Source of the DNA: Arhodomonas aquaeolei DSM 8974
Lineage (GTDB): Bacteria; Pseudomonadota; Gammaproteobacteria; Nitrococcales; Nitrococcaceae
Assembly (NCBI RefSeq): GCF_000374645.1
Contig: NZ_KB894806.1
Coordinates: forward strand, 1-64,000
Length of the DNA: 64,000 nucleotides
Direction of reading: 5' to 3'
How positions within the stretch are numbered: position 1 is the first letter of the stretch; each line of letters begins with the position of its first letter. The translations under genes were made by a program, and so were the position numbers. The notes beneath the pieces were generated by a model. The model did no database searches. It saw only the letters and a program-made list of their open reading frames with translations, and had not been told where the DNA came from. Shown piece after piece: positions 1-64,000 of the stretch.

Positions 1-2
1 AG

Positions 3-305
3 TCGCTCGTCGCCTTCGCCGGGCTCGACCCCAGGCCCTACGAGTCAGGCACCAGCGTGCGTGCCCCGCGCCGGATCTCCAAATGCGGCGACGCCGCCCT
101 GCGCAAGGCGCTGTACTTCCCCACCCTGTGCGCGATGAAACACAACCCCGTGATCCGCGCCTATGTCGAGCGGCTCAAACAGCGTGGCGTAAGAGGTAAA
201 TCCCTCGTGTGCGCCGCCGCCAGAAAGCTCCTCCACCTCATCCACGGCGTGCTCAAGTCCGGCCAATCCTTCGATCCCAACATCCCCTTGCAAGCACAGG
301 GGTAA
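3..305 (+). CDS. IS110-family transposase, C-terminal fragment (cut by window edge)
   Basis: The reading frame is open from the window edge to TAA at 303-305 and gives about 100 residues. It contains the C-terminal transposase_20 signature: a GLDP motif, a YESGTS stretch, then PRRISKCGDAALRKALYFP and a basic helix ending in KLLHLIHGVLKSG. In IS110-type recombinases this domain pairs with an N-terminal RuvC-like DEDD domain, which would lie upstream of the window. The serine in the ESGTS stretch is the likely nucleophile by family analogy. Because the 5' part is not visible, intactness cannot be judged. The element's right end should lie between 306 and about 390, where I see no clear terminal inverted repeat. 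Confidence 0.85.
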   Translation, partial: SLVAFAGLDPRPYESGTSVRAPRRISKCGDAALRKALYFPTLCAMKHNPVIRAYVERLKQRGVRGKSLVCAAARKLLHLIHGVLKSGQSFDPNIPLQAQG

Positions 306-390
306 GACGGTATCTACAACACCGGTCTACCCTACAGGCATTCCGTAAGGGATTGGCCGGTGGCAAAGCCGATACCCATTGATAATGGCC

Positions 391-418
391 GTAGGTCGGC
401 TGCTCGAGGCAGCCGACG
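391..418 (+). repeat. REP-like element, GTAG-headed hairpin
   Basis: GTAG at 391-394 is followed by a perfect 9-bp stem, GTCGGCTGC (395-403) and GCAGCCGAC (409-417), with a 5-nt loop. The head tetranucleotide plus palindrome matches the architecture of bacterial REP elements mobilised by RAYT transposases. Similar units occur at 9888, 18908, 20764 and 39604. It lies just beyond the IS110 transposase end; REP palindromes are known targets of some IS110/IS1111 elements. Confidence 0.6.
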
Positions 419-446
419 TCTCCGGTTTTCCGGACTCCGCCGCCGG

Positions 447-1496
447 CTACCCGCCGCTCGCCGCGGCATCGAGCGGCGGATTGGGCCGGCTGCTGTTACC
501 GGGGCTGCCCGCGAGGCGCTCGTAGCGGCGCTGGCGTTCGTGGCTCGGCGAATGGCCGAAGTGGTCGTGGTAGCACTTGGTGAAGTGGGGCGGCGAGACG
601 AAGCCGCAGGCCAGGGCGACGTCGGTGATGGGCATGTGGGTCTGCTGCAGTAGCTGCCGTGCCCGGGTCAGGCGCAGGTCCATGTAGTAGCGCGCCGGCG
701 GGCAGCCCACGTAGCGCTGGAACAGCCGTTCGAGCTGGCGCCGGGACAGCCGTGCGTGGCCGGCGAGCTCGTCCAGCGACAGCGGTTCGTGGAGGTTCGC
801 CTCCATGAGCGTGACGACCTCCTCGAGCTTGGGCTGGCTGTGACCGAGGCGCACCCGCAGCGGCGCGCGCTGGCGGTCGTCCACGTCGCGGATGCGCTCG
901 TGGAGGAATTCCTCGGCGATGGCCTCGGCGAGCTCCGGGCCCTGCTGGCGTCCGACCAGGGTGAGCATCATGTCCAGCGGGGCGACACCGCCGGAGCAGG
1001 TGTAGCGGTCACGGTCGATGACGAACAGCTGGGAGGTGAAAGTCACCTCCGGGAACATCAGCGCCTCGTGGATGCTGGAGATGTGTTCCCAGTGCAGGGT
1101 GCAGCGGTAGCCGTTGAGCACCCCGGCGCGGGCGAGCACGTAGCCACCGGTGCACACCGCGGCCAGCGGAACCTGGCGGCCGGCCATACGGCGCAGCCAC
1201 GTCAGGGTCTCGCGGTCGCAGTGGCTCTGCACGTCCACGCCGGCGCAGACAACCACCATGTCGAGGGGCAGAGGCTCCTCGAGGGCGCACTCAACGCGGG
1301 TCTCCAGGCCGCTGCTGGCGCTCACCGGTGCACCGTCCACGCTCATGAGGTGCCAGGTGTAGAGGCGCCGGTCCGCGAGCTGGTTGGCCATGCGGAACGG
1401 CTCCAGGGCCGAGGAAAAGGCGAGCTGGGAGTAGCCCGGCACGAGCACGAAGCCGACATCCAGGTGCTCTCGCGGTGAGCCGGATAGCGCTGCCAT
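447..1496 (-). CDS. GlxA/GbdR-type AraC-family transcriptional regulator
   Basis: The 349-residue protein has a DJ-1/PfpI-like amidotransferase domain (about residues 10-190, elbow Cys115 in AAVCTGGY) followed by an AraC-type double helix-turn-helix (about 225-325, with LDELAGHARLSRRQLERLF and the second-helix motif DVALACGFVSPPHF). This arrangement is typical of GbdR, CdhR and related regulators of glycine betaine, carnitine or arginine catabolism. It is transcribed divergently from fhs-fchA, which handle C1 units that betaine or sarcosine demethylation would release, so a betaine-type role is plausible. The exact ligand cannot be read from the sequence. The C-terminal tail after residue 325 is low-complexity and probably dispensable. 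Confidence 0.85.
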   Translation of the reverse strand: MAALSGSPREHLDVGFVLVPGYSQLAFSSALEPFRMANQLADRRLYTWHLMSVDGAPVSASSGLETRVECALEEPLPLDMVVVCAGVDVQSHCDRETLTWLRRMAGRQVPLAAVCTGGYVLARAGVLNGYRCTLHWEHISSIHEALMFPEVTFTSQLFVIDRDRYTCSGGVAPLDMMLTLVGRQQGPELAEAIAEEFLHERIRDVDDRQRAPLRVRLGHSQPKLEEVVTLMEANLHEPLSLDELAGHARLSRRQLERLFQRYVGCPPARYYMDLRLTRARQLLQQTHMPITDVALACGFVSPPHFTKCYHDHFGHSPSHERQRRYERLAGSPGNSSRPNPPLDAAASGG

Positions 1497-1804
1497 GAGA
1501 CCCCTCCTCCTAAGGCCTGATGGATCATGTTATTCGGTGGACAATAAGTAAACGCGCCGCGCTCCCCTCCCGGCTTGCGTGTCTGCGCCGCCCATTTACC
1601 CGGCGGCGGCGTTTACCGGTGACGCCTCCGGGAAAGGCGTTGCCGCCCCCTCATAAAACCGCCTCCTGACAGAAACTTAGCCCAATCGGGGCGGTGTCGC
1701 TAGGACCATGGTGACCGGCGCCGGTGAGCAAACCCGCGGGCCCCGTGCCGCCGATAATCACACCGTCAACGTCCTCGAAACCGATGAACGACGGAGGAGC
1801 GGCC
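1497..1804. other. Divergent intergenic region, regulator / fhs
   Basis: This 308-bp spacer holds the promoters of both flanking genes. An AT-rich patch lies at 1529-1553. A perfect 6-bp inverted repeat, ACGCCT (1622-1627) and AGGCGT (1635-1640), could be an operator or small hairpin. I see no glycine-riboswitch core and no convincing -35/-10 pair. The fhs ribosome binding site, GGAGGAGC, is at 1793-1800. Confidence 0.5.
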
Positions 1805-3538
1805 ATGGCGAGCAACGCGCAGGAAATAACCGGGGCGTCCCGGCCGGTGGCGGGTAACCTCGAGATCGCCCGGGAGGCCCGGCTCTGGCCGATCGAGGAG
1901 ATCGCCGGGCGCATGGGCGTGCCGGGCGCCAGTGTCGAGCCCTACGGCCGGGGCATCGCCAAGCTGGATCTCGACGCCGTCCGCGCGGTGGCGGACCGGC
2001 CCCGGGGGCGTTACGTGGTGGTCTCGGCGATCACGCCCACGCCCCTCGGCGAGGGTAAGACCACCACCTCCATCGGCCTCGCCCAGGGGCTGCACCACGT
2101 CGGGCGTACCGCCACCGTTGCGATCCGCCAGCCCTCCATGGGGCCGACCCTCGGGATCAAGGGCGGGGCCGCCGGCGGCGGCTACAGCCAGGTGGTGCCG
2201 ATGGAGCGGATCAACCTCCACCTCACCGGCGACATCCATGCGGTCACCGCCGCCCACAACCTGCTCGCGGCGATGATCGACAACCACCTCCACCACGGCC
2301 GCGGGGTGGACCTCGACCCGCAGCGCGTGCGCTGGCAGCGGGTGGTGGACATCAACGACCGCGCCCTGCGCAGCACCGTCATCGGCCTCGGTCCGCGGGC
2401 CGACGGGGTGCCCCGCCAGGCGGGCTTCGAGATCACCGCGGCCTCGGAGGTCATGGCGGTGCTCGCCCTCGCCGACTCGGTTACCGACCTGCGCCGGCGT
2501 CTTGGGCGCATGGTGGTCGGCGAGAACCGCGACGGCGAGCCGGTCACCGCCGAGGACATCGGTGCCGCCGGGGCGATGACCGCCCTGCTCAAGGAGGCGA
2601 TCAAGCCGAACCTGCTGCAGACCCTGGAGCACACCCCGGCGCTGATCCACACCGGGCCTTTCGGCAACATCGCCCACGGTAACTCCTCCATCGTCGCCGA
2701 CAACATCGGCATCCACGGCGGCGACTTCCTGGTCACCGAGGCCGGCTTCGGTGCCGACATGGGGGCGGAGCGGTTCTTCAACATCAAGTGCCGCGCCTCC
2801 GGGTTGACCCCGGACGCCGCGGTGCTCGTCGCCACCGTGCGCGGGCTGAAGTTTCATTCCGGACGCTATCGCGTGGTCCCGGGCCGGCCGCTGCCCGAGG
2901 GCATGAAGGCGGAGAGCCCGGAGGACGTGCACGCTGGCGCCGCCAACCTCACCAAGCAGATCGACAACATCCGCGCCCACGGGGTGACGCCGGTGGTGGC
3001 GATCAACGCGTTCCCCTCGGACTATGACAGCGAGCATCAGGCCATCCGCGAGATCGCCGAGGCGGCCGGGGCACGGGCGGCGGTGTGCACCCACGTGCGC
3101 GACGGCGGCGCCGGCGCCGCCGAGCTCGCGGAGGCGGTGGCCGAGGCCGCCGAGGCGGGCGGTGACTTCGAGTTCCTATACCCGGACGACATGGCCCTGG
3201 ACGCCAAGATCGAGCGGATCGCCACGCGCATCTACGGGGCCGACGACGTGTCGTTCAGCGCCGATGCCCGGCGCCAGATCGACACCTATCAGCGCCAGGG
3301 CTACGGCGAGCTGCCGGTGTGCGTCGCCAAGACCCACCTCTCGCTGTCCGCGGACGCCAGTCTTCGGGGCGCGCCCACGGGCTGGACGCTTCCCGTGCGC
3401 GAGGTCCGGCTGTCCGCGGGTGCCGGGTTCGTCTACGCGCTGTGCGGCGACATCCGGACCATGCCCGGCCTCGGTGCCGACCCCGCCGCCGCCCACATCG
3501 ATGTGGACGAGAACGGCGAAATCACGGGGCTGTTCTGA
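1805..3538 (+). CDS. fhs: Formate-tetrahydrofolate ligase
   Basis: The 577-residue enzyme couples formate, ATP and tetrahydrofolate into 10-formyl-THF. The P-loop-like signature TPLGEGKTTT is at residues 78-87, followed by the RQPSMGPTLGIKGGAAGGGYSQ and HLTGDIHAV blocks that are near-invariant in Fhs. A FANIAHGNSS-like block (FGNIAHGNSS) follows further on. Length fits the family. I chose the ATG at 1805 because GGAGGAGC lies 5 nt upstream; ATGs at 1784 and 1724 are in frame but poorly supported. The gene overlaps fchA by one base (TGATG), so the two are translationally coupled. Together with the GbdR-like regulator upstream, it suggests conservation or oxidation of C1 units from methylated amines. 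Confidence 0.96.
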   Translation: MASNAQEITGASRPVAGNLEIAREARLWPIEEIAGRMGVPGASVEPYGRGIAKLDLDAVRAVADRPRGRYVVVSAITPTPLGEGKTTTSIGLAQGLHHVGRTATVAIRQPSMGPTLGIKGGAAGGGYSQVVPMERINLHLTGDIHAVTAAHNLLAAMIDNHLHHGRGVDLDPQRVRWQRVVDINDRALRSTVIGLGPRADGVPRQAGFEITAASEVMAVLALADSVTDLRRRLGRMVVGENRDGEPVTAEDIGAAGAMTALLKEAIKPNLLQTLEHTPALIHTGPFGNIAHGNSSIVADNIGIHGGDFLVTEAGFGADMGAERFFNIKCRASGLTPDAAVLVATVRGLKFHSGRYRVVPGRPLPEGMKAESPEDVHAGAANLTKQIDNIRAHGVTPVVAINAFPSDYDSEHQAIREIAEAAGARAAVCTHVRDGGAGAAELAEAVAEAAEAGGDFEFLYPDDMALDAKIERIATRIYGADDVSFSADARRQIDTYQRQGYGELPVCVAKTHLSLSADASLRGAPTGWTLPVREVRLSAGAGFVYALCGDIRTMPGLGADPAAAHIDVDENGEITGLF

Positions 3539-4092
3539 TGGCCGCCCGGGTGGATGCGCTGGACGGCGCCCCGCAGGCCGGCATCGCGGGCTTCCTGGAG
3601 GCGCTCGCCGCGCGCCGCTCCGCCCCGTCGGGCGGCGCGGGTGCGGGCCTGTCGCTGGCCACCGCGGCGGCGCTGGCGGCGATGGCCGCACGCTTTGCGG
3701 ACACGCGCATGGCCGACGCCGCGGCACTGGCGGGGGAGGCGGACGCGATCCGCGAGCGCGCGCTGGTGCTTATGGACGTCGATGCGGAGTCCTTCGCCCC
3801 GGTGCTGAAGGCCAGCCGCTGGGGCGATGCCGGGGCGCTGGAGGACGCCCTGGAGGCGGCCTGCGAGGTGCCGCTGGAGGTACTGGAGACGGCGTTGCGC
3901 CTGTGCCGCATGGGCGACCGGCTGGTCCGTGAGGGCAATCCGCGGCTGGTGGGCGACGCCCGCGCGGCGGTGGCGCTGGCCGCCGGGGCCGGGCGGGCCG
4001 CGGCGGCGCTCATCGACGAGAACCTGGACGGTGACCGGGACGACGGCCTTGCCGCGCGCACCGAGGCGCTGGTCGCGGCACTGCCGCCGTGA
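3538..4092 (+). CDS. fchA: Methenyltetrahydrofolate cyclohydrolase (FTCD_C / FchA type)
   Basis: The 184-residue protein is all-alpha and Ala-rich, with the cyclodeaminase-domain pattern: a GAGAGLSLATAAALAAMAAR glycine-rich start, ERALVLMDVDAESFAPVLKA, then NPRLVGDARAAVALA. It belongs to the formimidoyl-THF cyclodeaminase/FchA family, which interconverts methenyl-THF and 10-formyl-THF. Its position, with the start codon overlapping the fhs stop, makes the cyclohydrolase role more likely than histidine degradation. In gammaproteobacteria FolD usually covers this step, so an fhs-fchA pair suggests a dedicated C1 pathway. It ends convergently, 33 bp from ubiB. Confidence 0.88.
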   Translation: MAARVDALDGAPQAGIAGFLEALAARRSAPSGGAGAGLSLATAAALAAMAARFADTRMADAAALAGEADAIRERALVLMDVDAESFAPVLKASRWGDAGALEDALEAACEVPLEVLETALRLCRMGDRLVREGNPRLVGDARAAVALAAGAGRAAAALIDENLDGDRDDGLAARTEALVAALPP

Positions 4093-4125
4093 GCGGCCAC
4101 GGGAGGTCTGCCTGAGCCCGCCGGG

Positions 4126-5796
4126 CTAGCGTCGCGGCCAGGCGCTCAGCCAGAACAGCCCGCCCAGGGCGCCGAGCACCAGGCTGGCGAGCGGCGTGCC
4201 CGCAGCGACCATTACCGGCGTGTAGCCGTCCAGCCCGGCGATGATGAACGCCGAGAGCACGAGGCTCGCGCCGATCACCGCGGCGAAGTTGCGCCGGCCG
4301 TTGCGGCGCACGTCTTCGCGCAGGCCCTCCAGGGTGCGCTCCTGTTCGGCGACGCGCTCGCGCAGCTGCTCGGCCTCGGAGAGGGCGGCGTCGAGCCGAC
4401 CGGGCAGACGCGGCAGGTACTCGCCCCACTTGGGCAGCTCGGTGCGCAGGTTGCGGATGAGCGCACGGGCGCCGAGCTGCTCGCGCATCCACTGCTCCAT
4501 GTAGGGCTTGGCGGTGCGCCAGAGGTCCAGGTCGGGGTAGAGGTCGCGTCCCAGCCCCTCGATGGCGAGCAGCGTCTTCTGCAGCAGCACCAGCTGGGGC
4601 TGGACCTCCATGTTGAACCGTCGCCCGGTCTGGAACAGCCGCAGCAGCAGCGCGCCGAAGGAGATCTCGCCCAGCGGGCGCTCGAAGATCGGCTCGCAGA
4701 CCACGCGCATGGCGGCCTCGAACTCGTCCACCCGAGTGTCCGCCGGCACCCATCCCGACTCCACGTGCAGCTCGGCGACACGGCGGTAGTCGCGGTTGAA
4801 GAAGGCGAGGAAGTTTTCCGCGAGGTAGCGGTGGTCCCGCGGGCCGAGGGTGCCGATGATGCCGAAGTCCACGGCGATGTAGCGCGGCGTATCCGGCTCG
4901 TCCGGGTCGACGAAGATGTTGCCCGGGTGCATGTCGGCGTGGAAGAAGCTGTCGCGGAAGACCTGGGTGAAGAAGATCTCCACGCCGCGCTCTGCCAGCG
5001 CCTGCATATTCACGCCGCGTTCGCGCAGGGTCTCCACGTGGCTGATGGGGATGCCGTGGATGCGCTCCATGACCATCACCCGGGTGCGGGTGCCGGGCCA
5101 GTAGACCTCGGGCACGTAGAGGAGATCCGAGCCCTCGAAGTTGCGCCGCAGCTGCGAGGCGTTGGCCGCTTCGCGCATCAGGTCGAGCTCGTCGTGGATG
5201 GTCTTGTCGAACTCGCGCACCACCTCCACCGGGCGCAGCCGGAAGGCCTCGCGCCAGTAGCGGTGGGCCAGCCGGGCGATGGTGTAGAGTAGCTGCAGGT
5301 CGCCGTCGATGGTGCGCTGGATGCCCGGGCGCACCACCTTGACCACCACCTCGCGCCCGTCGTGAAGCACCGCGCCATGCACCTGGGCGATGGAGGCGGA
5401 GGCCAGTGGCTGCTCCTCGAAGCGCGCGAACATCGCTTCCAGCGGCTGGCCGAGTTCCGCCTCGACCAGGGCCCGGGCGCGCTCGCCGGGGAACGGCGGC
5501 ACCCGGTCCTGCAGCCGGGCGAGCTCGGTGGCGATATCCGGGGGAACGAGGTCGCGCCGGGTCGAGAGGATCTGGCCGAACTTCACGAAGATCGGGCCGA
5601 GGTCCTCCAGGGCGCAGCGGATGCGCTCGCCGCGGGACTGGCGGTAGCGCCGGAACCAGCGCCAGGGCATGAACAGCCCGAGGAAACGCAGCGGCCGGAA
5701 TAGGTGGGTGGCGAGGATGACCTCGTCCAGGCCGTGCTTGATGAGGATGAGGTTGATGTAGATCAGGCGCAGCAGCAGCGCGGGACGCAGGATCAC
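4126..5796 (-). CDS. ubiB: Ubiquinone biosynthesis atypical kinase UbiB
   Basis: The 556-residue protein is an ABC1/ADCK-type atypical kinase required for aerobic ubiquinone synthesis. It shows the hallmark KxGQ segment ([16 protein letters not shown]), the Ala-rich nucleotide-binding block with [14 protein letters not shown], the lysine-containing VVVKVVRPG strand, [11 protein letters not shown] (catalytic loop) and AVDFGIIG (metal-binding DFG). Two hydrophobic segments close the C-terminus and anchor it to the membrane. Its GTG start overlaps the ubiJ stop (GTGA), consistent with a ubiE-ubiJ-ubiB operon. Length matches the family. Confidence 0.96.
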
Positions 5797-6428
5797 CGCT
5801 CGCCTCCCGCGCCGCCGCGGCGGCGCTCCAGCCGCCGGATGCGCGCCTCCAGGCGGTCCGTGTCGGCGCGCAGGCGGTCGACGTCGCGGATGAAGGCGTC
5901 CGCCTCCGCCGCCGGGGGCAGCAGCCGGCGCTCCTCGGTGAGGTAGGCGCCCACGTCCTGGACGAACGCCGCCGCCGTGCGCTCGCCCCAGCGGCGGCCA
6001 CCGCGCACGCCGCGGCCGACCTGGTGAGCGATGACGTCACCGGTGATCCGCGAGAGCTGTTCCTCCCAGTCCACGTCGAGCTCGGTGAACAGGGCGCGGA
6101 CCTCCTGGATCACGCCGACGTCGCCGCGGAAGACCACGTCCCGGCTGCGCCGGCCGCGGGAGGTCGCCAGCGTCGCCAGCCCGGCCAGGGTGGCCTCCAC
6201 CTCGGCGTCGGCGGTCTCCGCCTCGCCCGGCTGTGCCAGGCGCAGTCCGTCGGCCAGGAAGTGCACCCGTGCGGCCACCGTGGGCTCGCTCAGGCGCACG
6301 GCGAGGGTGCGTCCGGCCAGCGGTGCGAGCCGGCGGTGCGTCTCCGGGTCGAGGGTGAGTACCCGGTTGAGCGCGCCCTCGACGACGCGCATCAGGCCGG
6401 TGCCGAGCATGCCGGGGGTTTCCGTCAT
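5793..6428 (-). CDS. ubiJ: Ubiquinone biosynthesis accessory factor UbiJ (SCP2 domain)
   Basis: The 211-residue protein has an N-terminal SCP2-like sterol/lipid-carrier domain (about residues 10-115) and a C-terminal coiled coil rich in R, E and L ([27 protein letters not shown]). Both are diagnostic of UbiJ, the lipid-binding scaffold of the soluble Ubi complex. It sits between ubiE and ubiB, starting 10 bp after the ubiE stop and overlapping the ubiB start by 4 bp, as in many gammaproteobacteria. Confidence 0.93.
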
Positions 6429-6437
6429 AGGGCCGGG

Positions 6438-7205
6438 CTAGTAGACGTAGCCGCGGTGAATGGCCACGACGCCGCCGGAGAGGTTGGTGTACTCGCAGTC
6501 CTCGAAGCCCGCCTGTTCCATCATCCCGGCCAGCGTCTGCTGGTCGGGGTGCATGCGGATGGACTCGGCGAGGTAGCGGTAGCTCTCCGCGTCGTGGGCG
6601 ACGAGCCGGCCCATGGCGGGCAGCACGCCGAAGGAATAGGCGTCGTAGAGCGGACGCAGCGCGGTGATGTAGAGCCGCGAGAATTCCAGCACCATGAGGT
6701 GTCCGCCCGGGCGCAGGACCCGCCGGATCGCGGCGAGGGCGCGCTCCTTGCGGGTGACGTTGCGCAGCCCGAAGGCCATGGTCACGCGGTCGAAGCTCGC
6801 GTCCGGGAAGGGCAGCTGCTCAGCGTCGGCGATGACGTAGTCGATGTTGTCCACCGCGCCCTCGTCGATCAGCCGGTCGCGGCCGCGGGCGAGCATCGCC
6901 GGGTTGATGTCGGAGCTCACCACCCGCCCCTCGCGGCCGACCCGCCGGGACAGCGCGAGGCTGAGATCGCCGGTGCCGGCGGCGAGGTCGAGGACGTGAT
7001 GGCCGCGGCGGGTGCGGGTGGCGGCCATGGCCTGGTGCTTCCAGATGCGGTGCAGGCCGAACGACATGAGGTCGTTCATGAGGTCGTAGCGCTCCGCGAC
7101 GGACTGGAACACGGCACCGACGCGCTGGCGTTTCTCGGCCAGCGGGACCTGCTGGTAGCCGAAGTGGGTGGTGCCGCTGTCCTGCTGCTCGTCGCCGCTC
7201 GCCAC
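6438..7205 (-). CDS. ubiE: Ubiquinone/menaquinone C-methyltransferase UbiE
   Basis: The 255-residue class I SAM methyltransferase shows the family motif KRQRVGAVFQSVAERYDLMNDLMSFG-type N-terminus, SAM motif I VLDLAAGTGDLSL, and the UbiE signature FGLRNVTRKERALAAIRRVLRPGG. It C-methylates the benzoquinol ring in ubiquinone synthesis. It is encoded between the DUF971 gene (4 bp upstream) and ubiJ in the same operon. Confidence 0.96.
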   Translation of the reverse strand: MASGDEQQDSGTTHFGYQQVPLAEKRQRVGAVFQSVAERYDLMNDLMSFGLHRIWKHQAMAATRTRRGHHVLDLAAGTGDLSLALSRRVGREGRVVSSDINPAMLARGRDRLIDEGAVDNIDYVIADAEQLPFPDASFDRVTMAFGLRNVTRKERALAAIRRVLRPGGHLMVLEFSRLYITALRPLYDAYSFGVLPAMGRLVAHDAESYRYLAESIRMHPDQQTLAGMMEQAGFEDCEYTNLSGGVVAIHRGYVY

Positions 7206-7208
7206 GGC

Positions 7209-7604
7209 CTACTCCTTGTTCGGGTTGGTGCGGCGCGCGTGCCCGGCATGGGCGAGCGCGTCGAGATAGTCCTGCCAGTAGCGCGACTGGCCGGTGCCCA
7301 GCTCGTAGAGCAGGTCGAACGAGTATAACCCAGAGTCGTGGCCGTCATCGAAGACCAGACGCAGGGCATAGTTGCCCACCGGCTGGACGTCGGTCAGGCC
7401 CACGTCCTCCTTGCCGGTGACCAGGACCGCCTGGCCCGGGCCGTGTCCGCGCACCTCCGCGGACGGCGAGTACACGCGGAGGTACTCCGCCGGCAGCTCG
7501 AAGCGCGAGCCGTCGTCGAAGGCGATCTCCAGCACCGCCGAGCGCCGGTGCAGGCGGATGTCGGTGGGCGTGCGGCCGGTGTCGGTACGTGGCGGGTGCT
7601 GCAT
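7209..7604 (-). CDS. DUF971 domain protein
   Basis: The 131-residue protein contains the DUF971 fold: LHRRSAVLEIAFDDG, FELPAEYLRVYSPSAEVRGHG, then VQPVGNYALRLVFDDGHDSGLYSFDLLYELG. The domain also occurs in gamma-butyrobetaine hydroxylase-like proteins. It has been linked to iron-sulfur protein maturation in some organisms, but no enzymatic role is assured here. It is routinely found between hslU and ubiE in gammaproteobacteria, as it is here, and lies 4 bp before ubiE. Confidence 0.9.
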   Translation of the reverse strand: MQHPPRTDTGRTPTDIRLHRRSAVLEIAFDDGSRFELPAEYLRVYSPSAEVRGHGPGQAVLVTGKEDVGLTDVQPVGNYALRLVFDDGHDSGLYSFDLLYELGTGQSRYWQDYLDALAHAGHARRTNPNKE

Positions 7605-7660
7605 GGGGACCTCGCGGTGCCGTCAGGGGGCGGCCGGCTATGGGATGCCGCCGTGGCGGC

Positions 7661-7675
7661 GTCGTGATTCACGAC
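7661..7675. promoter_or_regulatory. 15-bp perfect palindrome upstream of the DUF971-ubiE operon
   Basis: GTCGTGATTCACGAC has two perfect 7-bp arms around one central T. It lies 57 bp upstream of the DUF971 ATG, where an operator would be expected. It could equally be part of the hslU 3' structure. Confidence 0.35.
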
Positions 7676-7687
7676 CGGGAAACGTCC

Positions 7688-7713
7688 GGCCCGGGCCATC
7701 CATGGCCCGGGCC
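7688..7713 (-). terminator. Strong hairpin between hslU and the DUF971 gene
   Basis: Arms GGCCCGGGCCAT (7688-7699) and ATGGCCCGGGCC (7702-7713) are perfectly complementary, with only 2 nt between them. It lies about 70 nt past the hslU stop on the minus strand. The sequence after it lacks a long U tract, so intrinsic termination is possible but not certain; it may instead stabilise the mRNA 3' end. Confidence 0.4.
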
Positions 7714-7783
7714 CGGTGTCCGTGTACCGGATTCTAACGCGGCGGCGCGGGCCCGGTGCCAGGGGCGGGACCCGCAGCCGCGC

Positions 7784-9106
7784 TCAGAGGATGTAGCGGC
7801 TGAGGTCCTCGTCCCGGGCGAGGCCGCCCAGGTGCTCGTCCACGTAGGCGGCGTCGACGGTCACCGTCTCGCCGCTGCGGTCCGGGGCCTCGTAGGAGAT
7901 CGCCTCCAGCAGCCGCTCCATGACCGTGTGCAGCCGCCGGGCGCCGATGTTCTCGGTGCGTTCGTTGACCTCCCAGGCGACCTCGGCGATGCGGGCGACG
8001 CCCTCCTCGGCGAAGCGCACGGTCACGCCCTCGGTGCTCATCAGGGCCTCGTACTGGCGCACCAGCGAGGCGTCCGGCTCGGTGAGGATGCTCACGAAGT
8101 CCTCCACCGCCAGGGCCTCGAGCTCCACGCGGATGGGCAGCCGACCCTGGAGCTCCGGGATGAGGTCGGAGGGCTTGGAGACGTGGAACGCACCGGAGGC
8201 GATGAACAGGATGTGGTTGGTGTTCACCATGCCGTGCTTGGTGGAGACCGTGGAGCCCTCCACCAGGGGCAGCAGGTCGCGCTGCACGCCCTCGCGGGAG
8301 ACGTCGCCGCCGCTGCCGCTCTCGGCGCGCTTGGCCACCTTGTCGATCTCGTCGAGGAAGACGATGCCGTTCTGCTCGACCCGTTCCAGGGCCTGCTGCT
8401 TGACCTCCTCCTCGTTGACCAGCCGTGCGGCCTCCTCCTCCTCGAGCAGCGGCCGTGCCTCGCGGATCGGGAGCTTGCGGGTGCGGGTGCGCTCGCCGCC
8501 CATGTTCTGGAACAGGCTCTGGAGCTGGTTGGTCATCTCCTCCATGCCCGGCGGCGCCATGATGTCCACGCCGCCGCCCTGGGTGCGCAGCTCGATCTCG
8601 ATCTCGCGCTCGTCGAGCTCGCCCTCGCGCAGCTTCTTGCGCATCTTCTGCCGGGTGCCGCTGCCGGCCTCGTCGTCCTCCCAGCCGCGGGCACGGGGGA
8701 GCAGCGCGTCGAGGATGCGGTCCTCGGCGGCGTCGGCGGCCTTGACGCGCACGCCCTCCATCGCCTCCTGGCGGGTCATCTTGATGGCGTTGTCCACCAG
8801 ATCGCGGACGATGGACTCCACGTCGCGGCCGACGTAGCCCACCTCGGTGAACTTGGTCGCCTCCACCTTGATGAACGGCGCCCGCGCGAGGCGGGCGAGG
8901 CGCCGGGCGATCTCCGTCTTGCCCACGCCGGTGGGGCCGATCATGAGGATGTTCTTGGGGGTGATCTCCGCGCGCAGCCCCTCGTCCACCTGCATGCGGC
9001 GCCAGCGGTTGCGCAGCGCGACGGCCACGGCGCGCTTGGCCTCGGCCTGGCCGATGATGTGCTTGTCCAGCTCCTGGACGATCTCTCTGGGGGTCATGTC
9101 GGACAT
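7784..9106 (-). CDS. hslU: HslU, ATPase subunit of the HslUV protease
   Basis: The 440-residue AAA+ unfoldase starts with [20 protein letters not shown]. Walker A GPTGVGKT is at residues 57-64, and Walker B (FLDEIDKVA) and the sensor region follow the variable I domain (about 110-240). The C-terminus ends in RYIL, matching the conserved tail that inserts into HslV. The gene follows hslV by 16 bp and shares its sigma-32-like promoter. It assembles as a cytoplasmic hexamer that feeds substrates to HslV. Confidence 0.97.
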
Positions 9107-9122
9107 GTCGGTTCCGCTCCGG

Positions 9123-9665
9123 TCACTCCTCGCCCAGCTCTTCGATGGTGAGGTGGTGATTGGTGTAGATGCAGATGTCGGCGGCGATGTGCAGCGAGCG
9201 CTCGACGATCTCGCGGGCGCCGAGCTCCGTGTTGTCCATCAGCGCGGTGGCCGCGGACTGCGCGAAGCCGCTGCCGGAGCCGATCGCGATGAGGTCGCGC
9301 TCGGGCTCGACCACGTCGCCGTTGCCGGAGATCATCAGCGTGGTGTCCCGGTCGGCGACCAGCAGCAGCGCCTCCAGCCGGCGCAGCGCGCGGTCGGAGC
9401 GCCAGTCCTTGGCCATCTCCACGGCGGAGCGGGTGAGGTTGCCGCGGTGCTTCTCGAGCTGGCCCTCGAAGCGCTCGAACAGTGTGAACGCGTCCGCGGT
9501 GCCGCCGGCGAAGCCCGCGATCACACGCTCGTGGAACAGCCGGCGCACCTTGCGCGCGTTGCCCTTCATCACGGTATCGCCGAGGGTGACCTGGCCGTCG
9601 CCGCCGAGCGCGACCCGGCCCTGCCGGCGGGCGGCGAGGATGGTGGTGCCGTCGAATTGCCTCAC
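9123..9665 (-). CDS. hslV: HslV, peptidase subunit of the HslUV protease
   Basis: The 180-residue threonine protease of the proteasome beta family begins [14 protein letters not shown] from a GTG start. Family comparison shows the propeptide is cut before the first Thr of GTTIL (Thr7), which becomes the catalytic N-terminal nucleophile. [21 protein letters not shown] and [17 protein letters not shown] are classic HslV blocks. The longer open frame upstream (to 9872) crosses the promoter, so GTG at 9665 is preferred. Confidence 0.95.
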
Positions 9666-9736
9666 GTTGGTGCTCCGGACTGCCTCGAATGGATGCGCGA
9701 CGGCCCCGCCGGGCCGCCGGCGCGGCGATTGTACAA

Positions 9737-9765
9737 CGGTGGGGCGCACCGCGACGCCTTTCAAG
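9737..9765 (-). promoter_or_regulatory. Sigma-32 (heat shock) promoter of hslVU
   Basis: Reading on the minus strand, CTTGAAA (9765-9759, in a CCCTTGAAA context) is followed after 14 nt by CCCCACCG (9744-9737). This closely matches the RpoH consensus CTTGAAA / CCCCATNT. Predicted transcription starts near 9730, giving a leader of about 65 nt before the hslV GTG. hslVU is a textbook heat-shock operon. Confidence 0.75.
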
Positions 9766-9784
9766 GGCGACGGTGGTGTGGCAC

Positions 9785-9950
9785 CAACTCTCATTGTGGC
9801 AATGCGTGCCGGCTCGATGACGGCCCGGGCTAACGTTGCCCTGTTCTCAAGCGCGGCGGCGATGTCGCACACGGCCTGCCGGACCGGGTAGGTCGTGCGC
9901 CGAAGGCGTGCGACGTCTCGCCAGCCGTTTCATGTGCGCCTGCGATCTGT
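9785..9950 (+). repeat. Left copy of a ~150-bp diverged inverted repeat flanking the hsd operon
   Basis: Segments such as TAACGTTgCCCTGTTC (9831-9846), GATGTCGCACACGGCC (9861-9876) and GGGTAGGTCGTGCGCC (9886-9901) recur in the same order, reverse-complemented, at about 18885-19045. The two copies differ by scattered substitutions and short indels. The copy starts within about 20 bp of the hslV promoter and so marks the left edge of the defence island. I see no open frame or known RNA in it. Confidence 0.75.
9888..9915 (+). repeat. REP-like element inside the left inverted repeat
   Basis: GTAG (9888-9891) is followed by GTCGTGCGCC, a GAA loop and GGCGTGCGAC. The arms pair with two G-T wobbles in the middle. 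It is the same design as the element at 391-418. Confidence 0.55.
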
Positions 9951-9990
9951 GCCGGGGCATGGGGAGGGGAGCGGTGGCCTCGCGCCCATA

Positions 9991-12900
9991 TTATTCGCGA
10001 AGCCTGCTGTACACCTCGCGTAACAAATGTTCTCGGGCGACTTGCCGGAAGTCGTCGTCATTCATCAAACGCCCGAAAATTTCCTCGTTGCCGTCCATGC
10101 GCTCGATGAACAGGCTTTCCAGCATCCTGTTGAACACGTATGCGAAATTTTCCATTGAGTTCGCCTGCGCCGCTTCGCGCAGGGTGTCGTTTTCGACCGC
10201 ACTTTCTGCGATCTGGTCGAAGAACAGCTGATCGGCCGGCGTGAACTCCGTGCCGAAGCGCTCGTTCAGCCTCCTGATAAGCGTGGACAGCTCCACGTTT
10301 TCGTCCTCGGCGCGGCCTGTGCCCACTTCCTTTGGGCCGTACAGGGGCTCCGGTTCCCCTACGCCCAGATCGATTGCCCCCTCGCTGATCTTCTGTAGCC
10401 GGTAATACTGAAGGGAAACCTCGTCGTCCAGCTCGAAAACGGCGTCGTCAGCGCGGCGTGGCAGCTTGGACAGCAGGAAGCGGCCATAGCTGTAGAGCTT
10501 CTCCAGGCTGCTGTCCTGATAAGGGATGATCTGTGCCAGGAAGGCATACAGGTTGCGGAAACTGGTGAGCTGGCCCTTGAACTGCTCCTGGTGGTCTTCG
10601 TCCAGGGCCTGGTAGCGCGTCACCGCCTGGTCGAGGATGGCATTGATCTTCTGGTGGTCGGCCGCCGTGGGCTCGCTGCGGTTCTTGTACCAGATCTCCG
10701 CGAAGGCGCTGACCTCATCCGGGGCGAACACCTGGGCTTCCTCTAACCGGTGCTGCAAGTCGTAGAGCTGATGGGGATCGGTGGGTTTCCCCTGCGGCGT
10801 AACCTCGTAATAGGGCTTGAACGCCTCGTAGATCTCACCGGGCTCGTTGGCGAAATCCAGCACGAAGGTGTCCTCCTTACCCGGCGCCGTTCGGTTCAGC
10901 CGGGACAGGGTCTGCACGGCCTGGATTCCCGATAGGCGCCTGTCCACATACATGGTATGCAGCAGTGGCTGGTCGAACCCGGTCTGGTATTTCTCCGCCA
11001 CCAGCAGCACCTGATAGTGCTCCGAGGCGAACCGGTCCGGCAGCTCGGTTTCCTTGATACCGTCGTTCATGCCCACTTCCGTGTACGACTGCCCGGGAAA
11101 ATCCGGGTCGGTGACGCTGCCGGAGAAGGCCACCAGGGAGCGGATGCCGGTAATGCGGTGGTCCTGGATGTACTTGTCGAACGCCTGCTTGTAGCGCACG
11201 GCGTGCAGGCGCGAGGCGGTGACCACCATGGCCTTGGCCCGGCCGCCGATGCGGTGGCGGGTGTTGTGGCGGAAGTGCTCGACGATCACCTCCACTTTCT
11301 GGGCGATATTGTGGGGGTGCAGGGACATGAAGCGCGCCAAGGCCCTGGCCGCCTTGCGCTTGGGTACTTCCGGATCATCGTCGATGGATTTGATCAGCCC
11401 GTAATAGGTCTTGTAGGTGGTGTAGTTCTCCAGCACGTCCATGATGAAGCCTTCCTCGATGGCCTGACGCATGGAGTACAGGTGAAAGGGCGGCTGGCCG
11501 TCCGGGCCGGGCTCGTTGAACACCGCCTGGGTCTTGAACTTGGGCGTGGCGGTGAAGGCGAAGAAGCTGATGTTGGGCTGGCGGGGGCGCTTGAGCATCT
11601 CCTCGAACAGCTTCTTGCGCGCCTCCTCGGAGAGATCCTCCTCCTCCACGTCCAGGAACTCCTCCGCGATGGCCGACTCGATGCCGTCGCGGTTGAGCAC
11701 CTTGCGCAGCTCCATGGCCGTCTCGCCGGACTGGGAGCTGTGGGCCTCGTCCACGATCACCGCGAAGCGCTTGCCTTCCGTGCTCAGCTCCACTTCCTCG
11801 CCCTTATTCGCCAGGGTGTCCATGGCCTGGGTAATGAAGGGGAACTTCTGGATGGTGGAGATGATGATGGGCACGCCGGAGGACAGCGCCTGGGCGAGCT
11901 GCTGGGTGTTCTCGTCGATCTTCTGCACCACTCCCTGCTTGTGCTCGAACTGGTAGATGGTGTCCTGCAACTGCTGGTCCAGCACTCGCCGGTCGGTAAC
12001 CACCACTACGGTGTCGAATACCTTGTGGTCGTCGGTGTCGTGCAGGCTGGCCAGGCGATGGGCGAGCCAGGCGATGGAATTGGACTTGCCCGAGCCCGCG
12101 GAGTGCTGCACCAGGTAGTTGTGGCCCGGTCCCTGCGCCCGGGCGCTGGCCACCAGTTGCCGCACCGCGTCCAACTGGTGGTATCGGGGGAAGATCAACG
12201 CTTCCTTGCGGTGGCGTTTCACCCCCTTCTTCGTCGTGACCTTGTTTTCCGTCACTTCCAGGTGCAGGAACCGAGCGAGGATGTCCATCAGGCTGTCGCG
12301 GGCGAGCACCTGCTCCCACAGGTAGCTGGTGCGGTAGCCGCCCTCTTCGGCGGGCGGATTGCCGGCGCCGAAGTCGTGGCCGCGATTGAAGGGCAGGAAG
12401 GTCGTCTGGGCGCCGTTCAGCCGCGTGGTCATGAACGCCTGATCCGGGTCCACGGCGAAATGCACCAGCGCCCGCTCCTTGAAGCGGAAGATCGGCTCGT
12501 CCGGGTCGCGGTCGTTGCGGTACTGGTGGATGGCGTCATCCGCCGTCTGCCCGGTCATGGGGTTCTTCAGCTCCAGGGTGACCACCGGCAGGCCGTTTAC
12601 CGACAGCACCATGTCCAGGGATTGGTGGGGATGGGTCTCGCTGAAATGCACCTGCCGGGTCACGCGCAGGCGATTGTGGCCGTAGGCCGCGGCGGCCTCG
12701 GGGTTCATGTCCGTGTTGGGCGCGAAGTAGGCCAGCCGGAAGGTCTTGCCGAAGCACTTGAAGCCGTGACGCAGCACATGCAGGGCGTTCTTCGAGGCCA
12801 GTTCCTTCACCAGCGCCCCCAGCAGCGCTTCACCGGCCTGGTCGCCGTGGAGCTTTACCAGGGACTGCCAGCGCTGCGGCTGGCTGGCCTGGATAAAGCT

Positions 12901-13023
12901 GGTCACCTCGTGAGGGAAGAGCCCGCGCGCCGGGTCGAAGCCCTGGCGGTCGCCCTGCTCATAGCCGCCGTACTCGGTCAGTGACCGTTCCATGGCCTGC
13001 TCGAAGTAGGTCTCCTGATGCAT
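9991..13023 (-). CDS. hsdR: Type I restriction endonuclease subunit R (HsdR)
   Basis: The 1010-residue motor-nuclease subunit has, in order, a PD-(D/E)xK nuclease core (Asp137 and Glu151-Leu-Lys153 in VTLELKNP, with a downstream QYRND), Walker A HSAGSGKS (307-314), DEAH box (425-428), the FFAFTATPKFKT motif, and a C-terminal helicase lobe with GFDQPLLHTMYVDRRL and QTLSRLNR. It cuts DNA after translocation when HsdM and HsdS find unmethylated target sites. It is the last gene of the minus-strand operon, 141 bp after the DUF3800 gene. Catalytic residues look intact. Confidence 0.95.
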   Translation of the reverse strand: MHQETYFEQAMERSLTEYGGYEQGDRQGFDPARGLFPHEVTSFIQASQPQRWQSLVKLHGDQAGEALLGALVKELASKNALHVLRHGFKCFGKTFRLAYFAPNTDMNPEAAAAYGHNRLRVTRQVHFSETHPHQSLDMVLSVNGLPVVTLELKNPMTGQTADDAIHQYRNDRDPDEPIFRFKERALVHFAVDPDQAFMTTRLNGAQTTFLPFNRGHDFGAGNPPAEEGGYRTSYLWEQVLARDSLMDILARFLHLEVTENKVTTKKGVKRHRKEALIFPRYHQLDAVRQLVASARAQGPGHNYLVQHSAGSGKSNSIAWLAHRLASLHDTDDHKVFDTVVVVTDRRVLDQQLQDTIYQFEHKQGVVQKIDENTQQLAQALSSGVPIIISTIQKFPFITQAMDTLANKGEEVELSTEGKRFAVIVDEAHSSQSGETAMELRKVLNRDGIESAIAEEFLDVEEEDLSEEARKKLFEEMLKRPRQPNISFFAFTATPKFKTQAVFNEPGPDGQPPFHLYSMRQAIEEGFIMDVLENYTTYKTYYGLIKSIDDDPEVPKRKAARALARFMSLHPHNIAQKVEVIVEHFRHNTRHRIGGRAKAMVVTASRLHAVRYKQAFDKYIQDHRITGIRSLVAFSGSVTDPDFPGQSYTEVGMNDGIKETELPDRFASEHYQVLLVAEKYQTGFDQPLLHTMYVDRRLSGIQAVQTLSRLNRTAPGKEDTFVLDFANEPGEIYEAFKPYYEVTPQGKPTDPHQLYDLQHRLEEAQVFAPDEVSAFAEIWYKNRSEPTAADHQKINAILDQAVTRYQALDEDHQEQFKGQLTSFRNLYAFLAQIIPYQDSSLEKLYSYGRFLLSKLPRRADDAVFELDDEVSLQYYRLQKISEGAIDLGVGEPEPLYGPKEVGTGRAEDENVELSTLIRRLNERFGTEFTPADQLFFDQIAESAVENDTLREAAQANSMENFAYVFNRMLESLFIERMDGNEEIFGRLMNDDDFRQVAREHLLREVYSRLRE

Positions 13024-13115
13024 CGTCGCCTCGTCTGCCCTCAGGCACTTGAAACGGCCTTCATATAGGCCGATAATGTCGGCAAATGGACTGGGAGTTC
13101 CCGGTCGGCGATACG

Positions 13116-13138
13116 GCCTCGGTGAGTCTCACCGGGGC
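13116..13138. other. Stem-loop between the DUF3800 gene and hsdR
   Basis: GCCTCGGTGA (13116-13125) and TCACCGGGGC (13129-13138) form a 10-bp stem with one G-T pair and a 3-nt loop. On the hsdR-sense strand no U tract follows, so an intrinsic terminator is unlikely. It may modulate hsdR relative to hsdMS. Confidence 0.35.
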
Positions 13139-13164
13139 CTTTCGCTTTTCAGCCCCTTGATTTT

Positions 13165-13920
13165 TCATGGAAACTTCTTCAGCCCCAACCCGTCGTAACC
13201 GTTCCCGGTATTATCGCGGCCACCCCTGCAATAGAACTTGTCCTCAAGCACGCGGAATGCACGATTGTCCTGCTCCGGACGCAGCACACGCAACCCGATG
13301 GGCCTGGCGACCAGATCAGCAAGTTGCAAACCGGCTGAATTGGTTTTTTTGTCCGCGAATATCGCTGAAAAAGGAAGCGGTTGCCTGAACCAGTTCGCTC
13401 CATCGCATACCCGACGGAATTCCAGCTCAAGCTCGTCGTCTTCCCTTTGGCCTCTGCGTTCCAGCACGACATGTGTGATCTTATTGTGCTGATTTTTTTC
13501 CTTTAAGAAGCGATAGATACGCTCAAGCCCGAACGCCAGCGCGAGATGGTAGGGGTTGGCGGGATATTCATACCTTTCGCGAAGCCTTTTCTTTTCAATA
13601 ACGCAACTAACGAGCACAAAGTTACTGCTCTCGACAATATCCGTAAGCTCACCGAGAAACTGGTTTTTATGTTCTCGGTTGCTAAAAATAGAAAATTCTC
13701 CCCTTTCCTTGCGGATATCGTGCTCATGGAGGATGGCCAGATCATGCCCAAAATGCTTGAATTTGAATTTTTGCACCTTCTCGACAACGGTTTCTGAATA
13801 GTGCCGTTTGTTAAAAATGCAAAACGCGAGAACGAAAACTGGATAATGGGGGTCCACGCTGGCCAAACCATGGTCGCCGCTCTCGTCGACATAGACAATA
13901 AAATCACTAAAACCGGGCAT
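13165..13920 (-). CDS. DUF3800 domain protein inside the hsd operon
   Basis: The 251-residue protein opens with the DUF3800 hallmark YVDESGDHG (Asp12, Glu13), continues with VVLERRGQ (Glu154) and ends with LQLADLVARP (199-205, Asp202). These acidic residues are spaced like an RNase H-like active site, so metal-dependent nuclease activity is suspected but unproven for the family. It starts 3 bp after the hsdS stop and precedes hsdR, so it is probably co-transcribed as an accessory defence gene. Its bases are visibly more AT-rich than those of the housekeeping genes around the island, a sign of transfer. Confidence 0.85.
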   Translation of the reverse strand: MPGFSDFIVYVDESGDHGLASVDPHYPVFVLAFCIFNKRHYSETVVEKVQKFKFKHFGHDLAILHEHDIRKERGEFSIFSNREHKNQFLGELTDIVESSNFVLVSCVIEKKRLRERYEYPANPYHLALAFGLERIYRFLKEKNQHNKITHVVLERRGQREDDELELEFRRVCDGANWFRQPLPFSAIFADKKTNSAGLQLADLVARPIGLRVLRPEQDNRAFRVLEDKFYCRGGRDNTGNGYDGLGLKKFP

Positions 13921-13923
13921 GAT

Positions 13924-15288
13924 TCAGGCCACCTGGATCTGGCCGGTGACGGCGTTAGTAATCAGCGCGGAGCGGTATTCTTCGAGCCTTCCAACAGCGC
14001 TTTCGATTCGCGACTGAAGTTGATCAAAATGAACCACCGCAGAACCCAGCCATTGATCTATTTCTCGTTGTTCTTCTGCTGGCGGACATGCGAATGTCAA
14101 GTCTTTCAACGTATCCTGGCCGATATTTTGCATTGACCCACTTGTCCCTGTCCCTTCGCGTTCATACTGAAATCGGGATGGGACTGAACGCAGCACTCTT
14201 ACAAGAAAGCCATTATCGATATTGTCCCTGGTCTCTAGCCGATAAAGCTTGTCGCACAGCAGAATTTTGCTTTGCGTCTTGTCCACCAGGGTCGCACTTC
14301 CGAGCAATTCCCTCGTATTGGCTCGGCTGATCAAAATATCTCCCTGGCGAATCTCGTACCGTTCTTTTGGGGAAAGCTCGACGGGCAGAGCCTTGTTCTC
14401 GGTCTCATCGTACGCGTCCCCGTTGACGCAACCGACCTTGAGCACACCCCATTCACCGATATTGGCTGGACGGTTTTGGCATTGAGGCGACCAGCCCTGT
14501 TCTATTTTCTCGGTCAAATGCCGGAGCCGGACAATCACCCAATGCGCCGGAATCTCCCCCAGCCACTCGATGCCGCTGTCTTTCATGGGGGCGTCAGGGT
14601 TAAGCCCCTTGGTGACGGCGCGGGTGATCAGGGCAGTGCGCTTTTCGGCCAGCCGGTCGAGCAGGCGACGCTTTTTGGCGATCAGGGTGTCGATCTCGGC
14701 GGTCTTGCGGTCGAGGAAGTCGGCGATTTTCTGCTGATAGGAAAGGGGAGGGATCTTCGCTACAGCATTCCTGAGTGCATATTGCGAAAGCCCGAACCGC
14801 GTAACGCCCTTTGCCGCCAATTTAAACTGATCGTTCAGGACAGGGGATTGCGCAAGCCACGCCAGGAACCGGCCATCTACCTCGTCATCATCGGGATCAA
14901 CGATCGCGAGGTGGTAACCACAGACAACGTCGGGCATCGTTTCCGCAACACAGGCGGGGACAGCGATGTCGTCCCAGCTCTCGCTGTCTTTGGTTAATAG
15001 AACCTGGCCCTCCTTCAGGCCAAAGCGCCGGATCTCGCTTTCTGTCGCCGTGGCCTGCATGAATGGCAGGTCCGAGGTAATGCGCTCGTTGTAGTAGACA
15101 TCGGTATAGTTGCAAAGCCTGACTGGGGTCTCACCGTCAACGATGTGCTTGTCGACGTTGCTGGTGCGGACCTCGGCGAGAAATTTGAGCTTCCGTTCTT
15201 TCCAAGCGTTTTCCGCCGGGATGTCGGCTGCGGTGCCATTCGCTTGCGTTGTCACTGGGGCTTCCCCCGCTTTATTTCCTGCTCCCAC
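13924..15288 (-). CDS. hsdS: Type I restriction-modification specificity subunit (HsdS)
   Basis: The 454-residue protein has two target-recognition domains (about residues 25-185 and 235-425), each followed by a helical conserved region. The central one reads QQKIADFLDRKTAEIDTLIAKKRR and continues into RTALITRAVTKGLN; the C-terminal one includes LQSRIESAVGRLEEYRSALI. Recognition domains of this kind set the bipartite DNA target of both methylation and cleavage. The gene overlaps the end of the rhuM pseudogene by 37 bp if the first Met is used. Composition is more AT-rich in the second half, which may reflect domain shuffling. Confidence 0.93.
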   Translation of the reverse strand: MGAGNKAGEAPVTTQANGTAADIPAENAWKERKLKFLAEVRTSNVDKHIVDGETPVRLCNYTDVYYNERITSDLPFMQATATESEIRRFGLKEGQVLLTKDSESWDDIAVPACVAETMPDVVCGYHLAIVDPDDDEVDGRFLAWLAQSPVLNDQFKLAAKGVTRFGLSQYALRNAVAKIPPLSYQQKIADFLDRKTAEIDTLIAKKRRLLDRLAEKRTALITRAVTKGLNPDAPMKDSGIEWLGEIPAHWVIVRLRHLTEKIEQGWSPQCQNRPANIGEWGVLKVGCVNGDAYDETENKALPVELSPKERYEIRQGDILISRANTRELLGSATLVDKTQSKILLCDKLYRLETRDNIDNGFLVRVLRSVPSRFQYEREGTGTSGSMQNIGQDTLKDLTFACPPAEEQREIDQWLGSAVVHFDQLQSRIESAVGRLEEYRSALITNAVTGQIQVA

Positions 15289-16263
15289 GCCTCCAGCTCC
15301 CTCAGGTCTTCTTCATCGGCCTCCGCCGCCTCGTCCTGCCGCCGCTGGGCGTCGAACTGCTCGTAGCGCTCGTGGGCGATCTGCTCCGCTTGCCTGGCGC
15401 TGATGGAGCCCGCCCCTTCCAGCACCGGCCGTTCGTTAAACTCCAACAGCCGGTCCACGTTGTTGCGCCAGTAGTCCAGGGTCAGGTCGTTGTGGTTCTG
15501 CACGCGTAGCTCGGCCTGCTCGAGGAAGATGGCCACCAGGCGGTTGAGGGTGTCCACCTCCTCGGCGGTGAGGTAGTTCTTGGCGGTGGTGACATCCTGC
15601 TTGCGCACCCGCGAGCCCTGCCAGTTGGTTAGGGCCATGTTGGGCTCGCCGGGGTCGGCGCGGTTGACCACGATCTCGGCGGCGGTGTGGCCGGTGACGG
15701 CGTAGGAGTTTGTTCTGAACCTCAGCAAAGAATCGGTTGGCCTCTTGGTCGTCGGAGCGGTAGTCGCTGGAGAGGGCGAAGAGGTCGCGCACTTTCTGGT
15801 AGAAGCGCTTCTCCGACGCGCGGATGTCGCGGATGCGGGCCAGCAGCTCGTCGAAGTAGTCCCACCCGCCGGGCTCCTTCAGGCGCTCGTCGTTCATGGC
15901 GAAGCCCTTGACCAGGTACTCCTCCAGGTGGGCGGTGGCCCACTGGCGGAACTGGGTGCCGCGCGGCGAGCGCACCCGGTAGCCCACGGCGAGGATCATG
16001 GGCAGGCTGTAGGCCTTGAGGCGCCGCCGGACCCGGCGCTCGCCTTCCTGGCGAACTTGTAAGGAATCCTTACAAGTTGCCTCGGGGCCCAGCTCGCCTT
16101 CCTCATAGATCGTGCGGATGTGCTGGGTGATGGCCTGGGGCGTGGTGTCGAACAGCTCCGCCATCTCCGCCTGGGTCAGCCAGGCGGTATCCCCTTCTAG
16201 ACGGAGGTGGATTTCCGCCCGACCGTCCTCCGTTCGATAGAGGATGAGCTCCCCGGCGCTCAT
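15252..16263 (-). pseudogene. RhuM-family protein, frameshifted
   Basis: The first frame from ATG 16263 gives the RhuM N-terminal domain: ILYRTEDGRAEIHLRLEGDTAWLTQAEMAELFDTTPQAITQHI, then YRVRSPRGTQFRQWATAHL. It runs to FFAEVQNKLL near 15715. The family continues with YAVTGHTAAE, but that segment and the rest (MALTNWQGSRVRKQDVTTAKNYL, then EVDTLNRL, ending at 15252) are in another frame. A net shift near 15708-15716 (best explained as 2 nt lost) separates the halves. The function of RhuM proteins is unclear; they often sit in type I R-M operons. The start overlaps the hsdM stop (ATGA). A sequencing error is the alternative. Confidence 0.8.
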
Positions 16264-18431
16264 TCGGTCACCCTGTTCAGCATCTCCAGGATCTCCTTTT
16301 CCAGCCCCTGGATATCGCTTTCGATCTCCTCCAGCGGTCGGGGCGGCTCGTAGACGTAGAAGTGCCGGGTGATGGGGATTTCGTAGCCCACCCTGGTTTT
16401 GCCGTGGTCGATCCAGGCGTCGTCGACGAAGGGCAGCACCTCGCGGGCGAGGTAGTCCTCGCAGTGCTCGCGTACCAGTTCCAGCAGCGTGCTGTTGTCG
16501 GCGTCCTTGTCATAGCCGATGGGCAGCGGCAGCGGGATATCCGCGGGCAGGGGGACGATCTCGGTATCGCGCAGCTCGGTATCCGGCTCGGGGTTGCCGT
16601 CCTTATCGCGGCAGATGGCCGCTTCCGGGGCGCGCTCGGACAGGGCCTTCAGAATGGCTTCCCTGAGCGGCTTGAGAAGCTTCTCATTAGCGTCCTTGAA
16701 GGCCGCCTTCAGGACGGTTTCGAACTCGGCCCGGTCGGTGTAGAGGGTGTCATCCATGCCCTGTAGGATCTCGATGATGCGCTGCTGGGTGGCCTCGCCG
16801 GCCTGGACCTCGGCGTCGTGCTCGGCCTGGTCCTTGCGCTTCTTGCTCTTGGCCAGGTTGATGAAGGCGGTTTCCTGCCAGAGCCGCTCGATGCGCTCGG
16901 CGCTGGCCTGGAAATTGAGCCGCAGGGGGCGTTCGACGGTGAGCTTCAGGTAACCGAAGTCCCGGTTGTCGAAGACCTTGGAGCAAACGCGCTCTTCCCG
17001 CTCTCCATTCTGGCCAACCGTGCAAGTGGCGCCGTCGGTGAAATCGCCGTAAAGGCGGGTGAGCTCCTCGATGTGCTCGTCGCCCAGTTCGTTGCGCTTC
17101 TCCCCCAGGCTCTTACTCATCTTGCGGTAGTGGCGGGTGCCGTCGACGAGTTGCACCTTGCCCTTGCGGTGGTCCGGCTTGCGGTTGGTGACCAGCCAGA
17201 TGTAGGTGTAGATGCCGGTGTTGTAGAAGAGTTGGTCCGGCAGGGCGATGATGGCGTCCAGCCAGTCGTTTTCGATGATCCAGCGGCGGATGTTGCTTTC
17301 GCTGGGTCCGGGCTCACCGTTGAACAGGGGGGAGCCGTTGAAGACGACCGCGATCTTGGAGCCCTCTCCCCGCTGTTCCGGCGCAGCCTTCATCTTGCTG
17401 ATCATGTGCAGCAGGAACAGGGTGGCGCCATCGTTGATGCGCGGCAGGCCGGGGCCGAAACGCCCGTTGAAACCCAGCGCCTGGTGCTCCTTCTTGACGT
17501 AATCCTCCTCCGGCTTCCACTCCACGCCGAAGGGTGGGTTGGCGAGCATGTAGTGGAAGGTCTTGTCCGGGTGGCCGTCGCCCGTTTCGCTATCCCCCAG
17601 GGTGTCGCCAAAGGCGATGTTATCCACGGGCTCGTCCTTGATCAGCAGGTCTGAACGGCAGATGGCCCACGATTCCTCGTTGTACTCCTGGCCGAACAGC
17701 TCAAGATGCGCCTGGGGATTCTGCTCGGTGATGTATTCCTCGGAAACGGAGAGCATCCCGCCGGTACCCGCGGTGGGATCATAGATCGTGCGCGCGATGC
17801 CGGGAGTATAGATCTCCTCGTCCTGGGTATAGAGCAGGTGCGCCATCAGGCGGATCACCTCGCGCGGGGTGAAGTGGTCGCCCGCCTCCTCGTTCGCCTG
17901 CTCATTGAAACGGCGGACCAGCTCCTCGAACACGTAGCCCATGTCGTGGTTGCTGATCCGATCCGGATGCAGGTCGATCTTCGGGTCGGTGAACGCCTTG
18001 ACGATGAGATACAGGCGGTTGGCCTTGTCCAGTTTCTCGATCTCCGACTCAAAGTCGAAGGCCTCGAACACGACCCGCGCCGACTCGGAGAAGCCGTTGA
18101 TGTAGCTGGTCAGGTTCGTGGCGATGTTCTCCGGGTCGGCAAGGAGCTTCTCAAAGGTATAGGGGCTAATGTTGTAAAGGGGGTAATTGCGGCCCTTGCT
18201 TGCCTTTCCTGCCAGTACCCGATGAAGCGCCTCGCCCTCCAGGCCCTGCGCCTGCAGTTTTTTGTACTCCGCGAGCACTTGCTCCTTGGTTGGCGCGAGC
18301 ACGCAGTCCAGCCGGCGCAGCACCGTCATCGGCAGCATTACCTTGCGGTACTGGGGCGGGCGATAGGGGCCTCGGAGCTTGTTCGCGATTTCGAAGACGA
18401 AATTGATGAGGTTGGCAGTACTGGTCGACAT
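16260..18431 (-). CDS. hsdM: Type I restriction-modification methyltransferase subunit (HsdM)
   Basis: The 723-residue N6-adenine methyltransferase has an N-terminal HsdM_N helical domain (about residues 5-140), the SAM-binding motif DPTAGTGGML (218-227) and catalytic motif NPPFG (298-302). A long C-terminal region for HsdS binding follows, ending in the helical segment EEIESDIQGLEKEILEMLN. The motif-I residue is Ala in place of the more usual Cys, which is tolerated. It is the first gene of the operon and is divergent from jetA; an AAAGGGC sequence precedes the ATG. Confidence 0.95.
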   Translation of the reverse strand: MSTSTANLINFVFEIANKLRGPYRPPQYRKVMLPMTVLRRLDCVLAPTKEQVLAEYKKLQAQGLEGEALHRVLAGKASKGRNYPLYNISPYTFEKLLADPENIATNLTSYINGFSESARVVFEAFDFESEIEKLDKANRLYLIVKAFTDPKIDLHPDRISNHDMGYVFEELVRRFNEQANEEAGDHFTPREVIRLMAHLLYTQDEEIYTPGIARTIYDPTAGTGGMLSVSEEYITEQNPQAHLELFGQEYNEESWAICRSDLLIKDEPVDNIAFGDTLGDSETGDGHPDKTFHYMLANPPFGVEWKPEEDYVKKEHQALGFNGRFGPGLPRINDGATLFLLHMISKMKAAPEQRGEGSKIAVVFNGSPLFNGEPGPSESNIRRWIIENDWLDAIIALPDQLFYNTGIYTYIWLVTNRKPDHRKGKVQLVDGTRHYRKMSKSLGEKRNELGDEHIEELTRLYGDFTDGATCTVGQNGEREERVCSKVFDNRDFGYLKLTVERPLRLNFQASAERIERLWQETAFINLAKSKKRKDQAEHDAEVQAGEATQQRIIEILQGMDDTLYTDRAEFETVLKAAFKDANEKLLKPLREAILKALSERAPEAAICRDKDGNPEPDTELRDTEIVPLPADIPLPLPIGYDKDADNSTLLELVREHCEDYLAREVLPFVDDAWIDHGKTRVGYEIPITRHFYVYEPPRPLEEIESDIQGLEKEILEMLNRVTE

Positions 18432-18884
18432 TTGCGCCCTTTGTCCACTTTTACTGGGGCCCGCTTCGTTGGTTCGGGCCCGGAGCGGGGCGGGAAGAGT
18501 GGTCCTTTGATAGCGGCCGGCGTCGGCGCCCTATTCCCTGTTAGCAGTTGCAACGGAACGGCCAGGACGGCGGACACCGCCAAATCGCACGCGAACCTTG
18601 CCGGTATTTGTTCCGGATACGGCACGTCCGACGTGTTGCCCGGCGGTTTACCCTCGGCTCGGCTGGTAATCCTGGGACCCGGCTTGCTCGCCTCGATGCT
18701 ATGCGCCACGACTCGTGGCGTCAGTCATTGTCGGGCGTGCATTGCTGGTCCGGCAAGGCAGGCCATTGGAATGGCCATGCAGATATCGACCCGGGCCACT
18801 GGTGTCCCGTGTCTTTCGTTGTCTGTCCCAACAGGGCGAGGGTCAGCAAATTCTTCTGGCGCGCCGTCCGGCTGAACCGGTCGC

Positions 18885-19045
18885 AGGCACGCATGAAACG
18901 GCCGAGACGTCGCACGCCTGCGGCGCACGACCTACCCGCGTGTGCAGCCGGACGTCGGCCGTGTGCGACATCGCCACTGCGGTGAACAGGGTAACGTTGG
19001 CCCTGGAGTGTCGTTGAGCCACCATGCATTGTCACAATCGGAATT
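18885..19045 (-). repeat. Right copy of the ~150-bp diverged inverted repeat flanking the hsd operon
   Basis: Reverse-complemented, this stretch aligns with 9785-9950 through TAACGTTaCCCTGTTC, GATGTCGCACACGGCC, GGGTAGGTCGTGCGCC and GCGTGCGACGTCTCG, then CCGTTTCATG. It is opposite in orientation to the left copy and ends about 60 bp before the jetA start. Confidence 0.75.
18908..18935 (-). repeat. REP-like element inside the right inverted repeat
   Basis: On the minus strand GTAG (18935-18932) is followed by GTCGTGCGCC, a GCA loop and GGCGTGCGACG. It is nearly identical to the unit at 9888-9915. Confidence 0.55.
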
Positions 19046-19101
19046 GCCGGGTGATGGTTTGCATCGTAGACGCGGGCGATCACGGCACGGAAACTGTCCA
19101 C

Positions 19102-20547
19102 ATGGACTACGATCACGCCCGTTACCTGCGCCGCAATCATCCGGCGTGGCGGCTGCTCACCGCCGACAGCGCGCCCCTGATCGTCGGCTTTCTCCACCAC
19201 GCCTTTATCGGCCCCAACGTTCGGGCCCTGGGCGAGCAGGAGCTGGCGGCGCAGTTGGAGGACTACCTTTTCCATCTGCGCGAAAGCGAGGGTGAGGATG
19301 CCTTCCCGCGGGCCGCGCTGGATTATCTCAACGACTGGGCCGGAGACGACCGGGGCTGGCTGCGTCGCTACTACCCCACGGACAGCGACGAGCCCCACTA
19401 CGACCTCATGCCCGCCACGGAGAAGGCCATACAGTGGGTGGTGGGACTGGAAGAGCGAGTGCAGTTCGTCGGTGCCGAGTCGCGCTTGCGCACGGTCTTT
19501 GATCTTCTCCACGAGCTGGTTCAGGGCGCGGAGACCGATCCCCAGGCTCGCATCGATGAGTTGAAGCGCCAGCGCGCGGAGGTCGACGCGCAGATCGAGC
19601 GCATTCAGGCTGGTGAGCTGGAGCAGATGAACCCGACCCGGCTGCGCGAGCGTTTCCTCCAGGCCACTGGCACCGCCCGGGCGCTGCTGGCGGACTTCCG
19701 CCAGGTGGAACAGAACTTCCGCGAGCTGGACCGGGCGGTGCGCGAGCGCATCGCTACCTGGTCCGGCGGCCGCGGCGAGCTCCTGGAGGAGGTGTTCGGC
19801 GAGCAGGACGTCATCGCCGAGTCCGATCAGGGCAGGAGCTTCCGCGCGTTCTGGGATTTCCTCATGTCGCCGGCACGCCAGGAGGAGCTCACCGAGCTGC
19901 TGGAACGGGCGCTGTCGCTGGAGCCTGTCGCCGAGCTGGAGCCGGACCCGCGCGTGCGCCGCATCCACTACGACTGGCTGGAGGCCGGCGAGACCACCCA
20001 GCGCACGGTGGCCCGGCTCTCCCAGCAGCTGCGCCGTTACCTGGATGACCAGGCCTGGCTGGAGAACCGGCGGATCATGGACCTGATCCGCGACATCGAG
20101 CAGCACGCCGTGGCCCTGCGGGAAAGCCCGCCCAGCGGCGACGTGATGGCGCTGGACGAGCCCTCGCCCACCGTGGAGTTGCCCATGGAACGGCCCCTGT
20201 TCACCCCGCCGGTCAAGCCCGACATCCGCGACCAGGTATTGGTGGAGGGTGACGAGGACATCGACCCGGAGGCGTTGTTCGAGCAGGTCTACGTGGACCG
20301 CGAGCGCCTGCGCGGGCACATCCGCCGGGCCCTGAACCGCCACTCCCCGGTAAGCCTGGCGGCGGTGATCCGCGAGCATCCGCTGGAACAGGGCCTTGCT
20401 GAGCTGGTCACCTACCTGGCCCTGGCCAGCGAGGACCCGGACTCGGTTATCGAGGACAGTCAGACCGATCACGTGGAATGGATCGACGCCGACGACGTTA
20501 TCCGTCGCGCCGCCGTACCCCGGGTGCTGTTCAGCCGCGGCGCCTGA
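19102..20547 (+). CDS. jetA: Wadjet type I JetA (DUF3375, kleisin-like)
   Basis: The 481-residue DUF3375 protein begins MDYDHARYLRRNHPAWRLLTADSAPLIVGFLH and carries a helical middle part (ELKRQRAEVDAQIERIQAGE) and a conserved MERPLFTPP segment. In type I Wadjet (JetABCD), JetA is the kleisin of an SMC-like complex that extrudes and cleaves circular plasmid DNA. I chose the ATG at 19102 because the DUF3375 homology begins there; an upstream in-frame start at 19024 would run back into the inverted repeat. The ribosome binding site is weak. A 289-bp gap with REP-like hairpins separates it from jetB. Confidence 0.92.
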   Translation: MDYDHARYLRRNHPAWRLLTADSAPLIVGFLHHAFIGPNVRALGEQELAAQLEDYLFHLRESEGEDAFPRAALDYLNDWAGDDRGWLRRYYPTDSDEPHYDLMPATEKAIQWVVGLEERVQFVGAESRLRTVFDLLHELVQGAETDPQARIDELKRQRAEVDAQIERIQAGELEQMNPTRLRERFLQATGTARALLADFRQVEQNFRELDRAVRERIATWSGGRGELLEEVFGEQDVIAESDQGRSFRAFWDFLMSPARQEELTELLERALSLEPVAELEPDPRVRRIHYDWLEAGETTQRTVARLSQQLRRYLDDQAWLENRRIMDLIRDIEQHAVALRESPPSGDVMALDEPSPTVELPMERPLFTPPVKPDIRDQVLVEGDEDIDPEALFEQVYVDRERLRGHIRRALNRHSPVSLAAVIREHPLEQGLAELVTYLALASEDPDSVIEDSQTDHVEWIDADDVIRRAAVPRVLFSRGA

Positions 20548-20704
20548 GCCGCCGCGCTTTGGCAGCCCGGCGCGGCCGCGCGAGGGGGTGCGGTCGTCGC
20601 GGGGCGATTCCCTCGGCGAAGCTGGGCTTGCGTGTTGTTCCAGGACAGATCTCCTGCGGGAGCCGACACGTGCCCAACAGCAACACGCCGGGGCACGGCG
20701 CCAC

Positions 20705-20790
20705 GTAGGCCGGCATTGGCCGGAGAGGACGCCGATATCCATGACGGCCGGCGGGCCCGGGATGTCGGGCACCAAGCGTGCCCGACCTAC
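20705..20790. repeat. Paired REP-like (BIME-like) elements between jetA and jetB
   Basis: On the minus strand GTAG (20790-20787) heads a perfect 9-bp stem, GTCGGGCAC and GTGCCCGAC (20764-20772 and 20778-20786). A second, weaker GTAG-headed unit in the opposite orientation starts at 20705 (GTAGGCCGGCATTGGCCGG). Two head-opposed REPs form a BIME-like module. Nothing else is recognised in 20548-20836. Confidence 0.6.
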
Positions 20791-20836
20791 GGGCTACGGG
20801 CATGATCCAAGCGCCAACAACGCTTACCATAGACGC

Positions 20837-21472
20837 ATGACGGACAACGATTACGAGACCGCGCCCACCGCCCTCGACGGCGACCGCCTGTCCCAGGTGC
20901 TGGTGGCCCTGTTCCGCGGCGTGCTCCATCGAGACAGCGCGCCGCAGCTCTGGCAGGGGCTGCTGAACCTGCAGGCCCGTGTGCGGGACTATGTCGCCGT
21001 GCTGGGCCTGGAGCTGATCCTGGACGAGGCCGAGGGCTACGCCTTTCTGCGCCAGCGCCCCCGGGACCCGGACGCCGGCGACGAGCTGCCGCGGCTGGTG
21101 GCGCGGCGCCAGCTCAGCTACCCGGTGAGCCTGCTGCTGGCCCTGCTGCGCAAGAAGCTGGCCGAGCACGACGCCACCGGCGGCGACACTCGGTTGGTGC
21201 TCTCCCGCGAGCAGATCGTCGAGCAGATACGGGTGTTCCTCCCGGAGACCGCCAACGAGGCCAGGCTGCTGGATCGCATGGACAGTCACATCAAAAAGGC
21301 CGTGGAGCTGGGTATGCTGCGGCGCATGCGCGGCCAGGAGGAGCGCTTCGAGGTCCGCCGTATCCTCAAAGCCTTCGTCGACGCCCAGTGGCTTGGCGAG
21401 CTGGACGAACGGCTGCGCGCCTACCGGGCCTACATCGGGGGCACTGGCAGCGACGCCGCCGCGGAGGGATGA
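20837..21472 (+). CDS. jetB: Wadjet type I JetB (DUF4194)
   Basis: The 211-residue DUF4194 protein is made of winged-helix segments, as in MukE-like partners of SMC complexes. LSQVLVALFRGVLHRDSAPQLWQGLL opens the domain; LELILDEAEGYAFLRQR and ARRQLSYPVSLLLALLRKKL follow. In Wadjet it binds the JetA kleisin and the JetC heads. The stop codon overlaps the jetC start (ATGA), so the two are translationally coupled. Confidence 0.92.
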   Translation: MTDNDYETAPTALDGDRLSQVLVALFRGVLHRDSAPQLWQGLLNLQARVRDYVAVLGLELILDEAEGYAFLRQRPRDPDAGDELPRLVARRQLSYPVSLLLALLRKKLAEHDATGGDTRLVLSREQIVEQIRVFLPETANEARLLDRMDSHIKKAVELGMLRRMRGQEERFEVRRILKAFVDAQWLGELDERLRAYRAYIGGTGSDAAAEG

Positions 21473-24400
21473 TGGAGCTGCAGCCGCTGGATTTCACCGC
21501 CTCCGAGGCCCGCGCCGGATTTCGCCTGCAGGCCACGGAGGTCTACAACTGGGGCACCTTCCACGACCGCGTCTGGCGCATCGAGCCCGGCGGCGACAAC
21601 GCCCTGCTCACCGGCGATATCGGCTCCGGCAAATCCACCCTGGTGGACGCCGTCACCACGCTGCTGGTGCCGGCCCAGCGCATCACTTACAACAAGGCCG
21701 CCGGTGCCGAGGCCCGGGAGCGCTCGTTGCGCTCGTACGTGCTGGGCTATTACAAGTCCGAGCGCGACGAGGCCGGCGCGGCGGCCAAGCCCGTAGCCCT
21801 GCGCGATCACAACAGCTACTCGGTGATCCTGGCCCGCTTTCGCAACGAAGGCTTCGACCACGACGTCACCCTGGCCCAGGTGTTCTGGGTCAAGGACCAG
21901 GGCCAGCCCCAGCGCTTCTACGTTGTGGCCGACGCGGCGCTGTCCGTCGCCGGCGATTTCGCCGACTTCGGCGCCGACATCAACGCCCTGAAGAAACGCC
22001 TGCGCGACGCGCCGCGGGTGGAGGTCCACGACACCTTTCCGCCCTACGGCGCGGCCTTCCGTCGGCGCTTCGGCATTAACGGCGAGCAGGCCCTGGAGCT
22101 GTTCAGTCAGACCGTGTCCATGAAGTCGGTGGGTAATCTCACCGAGTTCGTGCGCAGCCACATGCTGGAAGCCGCCCCGGTCGAGGAGAAGATCGAGGCG
22201 TTGATCGGCCACTTCGACGACCTCAATCGGGCCCACGATGCGGTGGTCAACGCCCGCCGCCAGATCGAGGCCCTGGAACCGCTGGTGGCCGATGCTGACC
22301 GCCACGCCGAGCTGAACAGCCAGGTGGAGCGTTGGCGGGCCTGCCGCGAGGCCCTGGAGCCCTGGTTTGCCGGGCTCAAGGCGGACCTGCTGGAGCAGCG
22401 CCTTGAGCGGCTGGGCGCCGATCTGGCCCGGACCGGCAGCCGCATTGAGCGACTGGACGAGCGCCGTCGGGGTCAGGGGGAGGAGCGCGACGAGCTGCGT
22501 CAGGCCATCGCCGAGCAGGGTGGCGACCGCCTGGAGCGCCTGGCCCGGGAGATCGAGGAGCGCCGCTGCGAGGAGCAGGCCCGGCGCGGGCGGGCGGAGC
22601 AGTATAACCGGCTGGCTCGATCCCTGGAGTTGCCCGAGGCGGCCGACGCAGACACCTTCCTGGACAACCAGCGGCGCCTGGCCGCCGAGCGCGCGCGCAC
22701 CGAGGCGCGTGCCGGCGAGCTGCAGAACCAGCGCACCGAGGCCGAGGTGGCCTTCCGCGAGTTGCGCGAGCAGCACGAGGCCATCGACACCGAGCTCACC
22801 TCCCTACGTCAACGCCGCACCAACCTGCCGGCGGCCAGCCTGGCCCTGCGCCAGCGTCTGTGCGAGGAGCTGGACCTTGAGCCTGAGGCCCTGCCCTTCG
22901 CCGGCGAGCTGATCCAGGTCCGCGACGACGAGCGCGACTGGGAGGGCGCCGCCGAGCGGCTGCTGCACAACTTCGGGTTGTCCCTGCTGGTGCCGGACAC
23001 GCACTACCCGGTGGTGGCCGAGTGGGTGGAGCGCACCCACCTGCGTGGCCGGCTGGTTTACTATCGGGTGCGCCAGCCCCGCGAGACCCGGTCGGCGGAC
23101 CTGCACCCGGACTCCCTGGTGCGCAAGCTGGCCATCCGCCCGGATTCGGCGTTCTATCCCTGGCTGGAGAAGGAGCTGGCCCGGCGCTTCGACTACGCCT
23201 GCTGCGCCGACCTGGCCCGCTTCCGCCGCGAGCCCAAGGCCGTCACTCGCGCCGGACAGATCAAGACCGGCGGCGAGCGCCACGAGAAGGACGACCGCCA
23301 CCGCATCGACGACCGCTCCCGTTTCATCCTGGGCTGGTCCAACGAGGCCAAGATCGCCGCCCTGGAAAAGCAGGCCGCCGACCTGCAGCAGCGCATGGCC
23401 GAGTCCGGCGATGAGATCGCCACCCTGCAGAAGCACGCCGGCGAGCTCCAGCAGCGGGCCACGGCCCTGGGCCAGCTGGAGATGTTCGCCGACTTTCGCG
23501 AGCTGGACTGGCGCGCCGTCACCAGCGAGATCGCCCGGCTGGAGGAGGAGAAACGCCATATCGAACAGGCCTCGGACCAGCTCCGCGCCCTGCAGGGCCA
23601 GCTGGAAGCGCTGGAGCAGGCCCGTGCGGAGACCGACGCCGAGCGGGAGAAGGCCCGGGACGAGCGCGCCAAGCTGGAGGAGCGCCGGGAGTGGGCTACC
23701 GAGGCCCTGGGGGCTGCCTGGGCGGTGCACCAGGCCGCTACCGACGCGCAGCGCGAGCAGGCCTTCCCGGCCCTACGGGACCTGCGCCCGGAGGCCCTCG
23801 GCGAGCAGCAGCTCACCGTGGAGTCCTGCGACAATCGCCAGTCCGACATGCGCCGCTGGCTGCAGGAGCGGATTGACCGGGAGGAGAAACAGCTCAAGCG
23901 CCTGGCCGAACGGGTGGTCAACGCCATGAGCGATTTCTGCCACAGCTGGCCCCTGGAGACCCGGGAGATGGACGCGAACCTGGCCGCCGCCGGCGAGTAT
24001 GCGGCCATGCTGGCGACCCTCAGGGACGATGACCTGCCGCGCTTCGAGCAGCGCTTCAAGGCGCTGCTCAACGAGAACACCATTCGAGAGGTGGCCAGCT
24101 TCCAGGCCCATCTCAACCGCCAGCGCCAGGGCATCCGCGAGCGCATCGACATCATCAACCGCTCCCTGCACGGCATCGACTTCAACCAGGGACGCTACAT
24201 CGAGCTGCTGGCCGAGCCCGCCGTCGACGTGGAGATCCGGGACTTCCAGCGTGACCTGCGCAGCTGTACCGAGGGCACCATCGGCGCCGATGACGACGCT
24301 GCTTACTCCGAGGCCAAGTTCCTGCAGGTGCGCGGGATCATCGAGCGGCTGCGCGGCCGGGAGGGCACCGCCGAGGCGGACCGGCGCTGGCGGCGCAAGG

Positions 24401-24867
24401 TCACCGATGTGCGCAACTGGTTTACTTTCTCCGCCGAGGAGAAATGGCGCGAGGACGACAGTGCCTACGAGCACTACACCGACTCCGGCGGCAAGTCCGG
24501 CGGCCAGAAGGAGAAGCTGGCCTATACGGTGCTGGCCGCCAGCCTGGCCTACCAGTTCGGCCTGGAGGCCGGCGCCCGGCGCTCGCGGACATTCCGTTTC
24601 GTGGTCATCGACGAGGCCTTCGGCCGCGGCTCGGACGAGTCCGCCCGCTTCGGCCTGGAGCTGTTCCGGCGGCTTAACCTGCAGCTGCTCATCGTCACGC
24701 CGCTGCAGAAGATCCACATCATCGAGCCCTTCGTGGCCAGCGTGGGCTTCGTCCATTCCCCGGACGGCGCCCGCTCGATGGTGCGCAACCTCACCATCGA
24801 GGAATACCACGCCGAAAAGGCCGCCCGCACCGGCACGGGCCAGGCCGACGCCGCCCAGTCGCTGTGA
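21469..24867 (+). CDS. jetC: Wadjet type I JetC (SMC-like ATPase)
   Basis: The 1132-residue SMC/SbcC/MukB-like ATPase has Walker A GDIGSGKST (residues 49-57), two long coiled-coil arms rich in E, R, L and Q (about 290-480 and 630-830) around a hinge-like middle, an ABC signature SGGKSGGQKEK (from about 1005) and Walker B FVVIDEAFG (from about 1044). It supplies the ATP-driven loop extrusion in the JetABCD plasmid-defence complex. The start is either ATG of an ATGATG pair. It overlaps jetB by 4 bp and jetD by 4 bp, and all catalytic motifs look intact. Confidence 0.95.
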   Translation: MMELQPLDFTASEARAGFRLQATEVYNWGTFHDRVWRIEPGGDNALLTGDIGSGKSTLVDAVTTLLVPAQRITYNKAAGAEARERSLRSYVLGYYKSERDEAGAAAKPVALRDHNSYSVILARFRNEGFDHDVTLAQVFWVKDQGQPQRFYVVADAALSVAGDFADFGADINALKKRLRDAPRVEVHDTFPPYGAAFRRRFGINGEQALELFSQTVSMKSVGNLTEFVRSHMLEAAPVEEKIEALIGHFDDLNRAHDAVVNARRQIEALEPLVADADRHAELNSQVERWRACREALEPWFAGLKADLLEQRLERLGADLARTGSRIERLDERRRGQGEERDELRQAIAEQGGDRLERLAREIEERRCEEQARRGRAEQYNRLARSLELPEAADADTFLDNQRRLAAERARTEARAGELQNQRTEAEVAFRELREQHEAIDTELTSLRQRRTNLPAASLALRQRLCEELDLEPEALPFAGELIQVRDDERDWEGAAERLLHNFGLSLLVPDTHYPVVAEWVERTHLRGRLVYYRVRQPRETRSADLHPDSLVRKLAIRPDSAFYPWLEKELARRFDYACCADLARFRREPKAVTRAGQIKTGGERHEKDDRHRIDDRSRFILGWSNEAKIAALEKQAADLQQRMAESGDEIATLQKHAGELQQRATALGQLEMFADFRELDWRAVTSEIARLEEEKRHIEQASDQLRALQGQLEALEQARAETDAEREKARDERAKLEERREWATEALGAAWAVHQAATDAQREQAFPALRDLRPEALGEQQLTVESCDNRQSDMRRWLQERIDREEKQLKRLAERVVNAMSDFCHSWPLETREMDANLAAAGEYAAMLATLRDDDLPRFEQRFKALLNENTIREVASFQAHLNRQRQGIRERIDIINRSLHGIDFNQGRYIELLAEPAVDVEIRDFQRDLRSCTEGTIGADDDAAYSEAKFLQVRGIIERLRGREGTAEADRRWRRKVTDVRNWFTFSAEEKWREDDSAYEHYTDSGGKSGGQKEKLAYTVLAASLAYQFGLEAGARRSRTFRFVVIDEAFGRGSDESARFGLELFRRLNLQLLIVTPLQKIHIIEPFVASVGFVHSPDGARSMVRNLTIEEYHAEKAARTGTGQADAAQSL

Positions 24868-26102
24868 GCCCAAAGACCGCCTGGACCGACCCCGAGGACC
24901 TGCGCCGTCAGCTGGAAAAACGCTGGCGGCGCGGCGAGCTGCTGGCCGCCCGGGTCCACCGCGAATCCCCCTTCCCCTTGCGCCTGCGTCTTCGCACCCC
25001 CACCGGCGGCGAGGTGGCCGAGCACTTCGAGGCCGTCCGCGACTGGGTCCGAAACCTACGTGAGCACAGCCGCGAGGTCCGCGGCCACGGCTACCGGCTG
25101 GACTGGCAGCCGGTGCGCAACCGCGTCCACGGCACCAACCGGCTGCCCACCGCCGCCTGGGTGGCCGACGCCGACGATGCCCTGGCCCTGCTGGGCCGCA
25201 AGCAGGACGCCCGGCGCTTCGACGCGCTGGTGGAAACCACCCGGGCGCGCCAGCCGGCGTTGCTGGAATGGCTGGCCCGCCGGCCGCTCACCGCCCTGGA
25301 GCACGCCGAGGAATGGCCCCGGTTGCTGGCGGTGGTGGACTACCTCCAGGCCCATCCCCGCCCGGGGCTGTACCTGCGCCAGCTGGACATCCCCGGCGTG
25401 GACACCAAGTTCATCGGCAACCGCCGCCGCCTGCTGGCCGAGCTGCTGGATCTGGCGTTGCCCGAGTCCGCCGTGGACACTCGGCACACCGGGGCCCGCG
25501 GTTTCGAGGCGCGTTACGGCCTGCGCCAGCGCCCGCTGCGGCTGCGCTTCCGTGTGCTGGACCCGGCCCTGGCCATCCGCGGCCTCACCGACCTGGCCGT
25601 GCCGGTGGCGGAGCTCGCCGCCCTGGATCCGGACCAGGCCGAGCCGCCGGTGCGCACGGTGTTCATCACCGAGAACGAGATCAACGGCCTGGCCTTCCCC
25701 GACCACCCCGCCGGCCTGGTCATCTTCGGCCTGGGCTACGCGCTGGATCAGCTCGGCGCCATCCCCTGGCTGCACCGGGTGGCCGTCCATTACTGGGGCG
25801 ATATCGATACCCACGGCTTCGCCATCCTCGAGCGCCTGCGCAGCCACCTGCCCCATACCCGCTCCCTGCTCATGGACCGGGAGACCCTCGATGCCCACCA
25901 GGCCCTGTGGGTCAGCGAGGCCGCCGAGCAGCGCTTCACCGGCGAGCTCCACAGGCTCACCGGGGCCGAGCAGGCCCTGTTCCGCGACCTCCGTGACAAT
26001 GCCCTGGGAGCGAACCTGCGTCTGGAACAGGAACGAATCGGGTTCGGCTGGCTGGAGCGATACCTGTGCGAGCTTCCCTCAATGGCTGCGCCCCGGCGAT
26101 GA
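24864..26102 (+). CDS. jetD: Wadjet type I JetD (DUF3322-DUF2220, TOPRIM-like nuclease)
   Basis: The 412-residue protein joins an N-terminal DUF3322 domain (about 10-190; note the LYLRQLDIPGVDTKFI segment) to a C-terminal DUF2220 domain (about 210-400). In the latter, FITENEIN (around 264-271) and YWGDIDTHG (around 308-316) supply the Glu and DxD metal ligands of a TOPRIM fold like that of Spo11/topoisomerase VI. JetD is the subunit that cleaves DNA. It begins at a GTG overlapping the jetC stop and ends 15 bp from the convergent xerC. Confidence 0.93.
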   Translation: MSPKTAWTDPEDLRRQLEKRWRRGELLAARVHRESPFPLRLRLRTPTGGEVAEHFEAVRDWVRNLREHSREVRGHGYRLDWQPVRNRVHGTNRLPTAAWVADADDALALLGRKQDARRFDALVETTRARQPALLEWLARRPLTALEHAEEWPRLLAVVDYLQAHPRPGLYLRQLDIPGVDTKFIGNRRRLLAELLDLALPESAVDTRHTGARGFEARYGLRQRPLRLRFRVLDPALAIRGLTDLAVPVAELAALDPDQAEPPVRTVFITENEINGLAFPDHPAGLVIFGLGYALDQLGAIPWLHRVAVHYWGDIDTHGFAILERLRSHLPHTRSLLMDRETLDAHQALWVSEAAEQRFTGELHRLTGAEQALFRDLRDNALGANLRLEQERIGFGWLERYLCELPSMAAPRR

Positions 26103-26117
26103 CCGTCGCCGCAGCGG

Positions 26118-27032
26118 TCAGTCTCGCTTGCGCCGGGCCCGCGGGTGGGTGCGGTCGTAGACCTCGGCTAGGTGCTGGAAGTCCAGGTGGGTGTAGACCT
26201 GGGTGGTCGCGAGGCTGGCGTGGCCCAGCAGCTCCTGGACGGCGCGGAGGTCGCCGCTGGACTCCAGCAGGTGGGTGGCGAAGGCGTGCCGGAGCATGTG
26301 CGGGTGCACCGGGCGGCCGAGGCCGCGCTCGTCGGCGAGGGCGCGCAGGCGCTGCTGGATGGAGCGGTGGGCGAGCCGCCGGCCGCGGCGACTGACGAAC
26401 AGTGCCGGCTCGGTGGCCGGGGCCAGGCCCTCGCGTACGGTGAGCCACGCCTGCAGGGCCGCGCGGGCGGTGCGTCCGACCGGGACGATGCGGGTGCGCG
26501 CGCCCTTGCCGACGACGCGGAGGGTCTCCGGGTCGTGGGTGACGTCGGCGGCGTCCAGTGCCGCGACCTCGGCGAGGCGCAGGCCGCTGGAGTAGACCAG
26601 CTCGAACAGGGCACGGTCGCGCAGCGCCAGGGTGTCATCGTCGGCGGGGCCGTCGAGCAGCCGGGCGGCCTCGTCCACCGCCAGGGTCTCCGGCAGGCGG
26701 CGCCCGCTCTTCGGTGCGGTCACGTCGGCGGCGGGGTTGGCCGTCGCGATGCCCTCGCGCATGAGGTAGGCGAAGAAGGTGCGCAGGGCCGAAAGCGCCC
26801 GTGCCAGGGACCGTCCGCCGAGCCCGCGGCGGTGGCCGGCGGCGACGAAGGCGCGCACCTCGGCGCTGGTGACCCGCGACCAGTGCGTGGTGCCGGCGTC
26901 GCGGCAGTAGTGGGCAAAGGCCTCGAGGTCGCGGCGGTAGTGGTGACAGGTGGCAGCGGAGAGGCCGCGCTCGTCGCGGAGATGGGCGCCGAAGGCGGCG
27001 ACGCCGGCGTCGAGGTCGTCGACGTCAGCCAT
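26118..27032 (-). CDS. xerC: Tyrosine recombinase XerC
   Basis: The 304-residue protein has the SAM-like DNA-binding domain (about 8-95) and a catalytic domain with Arg152, Lys176, His245-x-x-Arg248, His271 and Tyr280 all in place. It resolves chromosome dimers at dif together with XerD. It overlaps the DUF484 gene by 8 bp and belongs to the lysA-dapF string. This context identifies it as housekeeping and not as the integrase of the neighbouring island. Confidence 0.94.
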   Translation of the reverse strand: MADVDDLDAGVAAFGAHLRDERGLSAATCHHYRRDLEAFAHYCRDAGTTHWSRVTSAEVRAFVAAGHRRGLGGRSLARALSALRTFFAYLMREGIATANPAADVTAPKSGRRLPETLAVDEAARLLDGPADDDTLALRDRALFELVYSSGLRLAEVAALDAADVTHDPETLRVVGKGARTRIVPVGRTARAALQAWLTVREGLAPATEPALFVSRRGRRLAHRSIQQRLRALADERGLGRPVHPHMLRHAFATHLLESSGDLRAVQELLGHASLATTQVYTHLDFQHLAEVYDRTHPRARRKRD

Positions 27033-27729
27033 CGTGGTCCGTGGCGTCGCGGCGGAGCTGGCGGGCCACGACCTCGCCGAGGCGCTGCAGGAAGACGGTG
27101 CCGAGCTCTCCGTGATAGCGCTCCGGGTCGCGGCTGCCGATGGCCACGATCCCCTGCACCGGGCCGTCGTCCAGCGGGATTACCGCCGCGGAGCGCAGCC
27201 CCTCGGCCCCCTCGCCGAAGGCCGCCTGCATCTGGTCGCCGCTCAGGCGGCCGACCACCGGCTGGTGGCCGAGGAAGAGCTCGCGCAACCGCCGTGCCAG
27301 GCTGTCCTCGCGGCCTGTGTGGCGGGCGTGGACGTGGCCGAGGGCGTTGCCGATCAGCGTGACCTCGACGCGGTCGGCGCGGAAGTCGCTCTGCAGCACG
27401 CCCTGCAGGGCGTTGACCGCCGCCTCGCCGCTGCCGGCGTCGAGCAGCTCCAGGGTCAGGCGGTGGAGCTGCCCGGAGAGGCGGTCGTTGTCCCGGGCGA
27501 TGCGCAGGAGCTGGTCCAGGCGCCGGCGCAGGCGGCGTTCGTCGTCGCGGAGCACACGGACCTGGTACTCCAGCAGCGAGATCGCGGGGGCCACGTCATG
27601 GGGGATGTGCAGGGTGACGAGCAGGCCCTTGTGACGGGTGAAGAAGCCGGGGTGGTCGGCCAGGTAGCCCGCGATCCGGGCCTCCTCCGCCTCGTCCACG
27701 GCCGGCTCGTTTTCGGCGTACTCGTTCAT
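27025..27729 (-). CDS. DUF484 family protein (GAF-like)
   Basis: The 234-residue protein starts with the DUF484 pattern RIAGYLADHPGFFTRHKGLLVTLHIPHD, followed by a short coiled coil (VLRDDERRLRRRLDQLL) and a GAF-like domain ending in GIVAIGSRDPERYHGELGTVFLQRLGEVVAR. No biochemical role is established for the family. It is conserved between dapF and xerC and overlaps both neighbours by a few bases, so the genes are co-translated. Confidence 0.92.
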   Translation of the reverse strand: MNEYAENEPAVDEAEEARIAGYLADHPGFFTRHKGLLVTLHIPHDVAPAISLLEYQVRVLRDDERRLRRRLDQLLRIARDNDRLSGQLHRLTLELLDAGSGEAAVNALQGVLQSDFRADRVEVTLIGNALGHVHARHTGREDSLARRLRELFLGHQPVVGRLSGDQMQAAFGEGAEGLRSAAVIPLDDGPVQGIVAIGSRDPERYHGELGTVFLQRLGEVVARQLRRDATDHDG

Positions 27730-28598
27730 GGTGCCGGGTCTTCCGTTGCCGGGGGCGCGGGCATGACGCCGTCGAAGACGTGACGCGCCGGTCCGGTCAT
27801 GATCACCGGTGCGTCACCGCCCGCCCAGTCTATCACCAGTGTACCGCCGCGCAGTGCCACCTCGACGTGCTCGTCGAGCAGGCCGCGGAGCCGGCCCGCC
27901 ACCACCGCGGCGCAGGCGCCGGTGCCGCAGGCCAGGGTCTCGCCGGCGCCGCGTTCGTAGACGCGCACGCGGGCGTGGCCACCGTCGACGACCTGGAGGA
28001 AACCGGCGTTGACCCGGTTGGGGAAGTCGGAATGGCGCTCGATGGTGGGGCCGAGCTCGGTGACCGGTGCGCGGTCGACGTCCTCGACGAGCAGCACGGC
28101 ATGGGGGTTGCCCATGGATACCGCGCTGATCTCGAGCTCGGCGCCGTCGACGAGCAGCGGATACGCCACCGCGCGTTCCTCGGTGCGGAACGGGATGGCG
28201 TCGGGCTCGAGCTCCGGCGGGCCCATGTCCACGGAGACGTCGTCATCGCGCAGGGTGACCGTGATCAGCCGGCCCGCGGTTTCGATGCGCAGGGTCCCGG
28301 TGCCGGCGAGGCCGCGTTGCTGGAGAAACCGGGCGAGGCAGCGGATGCCGTTGCCGCAGTGCTCCACCTCGCCGCCGTCGGCGTTGAAGATGCGGTAGCG
28401 GAAGTCCGCGTCGTCGCGGGTCGGGGGTTCGGCGAGCAGCACCTGGTCGCAGCCCACGCCCAGGCGCCGGTGGGCGATCGCCCGGACCTGCGGGGCGGTG
28501 AGCTCGACGGGCTCGGCGGTGGCGTCGATGACGACGAAATCGTTGCCGAGGCCCTCCATCTTGGCGAAGTGCAGTGCCTGCATGAGGATGTCCGTCAC
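27726..28598 (-). CDS. dapF: Diaminopimelate epimerase
   Basis: The 290-residue epimerase converts LL- to meso-diaminopimelate for lysine and peptidoglycan. The catalytic Cys pair is visible: Cys81 in EHCGNGIRCLARF and Cys224 in TLACGTGACA. The typical start KMEGLGNDFVVIDA is present. Translation may begin at GTG 28598, overlapping the upstream stop codon, or at an internal ATG 15 nt later, which would give a more usual N-terminus. Confidence 0.96.
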   Translation of the reverse strand: MTDILMQALHFAKMEGLGNDFVVIDATAEPVELTAPQVRAIAHRRLGVGCDQVLLAEPPTRDDADFRYRIFNADGGEVEHCGNGIRCLARFLQQRGLAGTGTLRIETAGRLITVTLRDDDVSVDMGPPELEPDAIPFRTEERAVAYPLLVDGAELEISAVSMGNPHAVLLVEDVDRAPVTELGPTIERHSDFPNRVNAGFLQVVDGGHARVRVYERGAGETLACGTGACAAVVAGRLRGLLDEHVEVALRGGTLVIDWAGGDAPVIMTGPARHVFDGVMPAPPATEDPAP

Positions 28599-28777
28599 AG
28601 CATGAAAAACAGTATCAGGGCGATCAGGCCGAGCCCCGCGACGAGCGCGCGCGGCGTGACCTGCCGGCCGTACGGCCGCCCGGCGAACCGGTTCAGGCTC
28701 TGCCAGAACTGCCAGAGGAAGAAGACGAGTACGGGTATCAGCGCTACCAGCGCCACCGGCAGGTTGTCGCCAGACAC
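28595..28777 (-). CDS. Small two-helix membrane protein upstream of dapF
   Basis: A 60-residue frame starting at GTG 28777 encodes two hydrophobic helices, LPVALVALIPVLVFFLWQFW and ALVAGLGLIALILFFML, separated by a basic loop SLNRFAGRPYGRQVTPR. It overlaps the dapF start by 4 bp. An AGAGG sequence lies about 14 nt upstream of the GTG. I do not recognise the family; the membrane-like composition and tight coupling argue that it is real. Confidence 0.55.
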   Translation of the reverse strand: MSGDNLPVALVALIPVLVFFLWQFWQSLNRFAGRPYGRQVTPRALVAGLGLIALILFFML

Positions 28778-28880
28778 CGTCGTGGTGATCCTCTTGTCTC
28801 GCGCGGGGGCTTGATCATCCCCTCGGGCCGAGGATATGGCCCGGCGCGCGAGGTGACAAGCGCACACGCCGGGCGGTGGT

Positions 28881-30131
28881 TCAGTCCGGTCCGGGGAGAT
28901 GCTCGCCGTGCCAGAGATCGGCGTAGCGCTCGCGCTCGCGCACGACTGTGACCCGGCCACCGTCGACCAGCAGCTCCGGCGGCCGGGGCCGGGCGTTGTA
29001 GTTGGAGGCCATGACGAAGCCGTAGGCCCCCGCGGAGTGCACCGCGAGGACGTCGCCGGCGGCGAGCGCCAGCTCGCGCTCGCCGCCGAGAGTATCCGCG
29101 CTCTCGCACACCGGGCCGACGATGTCGTAGGCGGCGGCCGGGCGGTCGCTGCGCGGTTGCACCGCCTCGATGGCCTGCCAAGCTTGGTAGAGCGCCGGGC
29201 GCAGCAGGTCGTTCATGCCGGCGTCCACCACCGCGAAGTCGCGCCCGCCGTTGTGCTTGAGATATTCCACCCGGGTGAGCATGACGCCGGCGTTGCCGAC
29301 GATGGCCCGCCCCGGCTCGATGAGCAGGCGCTGGGTGCGGTCTGCCAGGCGCTCGAGCAGTGCGGCGGCGTAGTCGTCCGGCGCCGGCGGCGCCTCGTCG
29401 CGGTAGCGGATGCCGACACCGCCGCCGAGGTCCAGGTGCTCCAGTTCGATGCCGTCGGCGGCGAGGCTGTCCACCAGCACCAGCAGGCGGTCGAGGGCGT
29501 CCGCGACGGGGGTCACGGAGGTGAGCTGTGAGCCGATGTGGCAGTCGGCGCCGGTGATCCGGATGCCGGGCATGGTCGCGGCCTCGCGGTAGAGCGCGGC
29601 GGCCTCGTCGATGCCCACGCCGAACTTGTTCTCCTTGAGCCCGGTGGAGATGTACGGGTGTGTCTGCGGGTCGACGTCCGGGTTCACGCGGATGGAGACT
29701 GGTGCCTGCCGGTCCGCTGCCCGGGCGACGCGGTCCAGGCGTTGGAGCTCGGCCGCGGACTCCACGTTGAACGCCAGGATGCCCGCCTCAAGGGCGCGGC
29801 GCATCTCCGCCTCGCTCTTGCCCACGCCGGAGAACACCACCTTCGCCGGATCGCCGCCGGCGGCGAGCACGCGCTCCAGCTCGCCGCCGGAGACGATGTC
29901 GAAGCCGGAGCCGAGACGGGCGAGGAGGTTGAGCACGGCGAGGTTGCCGTTCGCCTTGACCGCGTAGCAGACCAGGTGGTCATGGCCGGCGAAGGCCGCG
30001 TCGAAGGCGCGCCATGCCGACTCGATGGCGGCGCGGGAGTAGACGTACGCGGGGGTGCCGTGCTCGTCGGCGATGGCCTGCAGGGGGACGTCCTCGGCCC
30101 ACCACTGGCCGTCGCGAAGCTCGAAGCCCAT
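28881..30131 (-). CDS. lysA: Diaminopimelate decarboxylase
   Basis: The 416-residue PLP enzyme performs the last step of lysine synthesis. The PLP lysine is in CYAVKANGN, and the fold-III barrel motifs HIGSQLT, LDLGGGVGI and EPGRAIVGNAG are present, as is the C-terminal GPVCESAD block with the catalytic Cys. It follows the small lptM-like gene by 9 bp and leads into dapF after about 100 bp. Confidence 0.96.
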   Translation of the reverse strand: MGFELRDGQWWAEDVPLQAIADEHGTPAYVYSRAAIESAWRAFDAAFAGHDHLVCYAVKANGNLAVLNLLARLGSGFDIVSGGELERVLAAGGDPAKVVFSGVGKSEAEMRRALEAGILAFNVESAAELQRLDRVARAADRQAPVSIRVNPDVDPQTHPYISTGLKENKFGVGIDEAAALYREAATMPGIRITGADCHIGSQLTSVTPVADALDRLLVLVDSLAADGIELEHLDLGGGVGIRYRDEAPPAPDDYAAALLERLADRTQRLLIEPGRAIVGNAGVMLTRVEYLKHNGGRDFAVVDAGMNDLLRPALYQAWQAIEAVQPRSDRPAAAYDIVGPVCESADTLGGERELALAAGDVLAVHSAGAYGFVMASNYNARPRPPELLVDGGRVTVVRERERYADLWHGEHLPGPD

Positions 30132-30140
30132 GGATGCTCC

Positions 30141-30284
30141 TCAGTCGTTTGCGGTGTTGGCTGGCTGGCCGTCCGCGGGGGTGTCCGCCGGCGGCGGCAG
30201 GTAGAGATCCCCCTTGCGCCCGCATCCGGCCAGGGCCGTGAGGGCGGCGAGGGCGACGGCAATGGCGGCGGCTCGAAGCGTCAT
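30141..30284 (-). CDS. lptM: Small LptM-like lipoprotein
   Basis: This 47-residue gene starts at the ATG whose complement is at 30282-30284. It encodes a signal peptide ending in lipobox LTALAGC, followed by the conserved GRKGDLYLPPP motif, as in LptM (formerly YifL), which assists maturation of the LptD/LptE outer-membrane translocon. AGGAGG lies just upstream of the start. Its position immediately before lysA is the usual one in gammaproteobacteria. Confidence 0.88.
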   Translation of the reverse strand: MTLRAAAIAVALAALTALAGCGRKGDLYLPPPADTPADGQPANTAND

Positions 30285-30415
30285 GGGACCTCCTGGGAAA
30301 ACACGGCATTATAGCGATGATGCCCGGCGCTGTTGACGGGCGCCACCCGTCGCCGCACGTGAGAACGCGGTGTTCCTAGTAGAATGCCCGCGGCAAACGT
30401 ATGCGGAGGATCGAG

Positions 30416-31087
30416 ATGAGCGAGGAACTGCTGGAGACGGTCGAGACCGGTGCCCGCGAGGACGCGGATGCCGCCGTGATCTGGCTGCACGGGCTGGGGG
30501 CCGATGGCCATGACTTCGAGCCCGTCGTCCCGGAGCTGGGGCTGCCCCGTGACGCACGGGTGCGGTTCGTCTTCCCCCACGCACCGGTGCGCCCGGTCAC
30601 GCTGAATGCCGGCATGTCCATGCGTGCCTGGTACGACCTCTACGGCCTCGACGAGTCCATGCACGAGGACGCCGATGGCCTGGAGCGCAGCCGCGCGGCG
30701 GTCACCGCGCTGATCGAGCGGGAGTCCGGGCGCGGTGTCCCCGCGGAGCGGCTGGTGCTCGCGGGTTTCTCCCAGGGCGGCGCCGTGGCCCTGCACACCG
30801 CGCTCAACCATCCGCAGCGGCTTGCCGGCATCATGGGCCTGTCCACCTACCTGCCCCTGCGCGAGCGCCTCGCGGAGGCGCCAGCGGCCAACGCGGACAC
30901 CCCGGTGTTCATGGCCCACGGCCGTCAGGACCCGGTCCTGCCCTTCGAGTTCGGGCGGCGCTCCGCCGAGCGCCTGGAACAGGCGGGCTACACCGTGGAG
31001 TGGCACGACTATCCCATGCAGCACGCCGTGTGCATGGAGGAAATCCACGCCATCGGCGCCTGGCTGCGGCGGGTGCTCTCGCTGTAA
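30416..31087 (+). CDS. Alpha/beta-hydrolase carboxylesterase/phospholipase family
   Basis: The 223-residue protein is of the carboxylesterase/thioesterase (YpfH/EstB-like) family. The oxyanion motif HGLGADG is at 25-31, the nucleophile elbow GFSQGG at 117-122 (Ser119), Asp172 follows HGRQ and His203 lies in PMQHAVC. GGAGGA 5 nt upstream of ATG 30416 supports this start over the in-frame ATG at 30401. Its last 67 nt before the final codons are repeated at 39010-39076 beyond the catabolic island. Confidence 0.93.
   Translation: MSEELLETVETGAREDADAAVIWLHGLGADGHDFEPVVPELGLPRDARVRFVFPHAPVRPVTLNAGMSMRAWYDLYGLDESMHEDADGLERSRAAVTALIERESGRGVPAERLVLAGFSQGGAVALHTALNHPQRLAGIMGLSTYLPLRERLAEAPAANADTPVFMAHGRQDPVLPFEFGRRSAERLEQAGYTVEWHDYPMQHAVCMEEIHAIGAWLRRVLSL
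31009..31075 (+). repeat. Direct repeat, left copy (3' end of hydrolase gene)
   Basis: These 67 bp match 39010-39076 with a single mismatch (31040 G versus 39041 A). They encode YPMQHAVCMEEIHAIGAWLRRV of the hydrolase. Outside this segment the two copies diverge immediately. Confidence 0.9.
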
Positions 31088-31158
31088 GGGGCCGCGCGGG
31101 GCGGGCGGAGGCCGGCGTTCCCCGGCGGCATTGCACGGATCGCACTTCGCCCCACGGG

Positions 31159-32328
31159 TTAGCGGTGCCGGTCCGTGTGCAGGACCTGCCAGCGTGCCGC
31201 GGTCTCCAGATCCGGTTCGACGCCGAGACCGGGATCGCCGGAGAGCGTCATCCCGCCGTCGCTGACGGCGGGATAGGGCTGTGCCAGTGTCCGGCGGAGC
31301 GGATTCGGGTTGCTGTCGACCTCCAGCAGGCCATCGCCGCCGGCCGCGGCGAGCAGGTGCGCCGAGGCGATAAGCCCGATACCGCCACCCAGATAGTGGG
31401 GGCAGTACCGGCGCCCCGCCCCCCGCGCACGCCGGGCGACGGTGTAGCAGCCGGTGATACCGCCCCATTTGCAGAGGTCGGGCTGCAACACCGACAGGGC
31501 GCCGAGCTCGATGCTTTGGTCGAACCCGGGGGCATCGGCGAGGTTCTCGCCGCCGGCCAGCGCCACCGGCGAGGCCCGGGCCAGTGTCGTCCAGTCCGCC
31601 GCGGGTGAATCCACCGGCATGGGCTCCTCCAGCCATTCGAGCCGCTCATGGGGCAGGTGCCGCACCATGTCCAGCGCGGTGTCCCGGTCCCAGGCCTGAT
31701 TGGCGTCCAGCATGAGCTGCTCGCCGTCGCCGAGATCGTCCGCCGCGGCGCGGGCCACCGACAGGTCCGCGGCGGCGTCGAATCCCACCTTGATCTTGAA
31801 TGCCCGGTAGCCGGCGGCGCGGCATTCGGCAACGCGCTCCCCGGCCAGCTCCGGATTGATGCCGCTGGCATAGACGGGTACCCGCTGCCGGTCGGCGCCC
31901 AGCAGCTGCCACAGGGGGACGCGGCGGCGGCGTGCCGCCAGGTCCCACAGGGCGAGGTCGACGCCGGCCAGCGCCTGGGCTACGGGTCCGTATTCGCGTG
32001 TCTGCAGCACCAGCGTGTGCGTTTCACCGGCGAGCCGGGCGTAGGCCTGATCGGGGCTGGTGAAGGAGCGGCCCACCAGCCTGGGCGCGAGCACGGAGTC
32101 CACCAGCCGGGCCCGGTGCTCGGCCCCGCAGGTGGGAAAATTGCACCAGATCTCTCCCCATCCGAAGGCGCCGTCCGGGTCCTCGACCCGGACCAGGACC
32201 GCCGGGCGGTCGGTCATCACCCCGAACGATGTACGCACCGGGGTGTCGATCGGTGCCCGGAAGACCCATGCCTGCACACGGCTGACCGAGACCGGGCCGG
32301 CGTCGGGAAGCGTCACGGGGGCGTTCAT
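31159..32328 (-). CDS. Enolase-superfamily protein, mandelate racemase subgroup
   Basis: The 389-residue protein has the capping domain (about 15-135) and a TIM barrel with FKIKVG (the KxK acid/base pair), metal ligands in LDANQAW, EEPM and GGEN, and an Asp-His dyad formed by LQPDLCKWGG and YCPHYLGGG. This full residue set defines the mandelate racemase subgroup, which removes an alpha proton from a hydroxy or sugar acid and acts as racemase or dehydratase. Substrate is not deducible. AGGAG precedes the ATG. It is 13 bp downstream of the aldehyde dehydrogenase gene and should share its operator-controlled promoter. Confidence 0.88.
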   Translation of the reverse strand: MNAPVTLPDAGPVSVSRVQAWVFRAPIDTPVRTSFGVMTDRPAVLVRVEDPDGAFGWGEIWCNFPTCGAEHRARLVDSVLAPRLVGRSFTSPDQAYARLAGETHTLVLQTREYGPVAQALAGVDLALWDLAARRRRVPLWQLLGADRQRVPVYASGINPELAGERVAECRAAGYRAFKIKVGFDAAADLSVARAAADDLGDGEQLMLDANQAWDRDTALDMVRHLPHERLEWLEEPMPVDSPAADWTTLARASPVALAGGENLADAPGFDQSIELGALSVLQPDLCKWGGITGCYTVARRARGAGRRYCPHYLGGGIGLIASAHLLAAAGGDGLLEVDSNPNPLRRTLAQPYPAVSDGGMTLSGDPGLGVEPDLETAARWQVLHTDRHR

Positions 32329-32341
32329 GCCGGTTCTCCTC

Positions 32342-33778
32342 CTACGCGTGCCGGAGATAGGCGGAATGCTCGGTGGTGTAGAAGGTGACGGCGGAACGGC
32401 CCACGGAGTAGGCGCCCACGCCGGAGTGACGGATACCGCCGAAGGGCATGTGGTCGTCCGGCACGGTGCCGTGATTGACGTGCATCATGCCGTTCTGGCT
32501 GTGGTCCAGAAACCGCTGTACCAGGTGGTTGTCGTTGGAGAACAGCGCCGAGGTCAGGCCGTACTCGACGCCGTTGAGGATCGTCAGGGCCTCGTCGAAA
32601 TCGCGGTAGGTCAGCACCGAGAGCACCGGCCCGAAGATCTCCTCCCGGGCGACGCTCATCTGCGGGGTGACGTCGGCGAGGACCGTGGGCTCGAAGAAGA
32701 AACCGTCCTCGCAGCCGGAGACCTGTGCCCTCCGGCCGCCGGTGAGCGCACGGGCGCCCGCTTCCAGGCCCTCGCGGACGTAGGCGTCCACGCGCTCCAG
32801 CTGGTCGCGGTTGGTCAGCGGTCCCATGGTGGTGCCGTCGACGGCGCCGTCGCCCAGGCGTTCCGCCTCGGCGCGGGCGACCAGCCCCCGGAGGACGTCG
32901 TCGCGGAGATCCTCCCGGACGATGACCCGGCTGATCGCGGTGCAACGCTGTCCGGCGCACTGGTTGGCCGCGCCCACCACCTGGTCCAGGCAGCCGTCGA
33001 GATCGTCGCTATCGTTGATGACCACGGCGTTCTTGCCGCCGAGCTCCAGCGATACCTCGGCCAGATTCGCTGCCGCCGCGGCGTAGATCCGGCGCCCGGT
33101 CGCCACCGAGCCGGTGAAAGTCACGCCGTGCACGCCCGGGTCGGAGACCAGCGCGGTCCCGGCCCCGGCGCCGCCGTGGAGCAGCTGCAGCAGCCCCGGG
33201 GGCAGTGTCTCCAGTGCCGCCTCGGCGATGATGGCCGCGGCTGCCGGGGTGAACTCCGAGGGCTTCAGTACGATGGCGTTGCCGAAGGTCAGCGCGGGTG
33301 CGATCTTGCGCATGGGGGTGAGCACGGGGAAGTTCCACGGCGTGACCGCGGCGATGACGCCGCGTGGCCGGCGCAGCACCAGGTTGCGCATGCCCGGCCG
33401 CTGGCCGGGCATGACCTCGCTGTGAGGGCGGGCGGCCTCGCCGGCCATGAAGCGGGCCTCCCGGAGTGATTTACCGGTCTCGCCGCGCGCCTCGGCGAGG
33501 GGCTTGCCCTGCTCCCGGGTCACCGCCACGGCGATGGCCTCCGCGCGCGCCTCCACTGCGTCGAGGAACCGCTGTACCTGCCGGGAGCGCTCCACCGGCG
33601 GGCGCGCGCCCCAGTCCCGCTGAGCGACGTCCGCCGCGCGGACCATGCCGGCCACTGCCTCCGGCGGAGTGGCCGTGTAACGTCCGGCCCGCTCGCCGGG
33701 GCGCGCGGGATTGTGCGTCTCGAAGCGCTTGCCGTGGTCGATCCACTCGCCGCCGCTCAGGTAGCCGTACTCGTACAT
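32342..33778 (-). CDS. NAD(P)-dependent aldehyde dehydrogenase
   Basis: The 478-residue enzyme has the full ALDH set: TPWNFPVLTPMRKIAPAL, LKPSE, FTGSVATGRRI, catalytic Glu in LELGGKNAV, catalytic Cys in NQCAGQRCTA, and EEIFGPV. The C-terminus contains PFGGIRHSGVG. It would oxidise an aldehyde intermediate of the pathway to the acid. In context, sulfolactaldehyde, tartronate semialdehyde or a ketoglutarate-type semialdehyde are possibilities; none is proven. The start at 33778 lies 55 bp from a LacI-type operator. Confidence 0.92.
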   Translation of the reverse strand: MYEYGYLSGGEWIDHGKRFETHNPARPGERAGRYTATPPEAVAGMVRAADVAQRDWGARPPVERSRQVQRFLDAVEARAEAIAVAVTREQGKPLAEARGETGKSLREARFMAGEAARPHSEVMPGQRPGMRNLVLRRPRGVIAAVTPWNFPVLTPMRKIAPALTFGNAIVLKPSEFTPAAAAIIAEAALETLPPGLLQLLHGGAGAGTALVSDPGVHGVTFTGSVATGRRIYAAAAANLAEVSLELGGKNAVVINDSDDLDGCLDQVVGAANQCAGQRCTAISRVIVREDLRDDVLRGLVARAEAERLGDGAVDGTTMGPLTNRDQLERVDAYVREGLEAGARALTGGRRAQVSGCEDGFFFEPTVLADVTPQMSVAREEIFGPVLSVLTYRDFDEALTILNGVEYGLTSALFSNDNHLVQRFLDHSQNGMMHVNHGTVPDDHMPFGGIRHSGVGAYSVGRSAVTFYTTEHSAYLRHA

Positions 33779-33833
33779 GGAAGCATCCTCCGGGTCGTGC
33801 GCCGTCGGCCGGGGCGGATTGTTCGCCCCGGCC

Positions 33834-33847
33834 TGAAAGCGCTAACA
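33834..33847. promoter_or_regulatory. LacI-type operator between the aldehyde dehydrogenase gene and lacI-family gene
   Basis: TGAAAGCGCTAACA matches the LacI/GalR operator form with a central CG (TGNNAGCGCTNNCA). The same half-site CGCTAACA recurs twice before the ABC transporter operon. Placed in the divergent promoter region, it predicts autoregulation plus control of the enzyme operon. A GGGGCG/CGCCCC inverted repeat lies just beside it at 33811-33829. Confidence 0.7.
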
Positions 33848-33894
33848 TTCAAAAAACAGATGAACAGCCGCGACAGGTACTGACTCCCGCCGCT

Positions 33895-34914
33895 ATGCAG
33901 AAAAAGCCCCCGGTCCGCATGGAAGACGTCGCCCGGATCGCCGGCGTGTCCTCGATCACCGTCTCGCGTGTGCTCAATCAGCCGGGCAAGGTGGCGGAGG
34001 AGACCCGGGAGCGCGTCCTGAATGCGATCGAGGCGGTCGGCTACGTACCCAACAGCGTCGCCGGCAGCCTGGCGTCCCGGCGAACCAGCGTTATTGCGGC
34101 GCTGGTGCCGACCATTACCAACTCCATCTTCGCGGATACGATTCACGGCCTGACCGACGTGCTCACGCCGGCGGGCTATCAGCTGCTCCTCGGTGCCACG
34201 GGGTATTCGCTGGAGAGGGAGGCACAGCTGATCACGGCCCTGCTGGCGCAGCGGCCGGCCGGGTTGCTGGTGACGGGGCTCGCCCATGCGGAGCGGGCCC
34301 GCACGCTGATGAAGTCCGCGGGTATACCCGTGGTCGAGACCTGGAACGTCCAGGGCGAGGCCGTGGACATGGCCGTGGGCTTCTCCAATTACCGCGCGTG
34401 CTACGACATGGTGGTTCGCCTCGCCGGGAACGGACACCGGTGCATCGGCTTCGTCTGTGCCCCTACCGAGGCCAATGACCGCGCCCGGGAGCGGCTGCGG
34501 GGGTACCGCAGTGCGATCCGGGACCTCGGGCTGCCGGAGCGGGCGGAACTGGTTCGCGAGGCCAAGTTCTCGTTCCACGCCGGTGCCGAGAGCGTGAACC
34601 GCATGCGTGCCGAGGTGCCGGACCTGGACGCCGTCTTCTGCGCCAACGATATCCTGGCGATCGGCGCGCTGTTCGAGTGCCAGCGCCGGGGGGTCGATGT
34701 CCCTGGCGACCTCTCCATCGCCGGCTTCGACGACGTCGAGCTGGCCTCCCAGGTCAATCCGGGCCTGACCACCGTGCGCATCCCCCGCTACGAGATCGGC
34801 CGTGAGGCCGCGCGCATGCTGATGCAGCGCGTCGACGGCCGGCCGGTCAGTCCCGGCATCCTCGATCTCGGCTTCGAGATCGTCGAGCGCCAGAGTACTG
34901 TTCGCCCCGGGTGA
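33895..34914 (+). CDS. LacI-family transcriptional regulator of the catabolic island
   Basis: The 339-residue repressor has the LacI HTH (RMEDVARIAGVSSITVSRVLNQPGKV, about residues 8-33) with hinge motif YVPNSVAGSLASRR, and a periplasmic-binding-like effector domain (about 64-335). It shows GFVCAPTEANDRARERLRGY and FCANDILAIGALFECQRRG. LacI-family proteins of this GntR/IdnR-like type usually sense sugars or sugar acids. The start at 33895 is the ATG nearest the HTH; longer frames run into the operator. It is convergent with the HIBADH-family gene, 41 bp apart. Confidence 0.93.
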   Translation: MQKKPPVRMEDVARIAGVSSITVSRVLNQPGKVAEETRERVLNAIEAVGYVPNSVAGSLASRRTSVIAALVPTITNSIFADTIHGLTDVLTPAGYQLLLGATGYSLEREAQLITALLAQRPAGLLVTGLAHAERARTLMKSAGIPVVETWNVQGEAVDMAVGFSNYRACYDMVVRLAGNGHRCIGFVCAPTEANDRARERLRGYRSAIRDLGLPERAELVREAKFSFHAGAESVNRMRAEVPDLDAVFCANDILAIGALFECQRRGVDVPGDLSIAGFDDVELASQVNPGLTTVRIPRYEIGREAARMLMQRVDGRPVSPGILDLGFEIVERQSTVRPG

Positions 34915-34955
34915 CGGCCGGTGTCGGGGCGCGGGGTTCGCACGCAGCGGCGGCA

Positions 34956-35849
34956 TCATCCCTCCGCGTGGTCCGTCACCAGGCCGCGCATGGTTTCGTA
35001 CAGGGCGGTCCAGTCCTGGCGGCCGCGGCCGTCCTGCCGTGCCAGGGCGTAGGTCTGCCGGGCTACCGCGCCCATGTAGGTGGGCACGTTGAGCCCGGCC
35101 GCCAGCTCCAGGGCCAGACCCAGGTCCTTGTGGGCGAGGTCGACCATGAAGCCGGGGGTCAGGTCGCCCTTGAGGACCTTGCTCGGGTAGGTGGTGCCCA
35201 TGTGCCCCTGGCCGGCCACTGTGCCCAGCATCACCTGCCGCGACTGCTCCCGGTCCAGGCCGCTGGATTCGGCCAGCACCAGAGCCTCCGCCGTCAGCGC
35301 GTTAAGGGCGATGGACATGTAGTTATTGACCACCTTCATGCGCTGTCCGGTGCCCACCGGTCCGCAGTGAAAGATGGTGTCGCCCATCCGCTCGAGCAGC
35401 GGCCGGGCGCGTTCGACGTGCGCCGCCTCGCCACCGGCCATGATCAGTAGCCTGCCTTCCACGGCGTGCTGCGAGGAGCGTCCGACCGGGGCGTCGACGA
35501 CGGCCACGTCCTGCTCGGAGAGCCGGCGGTGGAAGGCGTCGGTATGGGCCGGGAGGATCGTGCTCATGTCGATGTACAGGGTATCCGGGGCGAGTGCGCC
35601 GGCGATGCCGTCGGCACCGAACAGGGCATCCCCGACGATATCCCCGTTGGGCAGCATGGTGATGACCGCGTCCCGTCCCTCGGCGGCCTCTCGCGGTGAA
35701 GCGGCTCGTTCGGCGCCGTCTGCCTCCAGTGCGGCGGCCGCATCGGCGTTGACGTCATGGACACGCACCGCGTAGCCGGCGCGCAGCAGATTGCGCGCCA
35801 TGGGGGTGCCCATGGTGCCGACGCCGACGAATCCAATGGTTCGAATCAT
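34956..35849 (-). CDS. 3-hydroxyisobutyrate dehydrogenase family, YihU-like (sulfolactaldehyde reductase type)
   Basis: The 297-residue beta-hydroxyacid dehydrogenase has Rossmann motif GFVGVGTMGTPMARNL. It then departs from ordinary HIBADHs: where those read PVSGG, this one reads PVGRSS, and it shares long stretches with E. coli YihU as I recall it (ITMLPNGD, IDMST, NNYMSIALNAL, LAHKDLG, GRGRQDW). YihU reduces sulfolactaldehyde to dihydroxypropanesulfonate, and the Arg of the VGR motif and the Asn pair in VNNYM are its sulfonate-binding residues. Catalytic Lys is in MKVVNNY. The gene follows the transporter genes on the same strand. Confidence 0.85.
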   Translation of the reverse strand: MIRTIGFVGVGTMGTPMARNLLRAGYAVRVHDVNADAAAALEADGAERAASPREAAEGRDAVITMLPNGDIVGDALFGADGIAGALAPDTLYIDMSTILPAHTDAFHRRLSEQDVAVVDAPVGRSSQHAVEGRLLIMAGGEAAHVERARPLLERMGDTIFHCGPVGTGQRMKVVNNYMSIALNALTAEALVLAESSGLDREQSRQVMLGTVAGQGHMGTTYPSKVLKGDLTPGFMVDLAHKDLGLALELAAGLNVPTYMGAVARQTYALARQDGRGRQDWTALYETMRGLVTDHAEG

Positions 35850-35912
35850 CTGTCTCTCCCTTGATGCTCCTGCGGGACCGGCGGGCGCGGCCGACGCCGC
35901 GCCCGCGATGCG

Positions 35913-36926
35913 TTAGCTCACGACGTCGAGGTAGCGTTTGGGGTGGAAGTACTCGGAGGCCGGACGCGGATTGTCGATGGCACCGATGTCCACGAAGAAG
36001 TCTGTGACCTGGTCCAGCCATTCGGTGACCGTGCCGTCGCGGAATTTCCCGGCCCATGCGTCGCTGGTGAAGACCTTCTCGTACTTGTACTGGGCCCTGA
36101 GCTCCTCCAGCGGCACCTTCGTGTAATGGGTCTTCTGGAGCTTCGCCAGGGCCTCGTCGGGCTTGTTCACCAGGAAGTCGTTGGCGGGGACCCAGCCCTT
36201 GATGACCTTGTCGATGACCTCCGGGTGCGCCTTGAAGAAGTCGTTGCGGGCCGCCCAGCCACCGACGATCGCCGCTTCCGGGTAGTACCTGGAGGCATCC
36301 ACCAGCTTCTTCGCGCTGGGCACCTGCTTCTCGACCTGGACATTGAACGGGACCCACAGGGCCACCGCCGGTACGGCCCCCGAGATGAAGGCGGTCACCG
36401 CCGCGCTCATGCTCTGGTTGACGAGCTCCACGTCCTTGTCCGGGTCCAGCCCGGCCTCGGTCAGCGCGCGGTGCAGGAAGACGTGGGCGGTGGTGCCGCG
36501 GGTCGTCGCGATCTTCTTGCCCTTCAGGTCCTCGATCCTGTTCGCCCCCATATCCGGGTGGACCCAGAGCTGGGCGGTGGCCCATTCCACGTTGTTGATC
36601 ATGAACACCTCGCCCTGGCCACGGGCGGGGAAGTTGGAGACCACGGCACCGGTGGCGAGCATATCGAGGCTGCCGCCCACCATCGCCTGAAACAGGCCCA
36701 GGCCGGTGGTGAACTGGATGAACTCCATGTCCAGCCCCTGGTCCTTCCAGGTCCCCATCTCGTCGGCCAGCCACATCTGGCCGTCAACGGCCAGCGTGTG
36801 CAGGTAGCCGACCTTGACCTTGGTCCTCGGTTTGGCGATGAGCGGGCCGACACCGCCCATCGCGAACAGGGAGGCGCCGGCGCCGACGCCTTTCAGGAAG
36901 TTCCTGCGATTGGTCTGGTAGCTCAT
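35913..36926 (-). CDS. NitT/TauT-family ABC transporter substrate-binding protein
   Basis: The 337-residue protein of the SsuA/TauA/NMT1 type begins with a twin-arginine-like signal (NRRNFLKGVGAGASLFAMGG). It then has KVKVGYLHTLAVDGQMWLADE, FTTGLGLFQAMVGGSLDMLATGA, LKGKKIATTRGT and a C-terminal lobe. Family members bind sulfonates, taurine, nitrate or similar small anions. A Tat-type leader is unusual for a solute-binding protein and suggests folding before export. It is encoded with its ATPase and permease upstream. The start at 36926 is set by the leader; the longer open frame is an artefact. Confidence 0.88.
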   Translation of the reverse strand: MSYQTNRRNFLKGVGAGASLFAMGGVGPLIAKPRTKVKVGYLHTLAVDGQMWLADEMGTWKDQGLDMEFIQFTTGLGLFQAMVGGSLDMLATGAVVSNFPARGQGEVFMINNVEWATAQLWVHPDMGANRIEDLKGKKIATTRGTTAHVFLHRALTEAGLDPDKDVELVNQSMSAAVTAFISGAVPAVALWVPFNVQVEKQVPSAKKLVDASRYYPEAAIVGGWAARNDFFKAHPEVIDKVIKGWVPANDFLVNKPDEALAKLQKTHYTKVPLEELRAQYKYEKVFTSDAWAGKFRDGTVTEWLDQVTDFFVDIGAIDNPRPASEYFHPKRYLDVVS

Positions 36927-36949
36927 TCTCTGTGTCCTCCTCACGGGTC

Positions 36950-37759
36950 TCAGTGGCTCTTCCGGGCCTGTTGCTCCTGTGCCGCGTATTCCGCCATCAC
37001 CATGTCGCGGACCTCGGAGCGCAGCTCCGCGAATTCCTGCGTGTCGTGAAGCTCCGGGTGACGCGGATAGGCAAACGGGACCTCGATGACCCGGCGGATC
37101 CGCGACGGGCGGGCGCTGATTACCAGTATCTTGGAAGAGAGGTAGAGCGCCTCTTCGACGGAGTGGGTGATGAGCATCACTGTCTTGCCGACCTCCTGCA
37201 GGACGTTGAGCAGCAGGTCCTGCATGGCGGAGCGGGTCTGCGCGTCCAGCGCGCCAAACGGCTCGTCCATTAACAGGAATTCGGGATTGACGGCGTAGGA
37301 GCGGGCCAGCGCGAGGCGCTGGCGCATGCCGCCGGAGAGCATTTTGGGGTAGTCCCGGCGGAAGTCGCCCAGCCCCATGAGCTCGATATAGCGGTCGACG
37401 ATCTCCCGGCGCTGCGCGGCGGGGACGCGGTTGGCCTTGAGCTTGAGGCCGAAGGCGATGTTCTCCTCGATGGTCAGCCACGGGAACACGCCGTACTCCT
37501 GGAACATCATGCCGCGCTGCGCCGAGGGGCCCCGGATCGGGGTGCCGTCCAGGGTCACGCTGCCCTCGGAGGGCTGGATGAAGCCGGCGACCATGTTGAG
37601 CATGGTGGTCTTGCCGCAGCCCGACGGTCCGACCAGGGAGATGAATTCGCCGCTGTCGACGCAGAAGGAGACGTCGTCCACGACCTTGAGCGGCCCCTTG
37701 TCCGTCGCGAAGGCCTTGCTGACGCCATCGAAAACGATTCTCGTATCGCTGGATTGCAT
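36950..37759 (-). CDS. NitT/TauT-family ABC transporter ATPase
   Basis: The 269-residue ATPase has Walker A GPSGCGKTT, Q-loop MFQEYGVFPW, signature LSGGMRQRLALARS, Walker B FLLMDEPFGALD and the H-loop in ITHSVEEAL. It is of the SsuB/TauB class. It lies 10 bp downstream of the permease gene and 23 bp upstream of the binding-protein gene, in one operon. Confidence 0.93.
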   Translation of the reverse strand: MQSSDTRIVFDGVSKAFATDKGPLKVVDDVSFCVDSGEFISLVGPSGCGKTTMLNMVAGFIQPSEGSVTLDGTPIRGPSAQRGMMFQEYGVFPWLTIEENIAFGLKLKANRVPAAQRREIVDRYIELMGLGDFRRDYPKMLSGGMRQRLALARSYAVNPEFLLMDEPFGALDAQTRSAMQDLLLNVLQEVGKTVMLITHSVEEALYLSSKILVISARPSRIRRVIEVPFAYPRHPELHDTQEFAELRSEVRDMVMAEYAAQEQQARKSH

Positions 37760-37769
37760 GATCTTCCCC

Positions 37770-38627
37770 TCAGTCGGTGGAGCCTTCCTGCCAGCTCAGA
37801 AGGCGGCGGGTCAGCGCGCGTAGTGCCATGTCCATGAACAGCGCGATGAAGCCGATGCAGATGATGCCCATGTAGATCGTGTCGAGCTGGAAATAGGCGG
37901 AGGCGTCCTGGATAACGGCGCCCAGCCCCTGCTGGGCGGCAACCAGCTCGGAGGCGACCAGCGTCGCCCAGGCAACACCGAGGGCGACGCGCAGCGCGGT
38001 GAGCATGTGGGGGATCGACAGGGGAATGATGACGCGGTGGAAGATCTCGAACTCGCTCGCCCCCAGCGTGCGCGCCACCCGGATATAGATGGGGCTGATC
38101 TGGCTTATCCCCTCGTACATGACGATAACGCTGGCGAAAAAGGACGCGTAGAAGAGGATGATGACCTTGGCCGTCTCACCGATGCCGAAGTAGACGATCA
38201 CCAGCGGAATGAGGGCGATCGGGGGCAGGGCGCGGAAGAAGTTGATCAACGGGTCCATGAAAGACCGCAGCCCCCGGTACCAGCCGAGCAGGAATCCGAC
38301 CGGCACCGCGCACAGCGTGCCGAGGACGACCCCGACGAATACGCGCTGCGTGGACATGTACATGTCGAGCAGCAGCCCGTCCCGGGTCAGCAGGGTCCAG
38401 AACTTGACCGCGACTGCGTCGGGCGTGGGTATGAGCTGCGGCCGGAACAGACCCGAGTAGCGCAATCCGTACCAGAGGGCGACCAGAACCACCCACGGTG
38501 CGAGCAGCCTGAACGCCCGCCACGCGATCAGCCGGGCGATCCGGCTGCCACCACGGGCGGCTTCCGGGCGTGGCTCGGAGGTGGCGCCCTCCCGGGGACC
38601 CGACGCAGCAGAAGGACTGCTTGGCAT
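37770..38627 (-). CDS. NitT/TauT-family ABC transporter permease
   Basis: The permease, about 285 residues, has six predicted transmembrane helices beginning with LLAPWVVLVALWYGLRY, and the EAA-type loop ISPIYIRVARTLGASEFEIFHRVIIPLSIP that docks the ATPase. It is of the SsuC/TauC class. I chose ATG 38627 because AGGAGGAGGAG lies just upstream; the longer frame to 38735 would start within the operator region. First gene of the transporter operon. Confidence 0.92.
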   Translation of the reverse strand: MPSSPSAASGPREGATSEPRPEAARGGSRIARLIAWRAFRLLAPWVVLVALWYGLRYSGLFRPQLIPTPDAVAVKFWTLLTRDGLLLDMYMSTQRVFVGVVLGTLCAVPVGFLLGWYRGLRSFMDPLINFFRALPPIALIPLVIVYFGIGETAKVIILFYASFFASVIVMYEGISQISPIYIRVARTLGASEFEIFHRVIIPLSIPHMLTALRVALGVAWATLVASELVAAQQGLGAVIQDASAYFQLDTIYMGIICIGFIALFMDMALRALTRRLLSWQEGSTD

Positions 38628-38671
38628 GTGTCTCCTCCTCCTCGTTGTCAAAGCAAGCGTGCCTGCCGGTA

Positions 38672-38685
38672 TGACAGCGCTAACA
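38672..38685. promoter_or_regulatory. LacI-type operator (downstream site) before the ABC transporter operon
   Basis: TGACAGCGCTAACA shares the CAGCGCTAACA core with the operators at 33834 and 38760. It lies 45 bp upstream of the permease start and within the mRNA leader. Together with the upstream site, 88 bp away (roughly eight helical turns), it could support repression by looping. Confidence 0.7.
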
Positions 38686-38759
38686 TCGATATTCGGATTC
38701 TCACCGCTCCTGTTCGCTGCAGAAACGGACCACACGCCGGTGGTTGCCTATTATTGCGA

Positions 38760-38800
38760 TGTTAGCGCAAACATAACCCTCCCCATCGGGCGTTTGTCAA
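38760..38800 (-). promoter_or_regulatory. Sigma-70 promoter with overlapping LacI-type operator, ABC transporter operon
   Basis: On the minus strand a perfect -35 TTGACA (38800-38795) is followed after 19 nt by -10 TATGTT (38775-38770). The operator TGTTTGCGCTAACA (38773-38760) overlaps the -10 box and the predicted start near 38763, a classic position for repression. Confidence 0.7.
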
Positions 38801-39009
38801 GGGTGGCCTGCGATGCGACCCCGCCACCACGTCGCCCATGGGCCTGGCACTCCCACGAGCCAGTCGTGGCCAGTGCATGTCCGCGAGCGGGTATCCCGGG
38901 GCGGAAGAATAGGACGCGGAGCCGTTGCACCCGACATAAAGGTGGTCGCTCCAATGAGGTGCAGGAACAACGCGATCGGGATGTAAATTCGGCAAATCAG
39001 AGGACGTGG
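38801..39009. other. Non-coding end of the catabolic island
   Basis: Nothing convincing is seen between the transporter promoter and the hydrolase remnant. No integrase, tRNA or transposase lies here. Confidence 0.4.
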
Positions 39010-39088
39010 CTATCCCATGCAGCACGCCGTGTGCATGGAGAAAATCCACGCCATCGGCGCCTGGCTGCGGCGGGTGTTGGGTCTTTGA
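39010..39088 (+). pseudogene. 3'-end remnant of the hydrolase gene (direct repeat, right copy)
   Basis: 39010-39076 repeats 31009-31075 with one mismatch and would encode YPMQHAVCMEKIHAIGAWLRRV, then LGL and TGA at 39086-39088. The intact gene ends VLSL and TAA, so the last codons differ and the two ends come from diverged alleles. A GC-rich hairpin (CCGGCCC 39112-39118, GGGCCGG 39124-39130) follows and may be the original terminator. No start or upstream part exists here. Confidence 0.88.
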
Positions 39089-39142
39089 CCGTCGCCCTCT
39101 CCGGGATAGCGCCGGCCCATTGCGGGCCGGTTCGGGTATGGC

Positions 39143-39583
39143 AGAATGGATACTTCTGACATGCCTACCGGTATCGCGATGATCAGTCGGCAGGACGCAA
39201 GGTCCACAACGGGCGGCCCGATAAGGAGCCCCTCTCTCCGGACGGGGCTGCGAGCTGCCGTGGTCGTGGTGCTGGTCATGGCAGTACAGGCGGCCGCCCT
39301 GTGCGCGCCGCTGCATGGCAATGCGCGTCCCGGTAGTGGCGGTCAGGTCCATAGCGGCCTTATCGGCGATCATGGCGATCACCACGCCACGTGCGCGCCC
39401 GGGGCGATGGATGTCACCGGGGTCCTCACGGCCTCCGACCGGGACCCGGATGTGTTGCCGGCGGCCGCGGGCCCTCGGCCCGTCACCGGTTCCTGGACGA
39501 TAGCGGGTCCGGCGCATCGTCCCGCTGCGCCTCGACTCCACTCCCCCGGCCTCTATCTGACTACCCGCCGAATCAGACTCTGA
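39143..39583 (+). CDS. Small His-rich exported protein at the start of the copper region
   Basis: The frame of 146 residues or fewer has a hydrophobic segment (LRAAVVVVLVMAVQAAALCA) that looks like a signal or anchor, followed by a His-rich part (HGNARPGSGGQVHSGLIGDH, then GDHHATCAPG) and a Pro/Arg-rich tail ending LYLTTRRIRL. Small His-containing periplasmic proteins of this kind are common at the head of copper and heavy-metal clusters. I do not recognise a named family. Start codon uncertain (39143, or Met at 39179); no strong ribosome binding site. Confidence 0.55.
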   Translation, partial: RMDTSDMPTGIAMISRQDARSTTGGPIRSPSLRTGLRAAVVVVLVMAVQAAALCAPLHGNARPGSGGQVHSGLIGDHGDHHATCAPGAMDVTGVLTASDRDPDVLPAAAGPRPVTGSWTIAGPAHRPAAPRLHSPGLYLTTRRIRL

Positions 39584-39923
39584 CTGCCTCGGGATAGCCC
39601 CCTGTAGGAGCCGGATGCATTTCCGGTTCCCCGGTGAGCGCCGGCAGGGCGTTCCGGGCGTGAGCGCACCCGGTTTCTCCGGCCGGTAGCCGGCCGGTTT
39701 CCAGGTGTGTACCGGCGCCGCATCGGCGCGGGTTCCGGATTCCGTCCCGGCCAGCCGGGATGCCCGGGGGCTTACAGGCCGGTGATCCACCGGCTGCATT
39801 CCCGTTCGCTGCACTTGAAGGCCGCCGTCGTGGAAGGGCAGCCCCTGATGTGGGCGTGTCCGTCCGCGGCCGGGAACGGCCCCGTCGCCGAGCAGGCGAA
39901 TACCAGGCATGAGGAGACCGAGA
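39584..39923. other. 340-bp intergenic region with a REP-like hairpin
   Basis: GTAG at 39604-39607 heads an imperfect stem GAGCCGGA / TCCGGTTC (39608-39615 and 39622-39629), a further REP-like unit. The rest shows no convincing gene. The cupredoxin ribosome binding site GAGGAG is at 39911-39916. Confidence 0.5.
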
Positions 39924-40433
39924 ATGACGCGTACGTCAACGATCATTTCCGTCGCGGCGGCGTTTGCCGTGGCGCTGGCAGTCAATGTCGCCATCGCCGG
40001 TCCGGGGCATGGCGATCAGCACGGCTCCGGCTTCGCCGGCGGCCGGCCCGGCGACCCCGCGGAGGTTGACCGCACGGTCCGGATCACCGCCGGGGATACG
40101 TATTTCGATCGCCAGAGTATCGAGATCAGGGCGGGTGAGACGGTTCGCTTCGTCGTGACCAATAAGGGAGAGCTTGAACACGATTTCACCCTGGGGACGC
40201 CGAAGGTCCAGAAAGCCCATCGGGCCGAGATGGCCAGGCGCATGAGCGATGGCGGGGCTGAGGCTCACGCCGACCCGAATGCCGTGATGATCGACCCCGG
40301 AGAGACCGCGTCCGTCATATGGACGTTCGAGAGAACGGAGCGGTTTCTGTTCGCGTGCAACGTCCCGGGCCACTTCGAGGCCGGTATGCAGGGTGAGATC
40401 GACATCCGGCCCGTGCCGTCCGCGGGCGCCTGA
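39924..40433 (+). CDS. Periplasmic cupredoxin-family copper protein
   Basis: The 169-residue protein has a signal peptide (about 1-25) and a plastocyanin-like cupredoxin fold. The type I copper ligands are visible as His86 (LEHDF), Cys145 and His150 (FACNVPGHFEAGM) and Met155. A His-containing linker (HGDQHGSG) and an Ala/Asp-rich insertion (98-122) are also present. It resembles CopI-like proteins linked to copper tolerance in gammaproteobacteria. It probably binds or shuttles periplasmic copper. GAGGAG lies 7 nt before the chosen ATG. It lies 147 bp upstream of copA. Confidence 0.9.
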   Translation: MTRTSTIISVAAAFAVALAVNVAIAGPGHGDQHGSGFAGGRPGDPAEVDRTVRITAGDTYFDRQSIEIRAGETVRFVVTNKGELEHDFTLGTPKVQKAHRAEMARRMSDGGAEAHADPNAVMIDPGETASVIWTFERTERFLFACNVPGHFEAGMQGEIDIRPVPSAGA

Positions 40434-40497
40434 GATAGGGGAGCAGGCGGCTTCCGCGCGCGTCGGGGCGTCCCGGCGCGCCTGAGACGAGCGAAAG

Positions 40498-40557
40498 TTG
40501 CGGAGCCGTTTCCTGCCGGCGTATTCTAAGCATATCCCACCCCACCCGGGGTGGGAT
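40498..40557 (+). promoter_or_regulatory. copA promoter with candidate copper-repressor palindrome
   Basis: TTGCGG (40498-40503), an 18-nt spacer and TATTCT (40522-40527) form a sigma-70-like promoter. Immediately downstream is a perfect 10-bp inverted repeat, ATCCCACCCC (40534-40543) and GGGGTGGGAT (40548-40557), with 4 nt between. The G/C-tract arms over the start site resemble CsoR-type operators more than CueR sites. No csoR gene is in the window. Confidence 0.55.
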
Positions 40558-40580
40558 TACGTATGGGTCTGGAGGGAGCC

Positions 40581-42779
40581 ATGCACGGGAGTCGAGATAG
40601 CGTGAATCCGGGCACGGCAGGGACCCGGGATTCCGGCCAGGAGGCCGGGGCATCGGGAGGCGTCCGTTACACCTGCCCCATGCACCCCGAGGTCGTCTCG
40701 GATGCCCCGGGTGAGTGCCCGAAGTGCGGCATGGCGCTGGAGCCCCAGCAGGTCAGCGCGGCGCCTGCAGAGAACCCGGAGCTGAAGGACATGACCCGGC
40801 GTTTCTGGGTGAGCCTGGTGCTGGCGCTGCCGGTGCTGGCACTCGCGATGGGCGGCATGGTGCCCGGGGTGGATATGCAGGCGCTGGTACCCCACGCCGT
40901 GCGCAACTGGCTGGAGTTCGCCCTGGCGACGCCGGTGGTGTTGTGGGGCGGCTGGCCGTTCTTCGTCCGGGGCTGGCGTTCCATCGTGAATCGCAGCCTG
41001 AACATGTTCACCCTCATCGCCCTGGGGGTGGGGGTAGCCTACGTCTACAGTGTCGTCGCCGCCATTGCACCGGGGCTCTTTCCGGCATCGTTCCGGGGCG
41101 TCGGCGGGCGCGTCGACGTCTATTTCGAGGCGGCTGCCATGATCGTCACGCTGGTGCTGATCGGCCAGGTGATGGAGCTGCGTGCCCGCAGCCAGACCAA
41201 CGCCGCGATCCAGTCGCTGCTCGGGCTCGCGCCCAAGACCGCACGCCGGATCGACGACGATGGCAGCGAGGCGGACGTCCCTCTCGAATCGGTGCAGATC
41301 GGTGACCGCCTGCGGGTTCGTCCCGGGGAGAAGGTTCCCGTAGATGGCTCGGTGATTGAAGGCGGCAGCTCCGTGGACGAGTCGATGATCACCGGCGAGC
41401 CCATGCCGGTGGCGAAGGCGTCGGGGGACCGCGTGATAGGCGCCACGGTCAACGGCCGGGGGTCGCTGATCATCGAGGCCGAGCGCGTCGGCAGTGACAC
41501 GCTGCTCTCCCGGATCGTGGAGATGGTGGCCGAGGCGAGCCGCAGCCGGGCGCCGATCCAGAACCTCGTGGACGTGGTGGCAGCCTATTTCGTCCCCGCC
41601 GTCGTGGCCGCTGCCGTGATCACCTTCGCCATCTGGGCGCTGGTCGGGCCCGAGCCCGCCATGGCCTATGCGCTGATCAACGCGGTGGCGGTGCTGATCA
41701 TCGCCTGCCCGTGTGCCCTGGGCCTTGCGACTCCGATGTCCATCATGGTGGCGAGTGGCAAGGGGGCCACCGCCGGCGTGCTGTTCCGGGACGCCGAGGC
41801 GATCCAGACGCTGCGCCGGGTGGATACCCTCGTCGTCGACAAGACGGGGACGCTGACGGAGGGGCGCCCGCGGCTCCAGGAGGTATCCGTTGCGGACGGG
41901 TTCGGCGAGGACGACGTGCTGTGTCTCGCGGCCACCCTGGAGCGGGGCAGCGAGCATCCGCTGGCCGCTGCCATCGTGGACGGTGCCGGCGAGCGGGGCG
42001 TCGAGCTCAAGCGCTACAGCGACTTCGAGTCCATTACCGGCAAGGGGGTGCGCGGTGCCATAGACGGACGCCGGGTCGCCCTGGGGAACCGGGCGCTGAT
42101 GGACGCTCTGGGCATCGATGCGCAGGCACTGACTGAGCGTGCGGAGTCCCTGCGGGCCGAGGGCCGGACGGCCATGTTCGTTGCTGTCGACGACCGGGTC
42201 GCCGGACTCATCGCCGTCGCGGACCCGGTCAAGGCAGGGACGCCGGAGGCGGTTCGCGCGCTCCACGACGAGGGCGTGAGTATCACCATGCTTACCGGCG
42301 ACAGCCGGACGACCGCGGAGGCGGTGGCCCGGGAGCTCGGTATCGACGAGGTGATCGCGGAGGTGCTGCCGGAGCAGAAGGCGGAACAGGTCCAGGCGCT
42401 GCAGTCGCAGGGGCGTTTCGTCGCCATGGCCGGTGACGGCATCAACGATGCCCCGGCCCTGGCCCGCGCCCAGGTCGGTATCGCCATGGGTACCGGCACC
42501 GACGTGGCCATGGAGAGCGCCGGCGTGACCCTCGTGAAGGGCGACCTGCGCGGTATCGTGCGTGCCCGCCGGCTCAGCCGGGCGACCATGCGCAATATCA
42601 AGCAGAACCTGTTCTTCGCGTTCGTCTACAACAGCCTCGGTGTGCCCGTTGCCGCCGGTGTGCTGTACCCGGTATTCGGCGTGCTGCTCTCGCCCATCAT
42701 CGCCGCGGCGGCCATGTCGCTCAGCTCGGTATCGGTGGTGGGGAACTCGCTGCGCCTGAGGCGGCTGTCCATCGAATGA
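40581..42779 (+). CDS. copA: Copper-translocating P1B-type ATPase
   Basis: The 732-residue pump starts with a heavy-metal-binding HMBD motif ([20 protein letters not shown], residues 31-50) in place of the usual CxxC ferredoxin-like domain. It has the transmembrane CPC motif (376-378, in [12 protein letters not shown]), phosphorylation motif DKTGTLTEG near 420, the SEHPLA block and the [10 protein letters not shown] hinge. It exports Cu(I) from the cytoplasm using ATP. GGAGGGA lies 3 nt before ATG 40581, so this start is preferred to the ATG at 40563. Confidence 0.95.
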
Positions 42780-42833
42780 TCGCTCGACGGCGGTGCGGTT
42801 TCTCCGGGGCGTTTCGCAGGGAGGATGGTAACG

Positions 42834-43769
42834 ATGACTGACGGACACGGCGGCCACGGACACGCCGGGCATATGCCTTCCAGTGGGCCGGCCATGGTGG
42901 TGTCGGCCTGGCTGACCGGGATCTACTTCTTCATCGAGATGGGCATCGGCCTGTGGACCGGCTCAATCGCGGTGATTTCCGACGCCTTCCACACCTTTTC
43001 GGCGGTCGGGGGCGTCCTCGTCGCGATAGTGGCGGCCAGGATTGCCCGCCGTCCTGCCGATGCCGATCGCAGTTTCGGCTGGTATCGCGCGGAGATCATC
43101 GGTGCGCTCGTCAACGGGGGGTTTCTCGTGGGCATGGCACTGGTGGTGATCGTGATGGCGGCCATGCGAATGCTGGATCCGATCGAGTTGCCCACCGGCC
43201 CGATGCTCCTGGCGGCGGCCGGTGGCCTGGCCACGGAGCTCATCTCGCTGGGCATGATGTGGCGTCACAGCCGCAGTGATCTCAATGTCCGGGGGGCGCT
43301 GTGGCATATCGTCCAGACCTTCGTCGGGAGCCTGCTGATCATCGTCACCGCGGTGGTGATCCGCTTCACCGGTTTCCTGCTCATCGATCCGCTGCTCGGT
43401 ATGGCGTTCGGCTTCGTACTGCTATGGGCGAGCTGGGGAATCCTCCGCGACTCCGCGCACGTCCTGATGGAGGGGACGCCCCCAGAGGTTGCCCTCGATG
43501 ACGTGAGCCGGGCACTGAACGGGGTGGATGGGGTCGAGGACGTGCATCACGTCCATGCGTGGGAATTGACCAGTGGGCGCCGCGTGTTCTCAGGGCATCT
43601 GCGCGTCGCTGAAGGCGTCGATACCCAGTCGGTCCTGAGGCGGGCCCACCATATGCTCCGCCACGATTACGGGTTCTTCTTCGTAACGCTTCAGGTCGAG
43701 CGGGGCTGCCTGGATGAGTCCGGTGCGGAGACGATCGACGTGACCCGCACCCCGGAGCCTGGCGCATGA
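42834..43769 (+). CDS. Cation diffusion facilitator family transporter
   Basis: The 311-residue CDF exporter has a His-rich N-terminus (GHGGHGHAGHMP), six transmembrane helices with metal-site Asp/His residues (ISDAFHTF and HIVQTFVGS), and a C-terminal cytoplasmic ferredoxin-like domain with VEDVHHVHAWELTSG. Note that helix V reads HIVQT where many Zn exporters have HVLGD/HLLTD, so the second site D is replaced by Gln, possibly changing metal choice. It exports divalent metals by proton antiport. AGGGAGG upstream fits ATG 42834. It overlaps the next gene by 4 bp. Confidence 0.9.
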   Translation: MTDGHGGHGHAGHMPSSGPAMVVSAWLTGIYFFIEMGIGLWTGSIAVISDAFHTFSAVGGVLVAIVAARIARRPADADRSFGWYRAEIIGALVNGGFLVGMALVVIVMAAMRMLDPIELPTGPMLLAAAGGLATELISLGMMWRHSRSDLNVRGALWHIVQTFVGSLLIIVTAVVIRFTGFLLIDPLLGMAFGFVLLWASWGILRDSAHVLMEGTPPEVALDDVSRALNGVDGVEDVHHVHAWELTSGRRVFSGHLRVAEGVDTQSVLRRAHHMLRHDYGFFFVTLQVERGCLDESGAETIDVTRTPEPGA

Positions 43770-44704
43770 ATCCGCGAGCCATCGGGCTGCTGACGCTGAT
43801 CACGCTTGGCGAGGCCACGATCGGCGTGTTCGTCAAGCTCACCGGTGGCGCGATACCGGTACAGACGCTGACGTTCTACGCGATGGGGTTCGCGGCCGTG
43901 TTCCTGGTCCTGGCCCGGGCGGCAGTGGAGCGGCGCTGGCCGCGGTTTCCCCGCGGCAATGTCCGGGATACGGCGGTTATCGGTGTCCTGATCGCCGCCC
44001 AGGGTGCTGCATTCAATTTCGCCATGTCGCTCGTGCCCATCGCCAATGCGGTGATCTTCTGGAGCATCGCGCCGTTTTTCGTCTTCATCTTTTCCGCCCT
44101 GTTTCTCCGTGAGCCGGCACGGCGTAGCTACATCCTCATATTCGCCGTCGCGCTTGCTGGCGTGGTGATGGCGAGGCCCTTCAGCGGCGGGTATGCGCTT
44201 GGCAATGCCGTGGCGCTGTCGACCGGCGCGATCTACGCGGCGATGGTCACCTACCTGCGCCACGAGGGGAAAACCGAAACCGGCAGTGACATCGCGTGGT
44301 CCATGCTCGTGGCCGCACTGGTGCTTTCACCGTCGCTGTTTGTCGCCGGCCCCGGCGAGGTGACCGCGTCAACGACATTCGGCTCAGGTGGTCTGGAGGT
44401 CCCCGTATTGCTCTGGGCTGCCGGGCTGGGCGTTGTCTCGACGGGTGTTCCCTACTTCGGGATAGCGATCGTGCTCAAGTCGATCAGTGCGAATGTCTAT
44501 GCGCTGGTGGACATCATTGTCTCACCGGTGGTCGCTTCGTTTCTGGGGTTCCTGGTTTTTTCCGAGGTGCCGGGCGAGGGGATGGTCTACGGCGGCGCCC
44601 TGCTGCTGGGCGCGGGTTTCTGGTTGACCCGGGAGATGTCCCGGGATTCGGGTAACAGGGCGGTGCATCCCTGCCAGTGCACTGCCCCGTCCGTTAGCGG
44701 TTGA
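43766..44704 (+). CDS. DMT superfamily (EamA) transporter
   Basis: The 312-residue protein has ten hydrophobic helices in two EamA repeats; conserved features include AAQGAAFNFAMSLVPIANAVIFWSIAPFFVFIFSALFLRE in the first repeat. Family members export amino acids or other metabolites, and the substrate here is unknown. Its start overlaps the CDF stop codon (ATGA), so it belongs to the metal operon by coupling, which is unusual for an EamA protein. Confidence 0.88.
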   Translation: MNPRAIGLLTLITLGEATIGVFVKLTGGAIPVQTLTFYAMGFAAVFLVLARAAVERRWPRFPRGNVRDTAVIGVLIAAQGAAFNFAMSLVPIANAVIFWSIAPFFVFIFSALFLREPARRSYILIFAVALAGVVMARPFSGGYALGNAVALSTGAIYAAMVTYLRHEGKTETGSDIAWSMLVAALVLSPSLFVAGPGEVTASTTFGSGGLEVPVLLWAAGLGVVSTGVPYFGIAIVLKSISANVYALVDIIVSPVVASFLGFLVFSEVPGEGMVYGGALLLGAGFWLTREMSRDSGNRAVHPCQCTAPSVSG

Positions 44705-44725
44705 TGGCAGCACAAGGAGGCCAAG

Positions 44726-44989
44726 ATGATGTGGGACGGCATGGGGTGGCACATGAACGCCTCGGGCTGGGAATGGTTTCTTCCCGGCGCGATTCATATG
44801 GTGCTTTTCTGGGGGGTTCTCATCGCGGCAGCGGTGCTGTTGGTGAAGGCGCTCTCCGACGTGACAGCGGGCAGGCGGCGCGGCAGCTCGGTCGCGCACA
44901 CGATCCTCGCCGAACGTTACGCCAAGGGCGAGATCGACGAGGAGGAGTATCAGCGGCGGCTATCGCATCTGAAACGATCCATCCATTAA
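44726..44989 (+). CDS. Small SHOCT-domain membrane protein
   Basis: The 87-residue protein has one transmembrane helix (IHMVLFWGVLIAAAVLLVKAL) and a C-terminal SHOCT motif (HTILAERYAKGEIDEEEYQRRLSHL). SHOCT proteins of this size are frequent in copper and heavy-metal clusters, but their role is unknown. AAGGAGG lies 7 nt upstream of the ATG. Confidence 0.88.
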   Translation: MMWDGMGWHMNASGWEWFLPGAIHMVLFWGVLIAAAVLLVKALSDVTAGRRRGSSVAHTILAERYAKGEIDEEEYQRRLSHLKRSIH

Positions 44990-45083
44990 CGGCAGACAGG
45001 TCATTCTACCGCCATATCATGACGAGCCTGACGCTACATCGTGAACGGGGCCACGGCCACGCATGTGTGACGGGGGATCGCGC

Positions 45084-45422
45084 ATGAATCCCGCAGTCTG
45101 GCGACGGCTGCTGCTGATGCTGATCATCTGCGGCATTGCCCTGCCCGTCCTCGCCGATCGTGGCGCCGGCGTCACGTTGCGAGTGGGTGATGACGAGGTG
45201 CGGGTCTATGCCGTGACGGCCGAAGCGCGGCTTCCTGCGCCGGGACTCGGCTCGTCCGGCATCGAACTCACCGATGCCGATCTGCACTGTGCCCAGACCC
45301 ACGGTATGGTGCGCGCCAGCCTCGTTTCACTCGATCCCTGTGCGCCGTCCGTCGCCGTCGTGACGGCGAAAGGCGCGGCGCCGGGCTATGCGGTGCCGCC
45401 TTTCCGCCCGCCCCGGACCTGA
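45084..45422 (+). CDS. Small exported protein of unknown function in the copper cluster
   Basis: The 112-residue protein has a signal peptide (WRRLLLMLIICGIALPVLA) and two Cys in the mature part (LHCAQTHGM and LDPCAPS). Its Pro/Arg-rich end, GYAVPPFRPPRT, is reminiscent of the tails of CzcI-like and similar metal-cluster proteins. I do not recognise the family. It may be a periplasmic metal binder or sensor. GGGGGAT lies upstream of ATG 45084. Confidence 0.6.
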   Translation: MNPAVWRRLLLMLIICGIALPVLADRGAGVTLRVGDDEVRVYAVTAEARLPAPGLGSSGIELTDADLHCAQTHGMVRASLVSLDPCAPSVAVVTAKGAAPGYAVPPFRPPRT

Positions 45423-45510
45423 CGTTCTTCATCCCTGATTGCCTTGTTCCCCCGCGCCACGGTGTATCCCGGGCCCGGGGGTGAGAATCCGGACTTCAAG
45501 GAGAACGTCC

Positions 45511-45786
45511 ATGTCGATCGACGACCGATCCGTGCCCGCACGGCCGCATCGCCGTCCGGGCGAAGCCACACGTAGCGTCTCCGGGGCGCGGTCCAAATAC
45601 ATGCTGCCGTTACTGGCGCTGGGAACCGTTGTCGCGGTATTCGGCGTCTCGCAGACGGGAGCGTCCCTGGGGATGCTCTTCTACCTGGTGCTGCTCGCCT
45701 GTCCGCTCATGCACCTGTTCATGCATCGGGGGCGCCACTCGGGCGCATCCGGGGACCACAAGGGAGGGGGCGAGAATGAGGGCTAG
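45511..45786 (+). CDS. DUF2933 small membrane protein
   Basis: The 91-residue protein has two hydrophobic helices and the DUF2933 signature LLACPLMHLFMHRGRHSG near its end, a conserved CPLMH-x-FMH metal-binding-like motif. Such proteins accompany copper ATPases and multicopper oxidases. AAGGAG precedes ATG 45511. It overlaps the following gene by 11 bp. Confidence 0.85.
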   Translation: MSIDDRSVPARPHRRPGEATRSVSGARSKYMLPLLALGTVVAVFGVSQTGASLGMLFYLVLLACPLMHLFMHRGRHSGASGDHKGGGENEG

Positions 45787-46813
45787 GCTGTTTTCGCTGC
45801 TATTCGCCGGGTTCGTCGCTGCCGCCTCCGCCGAGGTCTCGGCGGGACAGGCCTATCTCCCAATGGGACAGGCGCGGGGTATCGCGGTGGTCGATACACA
45901 GCGCGATGCCGTGGTCGGCCATCTGCCGGGGGTACCCTCCGGGCACGGCCTGGCCCTGAGTCCGGACGGTGGGCTGCTGGTGGCGGCGAGCCTGGCCGCC
46001 GGGGCCACCATGGAGGCCGGGGAACCGGAGCACGCGGCCCATCACGGCGGAAAGGCCGCTGCGCGTGAATCCGGCGGCGGTGGTGTCGTCACCCTGATCC
46101 GGGCCGCTACCGGGGCGGTGGTGGCGCGGATCGCGATCCCCGGGCCGAGCCATCACGTGGCAATCACGCCGGACGGGCGTTATGCCGTGGCGACGCTGAT
46201 GCGTGACGGTGGCGTCGCGGTCATCGACCTGCGTGAACGACGCCTCGCCAGGGTGGTTCCCACCGGGGTCGCGCCTAACTATGCCGTGCCGGCCGCGGAC
46301 AGCCGGACCGTGTACGTGAGCAATTCGGGCAGCGCGACGGTGAGCGTCGTCGACGTGGTCACGGGCCGCGTTCGCGACAGCGTGACCGTCGACGCCGGCC
46401 CCGAGCACATGGTGCTGTCCGGGGACGGGGAACGGCTGTACGTGAACGCCGCAGGTGCCGGGGCCGTTACGGTGGTGGCCCTCCCGGAGGGCCGGGTTGT
46501 GCGTAGCCTCGAGACGGGGCGTGATCCCCACGGCATCGCGCTCGGTCGCTCCGGGCGCCGGCTGTTCGTGGCCCTGACCGGCGAGGACCGGCTCCTGGCC
46601 ATCGATCTGCGCGACGGTTCCCGCACCAGCCGCGTGCTGGCGCCGATGCCCTACCACCTCGCGAGGGTTCCCGGTAACGGCCGGCTCTACGTCTCCAGCC
46701 GCGGCGAATCCCGCGTCTGGGTGGTGGACGGCCGCGATCTGGGTGTATCGGCGTCGATCCAGACGTCCGCGGTCGTCCACCAGATGGCGATGTCCGCGGA
46801 GGCGGGGCAGTGA
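45776..46813 (+). CDS. Periplasmic YVTN-repeat beta-propeller protein
   Basis: The 345-residue protein has a signal peptide (1-24) followed by YVTN/cytochrome-D1-heme-domain-type blades, e.g. VDTQRDAVVGHLPGVPSGHGLALSPDGG, TVYVSNSGSATVSVVDV and VYVNAAGAG-like strands. A His-rich loop (EPEHAAHHGGKAAARESGGGG) inserted in an early blade could bind metal. No c-type haem motif is present. Its role in the copper region is likely periplasmic protein or metal binding; no catalytic residues are recognised. It overlaps the thioredoxin gene by 4 bp. Confidence 0.82.
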   Translation: MRARLFSLLFAGFVAAASAEVSAGQAYLPMGQARGIAVVDTQRDAVVGHLPGVPSGHGLALSPDGGLLVAASLAAGATMEAGEPEHAAHHGGKAAARESGGGGVVTLIRAATGAVVARIAIPGPSHHVAITPDGRYAVATLMRDGGVAVIDLRERRLARVVPTGVAPNYAVPAADSRTVYVSNSGSATVSVVDVVTGRVRDSVTVDAGPEHMVLSGDGERLYVNAAGAGAVTVVALPEGRVVRSLETGRDPHGIALGRSGRRLFVALTGEDRLLAIDLRDGSRTSRVLAPMPYHLARVPGNGRLYVSSRGESRVWVVDGRDLGVSASIQTSAVVHQMAMSAEAGQ

Positions 46814-47337
46814 GGCGGACGATCCTCCCACTGGCCATATTTCTCGCCGCCGCGGTGCTGCTCGGCGTCGGCCTTTGGCTGGATCCCTCCCGGGTGCCGT
46901 CTCCCCTTCTGGGGAAGGCGGCCCCCGCCTTCTCGGCACCGCGTCTGTTCCGGCCGGCGGAGACGGTCACGGAGGGCGATCTGCAGGGGCAGGTCGTCGC
47001 CGTCAACGTGTTCGCGAGCTGGTGTACCGCCTGCCGGGAGGAGCACCCCTTCGTTGCCGCACTGGCGGAGCGGATCCCGGTGTATGGGCTGAACTACAAG
47101 GACACGCGCGGCGACGCCCGCGCGTGGCTCGCCCGCTACGGTAACGCCTATCGCGCGGTGGCCTTCGATCCGAAGGGGCGGGTCGGACTGGAGTGGGGTG
47201 TGTACGGGGTGCCGGAGACCTATATCCTAGACGCCGACGGCGTCATCCGGCACAAGCACATCGGTGCGATAGATGCCCGCGGCCTGAACGAGGAAATCCT
47301 GCCGCTGGTCTCGCGGCTGCTCGGGGAATCGGCATGA
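46810..47337 (+). CDS. Membrane-anchored CcmG/DsbE-like thioredoxin
   Basis: The 175-residue protein has an N-terminal anchor (LPLAIFLAAAVLLGVGLWL) and a periplasmic thioredoxin fold with active site WCTAC (Cys72, Cys75), the cis-Pro loop GVPETYILD and the family-typical KDTRGDARAWLARYG. CcmG/DsbE proteins reduce thiols in cytochrome c apoproteins; in metal-stress clusters they may protect periplasmic thiols. It uses a GTG start overlapping the propeller stop. CcdA, which could reduce it, is encoded downstream. Confidence 0.92.
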   Translation: MRRTILPLAIFLAAAVLLGVGLWLDPSRVPSPLLGKAAPAFSAPRLFRPAETVTEGDLQGQVVAVNVFASWCTACREEHPFVAALAERIPVYGLNYKDTRGDARAWLARYGNAYRAVAFDPKGRVGLEWGVYGVPETYILDADGVIRHKHIGAIDARGLNEEILPLVSRLLGESA

Positions 47338-47440
47338 TGGCCGTAGCGCACGCCATTGTGCCGGTGCGGACAATGCCCGGCCCCTGTCGCTGCCACGAAC
47401 GCGCCATTCGGGTTCGTTATCGATCGAAGGGGAGGTAGGC

Positions 47441-48178
47441 GTGCCTGAAATCGCCGGTATCGGTCTGCTGACCGCGTTCGCCGCGGGCATCATCTCCTTC
47501 CTCTCGCCCTGTGTGCTGCCGCTGGTGCCCGGGTACGTCTCCTTCGTCGCCGGGCGCTCCGTGGAGGAGCTGCAGACGCTGTCGGGCTACCGCGAGCGCC
47601 TGGCGGTCGTCGGCATGAGTCTGTCGTTCGTGCTCGGGTTCGCCACGGTCTTCATGCTCCTGGGCGCGAGTGCCACCGCCATAGGCCGTGTGATGCTGGC
47701 CTACAAGGAGACGGCCAACATCGTCGGCGGCACGTTCGTGATCGTCTTCGGCCTTTTCATGAGCGGAGCGCTACGGCTGCGGTGGCTCCATGGCGACACG
47801 CGGTGGATCCACCGCCTCGAACAGGGGGGAACCCCCTGGCTGAGCTATCTCCTCGGCGTGGCCTTCGCGTTCGGGTGGACCCCGTGCATCGGCCCCGTTC
47901 TCGGCAGCATCCTGACCGTGAGTGCCTCCGGGGCGGGGAGCGGTGTCGCCTTGCTCGGCGTCTACTCGCTCGGGCTCGGTGTGCCCTTCCTCGCAACCGC
48001 GCTGTTCATCAACCGCTTTCTCGACAACCGTGCCCGCCTGCGTGCCTGGGGGCGGCCGCTGCACATCATCGGTGGCGTGGTCATGATCGTGGTCGGCGTG
48101 GCGATGGTGACCGGACAGCTCGCGCGGTTCAGCTACTGGCTCCTCGACGTTTTCCCCTGGCTCGGCCGTATCGGTTAG
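47441..48178 (+). CDS. ccdA: CcdA/DsbD-type thiol-disulfide transporter
   Basis: The 245-residue membrane protein has six hydrophobic helices and the paired redox cysteines of CcdA: Cys24 in FLSPCVLPLVPG and Cys149 in GWTPCIGPVLG. It passes electrons from cytoplasmic thioredoxin to periplasmic partners such as the DsbE-like protein upstream. AGGGGAGG lies just before the GTG start. It ends the copper/redox region. Confidence 0.93.
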   Translation: MPEIAGIGLLTAFAAGIISFLSPCVLPLVPGYVSFVAGRSVEELQTLSGYRERLAVVGMSLSFVLGFATVFMLLGASATAIGRVMLAYKETANIVGGTFVIVFGLFMSGALRLRWLHGDTRWIHRLEQGGTPWLSYLLGVAFAFGWTPCIGPVLGSILTVSASGAGSGVALLGVYSLGLGVPFLATALFINRFLDNRARLRAWGRPLHIIGGVVMIVVGVAMVTGQLARFSYWLLDVFPWLGRIG

Positions 48179-48252
48179 TGCCCCCGGTCGGCAGGCGTCC
48201 GTGACGGTGGGTACGAGGCCCGTGGGCCACCTCGCCACCCCGCCGGAAGCGC

Positions 48253-48269
48253 TGCACCGCCATGATGCA
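48253..48269. promoter_or_regulatory. NtrC-like enhancer site upstream of urtA
   Basis: TGCACCGCCATGATGCA matches the NtrC consensus TGCACCANNNTGGTGCA at 12 of 14 defined positions. It lies about 111 bp upstream of the -24 element, a normal enhancer distance. Further TGCA/GGTGCA half-sites occur at 48278-48303. Confidence 0.6.
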
Positions 48270-48377
48270 TTGGCGCCGGTGCAGTGCACCACGCCGGGGT
48301 GCGTGTCGACCACCGGTTACGTTTCCGGGTTTGCCGGTATTCCGTGAATAACCTTTTAAGACAGTGTCTTGGGCCTA

Positions 48378-48395
48378 TTGGCACGATCCCTGTAA
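48378..48395 (+). promoter_or_regulatory. Sigma-54-like promoter of urtABCDE
   Basis: TTGGCACGATCCCTGTAA fits the -24/-12 consensus YTGGCACGRNNNTTGCW at 14 of 16 positions or better in the -24 half, with CTGT replacing TTGC at -12. The start is predicted near 48405, leaving a 55-nt leader. Nitrogen control of urea uptake through NtrC is well established in other bacteria. Confidence 0.6.
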
Positions 48396-48459
48396 TGCCC
48401 CTTTCCGATGCCGCCGGGCGGCGGTGCCAAATCAAGCAACGATCGAGGAAGGGGCAGCC

Positions 48460-49752
48460 ATGAGAACAATTCGTAAACGTCTGGCCGGAGTCGTCGCGGG
48501 CCTGGCGCTCGCCGGTTCGGTGGGCGGCGCCCACGCCGCCGAGGAGCCCATCAAGGTCGGTGTCCTCCACTCGCTGTCCGGCACCATGGCCATCAGCGAG
48601 AGCACGCTGAAGGACACCATGCTCATGCTCATCGAGGAGCAGAACGCCAAGGGCGGCGTACTCGGCCGCAAGCTGGAGCCGGTGGTGGTCGACCCCGCCT
48701 CCGACTGGCCGCTGTTCGCCGAGAAGGCCCGCCAGCTCATCACCCAGGAGGGCGTGGACGTGATCTTCGGCGCCTGGACGTCGGTGTCGCGGAAGTCCGT
48801 GCTACCGGTGGTCGAGGAGCTCAAGGTGCCGCTGTTCTATCCGGTGCAGTATGAGGGCGAGGAGTCCTCGAAGTACGTGTTCTACACCGGTGCGGCGCCG
48901 AACCAGCAGGCGATCCCGGCGGTCAACTACCTGCGCAACATGCTCGGCATCGAGCGCTTCGTGCTCGAGGGCACCGACTACGTCTACCCGCGCACGACCA
49001 ACAAGATCCTCAAGCGCTACCTGATGGACCGCGGCGTGGCCGAGGAGGACATCCTGGTCAACTACACGCCGTTCGGCTTCTCCGACTGGCAGAGCGAGGT
49101 CGCGCGGATCAAGGAGTTCGGTTCCCAGGGCAAGCCCACGGCCGTGGTGTCCACCATCAACGGTGATGCCAACGTGCCCTTCTACAAGGAGCTGGCCAAC
49201 CAGGGCGTGTCCGCCGCGGACATCCCGGTCATCGCCTTCTCGGTGGGCGAGCAGGAGCTCTCGGGCATCGACACCGCGCCGCTGGTCGGGCATATGTCCG
49301 CCTGGAACTACTTCCAGAGCATCGATACCCCGGCCAACGAGGCCTTCATCGAGCGCTGGCACGAGTACATCGGTGACGACTCCCGCGTGACCAACGACCC
49401 CATGGAGGCCCACTACATCGGCTTCAACATGTGGGTGAAGGCCGTGGAGAAGGCCGGTACCGCCGACCCGGAGGCCGTGGTCGACGCGATGATCGGCGTC
49501 ACCGCGCCGAACCTCACCGGCGGCGTGGCGGCGATGATGCCCAACCACCACATCACCAAGCCGGTGTTCATCGGCGAGATCCAGGACAACGGCCAGTTCG
49601 CCGCCGTCTGGCAGACCCCGGGCATGGTCGCGGGTGATGCCTGGTCGGATTTCCTGCCGGAGAGCAGCAAGATCATCTCCGACTGGCGCGAGCCGCTCGC
49701 CTGCGGCAACTACGACGTCACCACCGGCGAGTGCTCCGGCCAGGAGTACTGA
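48460..49752 (+). CDS. urtA: Urea ABC transporter substrate-binding protein
   Basis: The 430-residue periplasmic protein has a signal peptide cleaved after AHA (about residue 26) and is a type I branched-chain-like binding protein. It has UrtA-specific blocks: IKVGVLHSLSGTMAISESTLKD, VDPASDWPLFAEKARQLI, FGAWTSVSRKSVLPVVE, FYPVQYEGEE and GTDYVYPRTTNKI. It captures urea for UrtBCDE. GAGGAAGGGG precedes the ATG. No urease genes are in the window. Confidence 0.95.
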   Translation: MRTIRKRLAGVVAGLALAGSVGGAHAAEEPIKVGVLHSLSGTMAISESTLKDTMLMLIEEQNAKGGVLGRKLEPVVVDPASDWPLFAEKARQLITQEGVDVIFGAWTSVSRKSVLPVVEELKVPLFYPVQYEGEESSKYVFYTGAAPNQQAIPAVNYLRNMLGIERFVLEGTDYVYPRTTNKILKRYLMDRGVAEEDILVNYTPFGFSDWQSEVARIKEFGSQGKPTAVVSTINGDANVPFYKELANQGVSAADIPVIAFSVGEQELSGIDTAPLVGHMSAWNYFQSIDTPANEAFIERWHEYIGDDSRVTNDPMEAHYIGFNMWVKAVEKAGTADPEAVVDAMIGVTAPNLTGGVAAMMPNHHITKPVFIGEIQDNGQFAAVWQTPGMVAGDAWSDFLPESSKIISDWREPLACGNYDVTTGECSGQEY

Positions 49753-49807
49753 TCGTCGCTGCGGGGCGGTGCCGCCGGCACCGCCCCCACCCCACGGAGG
49801 ACGGACG

Positions 49808-51394
49808 ATGAGCCCAATGCTGCGCACCGCGCTCGTGATCGGGCTGTCGCTGGCGCTGAGTGCCGCGGCGGTGGCCGCGGACTTCGCCACCCTGCTCCAG
49901 GGCCTGGACACCCGTAACTTCCGCGAGAAGATGACGGTGACCGAACAGATCGCCGGCTCCGGCCATCCCCGGGCGGCGGCCGTGCTCACCGCCCTGTCGG
50001 CGGGGGATCTCTACGTCGACGACGCCAGCGGCCGCGTGGTCATCCGGCATGACGACGGGCCGGTGACCGACGCGGCGACCGGCGAGCCCGTGGCCTCCCA
50101 CGGCGGACTCGACCGGGTGATCGCGAACATCCTCATGCGCCGCCGCATCGAGGGTGCCCTGTCGCGGCTGCGCCTCAACGCGCCTGCGCCGCAGATGCGC
50201 CTGAAGGCCGTGCGCGGGCTCTTCGGCGACCTCGACGAGAACACCGTGGCGCTGCTGCGCGAGCGCCGCGACGCCGAGGACGACCCGCGGGTGGCCGCGG
50301 CGCTCGCCGTCGGTCTCGCGCTCTACGACCTGCGCGAGGGCAGCCGCGGCGAGCGCATGGCCGCCATCGATGAGCTCGGCGGCAATCTCGCGCCGGAGGC
50401 GCGCAATGCCCTGCGCCAGGCGGCGGCGGACGGGGCGCTGCCCGGGCCGGTGCGCGAGGCGGCCGCCTCGGCACTGGCGCGCACCCAGACCTGGGTGAGC
50501 TTCTACGACCGCGTCGAGCAGATCTTCTTCGGCCTGTCCCTGGGCTCGGTGCTGCTGCTCGCCGCGGTGGGACTCGCCATCACCTTCGGCGTGATGGGCG
50601 TGATCAACATGGCCCACGGCGAGCTGATCATGCTCGGCGCCTACACCACCTTCGTGCTCCAGCAGCTCATGCCCGGCCATATCGGCCTGGCCCTGGTGCT
50701 GTCGGTGCCCGCGGCCTTCCTGGTCGCCGGGGCCTTCGGCGTGGTCATCGAGCGCGGGGTGATCCGGCACCTCTACGGCCGGCCGCTGGAGACCCTGCTC
50801 GCTACCTTCGGCATCAGCCTCATTCTCCAGCAGCTCGTGCGCACGGTGTTCTCGCCCCTCAACCGCTCGGTGAGCGCGCCGGAGTGGCTGAGCGGCTCGG
50901 TCGTGCTCAACCCGGTGCTCTCGCTCACCGTCAACCGCCTGGTGATCATCGCCTTCGCCCTGGCCGTGTTCACCCTGCTGGTGCTCGTGCTCAACCGCAC
51001 CTCCCTGGGCCTGAAGGTACGGGCGGTTTCGCAGAACCGTGCCATGGCCCGGGCCGTCGGCGTGCGCAGCGACTGGGTCGATGCGGCAACCTTCGGCCTC
51101 GGTGCCGGGGTGGCGGGGATCGCCGGCGTGGCGCTGTCCCAGCTCACCAACGTCGGTCCGAACATGGGCCAGTCCTACATCATCGACTCGTTCCTGGTGG
51201 TGGTCTTCGGCGGCGCAGGCAACCTGCTGGGCACGCTGGTCGGGGCGATGACGCTGGGCGTGCTCAACAAGTTCCTGGAGCCGGCGACGGGTGCGGTGCT
51301 CGCCAAGATCCTGGTGCTGGTGTTCATCATCCTGTTCATCCAGAAGCGGCCGAAGGGACTCTTCCCCCAGCGCGGCCGCGCGGCGGAGGCCTGA
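49808..51394 (+). CDS. urtB: Urea ABC transporter permease UrtB
   Basis: The 528-residue protein has a signal-like N-terminus, a roughly 200-residue HEAT-like periplasmic extension (FREKMTVTEQIAGSGHPRAAAVLTAL), then a LivH-type permease with eight or so helices and the motifs GVMGVINMAHGELIMLGAYT and RAVSQNRAMARAVGVRSDWVD. The long N-terminal extension is a normal hallmark of UrtB. It follows urtA by 55 bp. Confidence 0.95.
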   Translation: MSPMLRTALVIGLSLALSAAAVAADFATLLQGLDTRNFREKMTVTEQIAGSGHPRAAAVLTALSAGDLYVDDASGRVVIRHDDGPVTDAATGEPVASHGGLDRVIANILMRRRIEGALSRLRLNAPAPQMRLKAVRGLFGDLDENTVALLRERRDAEDDPRVAAALAVGLALYDLREGSRGERMAAIDELGGNLAPEARNALRQAAADGALPGPVREAAASALARTQTWVSFYDRVEQIFFGLSLGSVLLLAAVGLAITFGVMGVINMAHGELIMLGAYTTFVLQQLMPGHIGLALVLSVPAAFLVAGAFGVVIERGVIRHLYGRPLETLLATFGISLILQQLVRTVFSPLNRSVSAPEWLSGSVVLNPVLSLTVNRLVIIAFALAVFTLLVLVLNRTSLGLKVRAVSQNRAMARAVGVRSDWVDAATFGLGAGVAGIAGVALSQLTNVGPNMGQSYIIDSFLVVVFGGAGNLLGTLVGAMTLGVLNKFLEPATGAVLAKILVLVFIILFIQKRPKGLFPQRGRAAEA

Positions 51395-51400
51395 CCCCCT

Positions 51401-52528
51401 ATGACCGCTGACGCCAAGTCCCTGCCCCGGCTCGGCTACCGTGGCGGGCTGCTCACCGGCGACATCGCCGGGCGGGTGCTCATCGCGCTACTCCTGGCGG
51501 CGGCCGTGGCGGTGCCCGCCGCCAACCTTCTGGCCCCCGAGGGCTCGCTGCTGCACCTGTCGAGCTACACGGTGACGCTGCTCGGCAAGTACCTGTGCTA
51601 CGCCCTGCTGGCGCTCTCGGTGGACCTGATCTGGGGCTACTGCGGCATCCTCAGTCTCGGCCACGGGGCGTTTTTCGCCCTGGGCGGCTACGCCATGGGC
51701 ATGTACCTGATGCGCCAGATCGGTACCCGCGGCGTCTACGGCGATCCGGTGCTGCCGGACTTCATGGTCTTCCTCAACTGGGACCGGCTGCCCTGGTACT
51801 GGTACGGCTTCGACCAGTTCCCGGTGGCGCTGGTGGCCATCGTGCTGGTGCCGGCGGTGGTGGCCTTCGTGTTCGGCTGGCTGGCGTTCCGCTCCCGGGT
51901 CACCGGCGTCTATCTCTCGATCATGAGCCAGGCGCTGACCTATGCGCTGATGCTCGCGTTCTTCCGCAACGAGATGGGCTTCGGCGGCAACAACGGCCTT
52001 ACCGACTTCAAGGACATCCTCGGTTTCGATATCCAGGCGGACACCACCCGGGCGGCACTGTTCGCCGCCTCCGCACTGGCGCTCGCCGGCGGCTACGCGA
52101 TATGCCGGTTCATCGTCTCGAGCAAGCTCGGGCGGGTGGTGACCGCGGTGCGCGACGCCGAGGCACGGGTGCGCACCGTCGGTTACCGGGTGGACCACTA
52201 CAAGGTCTGGCTGTTCACGGTCTCGGCGATGCTCGCGGGCGTCGCCGGGGCGCTGTACGTGCCCCAGGTGGGGATCATCAACCCCGGCGAGTTCTCGCCG
52301 CTGAACTCCATCGAGATCGTGGTCTGGGTGGCGGTTGGCGGGCGCGGCACCCTCATCGGTGCCGTGGTCGGTGCGCTGGCGGTGAACTACGGCAAGACGG
52401 TGTTCACCGGGGTCTGGCCGGAGGGCTGGCTGTTCGCCCTCGGGGCGCTGTTCGTGGTGGTCACGGTGTTCCTGCCCCGGGGCATCGTGGGGCTGCTGCG
52501 CCGCCGGCGCGGCGAGGAGGCGGCATGA
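51401..52528 (+). CDS. urtC: Urea ABC transporter permease UrtC
   Basis: The 375-residue LivM-type permease contains LSVDLIWGYCGILSLGHGAFFALGGYAMGMYL, YLSIMSQALTYALMLAFFRN and the EAA-like AVRDAEARVRTVGYRVDHYK loop. It ends with a basic tail (RRRRGEEAA). It begins 6 bp after urtB and overlaps urtD by 4 bp (ATGA). Confidence 0.95.
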   Translation: MTADAKSLPRLGYRGGLLTGDIAGRVLIALLLAAAVAVPAANLLAPEGSLLHLSSYTVTLLGKYLCYALLALSVDLIWGYCGILSLGHGAFFALGGYAMGMYLMRQIGTRGVYGDPVLPDFMVFLNWDRLPWYWYGFDQFPVALVAIVLVPAVVAFVFGWLAFRSRVTGVYLSIMSQALTYALMLAFFRNEMGFGGNNGLTDFKDILGFDIQADTTRAALFAASALALAGGYAICRFIVSSKLGRVVTAVRDAEARVRTVGYRVDHYKVWLFTVSAMLAGVAGALYVPQVGIINPGEFSPLNSIEIVVWVAVGGRGTLIGAVVGALAVNYGKTVFTGVWPEGWLFALGALFVVVTVFLPRGIVGLLRRRRGEEAA

Positions 52529-53352
52529 CGGTACTCGCGGAGGTCCTGCGTCGGGACCGGGTGTTCGACTTCGTCCTGCCCGAGCCGGACTTCGCCGGCG
52601 GGCTGGACACCCGCCACGGCCCGATCCTTTACGTCGAGGACGTGACCGTGGCCTTCGATGGCTTCCGCGCCCTCGACCGGCTCAGCCTGTACGTCGACGA
52701 CGGCGAGCTGCGCTGCATCATCGGGCCGAACGGCGCCGGCAAGACCACCATGATGGACGTGCTCACCGGGCGCACGCGCCCGGACAGCGGCAGCGTGTGG
52801 TTCGGCAGCCGTATCGACCTGCGTCGGGCCTCGGAGACGGCCATCGCCCGCGGCGGTATAGGCCGCAAGTTCCAGACCCCGACGGTGTTCGAGCACCACA
52901 GCGTGATGGAGAACCTGGAGCTGGCGATGGCCGCGGACAAGCGCGTGTGGCCGACGCTGTTCGCGCACATGGACAGCGCCGACCGCGACCGGCTCGCCGA
53001 GGTGCTCGCGCTCATCGGCCTGGCCTCGCTGGAGCGCCAGCCCGCCGGCGCGCTCTCCCACGGCCAGAAGCAGTGGCTGGAGATCGGCATGCTGCTGATG
53101 CAGAACCCGCGGGTGCTGCTCGTCGACGAGCCGGTGGCGGGCATGACCCATCAGGAGATGGAGCAGACCGGCGAGCTGCTCCAGCGCCTCGCGGGCCGGC
53201 ACTCGGTGATTGTCGTCGAGCACGACATGGCCTTCGTGCGCTCCATCGCCCGGCAGGTGACGGTGCTCCACCAGGGCAGCGTGCTCGCCGAGGGCACGAT
53301 GGACGAGGTCCAGAACGACCCGCGGGTGGTCGAGGTGTATCTCGGTGAATAG
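52525..53352 (+). CDS. urtD: Urea ABC transporter ATPase UrtD
   Basis: The 275-residue ATPase has Walker A GPNGAGKTTMMD, Q-loop GRKFQTPTVFEHHSVMENLELA, signature LSHGQKQWLEIGMLL, Walker B VLLVDEPVAGMT and the switch His in VVEHDMAFV. The signature LSHGQ is the usual UrtD variant. It has a roughly 30-residue N-terminal extension before the ATPase fold. Confidence 0.95.
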   Translation: MTVLAEVLRRDRVFDFVLPEPDFAGGLDTRHGPILYVEDVTVAFDGFRALDRLSLYVDDGELRCIIGPNGAGKTTMMDVLTGRTRPDSGSVWFGSRIDLRRASETAIARGGIGRKFQTPTVFEHHSVMENLELAMAADKRVWPTLFAHMDSADRDRLAEVLALIGLASLERQPAGALSHGQKQWLEIGMLLMQNPRVLLVDEPVAGMTHQEMEQTGELLQRLAGRHSVIVVEHDMAFVRSIARQVTVLHQGSVLAEGTMDEVQNDPRVVEVYLGE

Positions 53353-53559
53353 TCGGACGCGTATCAGTCGCGGATCGTGGCGGGATGGGCCCGGCCGGGG
53401 AGGCCGATCCCGGACGCGCCATGAATCCTTCCGGGGACGCTCGGCCGCGGCCCTCCATGGCTGTAGACGGTCTGCGACCGGTCTGCCCGAGCGATCCGGC
53501 CCCCCGCGGTGGCACCGGCCGCGCCTTATCAATCAGACAGGGGAGGAGCGGACAGCCCT

Positions 53560-54249
53560 ATGCTCTCGGTGATCGGCCTCAACCAGTACTACGGCCAGAG
53601 CCACATCCTCCGCGACATCGACCTGGAGGTCCCGGCCTGCGGCTGCACCTGCCTGATGGGGCGCAACGGCGTCGGCAAGACCACCGTGCTGAAGACCCTC
53701 ATGGGCCTGGTGCCCGCCGCCTCGGGCACGATCACCCTGGAGGGCGAGTCCATCGAGCGCCGCTCCACCGAGGCCCGCGCCCGCGCGGGTATCGGCTACG
53801 TGCCCCAGGGCCGGGAGATCTTCCCGCGGCTGTCGGTGGAGGAGAACCTGCGCATCGCGCGCGCCGCCGTGGGGCGGCGGGACATCCCCGAGCGGGTGCA
53901 CGAGCTCTTCCCGGTGCTCCACGAGATGCGCCACCGCCGCGGTGGCGACCTCTCCGGCGGCCAGCAGCAGCAGCTCGCCATCGGCCGGGCGCTGTGCCTG
54001 GAGCCGCGGCTGCTGATCCTCGACGAGCCCACCGAGGGCATCCAGCCCAACGTGGTGCGCGAGATCGGCGACGTCATCCGCCACCTCAACCGCGAGGGCG
54101 GGCTCACCGTGCTGCTGGTCGAGCAGAAGCTGCCCTTCGCCCGCCGCGTCGCGGACCACTTCGTGATCCTCGACCGCGGCGAGCGTGTCGCCGCCGGGGC
54201 CATGGACGAGCTCGACGACGATCTCGTGCGCGAGTACCTGACCGTCTAG
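53560..54249 (+). CDS. urtE: Urea ABC transporter ATPase UrtE
   Basis: The 229-residue LivF-type ATPase has Walker A GRNGVGKTTVLK, signature LSGGQQQQLAIGRAL and Walker B LLILDEPTEGIQPNVV. A 207-bp gap separates it from urtD, longer than elsewhere in the operon, but GGGGAGGAG precedes the ATG and orientation is kept. In the gap I see no gene. Confidence 0.95.
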   Translation: MLSVIGLNQYYGQSHILRDIDLEVPACGCTCLMGRNGVGKTTVLKTLMGLVPAASGTITLEGESIERRSTEARARAGIGYVPQGREIFPRLSVEENLRIARAAVGRRDIPERVHELFPVLHEMRHRRGGDLSGGQQQQLAIGRALCLEPRLLILDEPTEGIQPNVVREIGDVIRHLNREGGLTVLLVEQKLPFARRVADHFVILDRGERVAAGAMDELDDDLVREYLTV

Positions 54250-54264
54250 CGCCCGGACCGGCGG

Positions 54265-55026
54265 CTACAGCCGCAGGCCGCCGTCGACCTCCAGCACCCG
54301 GCCGTTGAAGTAGTCGTTCTCCAGCACGTAGACCACCGAGTGGGCGATCTCCTCGGGCCGGGCGAGGCGGCCCAGGGGGACCTGGGCGCGAATGCGGTCC
54401 AGGGCCTTCTCGGGCATCTGGGCGACCATCGGCGTCTCCGTGAAGCCGGGGGCGATCGCCGCGGCGCGGATGCCGTGGCGCGCCAGCTCCTTGGCCCAGG
54501 TGACCGTCATCGAGGCGATGCCGGCCTTGGCCGCGGAGTAGTTCGTCTGCCCGAAGTTGCCGGCCCGGGAGATGCTCGAGATGCTGGCGATCACGCCGCC
54601 GCTGCCGAGGCCGATCATCTGCTCTGCCGCCTCGCGGGTGCAGAGGAAGACGCCGCGGAGGTCCACGCCGATGACCGCGTTCCAGTCCTCCAGGCTCATC
54701 TTCTTCTCGACCCGGCCCTCGCGGGCCTTCACCAGCAGGCCGTCGCGGGTGATGCCGGCGTTGTTGATCAGTGCGTCCAGGGCGCCGAAGTCCCGGGCGA
54801 TGGCCGCGAAGCGCTCCTCGACCGCGGCCTCGTCGGAGACATCCAGGTGATAGACGCGGGCCTCGGCGCCGGCCGCTTCGCACAGGCGCAGGGTCTCCGC
54901 CAGGCCTTCGTCGTTGACGTCCGCCAGCGCCAGTCGCGCGCCGCGGTCCGCCAGCGTCTGTGCCGTCGTCCGGCCCAGGCCGCGGCCCGCGCCGGTGATC
55001 ACCACCGTCCTGCCTTTGATCTCCAT
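54265..55026 (-). CDS. SDR-family 3-oxoacyl-ACP/acetoacetyl-CoA reductase (FabG/PhaB type)
   Basis: The 253-residue reductase has cofactor motif TGAGRGLGR (11-19), NNAG (88-91) and catalytic Ser150/151, Tyr163 and Lys167 (YSAAK). The C-terminus VLENDYFNGRVLEVDGGLRL is typical of FabG. With acetate kinase and a MaoC-Pta fusion beside it, a role in acyl-CoA or polyhydroxyalkanoate metabolism is more likely than bulk fatty-acid synthesis, but this is inference. It is convergent with urtE and 43 bp downstream of ackA. Confidence 0.88.
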   Translation of the reverse strand: MEIKGRTVVITGAGRGLGRTTAQTLADRGARLALADVNDEGLAETLRLCEAAGAEARVYHLDVSDEAAVEERFAAIARDFGALDALINNAGITRDGLLVKAREGRVEKKMSLEDWNAVIGVDLRGVFLCTREAAEQMIGLGSGGVIASISSISRAGNFGQTNYSAAKAGIASMTVTWAKELARHGIRAAAIAPGFTETPMVAQMPEKALDRIRAQVPLGRLARPEEIAHSVVYVLENDYFNGRVLEVDGGLRL

Positions 55027-55069
55027 GGGTGAGTACTCCTGTGGCTCCGTTGGTGAAAGGCCGCACGCC

Positions 55070-56263
55070 TCAGGCGTGACGGCGCAGCAGTGCGAGCGTG
55101 TGTTCGGCGATCATGCGCTCCTCGTCGGTGGGGATGACCCACAGCGCCGGGGTGCTGTCCGCGGTGCTGATGCATGGTCCGCCGCGGGTGTTGGCGTCGT
55201 GGTCGAGGCGCGCGCCGAGCCATTCCAGGCCGGCGCTGACGCGCTCGCGGATGGCGGCGGCGTGCTCGCCGATGCCGGCGGTGAACACCACGGCGTCGAG
55301 TCCGCCGAGGGCGGCGGCGAGCGAGCCGATCTCGCGCACCGTGCGGTAGACGAACAGCGCCACGGCCTCGGCGGCGGCGGGCGCATCGCTGTCGAGCAGC
55401 GCGTGCATGTCGTCGCTGATGCCGGAGACGCCGTAGAGGCCGCTGTGGCGGTAGAGCAGGTCCTCGATCGCGTCCGCCGACAGGCCCTCGCTGCGCATCA
55501 GGTGGAGGACGACCCCGGGGTCCAGGGCGCCGCAGCGCCGGCCCATGGGCAGGCCGTCGAGGGCGGTGAAGCCCATGGTGGTGGCCACGCTGCGCCCCTC
55601 CGAGAGGGCGCACAGGCTGGCGCCGTGGCCGAGGTGGGCGACCACCGCGCGCCCGCGGGCCGCCGCCGGGTCGTAGGCTGGCAGCGCGCCGGCGATGTAC
55701 TCGTAGGACAGACCGTGGAAGCCGTAGCGCAGCACTCCCTGATCGCGGTAGCGCCGCGGCAGGGCGAACCACTGGGCCACCGGGGGCTGGCTGCGGTGGA
55801 AGGCGGTGTCGAAGCACGCCACCTGGGGCATGTCCGGGTGCGAGGCACGGAGCTGGCGTACCGGCTCCAGGTTGTGGGGCTGGTGCAGCGGGGCCAGGGG
55901 TTCCAGCGAGGTGAGGTAGTCGAGCTCGGCGTCGTCCACCCGCACCGGGGCATGGTGCCGCGGGCCGCCGTGGACCACCCGGTGGCCGACGGCGCGGACG
56001 CTGCGCCCGCTGCCCACGTAGTCGTCGAGCCAGCCCACCAGCCCGGCGATGAGCGAACCCTCGTCGCCGTCGGCGGGCAGGGCCGGGGCATCGACCGCGG
56101 CGCCCCCGGCGTCCTCGGCGGTGAATTGCGGGGCGTCGCCGATGCCCGCCAGCTCGCCGTGCAGCGCCCGGCTGAGGGCGTCGCCGGCGTCCACGTGGTA
56201 GAGCGCGAACTTTACGCTGGAGGAGCCGGCGTTGAGGACGAGGACGGCGTCTCCCTCACCCAT
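55070..56263 (-). CDS. ackA: Acetate kinase
   Basis: The 397-residue kinase starts with LVLNAGSSSVKFAL and has HRVVHGG, VACFDTAFH, RYGFHGLSYEYI, VVAHLGHGASLCA, GFTALDGLPMG and FTAGIGEHA, all acetokinase-family motifs. It makes ATP and acetate from acetyl phosphate. It overlaps the MaoC-Pta gene by 8 bp, so the two are co-translated. A butyrate-type specificity cannot be excluded, but the sequence pattern fits AckA. Confidence 0.94.
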   Translation of the reverse strand: MGEGDAVLVLNAGSSSVKFALYHVDAGDALSRALHGELAGIGDAPQFTAEDAGGAAVDAPALPADGDEGSLIAGLVGWLDDYVGSGRSVRAVGHRVVHGGPRHHAPVRVDDAELDYLTSLEPLAPLHQPHNLEPVRQLRASHPDMPQVACFDTAFHRSQPPVAQWFALPRRYRDQGVLRYGFHGLSYEYIAGALPAYDPAAARGRAVVAHLGHGASLCALSEGRSVATTMGFTALDGLPMGRRCGALDPGVVLHLMRSEGLSADAIEDLLYRHSGLYGVSGISDDMHALLDSDAPAAAEAVALFVYRTVREIGSLAAALGGLDAVVFTAGIGEHAAAIRERVSAGLEWLGARLDHDANTRGGPCISTADSTPALWVIPTDEERMIAEHTLALLRRHA

Positions 56264-57692
56264 GGCCGTTGCCCCCGCCGGCGGCGTGCATCAGTGCTGC
56301 TGTGGCGCAGGAGGCCATGCGTGCGAGCTCGTCGTCCGCCCGGCTGGTGAGCGCGATGGGCACCTGCGCGCCGAGCACCACCCCGGCGGCGGCGGCGTGG
56401 GAGATGTACTCGAGCTGCTTGGCAAGCATGTTGCCGGCCTCCAGGTCCGGGGTGAGGAGGATGTCCGCGTGGCCGGCGACCGGCGAGCGGATGCCCTTGG
56501 TCCGCGCGGCGTTGACGTCGACGGCGTTGTCGAAGGCGAGCGGGCCGTCGAGCACCGCACCGGTGATCTGGCCGCGGTCCGCCATCTTGCAGAGCACGCT
56601 GGCGTCGACGGTGCACGGCATCGCCGGGTTCACCGTCTCCACAGCGCAGAGGATCGCCACCTTCGGTGCCTCGGTGCCCAGGGCGTGGGCGAGGTCGACG
56701 GCGTTCTGCACGATGTCGACCTTGTCCGTGAGCGAGGGGGCGATATTGATCGCGGCGTCGGTGATCAGCAGCGGGCGGTCGTAGCCGGGGATGTCCATGA
56801 CGAAGACGTGGCTGAGCCGCCGTCGCGTGCGCAGGCCGGTGTCCGTGTCCACCACCGCGCCCATGAGCTCGTCGGTGTGGAGCATGCCCTTCATGAGCGC
56901 GTCCGCCTCGCCGGTGTGGACCAGTTCCACCGCGCGGTTGGCGGACTCGCGGCCGTCGCCGGCGGGGACGATGCGGTAGTCGTCGATGGCGAGCCCGGCG
57001 CGCCCGGCGGCGGCGCGGATATCCGCCTCGGGGCCGACCAGCACCGGGACGATCAGGCCGGCCTCGGCGGCGCGTACGGCGCCGAGCAGCGACGCGTCGT
57101 CCACCGGGTGGACCACCGCCATGTGCAGCGGGGGCAACGCCCGCGCCGACTCGATCAGCCGCCGCAGGCGGTCGCCGTGGTCGAGGACCTCCACGTCCGG
57201 CAGCGCGGTGCGCTCGCGCCGGACCTCCTCCTGCGGCGGCAGGACCTCGGCGGTGCTGCTCACCAGCACGTTGCCGTCCCCGTCCAGGCACAGGCACTCC
57301 ATGACCACGCGGCCGCTGTCGGCGTGCTTCTCGGCGACGCGCACGGTGACGGTCACCGTGGTGCCCAGGGCGATGGGGCGGACGAAGTCGAAGGTCTGAC
57401 GGGCGTAGATGGTGCCCGGCCCCGGGAGGTGGGTGCCGAGGACGTTGGAGATCAGCGCGCCGGCCCACATGCCATGGCCGATCAGGGTGTGGAAGACGTG
57501 CTCCTGGGCGAAGCGGCGGTCCACGTTGAGCGGGTTCACGTCCCCCGAGATGGCGGCGAATGCCGCGATGTCGCGTTCGGTGAGCTGGCGTACCAGGCTC
57601 GCGGTCTGGTCGACCTTCAGCTCCTCGAAGGTGTACCCCCTCAGCAGGCCGTCGTCGTCCGTTGTCGTGGTCTCGTCACCGCAATGGCTCAT
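56256..57692 (-). CDS. MaoC-like hydratase / phosphate acyltransferase fusion
   Basis: The 478-residue protein joins an N-terminal MaoC (R-specific enoyl-CoA hydratase) domain (about 15-150, with DIAAFAAISGDVNPLNVD and FHTLIGHGMWAGALIS) to a C-terminal phosphate acetyl/butyryltransferase domain (about 180-470, with LITDAAINIAPSL and GPLAFDNAVD). The hydratase His and Asp residues of the MaoC motif are present. The fusion is known in proteobacteria. Together with AckA it can convert an acyl-CoA to acid plus ATP. Confidence 0.92.
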   Translation of the reverse strand: MSHCGDETTTTDDDGLLRGYTFEELKVDQTASLVRQLTERDIAAFAAISGDVNPLNVDRRFAQEHVFHTLIGHGMWAGALISNVLGTHLPGPGTIYARQTFDFVRPIALGTTVTVTVRVAEKHADSGRVVMECLCLDGDGNVLVSSTAEVLPPQEEVRRERTALPDVEVLDHGDRLRRLIESARALPPLHMAVVHPVDDASLLGAVRAAEAGLIVPVLVGPEADIRAAAGRAGLAIDDYRIVPAGDGRESANRAVELVHTGEADALMKGMLHTDELMGAVVDTDTGLRTRRRLSHVFVMDIPGYDRPLLITDAAINIAPSLTDKVDIVQNAVDLAHALGTEAPKVAILCAVETVNPAMPCTVDASVLCKMADRGQITGAVLDGPLAFDNAVDVNAARTKGIRSPVAGHADILLTPDLEAGNMLAKQLEYISHAAAAGVVLGAQVPIALTSRADDELARMASCATAALMHAAGGGNGHG

Positions 57693-57746
57693 TGCCGTTC
57701 ACCCCGCAGCGTGGGTTGCCGGCGCGCCCGGGGGCGCCGCCGGGGC

Positions 57747-60224
57747 TCAGTGGCCGTGCATGCTCGACTCGAACCGCCGCAGGTGGCGGTTCTGGTAGCC
57801 CGCGCCGTAGCGCATCAGCCGCCCGAGCAGGACCTTGGCCGTGTCGTTGACCAGGAACTCCGCGAACGAGAAGGCCCACACCAGCACCACCAGGCGCCAG
57901 TCCAGCGGCGTGATGAACCAGCCGAACAGCGCCGCCAGCGTGCCCAGGACCTGGGTCGCCTCGAGGGTCACGAACAGCTGCCAGCTCGGCCACGGGCGCT
58001 GCCAGAACGGCCCGTCCGAGCGGGTGATGAACAGTGTCATGTGCCCGGCGACCAGCAGCTTGAGGAAGATCAGCGTCTGCAGCGTGTCGCCGTCCAGCCC
58101 CAGCGGGTGGCGCCCGAGCCAGTAGAGGATGAAGGTCGCGATCACCCCGAGGGCGCCGATCAGCGACGCCTCGCAGAGCGTGCGGGTCATGTCCCAGCGC
58201 CTCGGGTGATCGGCCACCGGGGCGTTGTCGTAGGCGATCATCATGATGGGCACGTCGTTGAGCAGGGCGAGCAGCACGATCATGATCGCGGTCACGGGGT
58301 AGACGTCGAAGACGACGATGCTCAGGGCGATGAACAGCAGCACCCGGATGGTCTCGGCGATGCGGAAGGTGGCGTAGCTGTTCATCCGCCGGAAGATGCG
58401 CCGGGCCTCCTCCACCGCGGTGGCGATTACCGACAGACCGGCCTCGGTGAGGACCAGATCCGCGGCGGCGCGGGCGGCATCGGTGGCGCCGCTGACCGCG
58501 ATGCCCACGTCCGCGCGGCGCAGCGCGGGGGCGTCGTTCACGCCGTCGCCGGTCATGCCGACGATGTGGTCGGCGGACTGCAGCGAGGAGACGATGGCGT
58601 GCTTGTGCTCCGGCAGCACCTGGGCGAAGCCGTCGGTGGCCTCGATCTGCTCGTTGTCGGGGGTGCGGCCGTCGGCGAAGCGCTCCTGCGCGGAGACGAT
58701 GCGCTTGCCGAGTCCGAGGCGCGTGGCGATCTGCCGGGCGATGGCGAGGTGATCGCCGGTGAGCATGCGCACCCGGATGCCCATGTCGTGGAGGCGCCCG
58801 ATCACCGCGCCGGAGTCCTCCCGCGGCGGGTCGTAGAGGGGGATCAGGCCGAGGAACGTCCACGCCCCGCCGTCGTTGCGCGCCACGCCGAGGGTGCGGT
58901 AGCCGTCGGCGGCGAAGCGGTCGGTGGCCTCGCTCACCTGCCGTGCGAGGTCATCGTCCACATCGCACATGCCGAGCACCACCTGCGGGGCGCCCTTGGC
59001 GAAGCGGACGCGCTCGCCGTCGCGCTCGGCGGTGGCCTCGCTGTGTTTGCTCACCGGGTCGAACGGCACGAAACCGGTGACCCGGTAGGCGTCCAGGGCG
59101 GAGGCGTCGGAGAGGGCGGCGAGGATGGCGGTGTCGATGGCGTCCGGTTCCTCGCTCTCGTCGCGCTCGGCGGTCAGTGCCGCGGCGAGCAGCACCGCGG
59201 CCTCGTCGGCGTCCCCGAACGGGGCGATCTCGCCGACGGTGAGCTGGTTGCAGGTGAGCGTGCCGGTCTTGTCGGCGCACAGCACGTCCATGCCGGCCAT
59301 CTCCTCGATGGCCACCAGCCGCGAGACGATGGCTTTCATCCGCGCCAGGCGCTCGGCGCCGATGGCCATGGTCACCGACAGCACCGCCGGCAGGGCGACC
59401 GGGATGGCGGCGACGGTGAGGATGAGCACGAAGCGGATGGTCTCCAGCGCCGGGGCGTGGCGGAACAGCGAGACCACCACGATCAGCGCGACCAGTCCCA
59501 GCGTGCCGAAGATCAGGAAGTTGCCGATGCGCAGCACCGCGCGCTGGAAGTGGGAGCGCCCGCTGCCGGCCTGGACCAGCTGGGCGGTGCGGCCGAAATA
59601 GGTGTCCATGCCGGTGGCCGTCACGACGCCGGTCATCTCACCCTGCTTGGCGGAGGAGCCGGAGTAGGCGGTGTCGCCGGCCTGCTTGTCCACCGGCAGG
59701 GACTCGCCGGTGAGCGCCGACTCGTCCACGCTCAGGTACTCACCCCGGCACAGACGCAGGTCGGCGGGGATGACGTTGCCCATGCGCACCGCGATGACGT
59801 CGCCGGGCACCAGCGTTCGCGCCGGCACCGTGCGCCACTGACCGTCGCGCAGGACGTGGGCGTTGAGCGCCAGGCGTTCGCGGAGCCTGTCGATGGCGGA
59901 GTCCGCCTTGTGCTCCTGCCAGAAGCCCACGCCGGCGTTGACCACGAGCATGGTGAGGATCACGGCGAGGTCGGCCCAGTGGCCCACCGCGGCGGAGAGG
60001 ATGGCCGCCGCCTCGATCATCCAGGGGATCGGGCCCCAGAGGTAGGAAAGCAGCTGGCCGAGGACGCTGTGGCCGTTCTCGGCAAGGGTGTTTTCGCCGT
60101 AGCGCGCGAGCCGCTCCTGCGCCTCGGCCTCGGTGAGGCCCCGGTCCAGGTCGGTTTCCGGGGGTGCCTCCGCCGCGGTCTCGGCGGCCGGGCGGCCGGT
60201 ATCGGAAGGGTCTTCACGGGACAC
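57747..60224 (-). CDS. P3A-type plasma-membrane proton-efflux ATPase
   Basis: The 825-residue P-type ATPase has actuator motif LTGESLPVDK, phosphorylation motif CADKTGTLTCNQ (Asp near residue 316) and hinge GDGVNDAPALRRADVGIAV. Helix M1-M2 has the GPIPWMIE signature of proton pumps. No Cu- or Ca-type transmembrane ligand motif (CPC or PEGL) is seen. It pumps protons out and could help in pH or salt stress. GTG start with AGGGAGG upstream. The N-terminal 35 residues are disordered and acidic. Confidence 0.93.
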   Translation of the reverse strand: MSREDPSDTGRPAAETAAEAPPETDLDRGLTEAEAQERLARYGENTLAENGHSVLGQLLSYLWGPIPWMIEAAAILSAAVGHWADLAVILTMLVVNAGVGFWQEHKADSAIDRLRERLALNAHVLRDGQWRTVPARTLVPGDVIAVRMGNVIPADLRLCRGEYLSVDESALTGESLPVDKQAGDTAYSGSSAKQGEMTGVVTATGMDTYFGRTAQLVQAGSGRSHFQRAVLRIGNFLIFGTLGLVALIVVVSLFRHAPALETIRFVLILTVAAIPVALPAVLSVTMAIGAERLARMKAIVSRLVAIEEMAGMDVLCADKTGTLTCNQLTVGEIAPFGDADEAAVLLAAALTAERDESEEPDAIDTAILAALSDASALDAYRVTGFVPFDPVSKHSEATAERDGERVRFAKGAPQVVLGMCDVDDDLARQVSEATDRFAADGYRTLGVARNDGGAWTFLGLIPLYDPPREDSGAVIGRLHDMGIRVRMLTGDHLAIARQIATRLGLGKRIVSAQERFADGRTPDNEQIEATDGFAQVLPEHKHAIVSSLQSADHIVGMTGDGVNDAPALRRADVGIAVSGATDAARAAADLVLTEAGLSVIATAVEEARRIFRRMNSYATFRIAETIRVLLFIALSIVVFDVYPVTAIMIVLLALLNDVPIMMIAYDNAPVADHPRRWDMTRTLCEASLIGALGVIATFILYWLGRHPLGLDGDTLQTLIFLKLLVAGHMTLFITRSDGPFWQRPWPSWQLFVTLEATQVLGTLAALFGWFITPLDWRLVVLVWAFSFAEFLVNDTAKVLLGRLMRYGAGYQNRHLRRFESSMHGH

Positions 60225-60367
60225 TGTCGCCTCCCTGGCAGCACGCCGCGTCGCGGGGCCACCGGGCCCCGGCGGGGAACGGCCTCGCGGTCTTCCCTGT
60301 GCTGCGCTGCAATATAAGCTATGCCCGTGTGGCCTGCTCCGTCAATGCCCGGCGCGGGGGTGAAAGC

Positions 60368-60398
60368 TTTACCTTGTAGTCACTATAAGGATTACCGT
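60368..60398 (+). promoter_or_regulatory. MerR-type metal-responsive promoter of the short CDF gene
   Basis: TTTACC (60368-60373) and TACCGT (60393-60398) are separated by 19 nt, the overlong spacing typical of MerR-family promoters. The spacer holds the dyad CCTTGTAGT-c-ACTATAAGG (60372-60390), which resembles ZntR/CadR/PbrR sites. No merR-like gene is in the window. Confidence 0.7.
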
Positions 60399-60431
60399 AC
60401 CGGTCAGGATCGATGACGAGTGAGGTGTGCG

Positions 60432-61055
60432 ATGGCCGGTTGCTGTCACGACGACGACTGCGCGGCAAGCGCCCTGGCGGAGCGTCAGGCGCGCATGCTC
60501 TGGGTCGTTCTGGCGATCAACGCGGTGATGTTCGTGGTGGAGTTCGGCGCCGGCTGGGTCGCCGGATCCACCGCGCTGCTCGGCGATTCGCTGGACATGC
60601 TCGGGGACGCGCTGGTGTACGGCTTCAGCCTCGTGGCCGTGGCCCGCGGGGCACGCTGGAAGGCCGCGTCGGCGGGGCTGAAGGGCGGAATCATGGCGGC
60701 CTTCGGGATCGCCGTGCTGCTGGAGGCCGGTGCCAAGGCCCTGTGGGGCGTTGCGCCGGCCTCCGGGCTGATGGCCGGTATCGGCGTGCTGGTGCTGCTC
60801 GCCAACGCCGCCTGCCTGGTGGTGCTGACCCGCCATCGCGGCGATGACGTGAACATGAGCTCGGCGTGGGTGTGCTCACGCAACGACATCGTCGCCAACG
60901 TCGGCGTGCTCGTCGCCGCCGGCGCGGTGGCGCTCACCGCCAGCCCGTGGCCCGACATCCTGGTGGGCACGGCGGTCGCGCTGCTGTTCCTGCGCTCGGC
61001 GGTGCGGGTGCTCGGCGACGCACGGCGATCCTGGGACGCGGCGCCCGCCGGCTGA
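60432..61055 (+). CDS. Short CDF-like cation transporter
   Basis: The 207-residue protein begins with a Cys/His-rich metal motif (CCHDDDC, residues 4-10), followed by six hydrophobic helices. The metal-site Asp pair is in LLGDSLDMLGDAL (helix II) and CSRNDIVANVGV (helix V, with Asn-Asp in place of His-Asp). There is no C-terminal cytoplasmic domain, so it is shorter than canonical CDF proteins. It probably exports a divalent metal. It sits directly behind the MerR-type promoter; GAGGTG is a modest ribosome binding site. Confidence 0.85.
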   Translation: MAGCCHDDDCAASALAERQARMLWVVLAINAVMFVVEFGAGWVAGSTALLGDSLDMLGDALVYGFSLVAVARGARWKAASAGLKGGIMAAFGIAVLLEAGAKALWGVAPASGLMAGIGVLVLLANAACLVVLTRHRGDDVNMSSAWVCSRNDIVANVGVLVAAGAVALTASPWPDILVGTAVALLFLRSAVRVLGDARRSWDAAPAG

Positions 61056-61066
61056 GGCCCGGGAGC

Positions 61067-61744
61067 GTGTCCCGCCTGTCCGCGGACGGCGCCTTTGCCC
61101 GGCAGGTCTACACCCGTATCGCCGGGTACTACGACCCGCTGCTGTGGCTGTTCGTGCCCATGGGGGTGCGGCTCGGGCGTTACCGGGCCGCGCTGGTGGA
61201 CGGCCTGGCCCTGGCTCCGGGGGACACGGTGGTCGACCTCGGCTGCGGTACCGGGCGTAACCTGCCCCGGCTCGCCCGGGCCGTGGGCCCGGCGGGGCGG
61301 ATCATCGGCGTGGACGTCAGCGCCGGCATGCTCGAGCGGGCCCGCAGGCGTGCCGACGCTCTCGGACTCGACAATGTCTCGCTGGTGCAGGCGGATTTCC
61401 TGCAGTGGGCGGGGCCGGGGCGGTCCGTGGACGCGGTGTGCGCGGCCCTGACCCTGGGCATGAGCGGTGATTACCCGGTGGTGATCGACCGTGCTGCCGG
61501 ATGGCTTCGGCCGGGCGGCCGGTTCGGGGCGCTGGAGATGCAGGCCCCGGAGGGCTGGCCGGCCTGGCTGGTCCGCGCCGGGGTCGCGCTCAACCGTGTC
61601 TTCGGTGTGCGTCCGGAGCAGATCACCCGACGGGTGGACCAGGCGCTGCTCGCCCGTCTCACGCCGGTTTACCACCGCTACTACTACGGTGGGGTGTTCA
61701 CCCTGGCCGTGGGATGTGTGGACGAGAGGACGCTGCCGTCATAG
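61067..61744 (+). CDS. Class I SAM-dependent methyltransferase (UbiE-like)
   Basis: The 225-residue methyltransferase has SAM motif VVDLGCGTGRNLPRLA (residues 46-61), the acidic VDVSAGML loop, LVQADFLQW and LRPGGRFGALEM. Its N-terminus YTRIAGYYDPLLW is UbiE-like, but ubiE itself is at 6438. The substrate is unknown; it lies 11 bp behind a metal exporter under a MerR-type promoter, which suggests a role in metal or metalloid stress. GTG start, preceded by GGGAG. Confidence 0.88.
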   Translation: MSRLSADGAFARQVYTRIAGYYDPLLWLFVPMGVRLGRYRAALVDGLALAPGDTVVDLGCGTGRNLPRLARAVGPAGRIIGVDVSAGMLERARRRADALGLDNVSLVQADFLQWAGPGRSVDAVCAALTLGMSGDYPVVIDRAAGWLRPGGRFGALEMQAPEGWPAWLVRAGVALNRVFGVRPEQITRRVDQALLARLTPVYHRYYYGGVFTLAVGCVDERTLPS

Positions 61745-61756
61745 GCTTGCGGACCC

Positions 61757-62068
61757 ATGAAGTGCATCGCCCGCATCCTGATCCTGCTCGTCGCGTTCTC
61801 CGTCGTCGCCCACACGGCGGAGGCCGGCGCCGAGATCGCCGCCCACGCCGACGCGCCTGTCGCAGCGGCGACGCCGGATTCCGCGGACGGTGATCAGCCG
61901 GTCGCCGCGCCCGGGATGCATGAGTGCCATCTTCCGGCGCACCTGCCGGCACTGGCACCGGCCTGCCCCCTGCCCATGCACGCCCGCTCCGAATCGCCCC
62001 TTGCCCGCCCCGGTCTGCGCCTCACCAGCGTGGACCGGGCGCCGGTAACACCGCCCCCGACCACCTGA
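61757..62068 (+). CDS. Small CzcI-like periplasmic protein
   Basis: The 103-residue protein has a signal peptide (ILILLVAFSVVAHTAEAGA), His/Cys residues in the mature part (MHECHLPAHLPAL and PLPMHARS) and the tail SVDRAPVTPPPTT. Such proteins resemble the CzcI family found beside cobalt-zinc-cadmium exporters, whose biochemical role is unclear. It follows the methyltransferase gene by 12 bp and likely belongs to the same metal operon. Confidence 0.65.
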   Translation: MKCIARILILLVAFSVVAHTAEAGAEIAAHADAPVAAATPDSADGDQPVAAPGMHECHLPAHLPALAPACPLPMHARSESPLARPGLRLTSVDRAPVTPPPTT

Positions 62069-62232
62069 GTCCAGCTCCCCGCCGTCCGGCCGGTTTTCCC
62101 CGGAGGACGGGCGTTGTGCCGACCACGGCGGCCGCCGTTCACGCGCCGGCGGACCGTGCGCGGCAACCCCCTGTTTACCACCGCTTCCGAAGCCCTGTGC
62201 CTGGTGTTCGGGGGCGGCCGAGGAGTCACACC

Positions 62233-63555
62233 ATGCAGCTGCGAAACCGTTTCCTGCTGACCGCCGCGGTGCTCGCCGCGGGGGCGGCGGTCCTGCCCTT
62301 TCCGCAGGCCACACACGCGAGTGCCGGCGGGGATGCTTCCGACGTGACACCCGCACCGGCGGCGCGTGCCGGTGCCGACCCGGAGGCGGTGCCGCCCGGT
62401 TCACCACCCGGGCGGCTGACCGTGCGCGCCGGCGACACCCTGCTCGGGCTGTTGGGCAACGAGCTGGACCTGGACGCCGCCGAGGCGATGCGGGTCGTGC
62501 AAGCGCTCTCCGGGGTGATGGACGCCGGCGCGCTACGCCCGGGCCAGACACTGGTTCACGTCCTCGACGAAGACGGTGGGGGACCGCGCCTACGCCGGCT
62601 GAGTATCCGCACCGACGCGGACACGCGCGTGCTCGTCTCGCGGACGGACGGTGGCGGGCTCGAGGCCCGGGAGCGACGGGTGGCGCACCGGCGGACCACG
62701 CGCACCGTGCGCATGCGGGTCGACGGCGGGCTGTACCCGGCGGCGATGCGCGCGGGGATACCGGAGGCGGTCCTGATCGCCGCCTACCGCCGTCTCAGTG
62801 GCCGTATCGACTTCCAGCGGGACCTGCGTCGGGGCGACGAGTTCGCCGTCGTCTACGAGCGCTTTGTCCACGAGGACAGTGCGGCAAGCCATGACGGACG
62901 CCTTCTGGCCGCACGCATCGGCCAGGCTGGCGGAGAGCTCGCCGTGTTCCGGCCCGGTGGCGGGACCGACGGCGGGCGGGACGGTTTCTACACCGCCGAC
63001 GGTGCCAGCGTCGCGACGTCGCTGCTGCGCACGCCGGTGAAGGGCGCGCGCCTGTCCTCGCTGTTCGGCCGGCGGGATCACCCGGTCCTCGGCTACACCC
63101 GCATGCACGAGGGCCTGGACTTCGCCGCGCCACGGGGCACCGCGGTCCGTGCGGCGGGCGATGGGCGTGTCGTCCGCGCCGGGCCGTTCAGCAGCTACGG
63201 CAACTACGTGCGTATCCGCCACGACAACCGCCTGCAGACGGCCTATGCCCACCTGTCCGCCTTCGCCGACGGGATCGGTGACGGCGATCGGGTCCGCCAG
63301 GGCGAGGTCATCGGCTACGTCGGGGCCACCGGCACCGCCACCGGTCCGAACCTGCACTACGAGGTCCTGCGCGGCGGCGAGCCGGTGGACCCGCGGGCGC
63401 TGGACCTGCCGCCCCGTCGCCGGCTCACAGGGGAGCGGTTGCGGACGTTCCGCGAGCGTATCCGTCCGCTGCGCGTGGCCATGCACGGCGGCGCCCGCAA
63501 CGCCGCCGCGGCGCATCCCGCGCTGATGCTGGCCGACTACGCGGTGCGGCGATGA
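62233..63555 (+). CDS. M23-family murein endopeptidase with LysM-like/OapA domain
   Basis: The 440-residue exported protein has a signal peptide (1-30), a LysM/OapA-like peptidoglycan-binding segment (RLTVRAGDTLLGLLG), a middle domain as in MepM (YPAAMRAGIPEAVLIAAYRRL), and a C-terminal M23 domain. Zn ligands are His292-x3-Asp296 and His375 (GPNLHYE); His340 (AYAHLS) is also present. The residue two before His375 is Asn in place of the family's usual catalytic His, so activity might be altered. It probably cleaves peptidoglycan cross-links. The ctaG start overlaps its stop codon. Confidence 0.9.
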   Translation: MQLRNRFLLTAAVLAAGAAVLPFPQATHASAGGDASDVTPAPAARAGADPEAVPPGSPPGRLTVRAGDTLLGLLGNELDLDAAEAMRVVQALSGVMDAGALRPGQTLVHVLDEDGGGPRLRRLSIRTDADTRVLVSRTDGGGLEARERRVAHRRTTRTVRMRVDGGLYPAAMRAGIPEAVLIAAYRRLSGRIDFQRDLRRGDEFAVVYERFVHEDSAASHDGRLLAARIGQAGGELAVFRPGGGTDGGRDGFYTADGASVATSLLRTPVKGARLSSLFGRRDHPVLGYTRMHEGLDFAAPRGTAVRAAGDGRVVRAGPFSSYGNYVRIRHDNRLQTAYAHLSAFADGIGDGDRVRQGEVIGYVGATGTATGPNLHYEVLRGGEPVDPRALDLPPRRRLTGERLRTFRERIRPLRVAMHGGARNAAAAHPALMLADYAVRR

Positions 63556-64000
63556 CAGGCGACGGGTTAAGCGTGCTGGCCGGGGTGGCGGGGTTTCTCC
63601 GGCCCTACGAGTGGCAGCCGATGGTGAGCCTCGCGGTGGCCGTCGCCCTGCTCCTCTATCTCCGCGGCATTGCATGCGGGGCACGGCCGGGGGTCGTCCG
63701 GGCGGCGGCCTTCCTGGTCGGCCTGGGGGCCATGTACGCCGTCACCCAGACCCGCTTCGACTACTTTGCCCAGTACGTGTTCTTCATCCACCGCCTCCAG
63801 CACCTGGTGCTCCACCATATCGCCGCGATCCTCATCGTGCTCGCCAACCCGTTGCCGGTGCTGGCGGCGGGGATGCCGGCACCGGTCCGTGACCGCGTGA
63901 TCGCACCGGCGTGGCGCAGTGCCCCGGTGCAGGGCGTCTACCGCTTCGTCCAGCATCCGCTGGTGGCCTCGCTGCTGTTCGTCGGGCTGATCTATCTCTG
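63552..64000 (+). CDS. ctaG: CtaG-type cytochrome c oxidase assembly protein, 3' end beyond window
   Basis: The first 149 residues of the caa3_CtaG family are visible: hydrophobic helices beginning YEWQPMVSLAVAVALLLYLRG, then the copper-linked histidines in FFIHRLQHLVLHHIAAILIVLANP, a signature of this copper-insertion protein for oxidases. The gene runs off the window end. Its start (ATGA) overlaps the M23 peptidase stop. Confidence 0.9.
   Translation, partial: MTGDGLSVLAGVAGFLRPYEWQPMVSLAVAVALLLYLRGIACGARPGVVRAAAFLVGLGAMYAVTQTRFDYFAQYVFFIHRLQHLVLHHIAAILIVLANPLPVLAAGMPAPVRDRVIAPAWRSAPVQGVYRFVQHPLVASLLFVGLIYL

Follow-up and report, generated by a model that had tools for sequence, protein, structure and literature searches.

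The jet genes and their products

The window (the whole stretch of 64,000 nucleotides that was analysed) contains four adjacent genes at positions 19102-26102, which have the same direction and the order A-B-C-D, with a spacer of 289 bp after jetA. The features of the locus are:

19102-20547, plus strand: jetA, kleisin subunit (DUF3375), 481 aa (Pfam, PADLOC and PDB matches)
20548-20836, no strand: jetA-jetB spacer, 289 bp, without coding signature (codon-position GC, spacer lengths of relatives)
20764-20790, minus strand: REP element GTAGGTCGGGCACGCTTGGTGCCCGAC within the spacer, member of a genome-wide family
20837-21472, plus strand: jetB, KITE/MukE-like subunit (DUF4194), 211 aa (Pfam, PADLOC)
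21469-24867, plus strand: jetC, MukB-like SMC ATPase, 1132 aa (Pfam, PADLOC, PDB, motifs)
24864-26102, plus strand: jetD, Toprim nuclease (DUF3322 and JetD_C), 412 aa, GTG start (Pfam, PADLOC, PDB)

A first-pass annotation had recognized the four-gene composition of a type I Wadjet system, and this was verified by Pfam and PADLOC matches for all four proteins at these coordinates. The annotation had made its case dependent on JetA and JetB matching DUF3375 and DUF4194, and in the HMM search both proteins did so. JetA reached 528 bits with Pfam DUF3375 (whole-protein score, cut-off 28.6) and 734 bits with PADLOC JetA1, and it matched the solved JetA 8dk1 in the PDB by sequence with an E value of 2.6e-23. 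For JetB the scores were 162 bits with DUF4194 (cut-off 32.7) and 306 bits with JetB1, and a solved JetB chain was also matched by sequence in the PDB. JetC scored 85 bits with AAA_29 and 84 bits with SbcC_Walker_B (cut-off 27) and 1645 bits with JetC1, with a PDB sequence match to the solved JetC 8dk2 (E 8.7e-78), while JetD scored 214 bits with DUF3322 and 204 bits with JetD_C (cut-off 22) and 498 bits with JetD1. Since the best PADLOC models were JetA1, JetB1, JetC1 and JetD1, the locus can be assigned by homology, with high confidence, to the canonical chromosomal type I Wadjet systems (jetABCD), and it appears to be complete. All four open reading frames are unbroken, without a stop or a frameshift, and the tight packing of jetBCD described before was found as well, with an overlap of 4 bp at both the jetB/jetC and the jetC/jetD junction.

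The catalytic motifs of JetC, i.e., Walker A (GDIGSGKST, from residue 49), the signature (SGGKSGGQKEK, from residue 1006) and Walker B (FRFVVIDEAF, from residue 1042), as well as the Toprim-like residues of JetD, are all present, as had been claimed. JetD contains TENE at 269 and WGDIDTHG at 311; E270 of the former as well as D313 and D315 of the latter (WGDID) align with conserved acidic residues of the solved JetD/MksG proteins, and E270 aligns with the residue that is altered in the E248A JetD of 8q72. Since the motifs are intact and the reading frames uninterrupted, activity would be expected, and the system is predicted to be a functional plasmid-defence machine that would cleave small plasmids.

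The locus was compared with the type I Wadjet systems (JetABCD) of E. coli GF4-3 and P. aeruginosa PA14 (8as8, 8dk2, 7til). The same four subunits, the A-B-C-D order and the ATPase and Toprim motifs are shared. In contrast to both systems, 289 bp lie between jetA and jetB, and the N-terminus of JetB is shorter, with no IFDR found in it. This N-terminal IFDR of JetB was reported to contact JetD, based on cross-linking (PMC10586767), and the contact is not family-defining for Wadjet type I. Even a loose pattern, [IVLM][FYWL]D[RK], was absent from the N-terminal region of JetB in the window (20837-20910) and in all relatives scanned (loci L027-L119). As no IFDR-like motif was found in the examined JetB N-termini of this clade, the contact between JetB and JetD may differ here, and the locus bears on the question of how JetD is recruited where JetB is devoid of the IFDR.

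The spacer between jetA and jetB

The length of 289 bp had been stated exactly in the first-pass annotation, which had also called the break unusual. This was confirmed by comparison with related loci, as the median gap was 2 bp among the 77 loci in which both jetA and jetB were measurable (one contig counted twice), and only six of them have a gap larger than 289 bp, in each case of at least 1 kb. The other two junctions have medians of -8 bp (B-C) and -4 bp (C-D) in the related loci, compared to -4 bp at both in the window.

The spacer looks noncoding, because the GC content at the three codon positions is flat (0.70/0.69/0.73 in the frame of jetB), compared to 0.76/0.41/0.88 in jetA. Of the REP-like hairpins that had been proposed for this region, one clear element was found at 20764-20790 on the minus strand, while the other predicted stems barely exceeded shuffled sequences (z = -2.2), which is a mild effect. 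No sigma-70-like promoter site was found in the spacer, and an Rfam search of the window yielded no match. The possibility that the spacer is a repeat element along its full length was rejected, because no more than short fragments of it (about 24-48 bp) have further copies in the genome. The idea that JetB reaches N-terminally into the spacer was likewise discarded, based on the flat codon-position GC and on the JetB proteins of relatives, which start near the annotated ATG.

REPs are defined by a GTAG/GTGG head that is followed by a palindrome (PMC3686654), and the element in the spacer has this head and palindrome and belongs to sequences dispersed between genes. The pattern GTAGGTCG-N(10-24)-CGAC has 190 matches in the genome versus 44 for the reversed control, and four matches in the window versus 0.1 expected. 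Genome-wide, the matches come in several arm variants, and the spacer element is divergent from the commonest REPs of the host. The GTAG head plus palindrome and the dispersal in the genome are shared with the REPs of gammaproteobacteria (PMC3686654); in contrast to these, no gene for a RAYT transposase was found, as Y1_Tnp (PF01797) had no match in the assembly. The REPs of this genome are thus apparently orphan; the abundance of REPs without an active RAYT is discussed in PMC3686654.

Insertions at the junctions of related loci

The A-B-C-D order is retained in most relatives. In six other loci jetA and jetB are at least 1 kb apart, and all six contain inserted ORFs at this position. The insert of L027 is an ORF that we take to be Rpn-like, for which no Pfam match was obtained. 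L028 contains PhdYefM, PIN, Uma2, a nucleotidyltransferase and a weakly HepT-like protein, L055 YhcG, L062 SIR2 and BrnT, and L081 a muramidase with SH3, to which the insert of L085 corresponds by similarity. At the B-C and C-D junctions DUF4258, SLFN_AlbA_2, a nucleotidyltransferase with HEPN, KilA-N and PIN were found. The inserted genes at the six large jetA-jetB gaps indicate that jet junctions accept insertions. Related loci are unevenly sampled and include some near-duplicates, so that these tallies are counts and not rates.

As a side observation, the inserts, which comprise toxin-antitoxin, nuclease, SIR2, KilA-N and muramidase genes (L027:2206-3281, L028, L029:6720-7327 and 10703-11633, L055, L058, L062, L081, L085), are mostly oriented as the operon.

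Interpretation of the locus

An MksBEF-type complex that organises the chromosome, instead of defending against plasmids, was considered as another identity of the locus. JetB indeed also matches Pfam MksE with 75.6 bits, and among solved proteins JetD is closest to MksG of Corynebacterium glutamicum (8b7f, E 5.3e-25). However, the MksBEFG system of this distant host differs from JetABCD in name but not in kind, and the two are treated as one system in PMC10586767, where MksBEF is described as lacking the nuclease, whereas jetD is present here, intact and overlapping with jetC. Furthermore, the matched PADLOC models are those of Wadjet type I, and the solved structures reported as matches for JetC comprise JetC chains but no MksB chain. 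The MksBEF identity is thus very improbable.

Assuming a type I Wadjet, the steps of its action can be inferred from the systems of E. coli and P. aeruginosa. Two JetC motors together with JetA as kleisin and JetB as KITE subunit would, by homology, assemble into a dimer of dimers. JetABC would load onto DNA and use ATP to reel it in by loop extrusion. If the DNA is a small circle, the extrusion would run to completion, the motors would stall, and the Toprim nuclease JetD would then cut. Such loading, extrusion, stalling on small circles and cutting by JetD have been described (PMC10586767), and in C. cellulovorans the native Wadjet is an obstacle to the conjugative transfer of plasmids into this host (PMC12287153). 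The locus adds one more system of type I that is intact as judged from its sequence, and it would likely be a barrier to small plasmids in the host.

We read the break between jetA and jetB as a case in which a REP of the host splits the operon, and not as a new architecture. The divergence of the spacer element from the commonest host REPs and the lack of a RAYT match in the genome speak against this reading. Two other origins of the spacer were weighed. It could have a function beyond the REP, by containing an internal promoter or a small RNA, or by encoding additional N-terminal residues of JetB if translation began further upstream. An open frame upstream of jetB, with a GTG at 20588 and two ATGs, and a fold slightly better than that of shuffled sequences are in accordance with this, but the flat codon-position GC, the start of JetB in relatives and the lack of a sigma-70-like site and of an Rfam match in the spacer argue against it, and such a function is judged to be quite unlikely. 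Alternatively, the spacer could be the scar of an accessory gene that had been inserted at the same junction as in the six relatives and was then lost. However, none of the open frames left in the spacer has a coding signature, and the REP alone explains at least part of the spacer, so that a scar is regarded as doubtful. Taken together, the locus is a complete and ordinary Wadjet of type I, in which a REP of the host lies between jetA and jetB. Most likely the REP splits the translational coupling of jetA and jetBCD, and it may alter the ratio or the stability of their messages, while the protein machine would remain unchanged.

The inserts in jet operons raise the question whether accessory genes cooperate with Wadjet or hitch-hike. 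It would be a rather bold speculation that the junctions are recurrent landing sites for defence genes, including toxin-antitoxin genes, which are co-transcribed and possibly guard Wadjet, and that the REP in the window represents the simplest case of this, by tuning the dosage of the kleisin versus that of the motor and nuclease. In a literature search no title or abstract described genes nested in jet operons; one paper examined more closely dealt with HicA fusions.

Genomic neighborhood

The jet operon is preceded by a type I restriction-modification cluster on the opposite strand, and it is followed by xerC and then by DUF484 and dapF. The features of the neighborhood are:

7784-9106, minus strand: ORF that is presumably HslU, from reading its translation
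9123-9872, minus strand: proteasome-family ORF, taken as hslV (annotation by family)
9785-9945, minus strand: inverted repeat on the hslV side (alignment with 18881-19046)
9991-18431, minus strand: type I restriction-modification cluster (Pfam, PADLOC), with the following five genes
9991-13023, minus strand: hsdR (Pfam/PADLOC)
13165-13920, minus strand: DUF3800 protein gene (Pfam/PADLOC)
13924-15288, minus strand: hsdS (Pfam/PADLOC)
15436-16263, minus strand: RhuM gene (Pfam/PADLOC)
16260-18431, minus strand: hsdM (Pfam/PADLOC)
18881-19046, plus strand: REP/BIME-like repeat upstream of jetA, inverted copy of 9785-9945 (alignment)
26118-27032, minus strand: xerC, a housekeeping gene at the border of the island (358.5 bits with NCBIfam XerC, above the cut-off)

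Because the HslU-like ORF follows the proteasome-family ORF on the same strand, the pair was taken as hslVU. In 11 of 13 relatives a proteasome-family gene is located at most 1.5 kb downstream of xerC, and one of the two exceptions runs into a contig end. In contrast, xerC and hslVU are about 16 kb apart in the window (7784-26117), with defence genes between them, which indicates that a defence island composed of the restriction-modification cluster and Wadjet lies between them. The GC content of the jet operon is near that of its surroundings, and together with the host REP in the spacer this suggests that the operon has been resident for a long time. The GC content of the restriction-modification cluster is lower, about 0.51-0.66.

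The REP-containing inverted repeats at 9785-9945 and 18881-19046 flank the restriction-modification cluster. They have an identity of 77% over 172 aligned columns, and a 36-nt core is 97% complementary. The 36-nt repeats were considered as ends of a mobile element, but this was rejected; they are more likely BIME-like copies, because many similar copies exist elsewhere in the genome. Within the cluster, the RhuM-family gene (PADLOC candidate family PDC-S05) lies between hsdM and hsdS.
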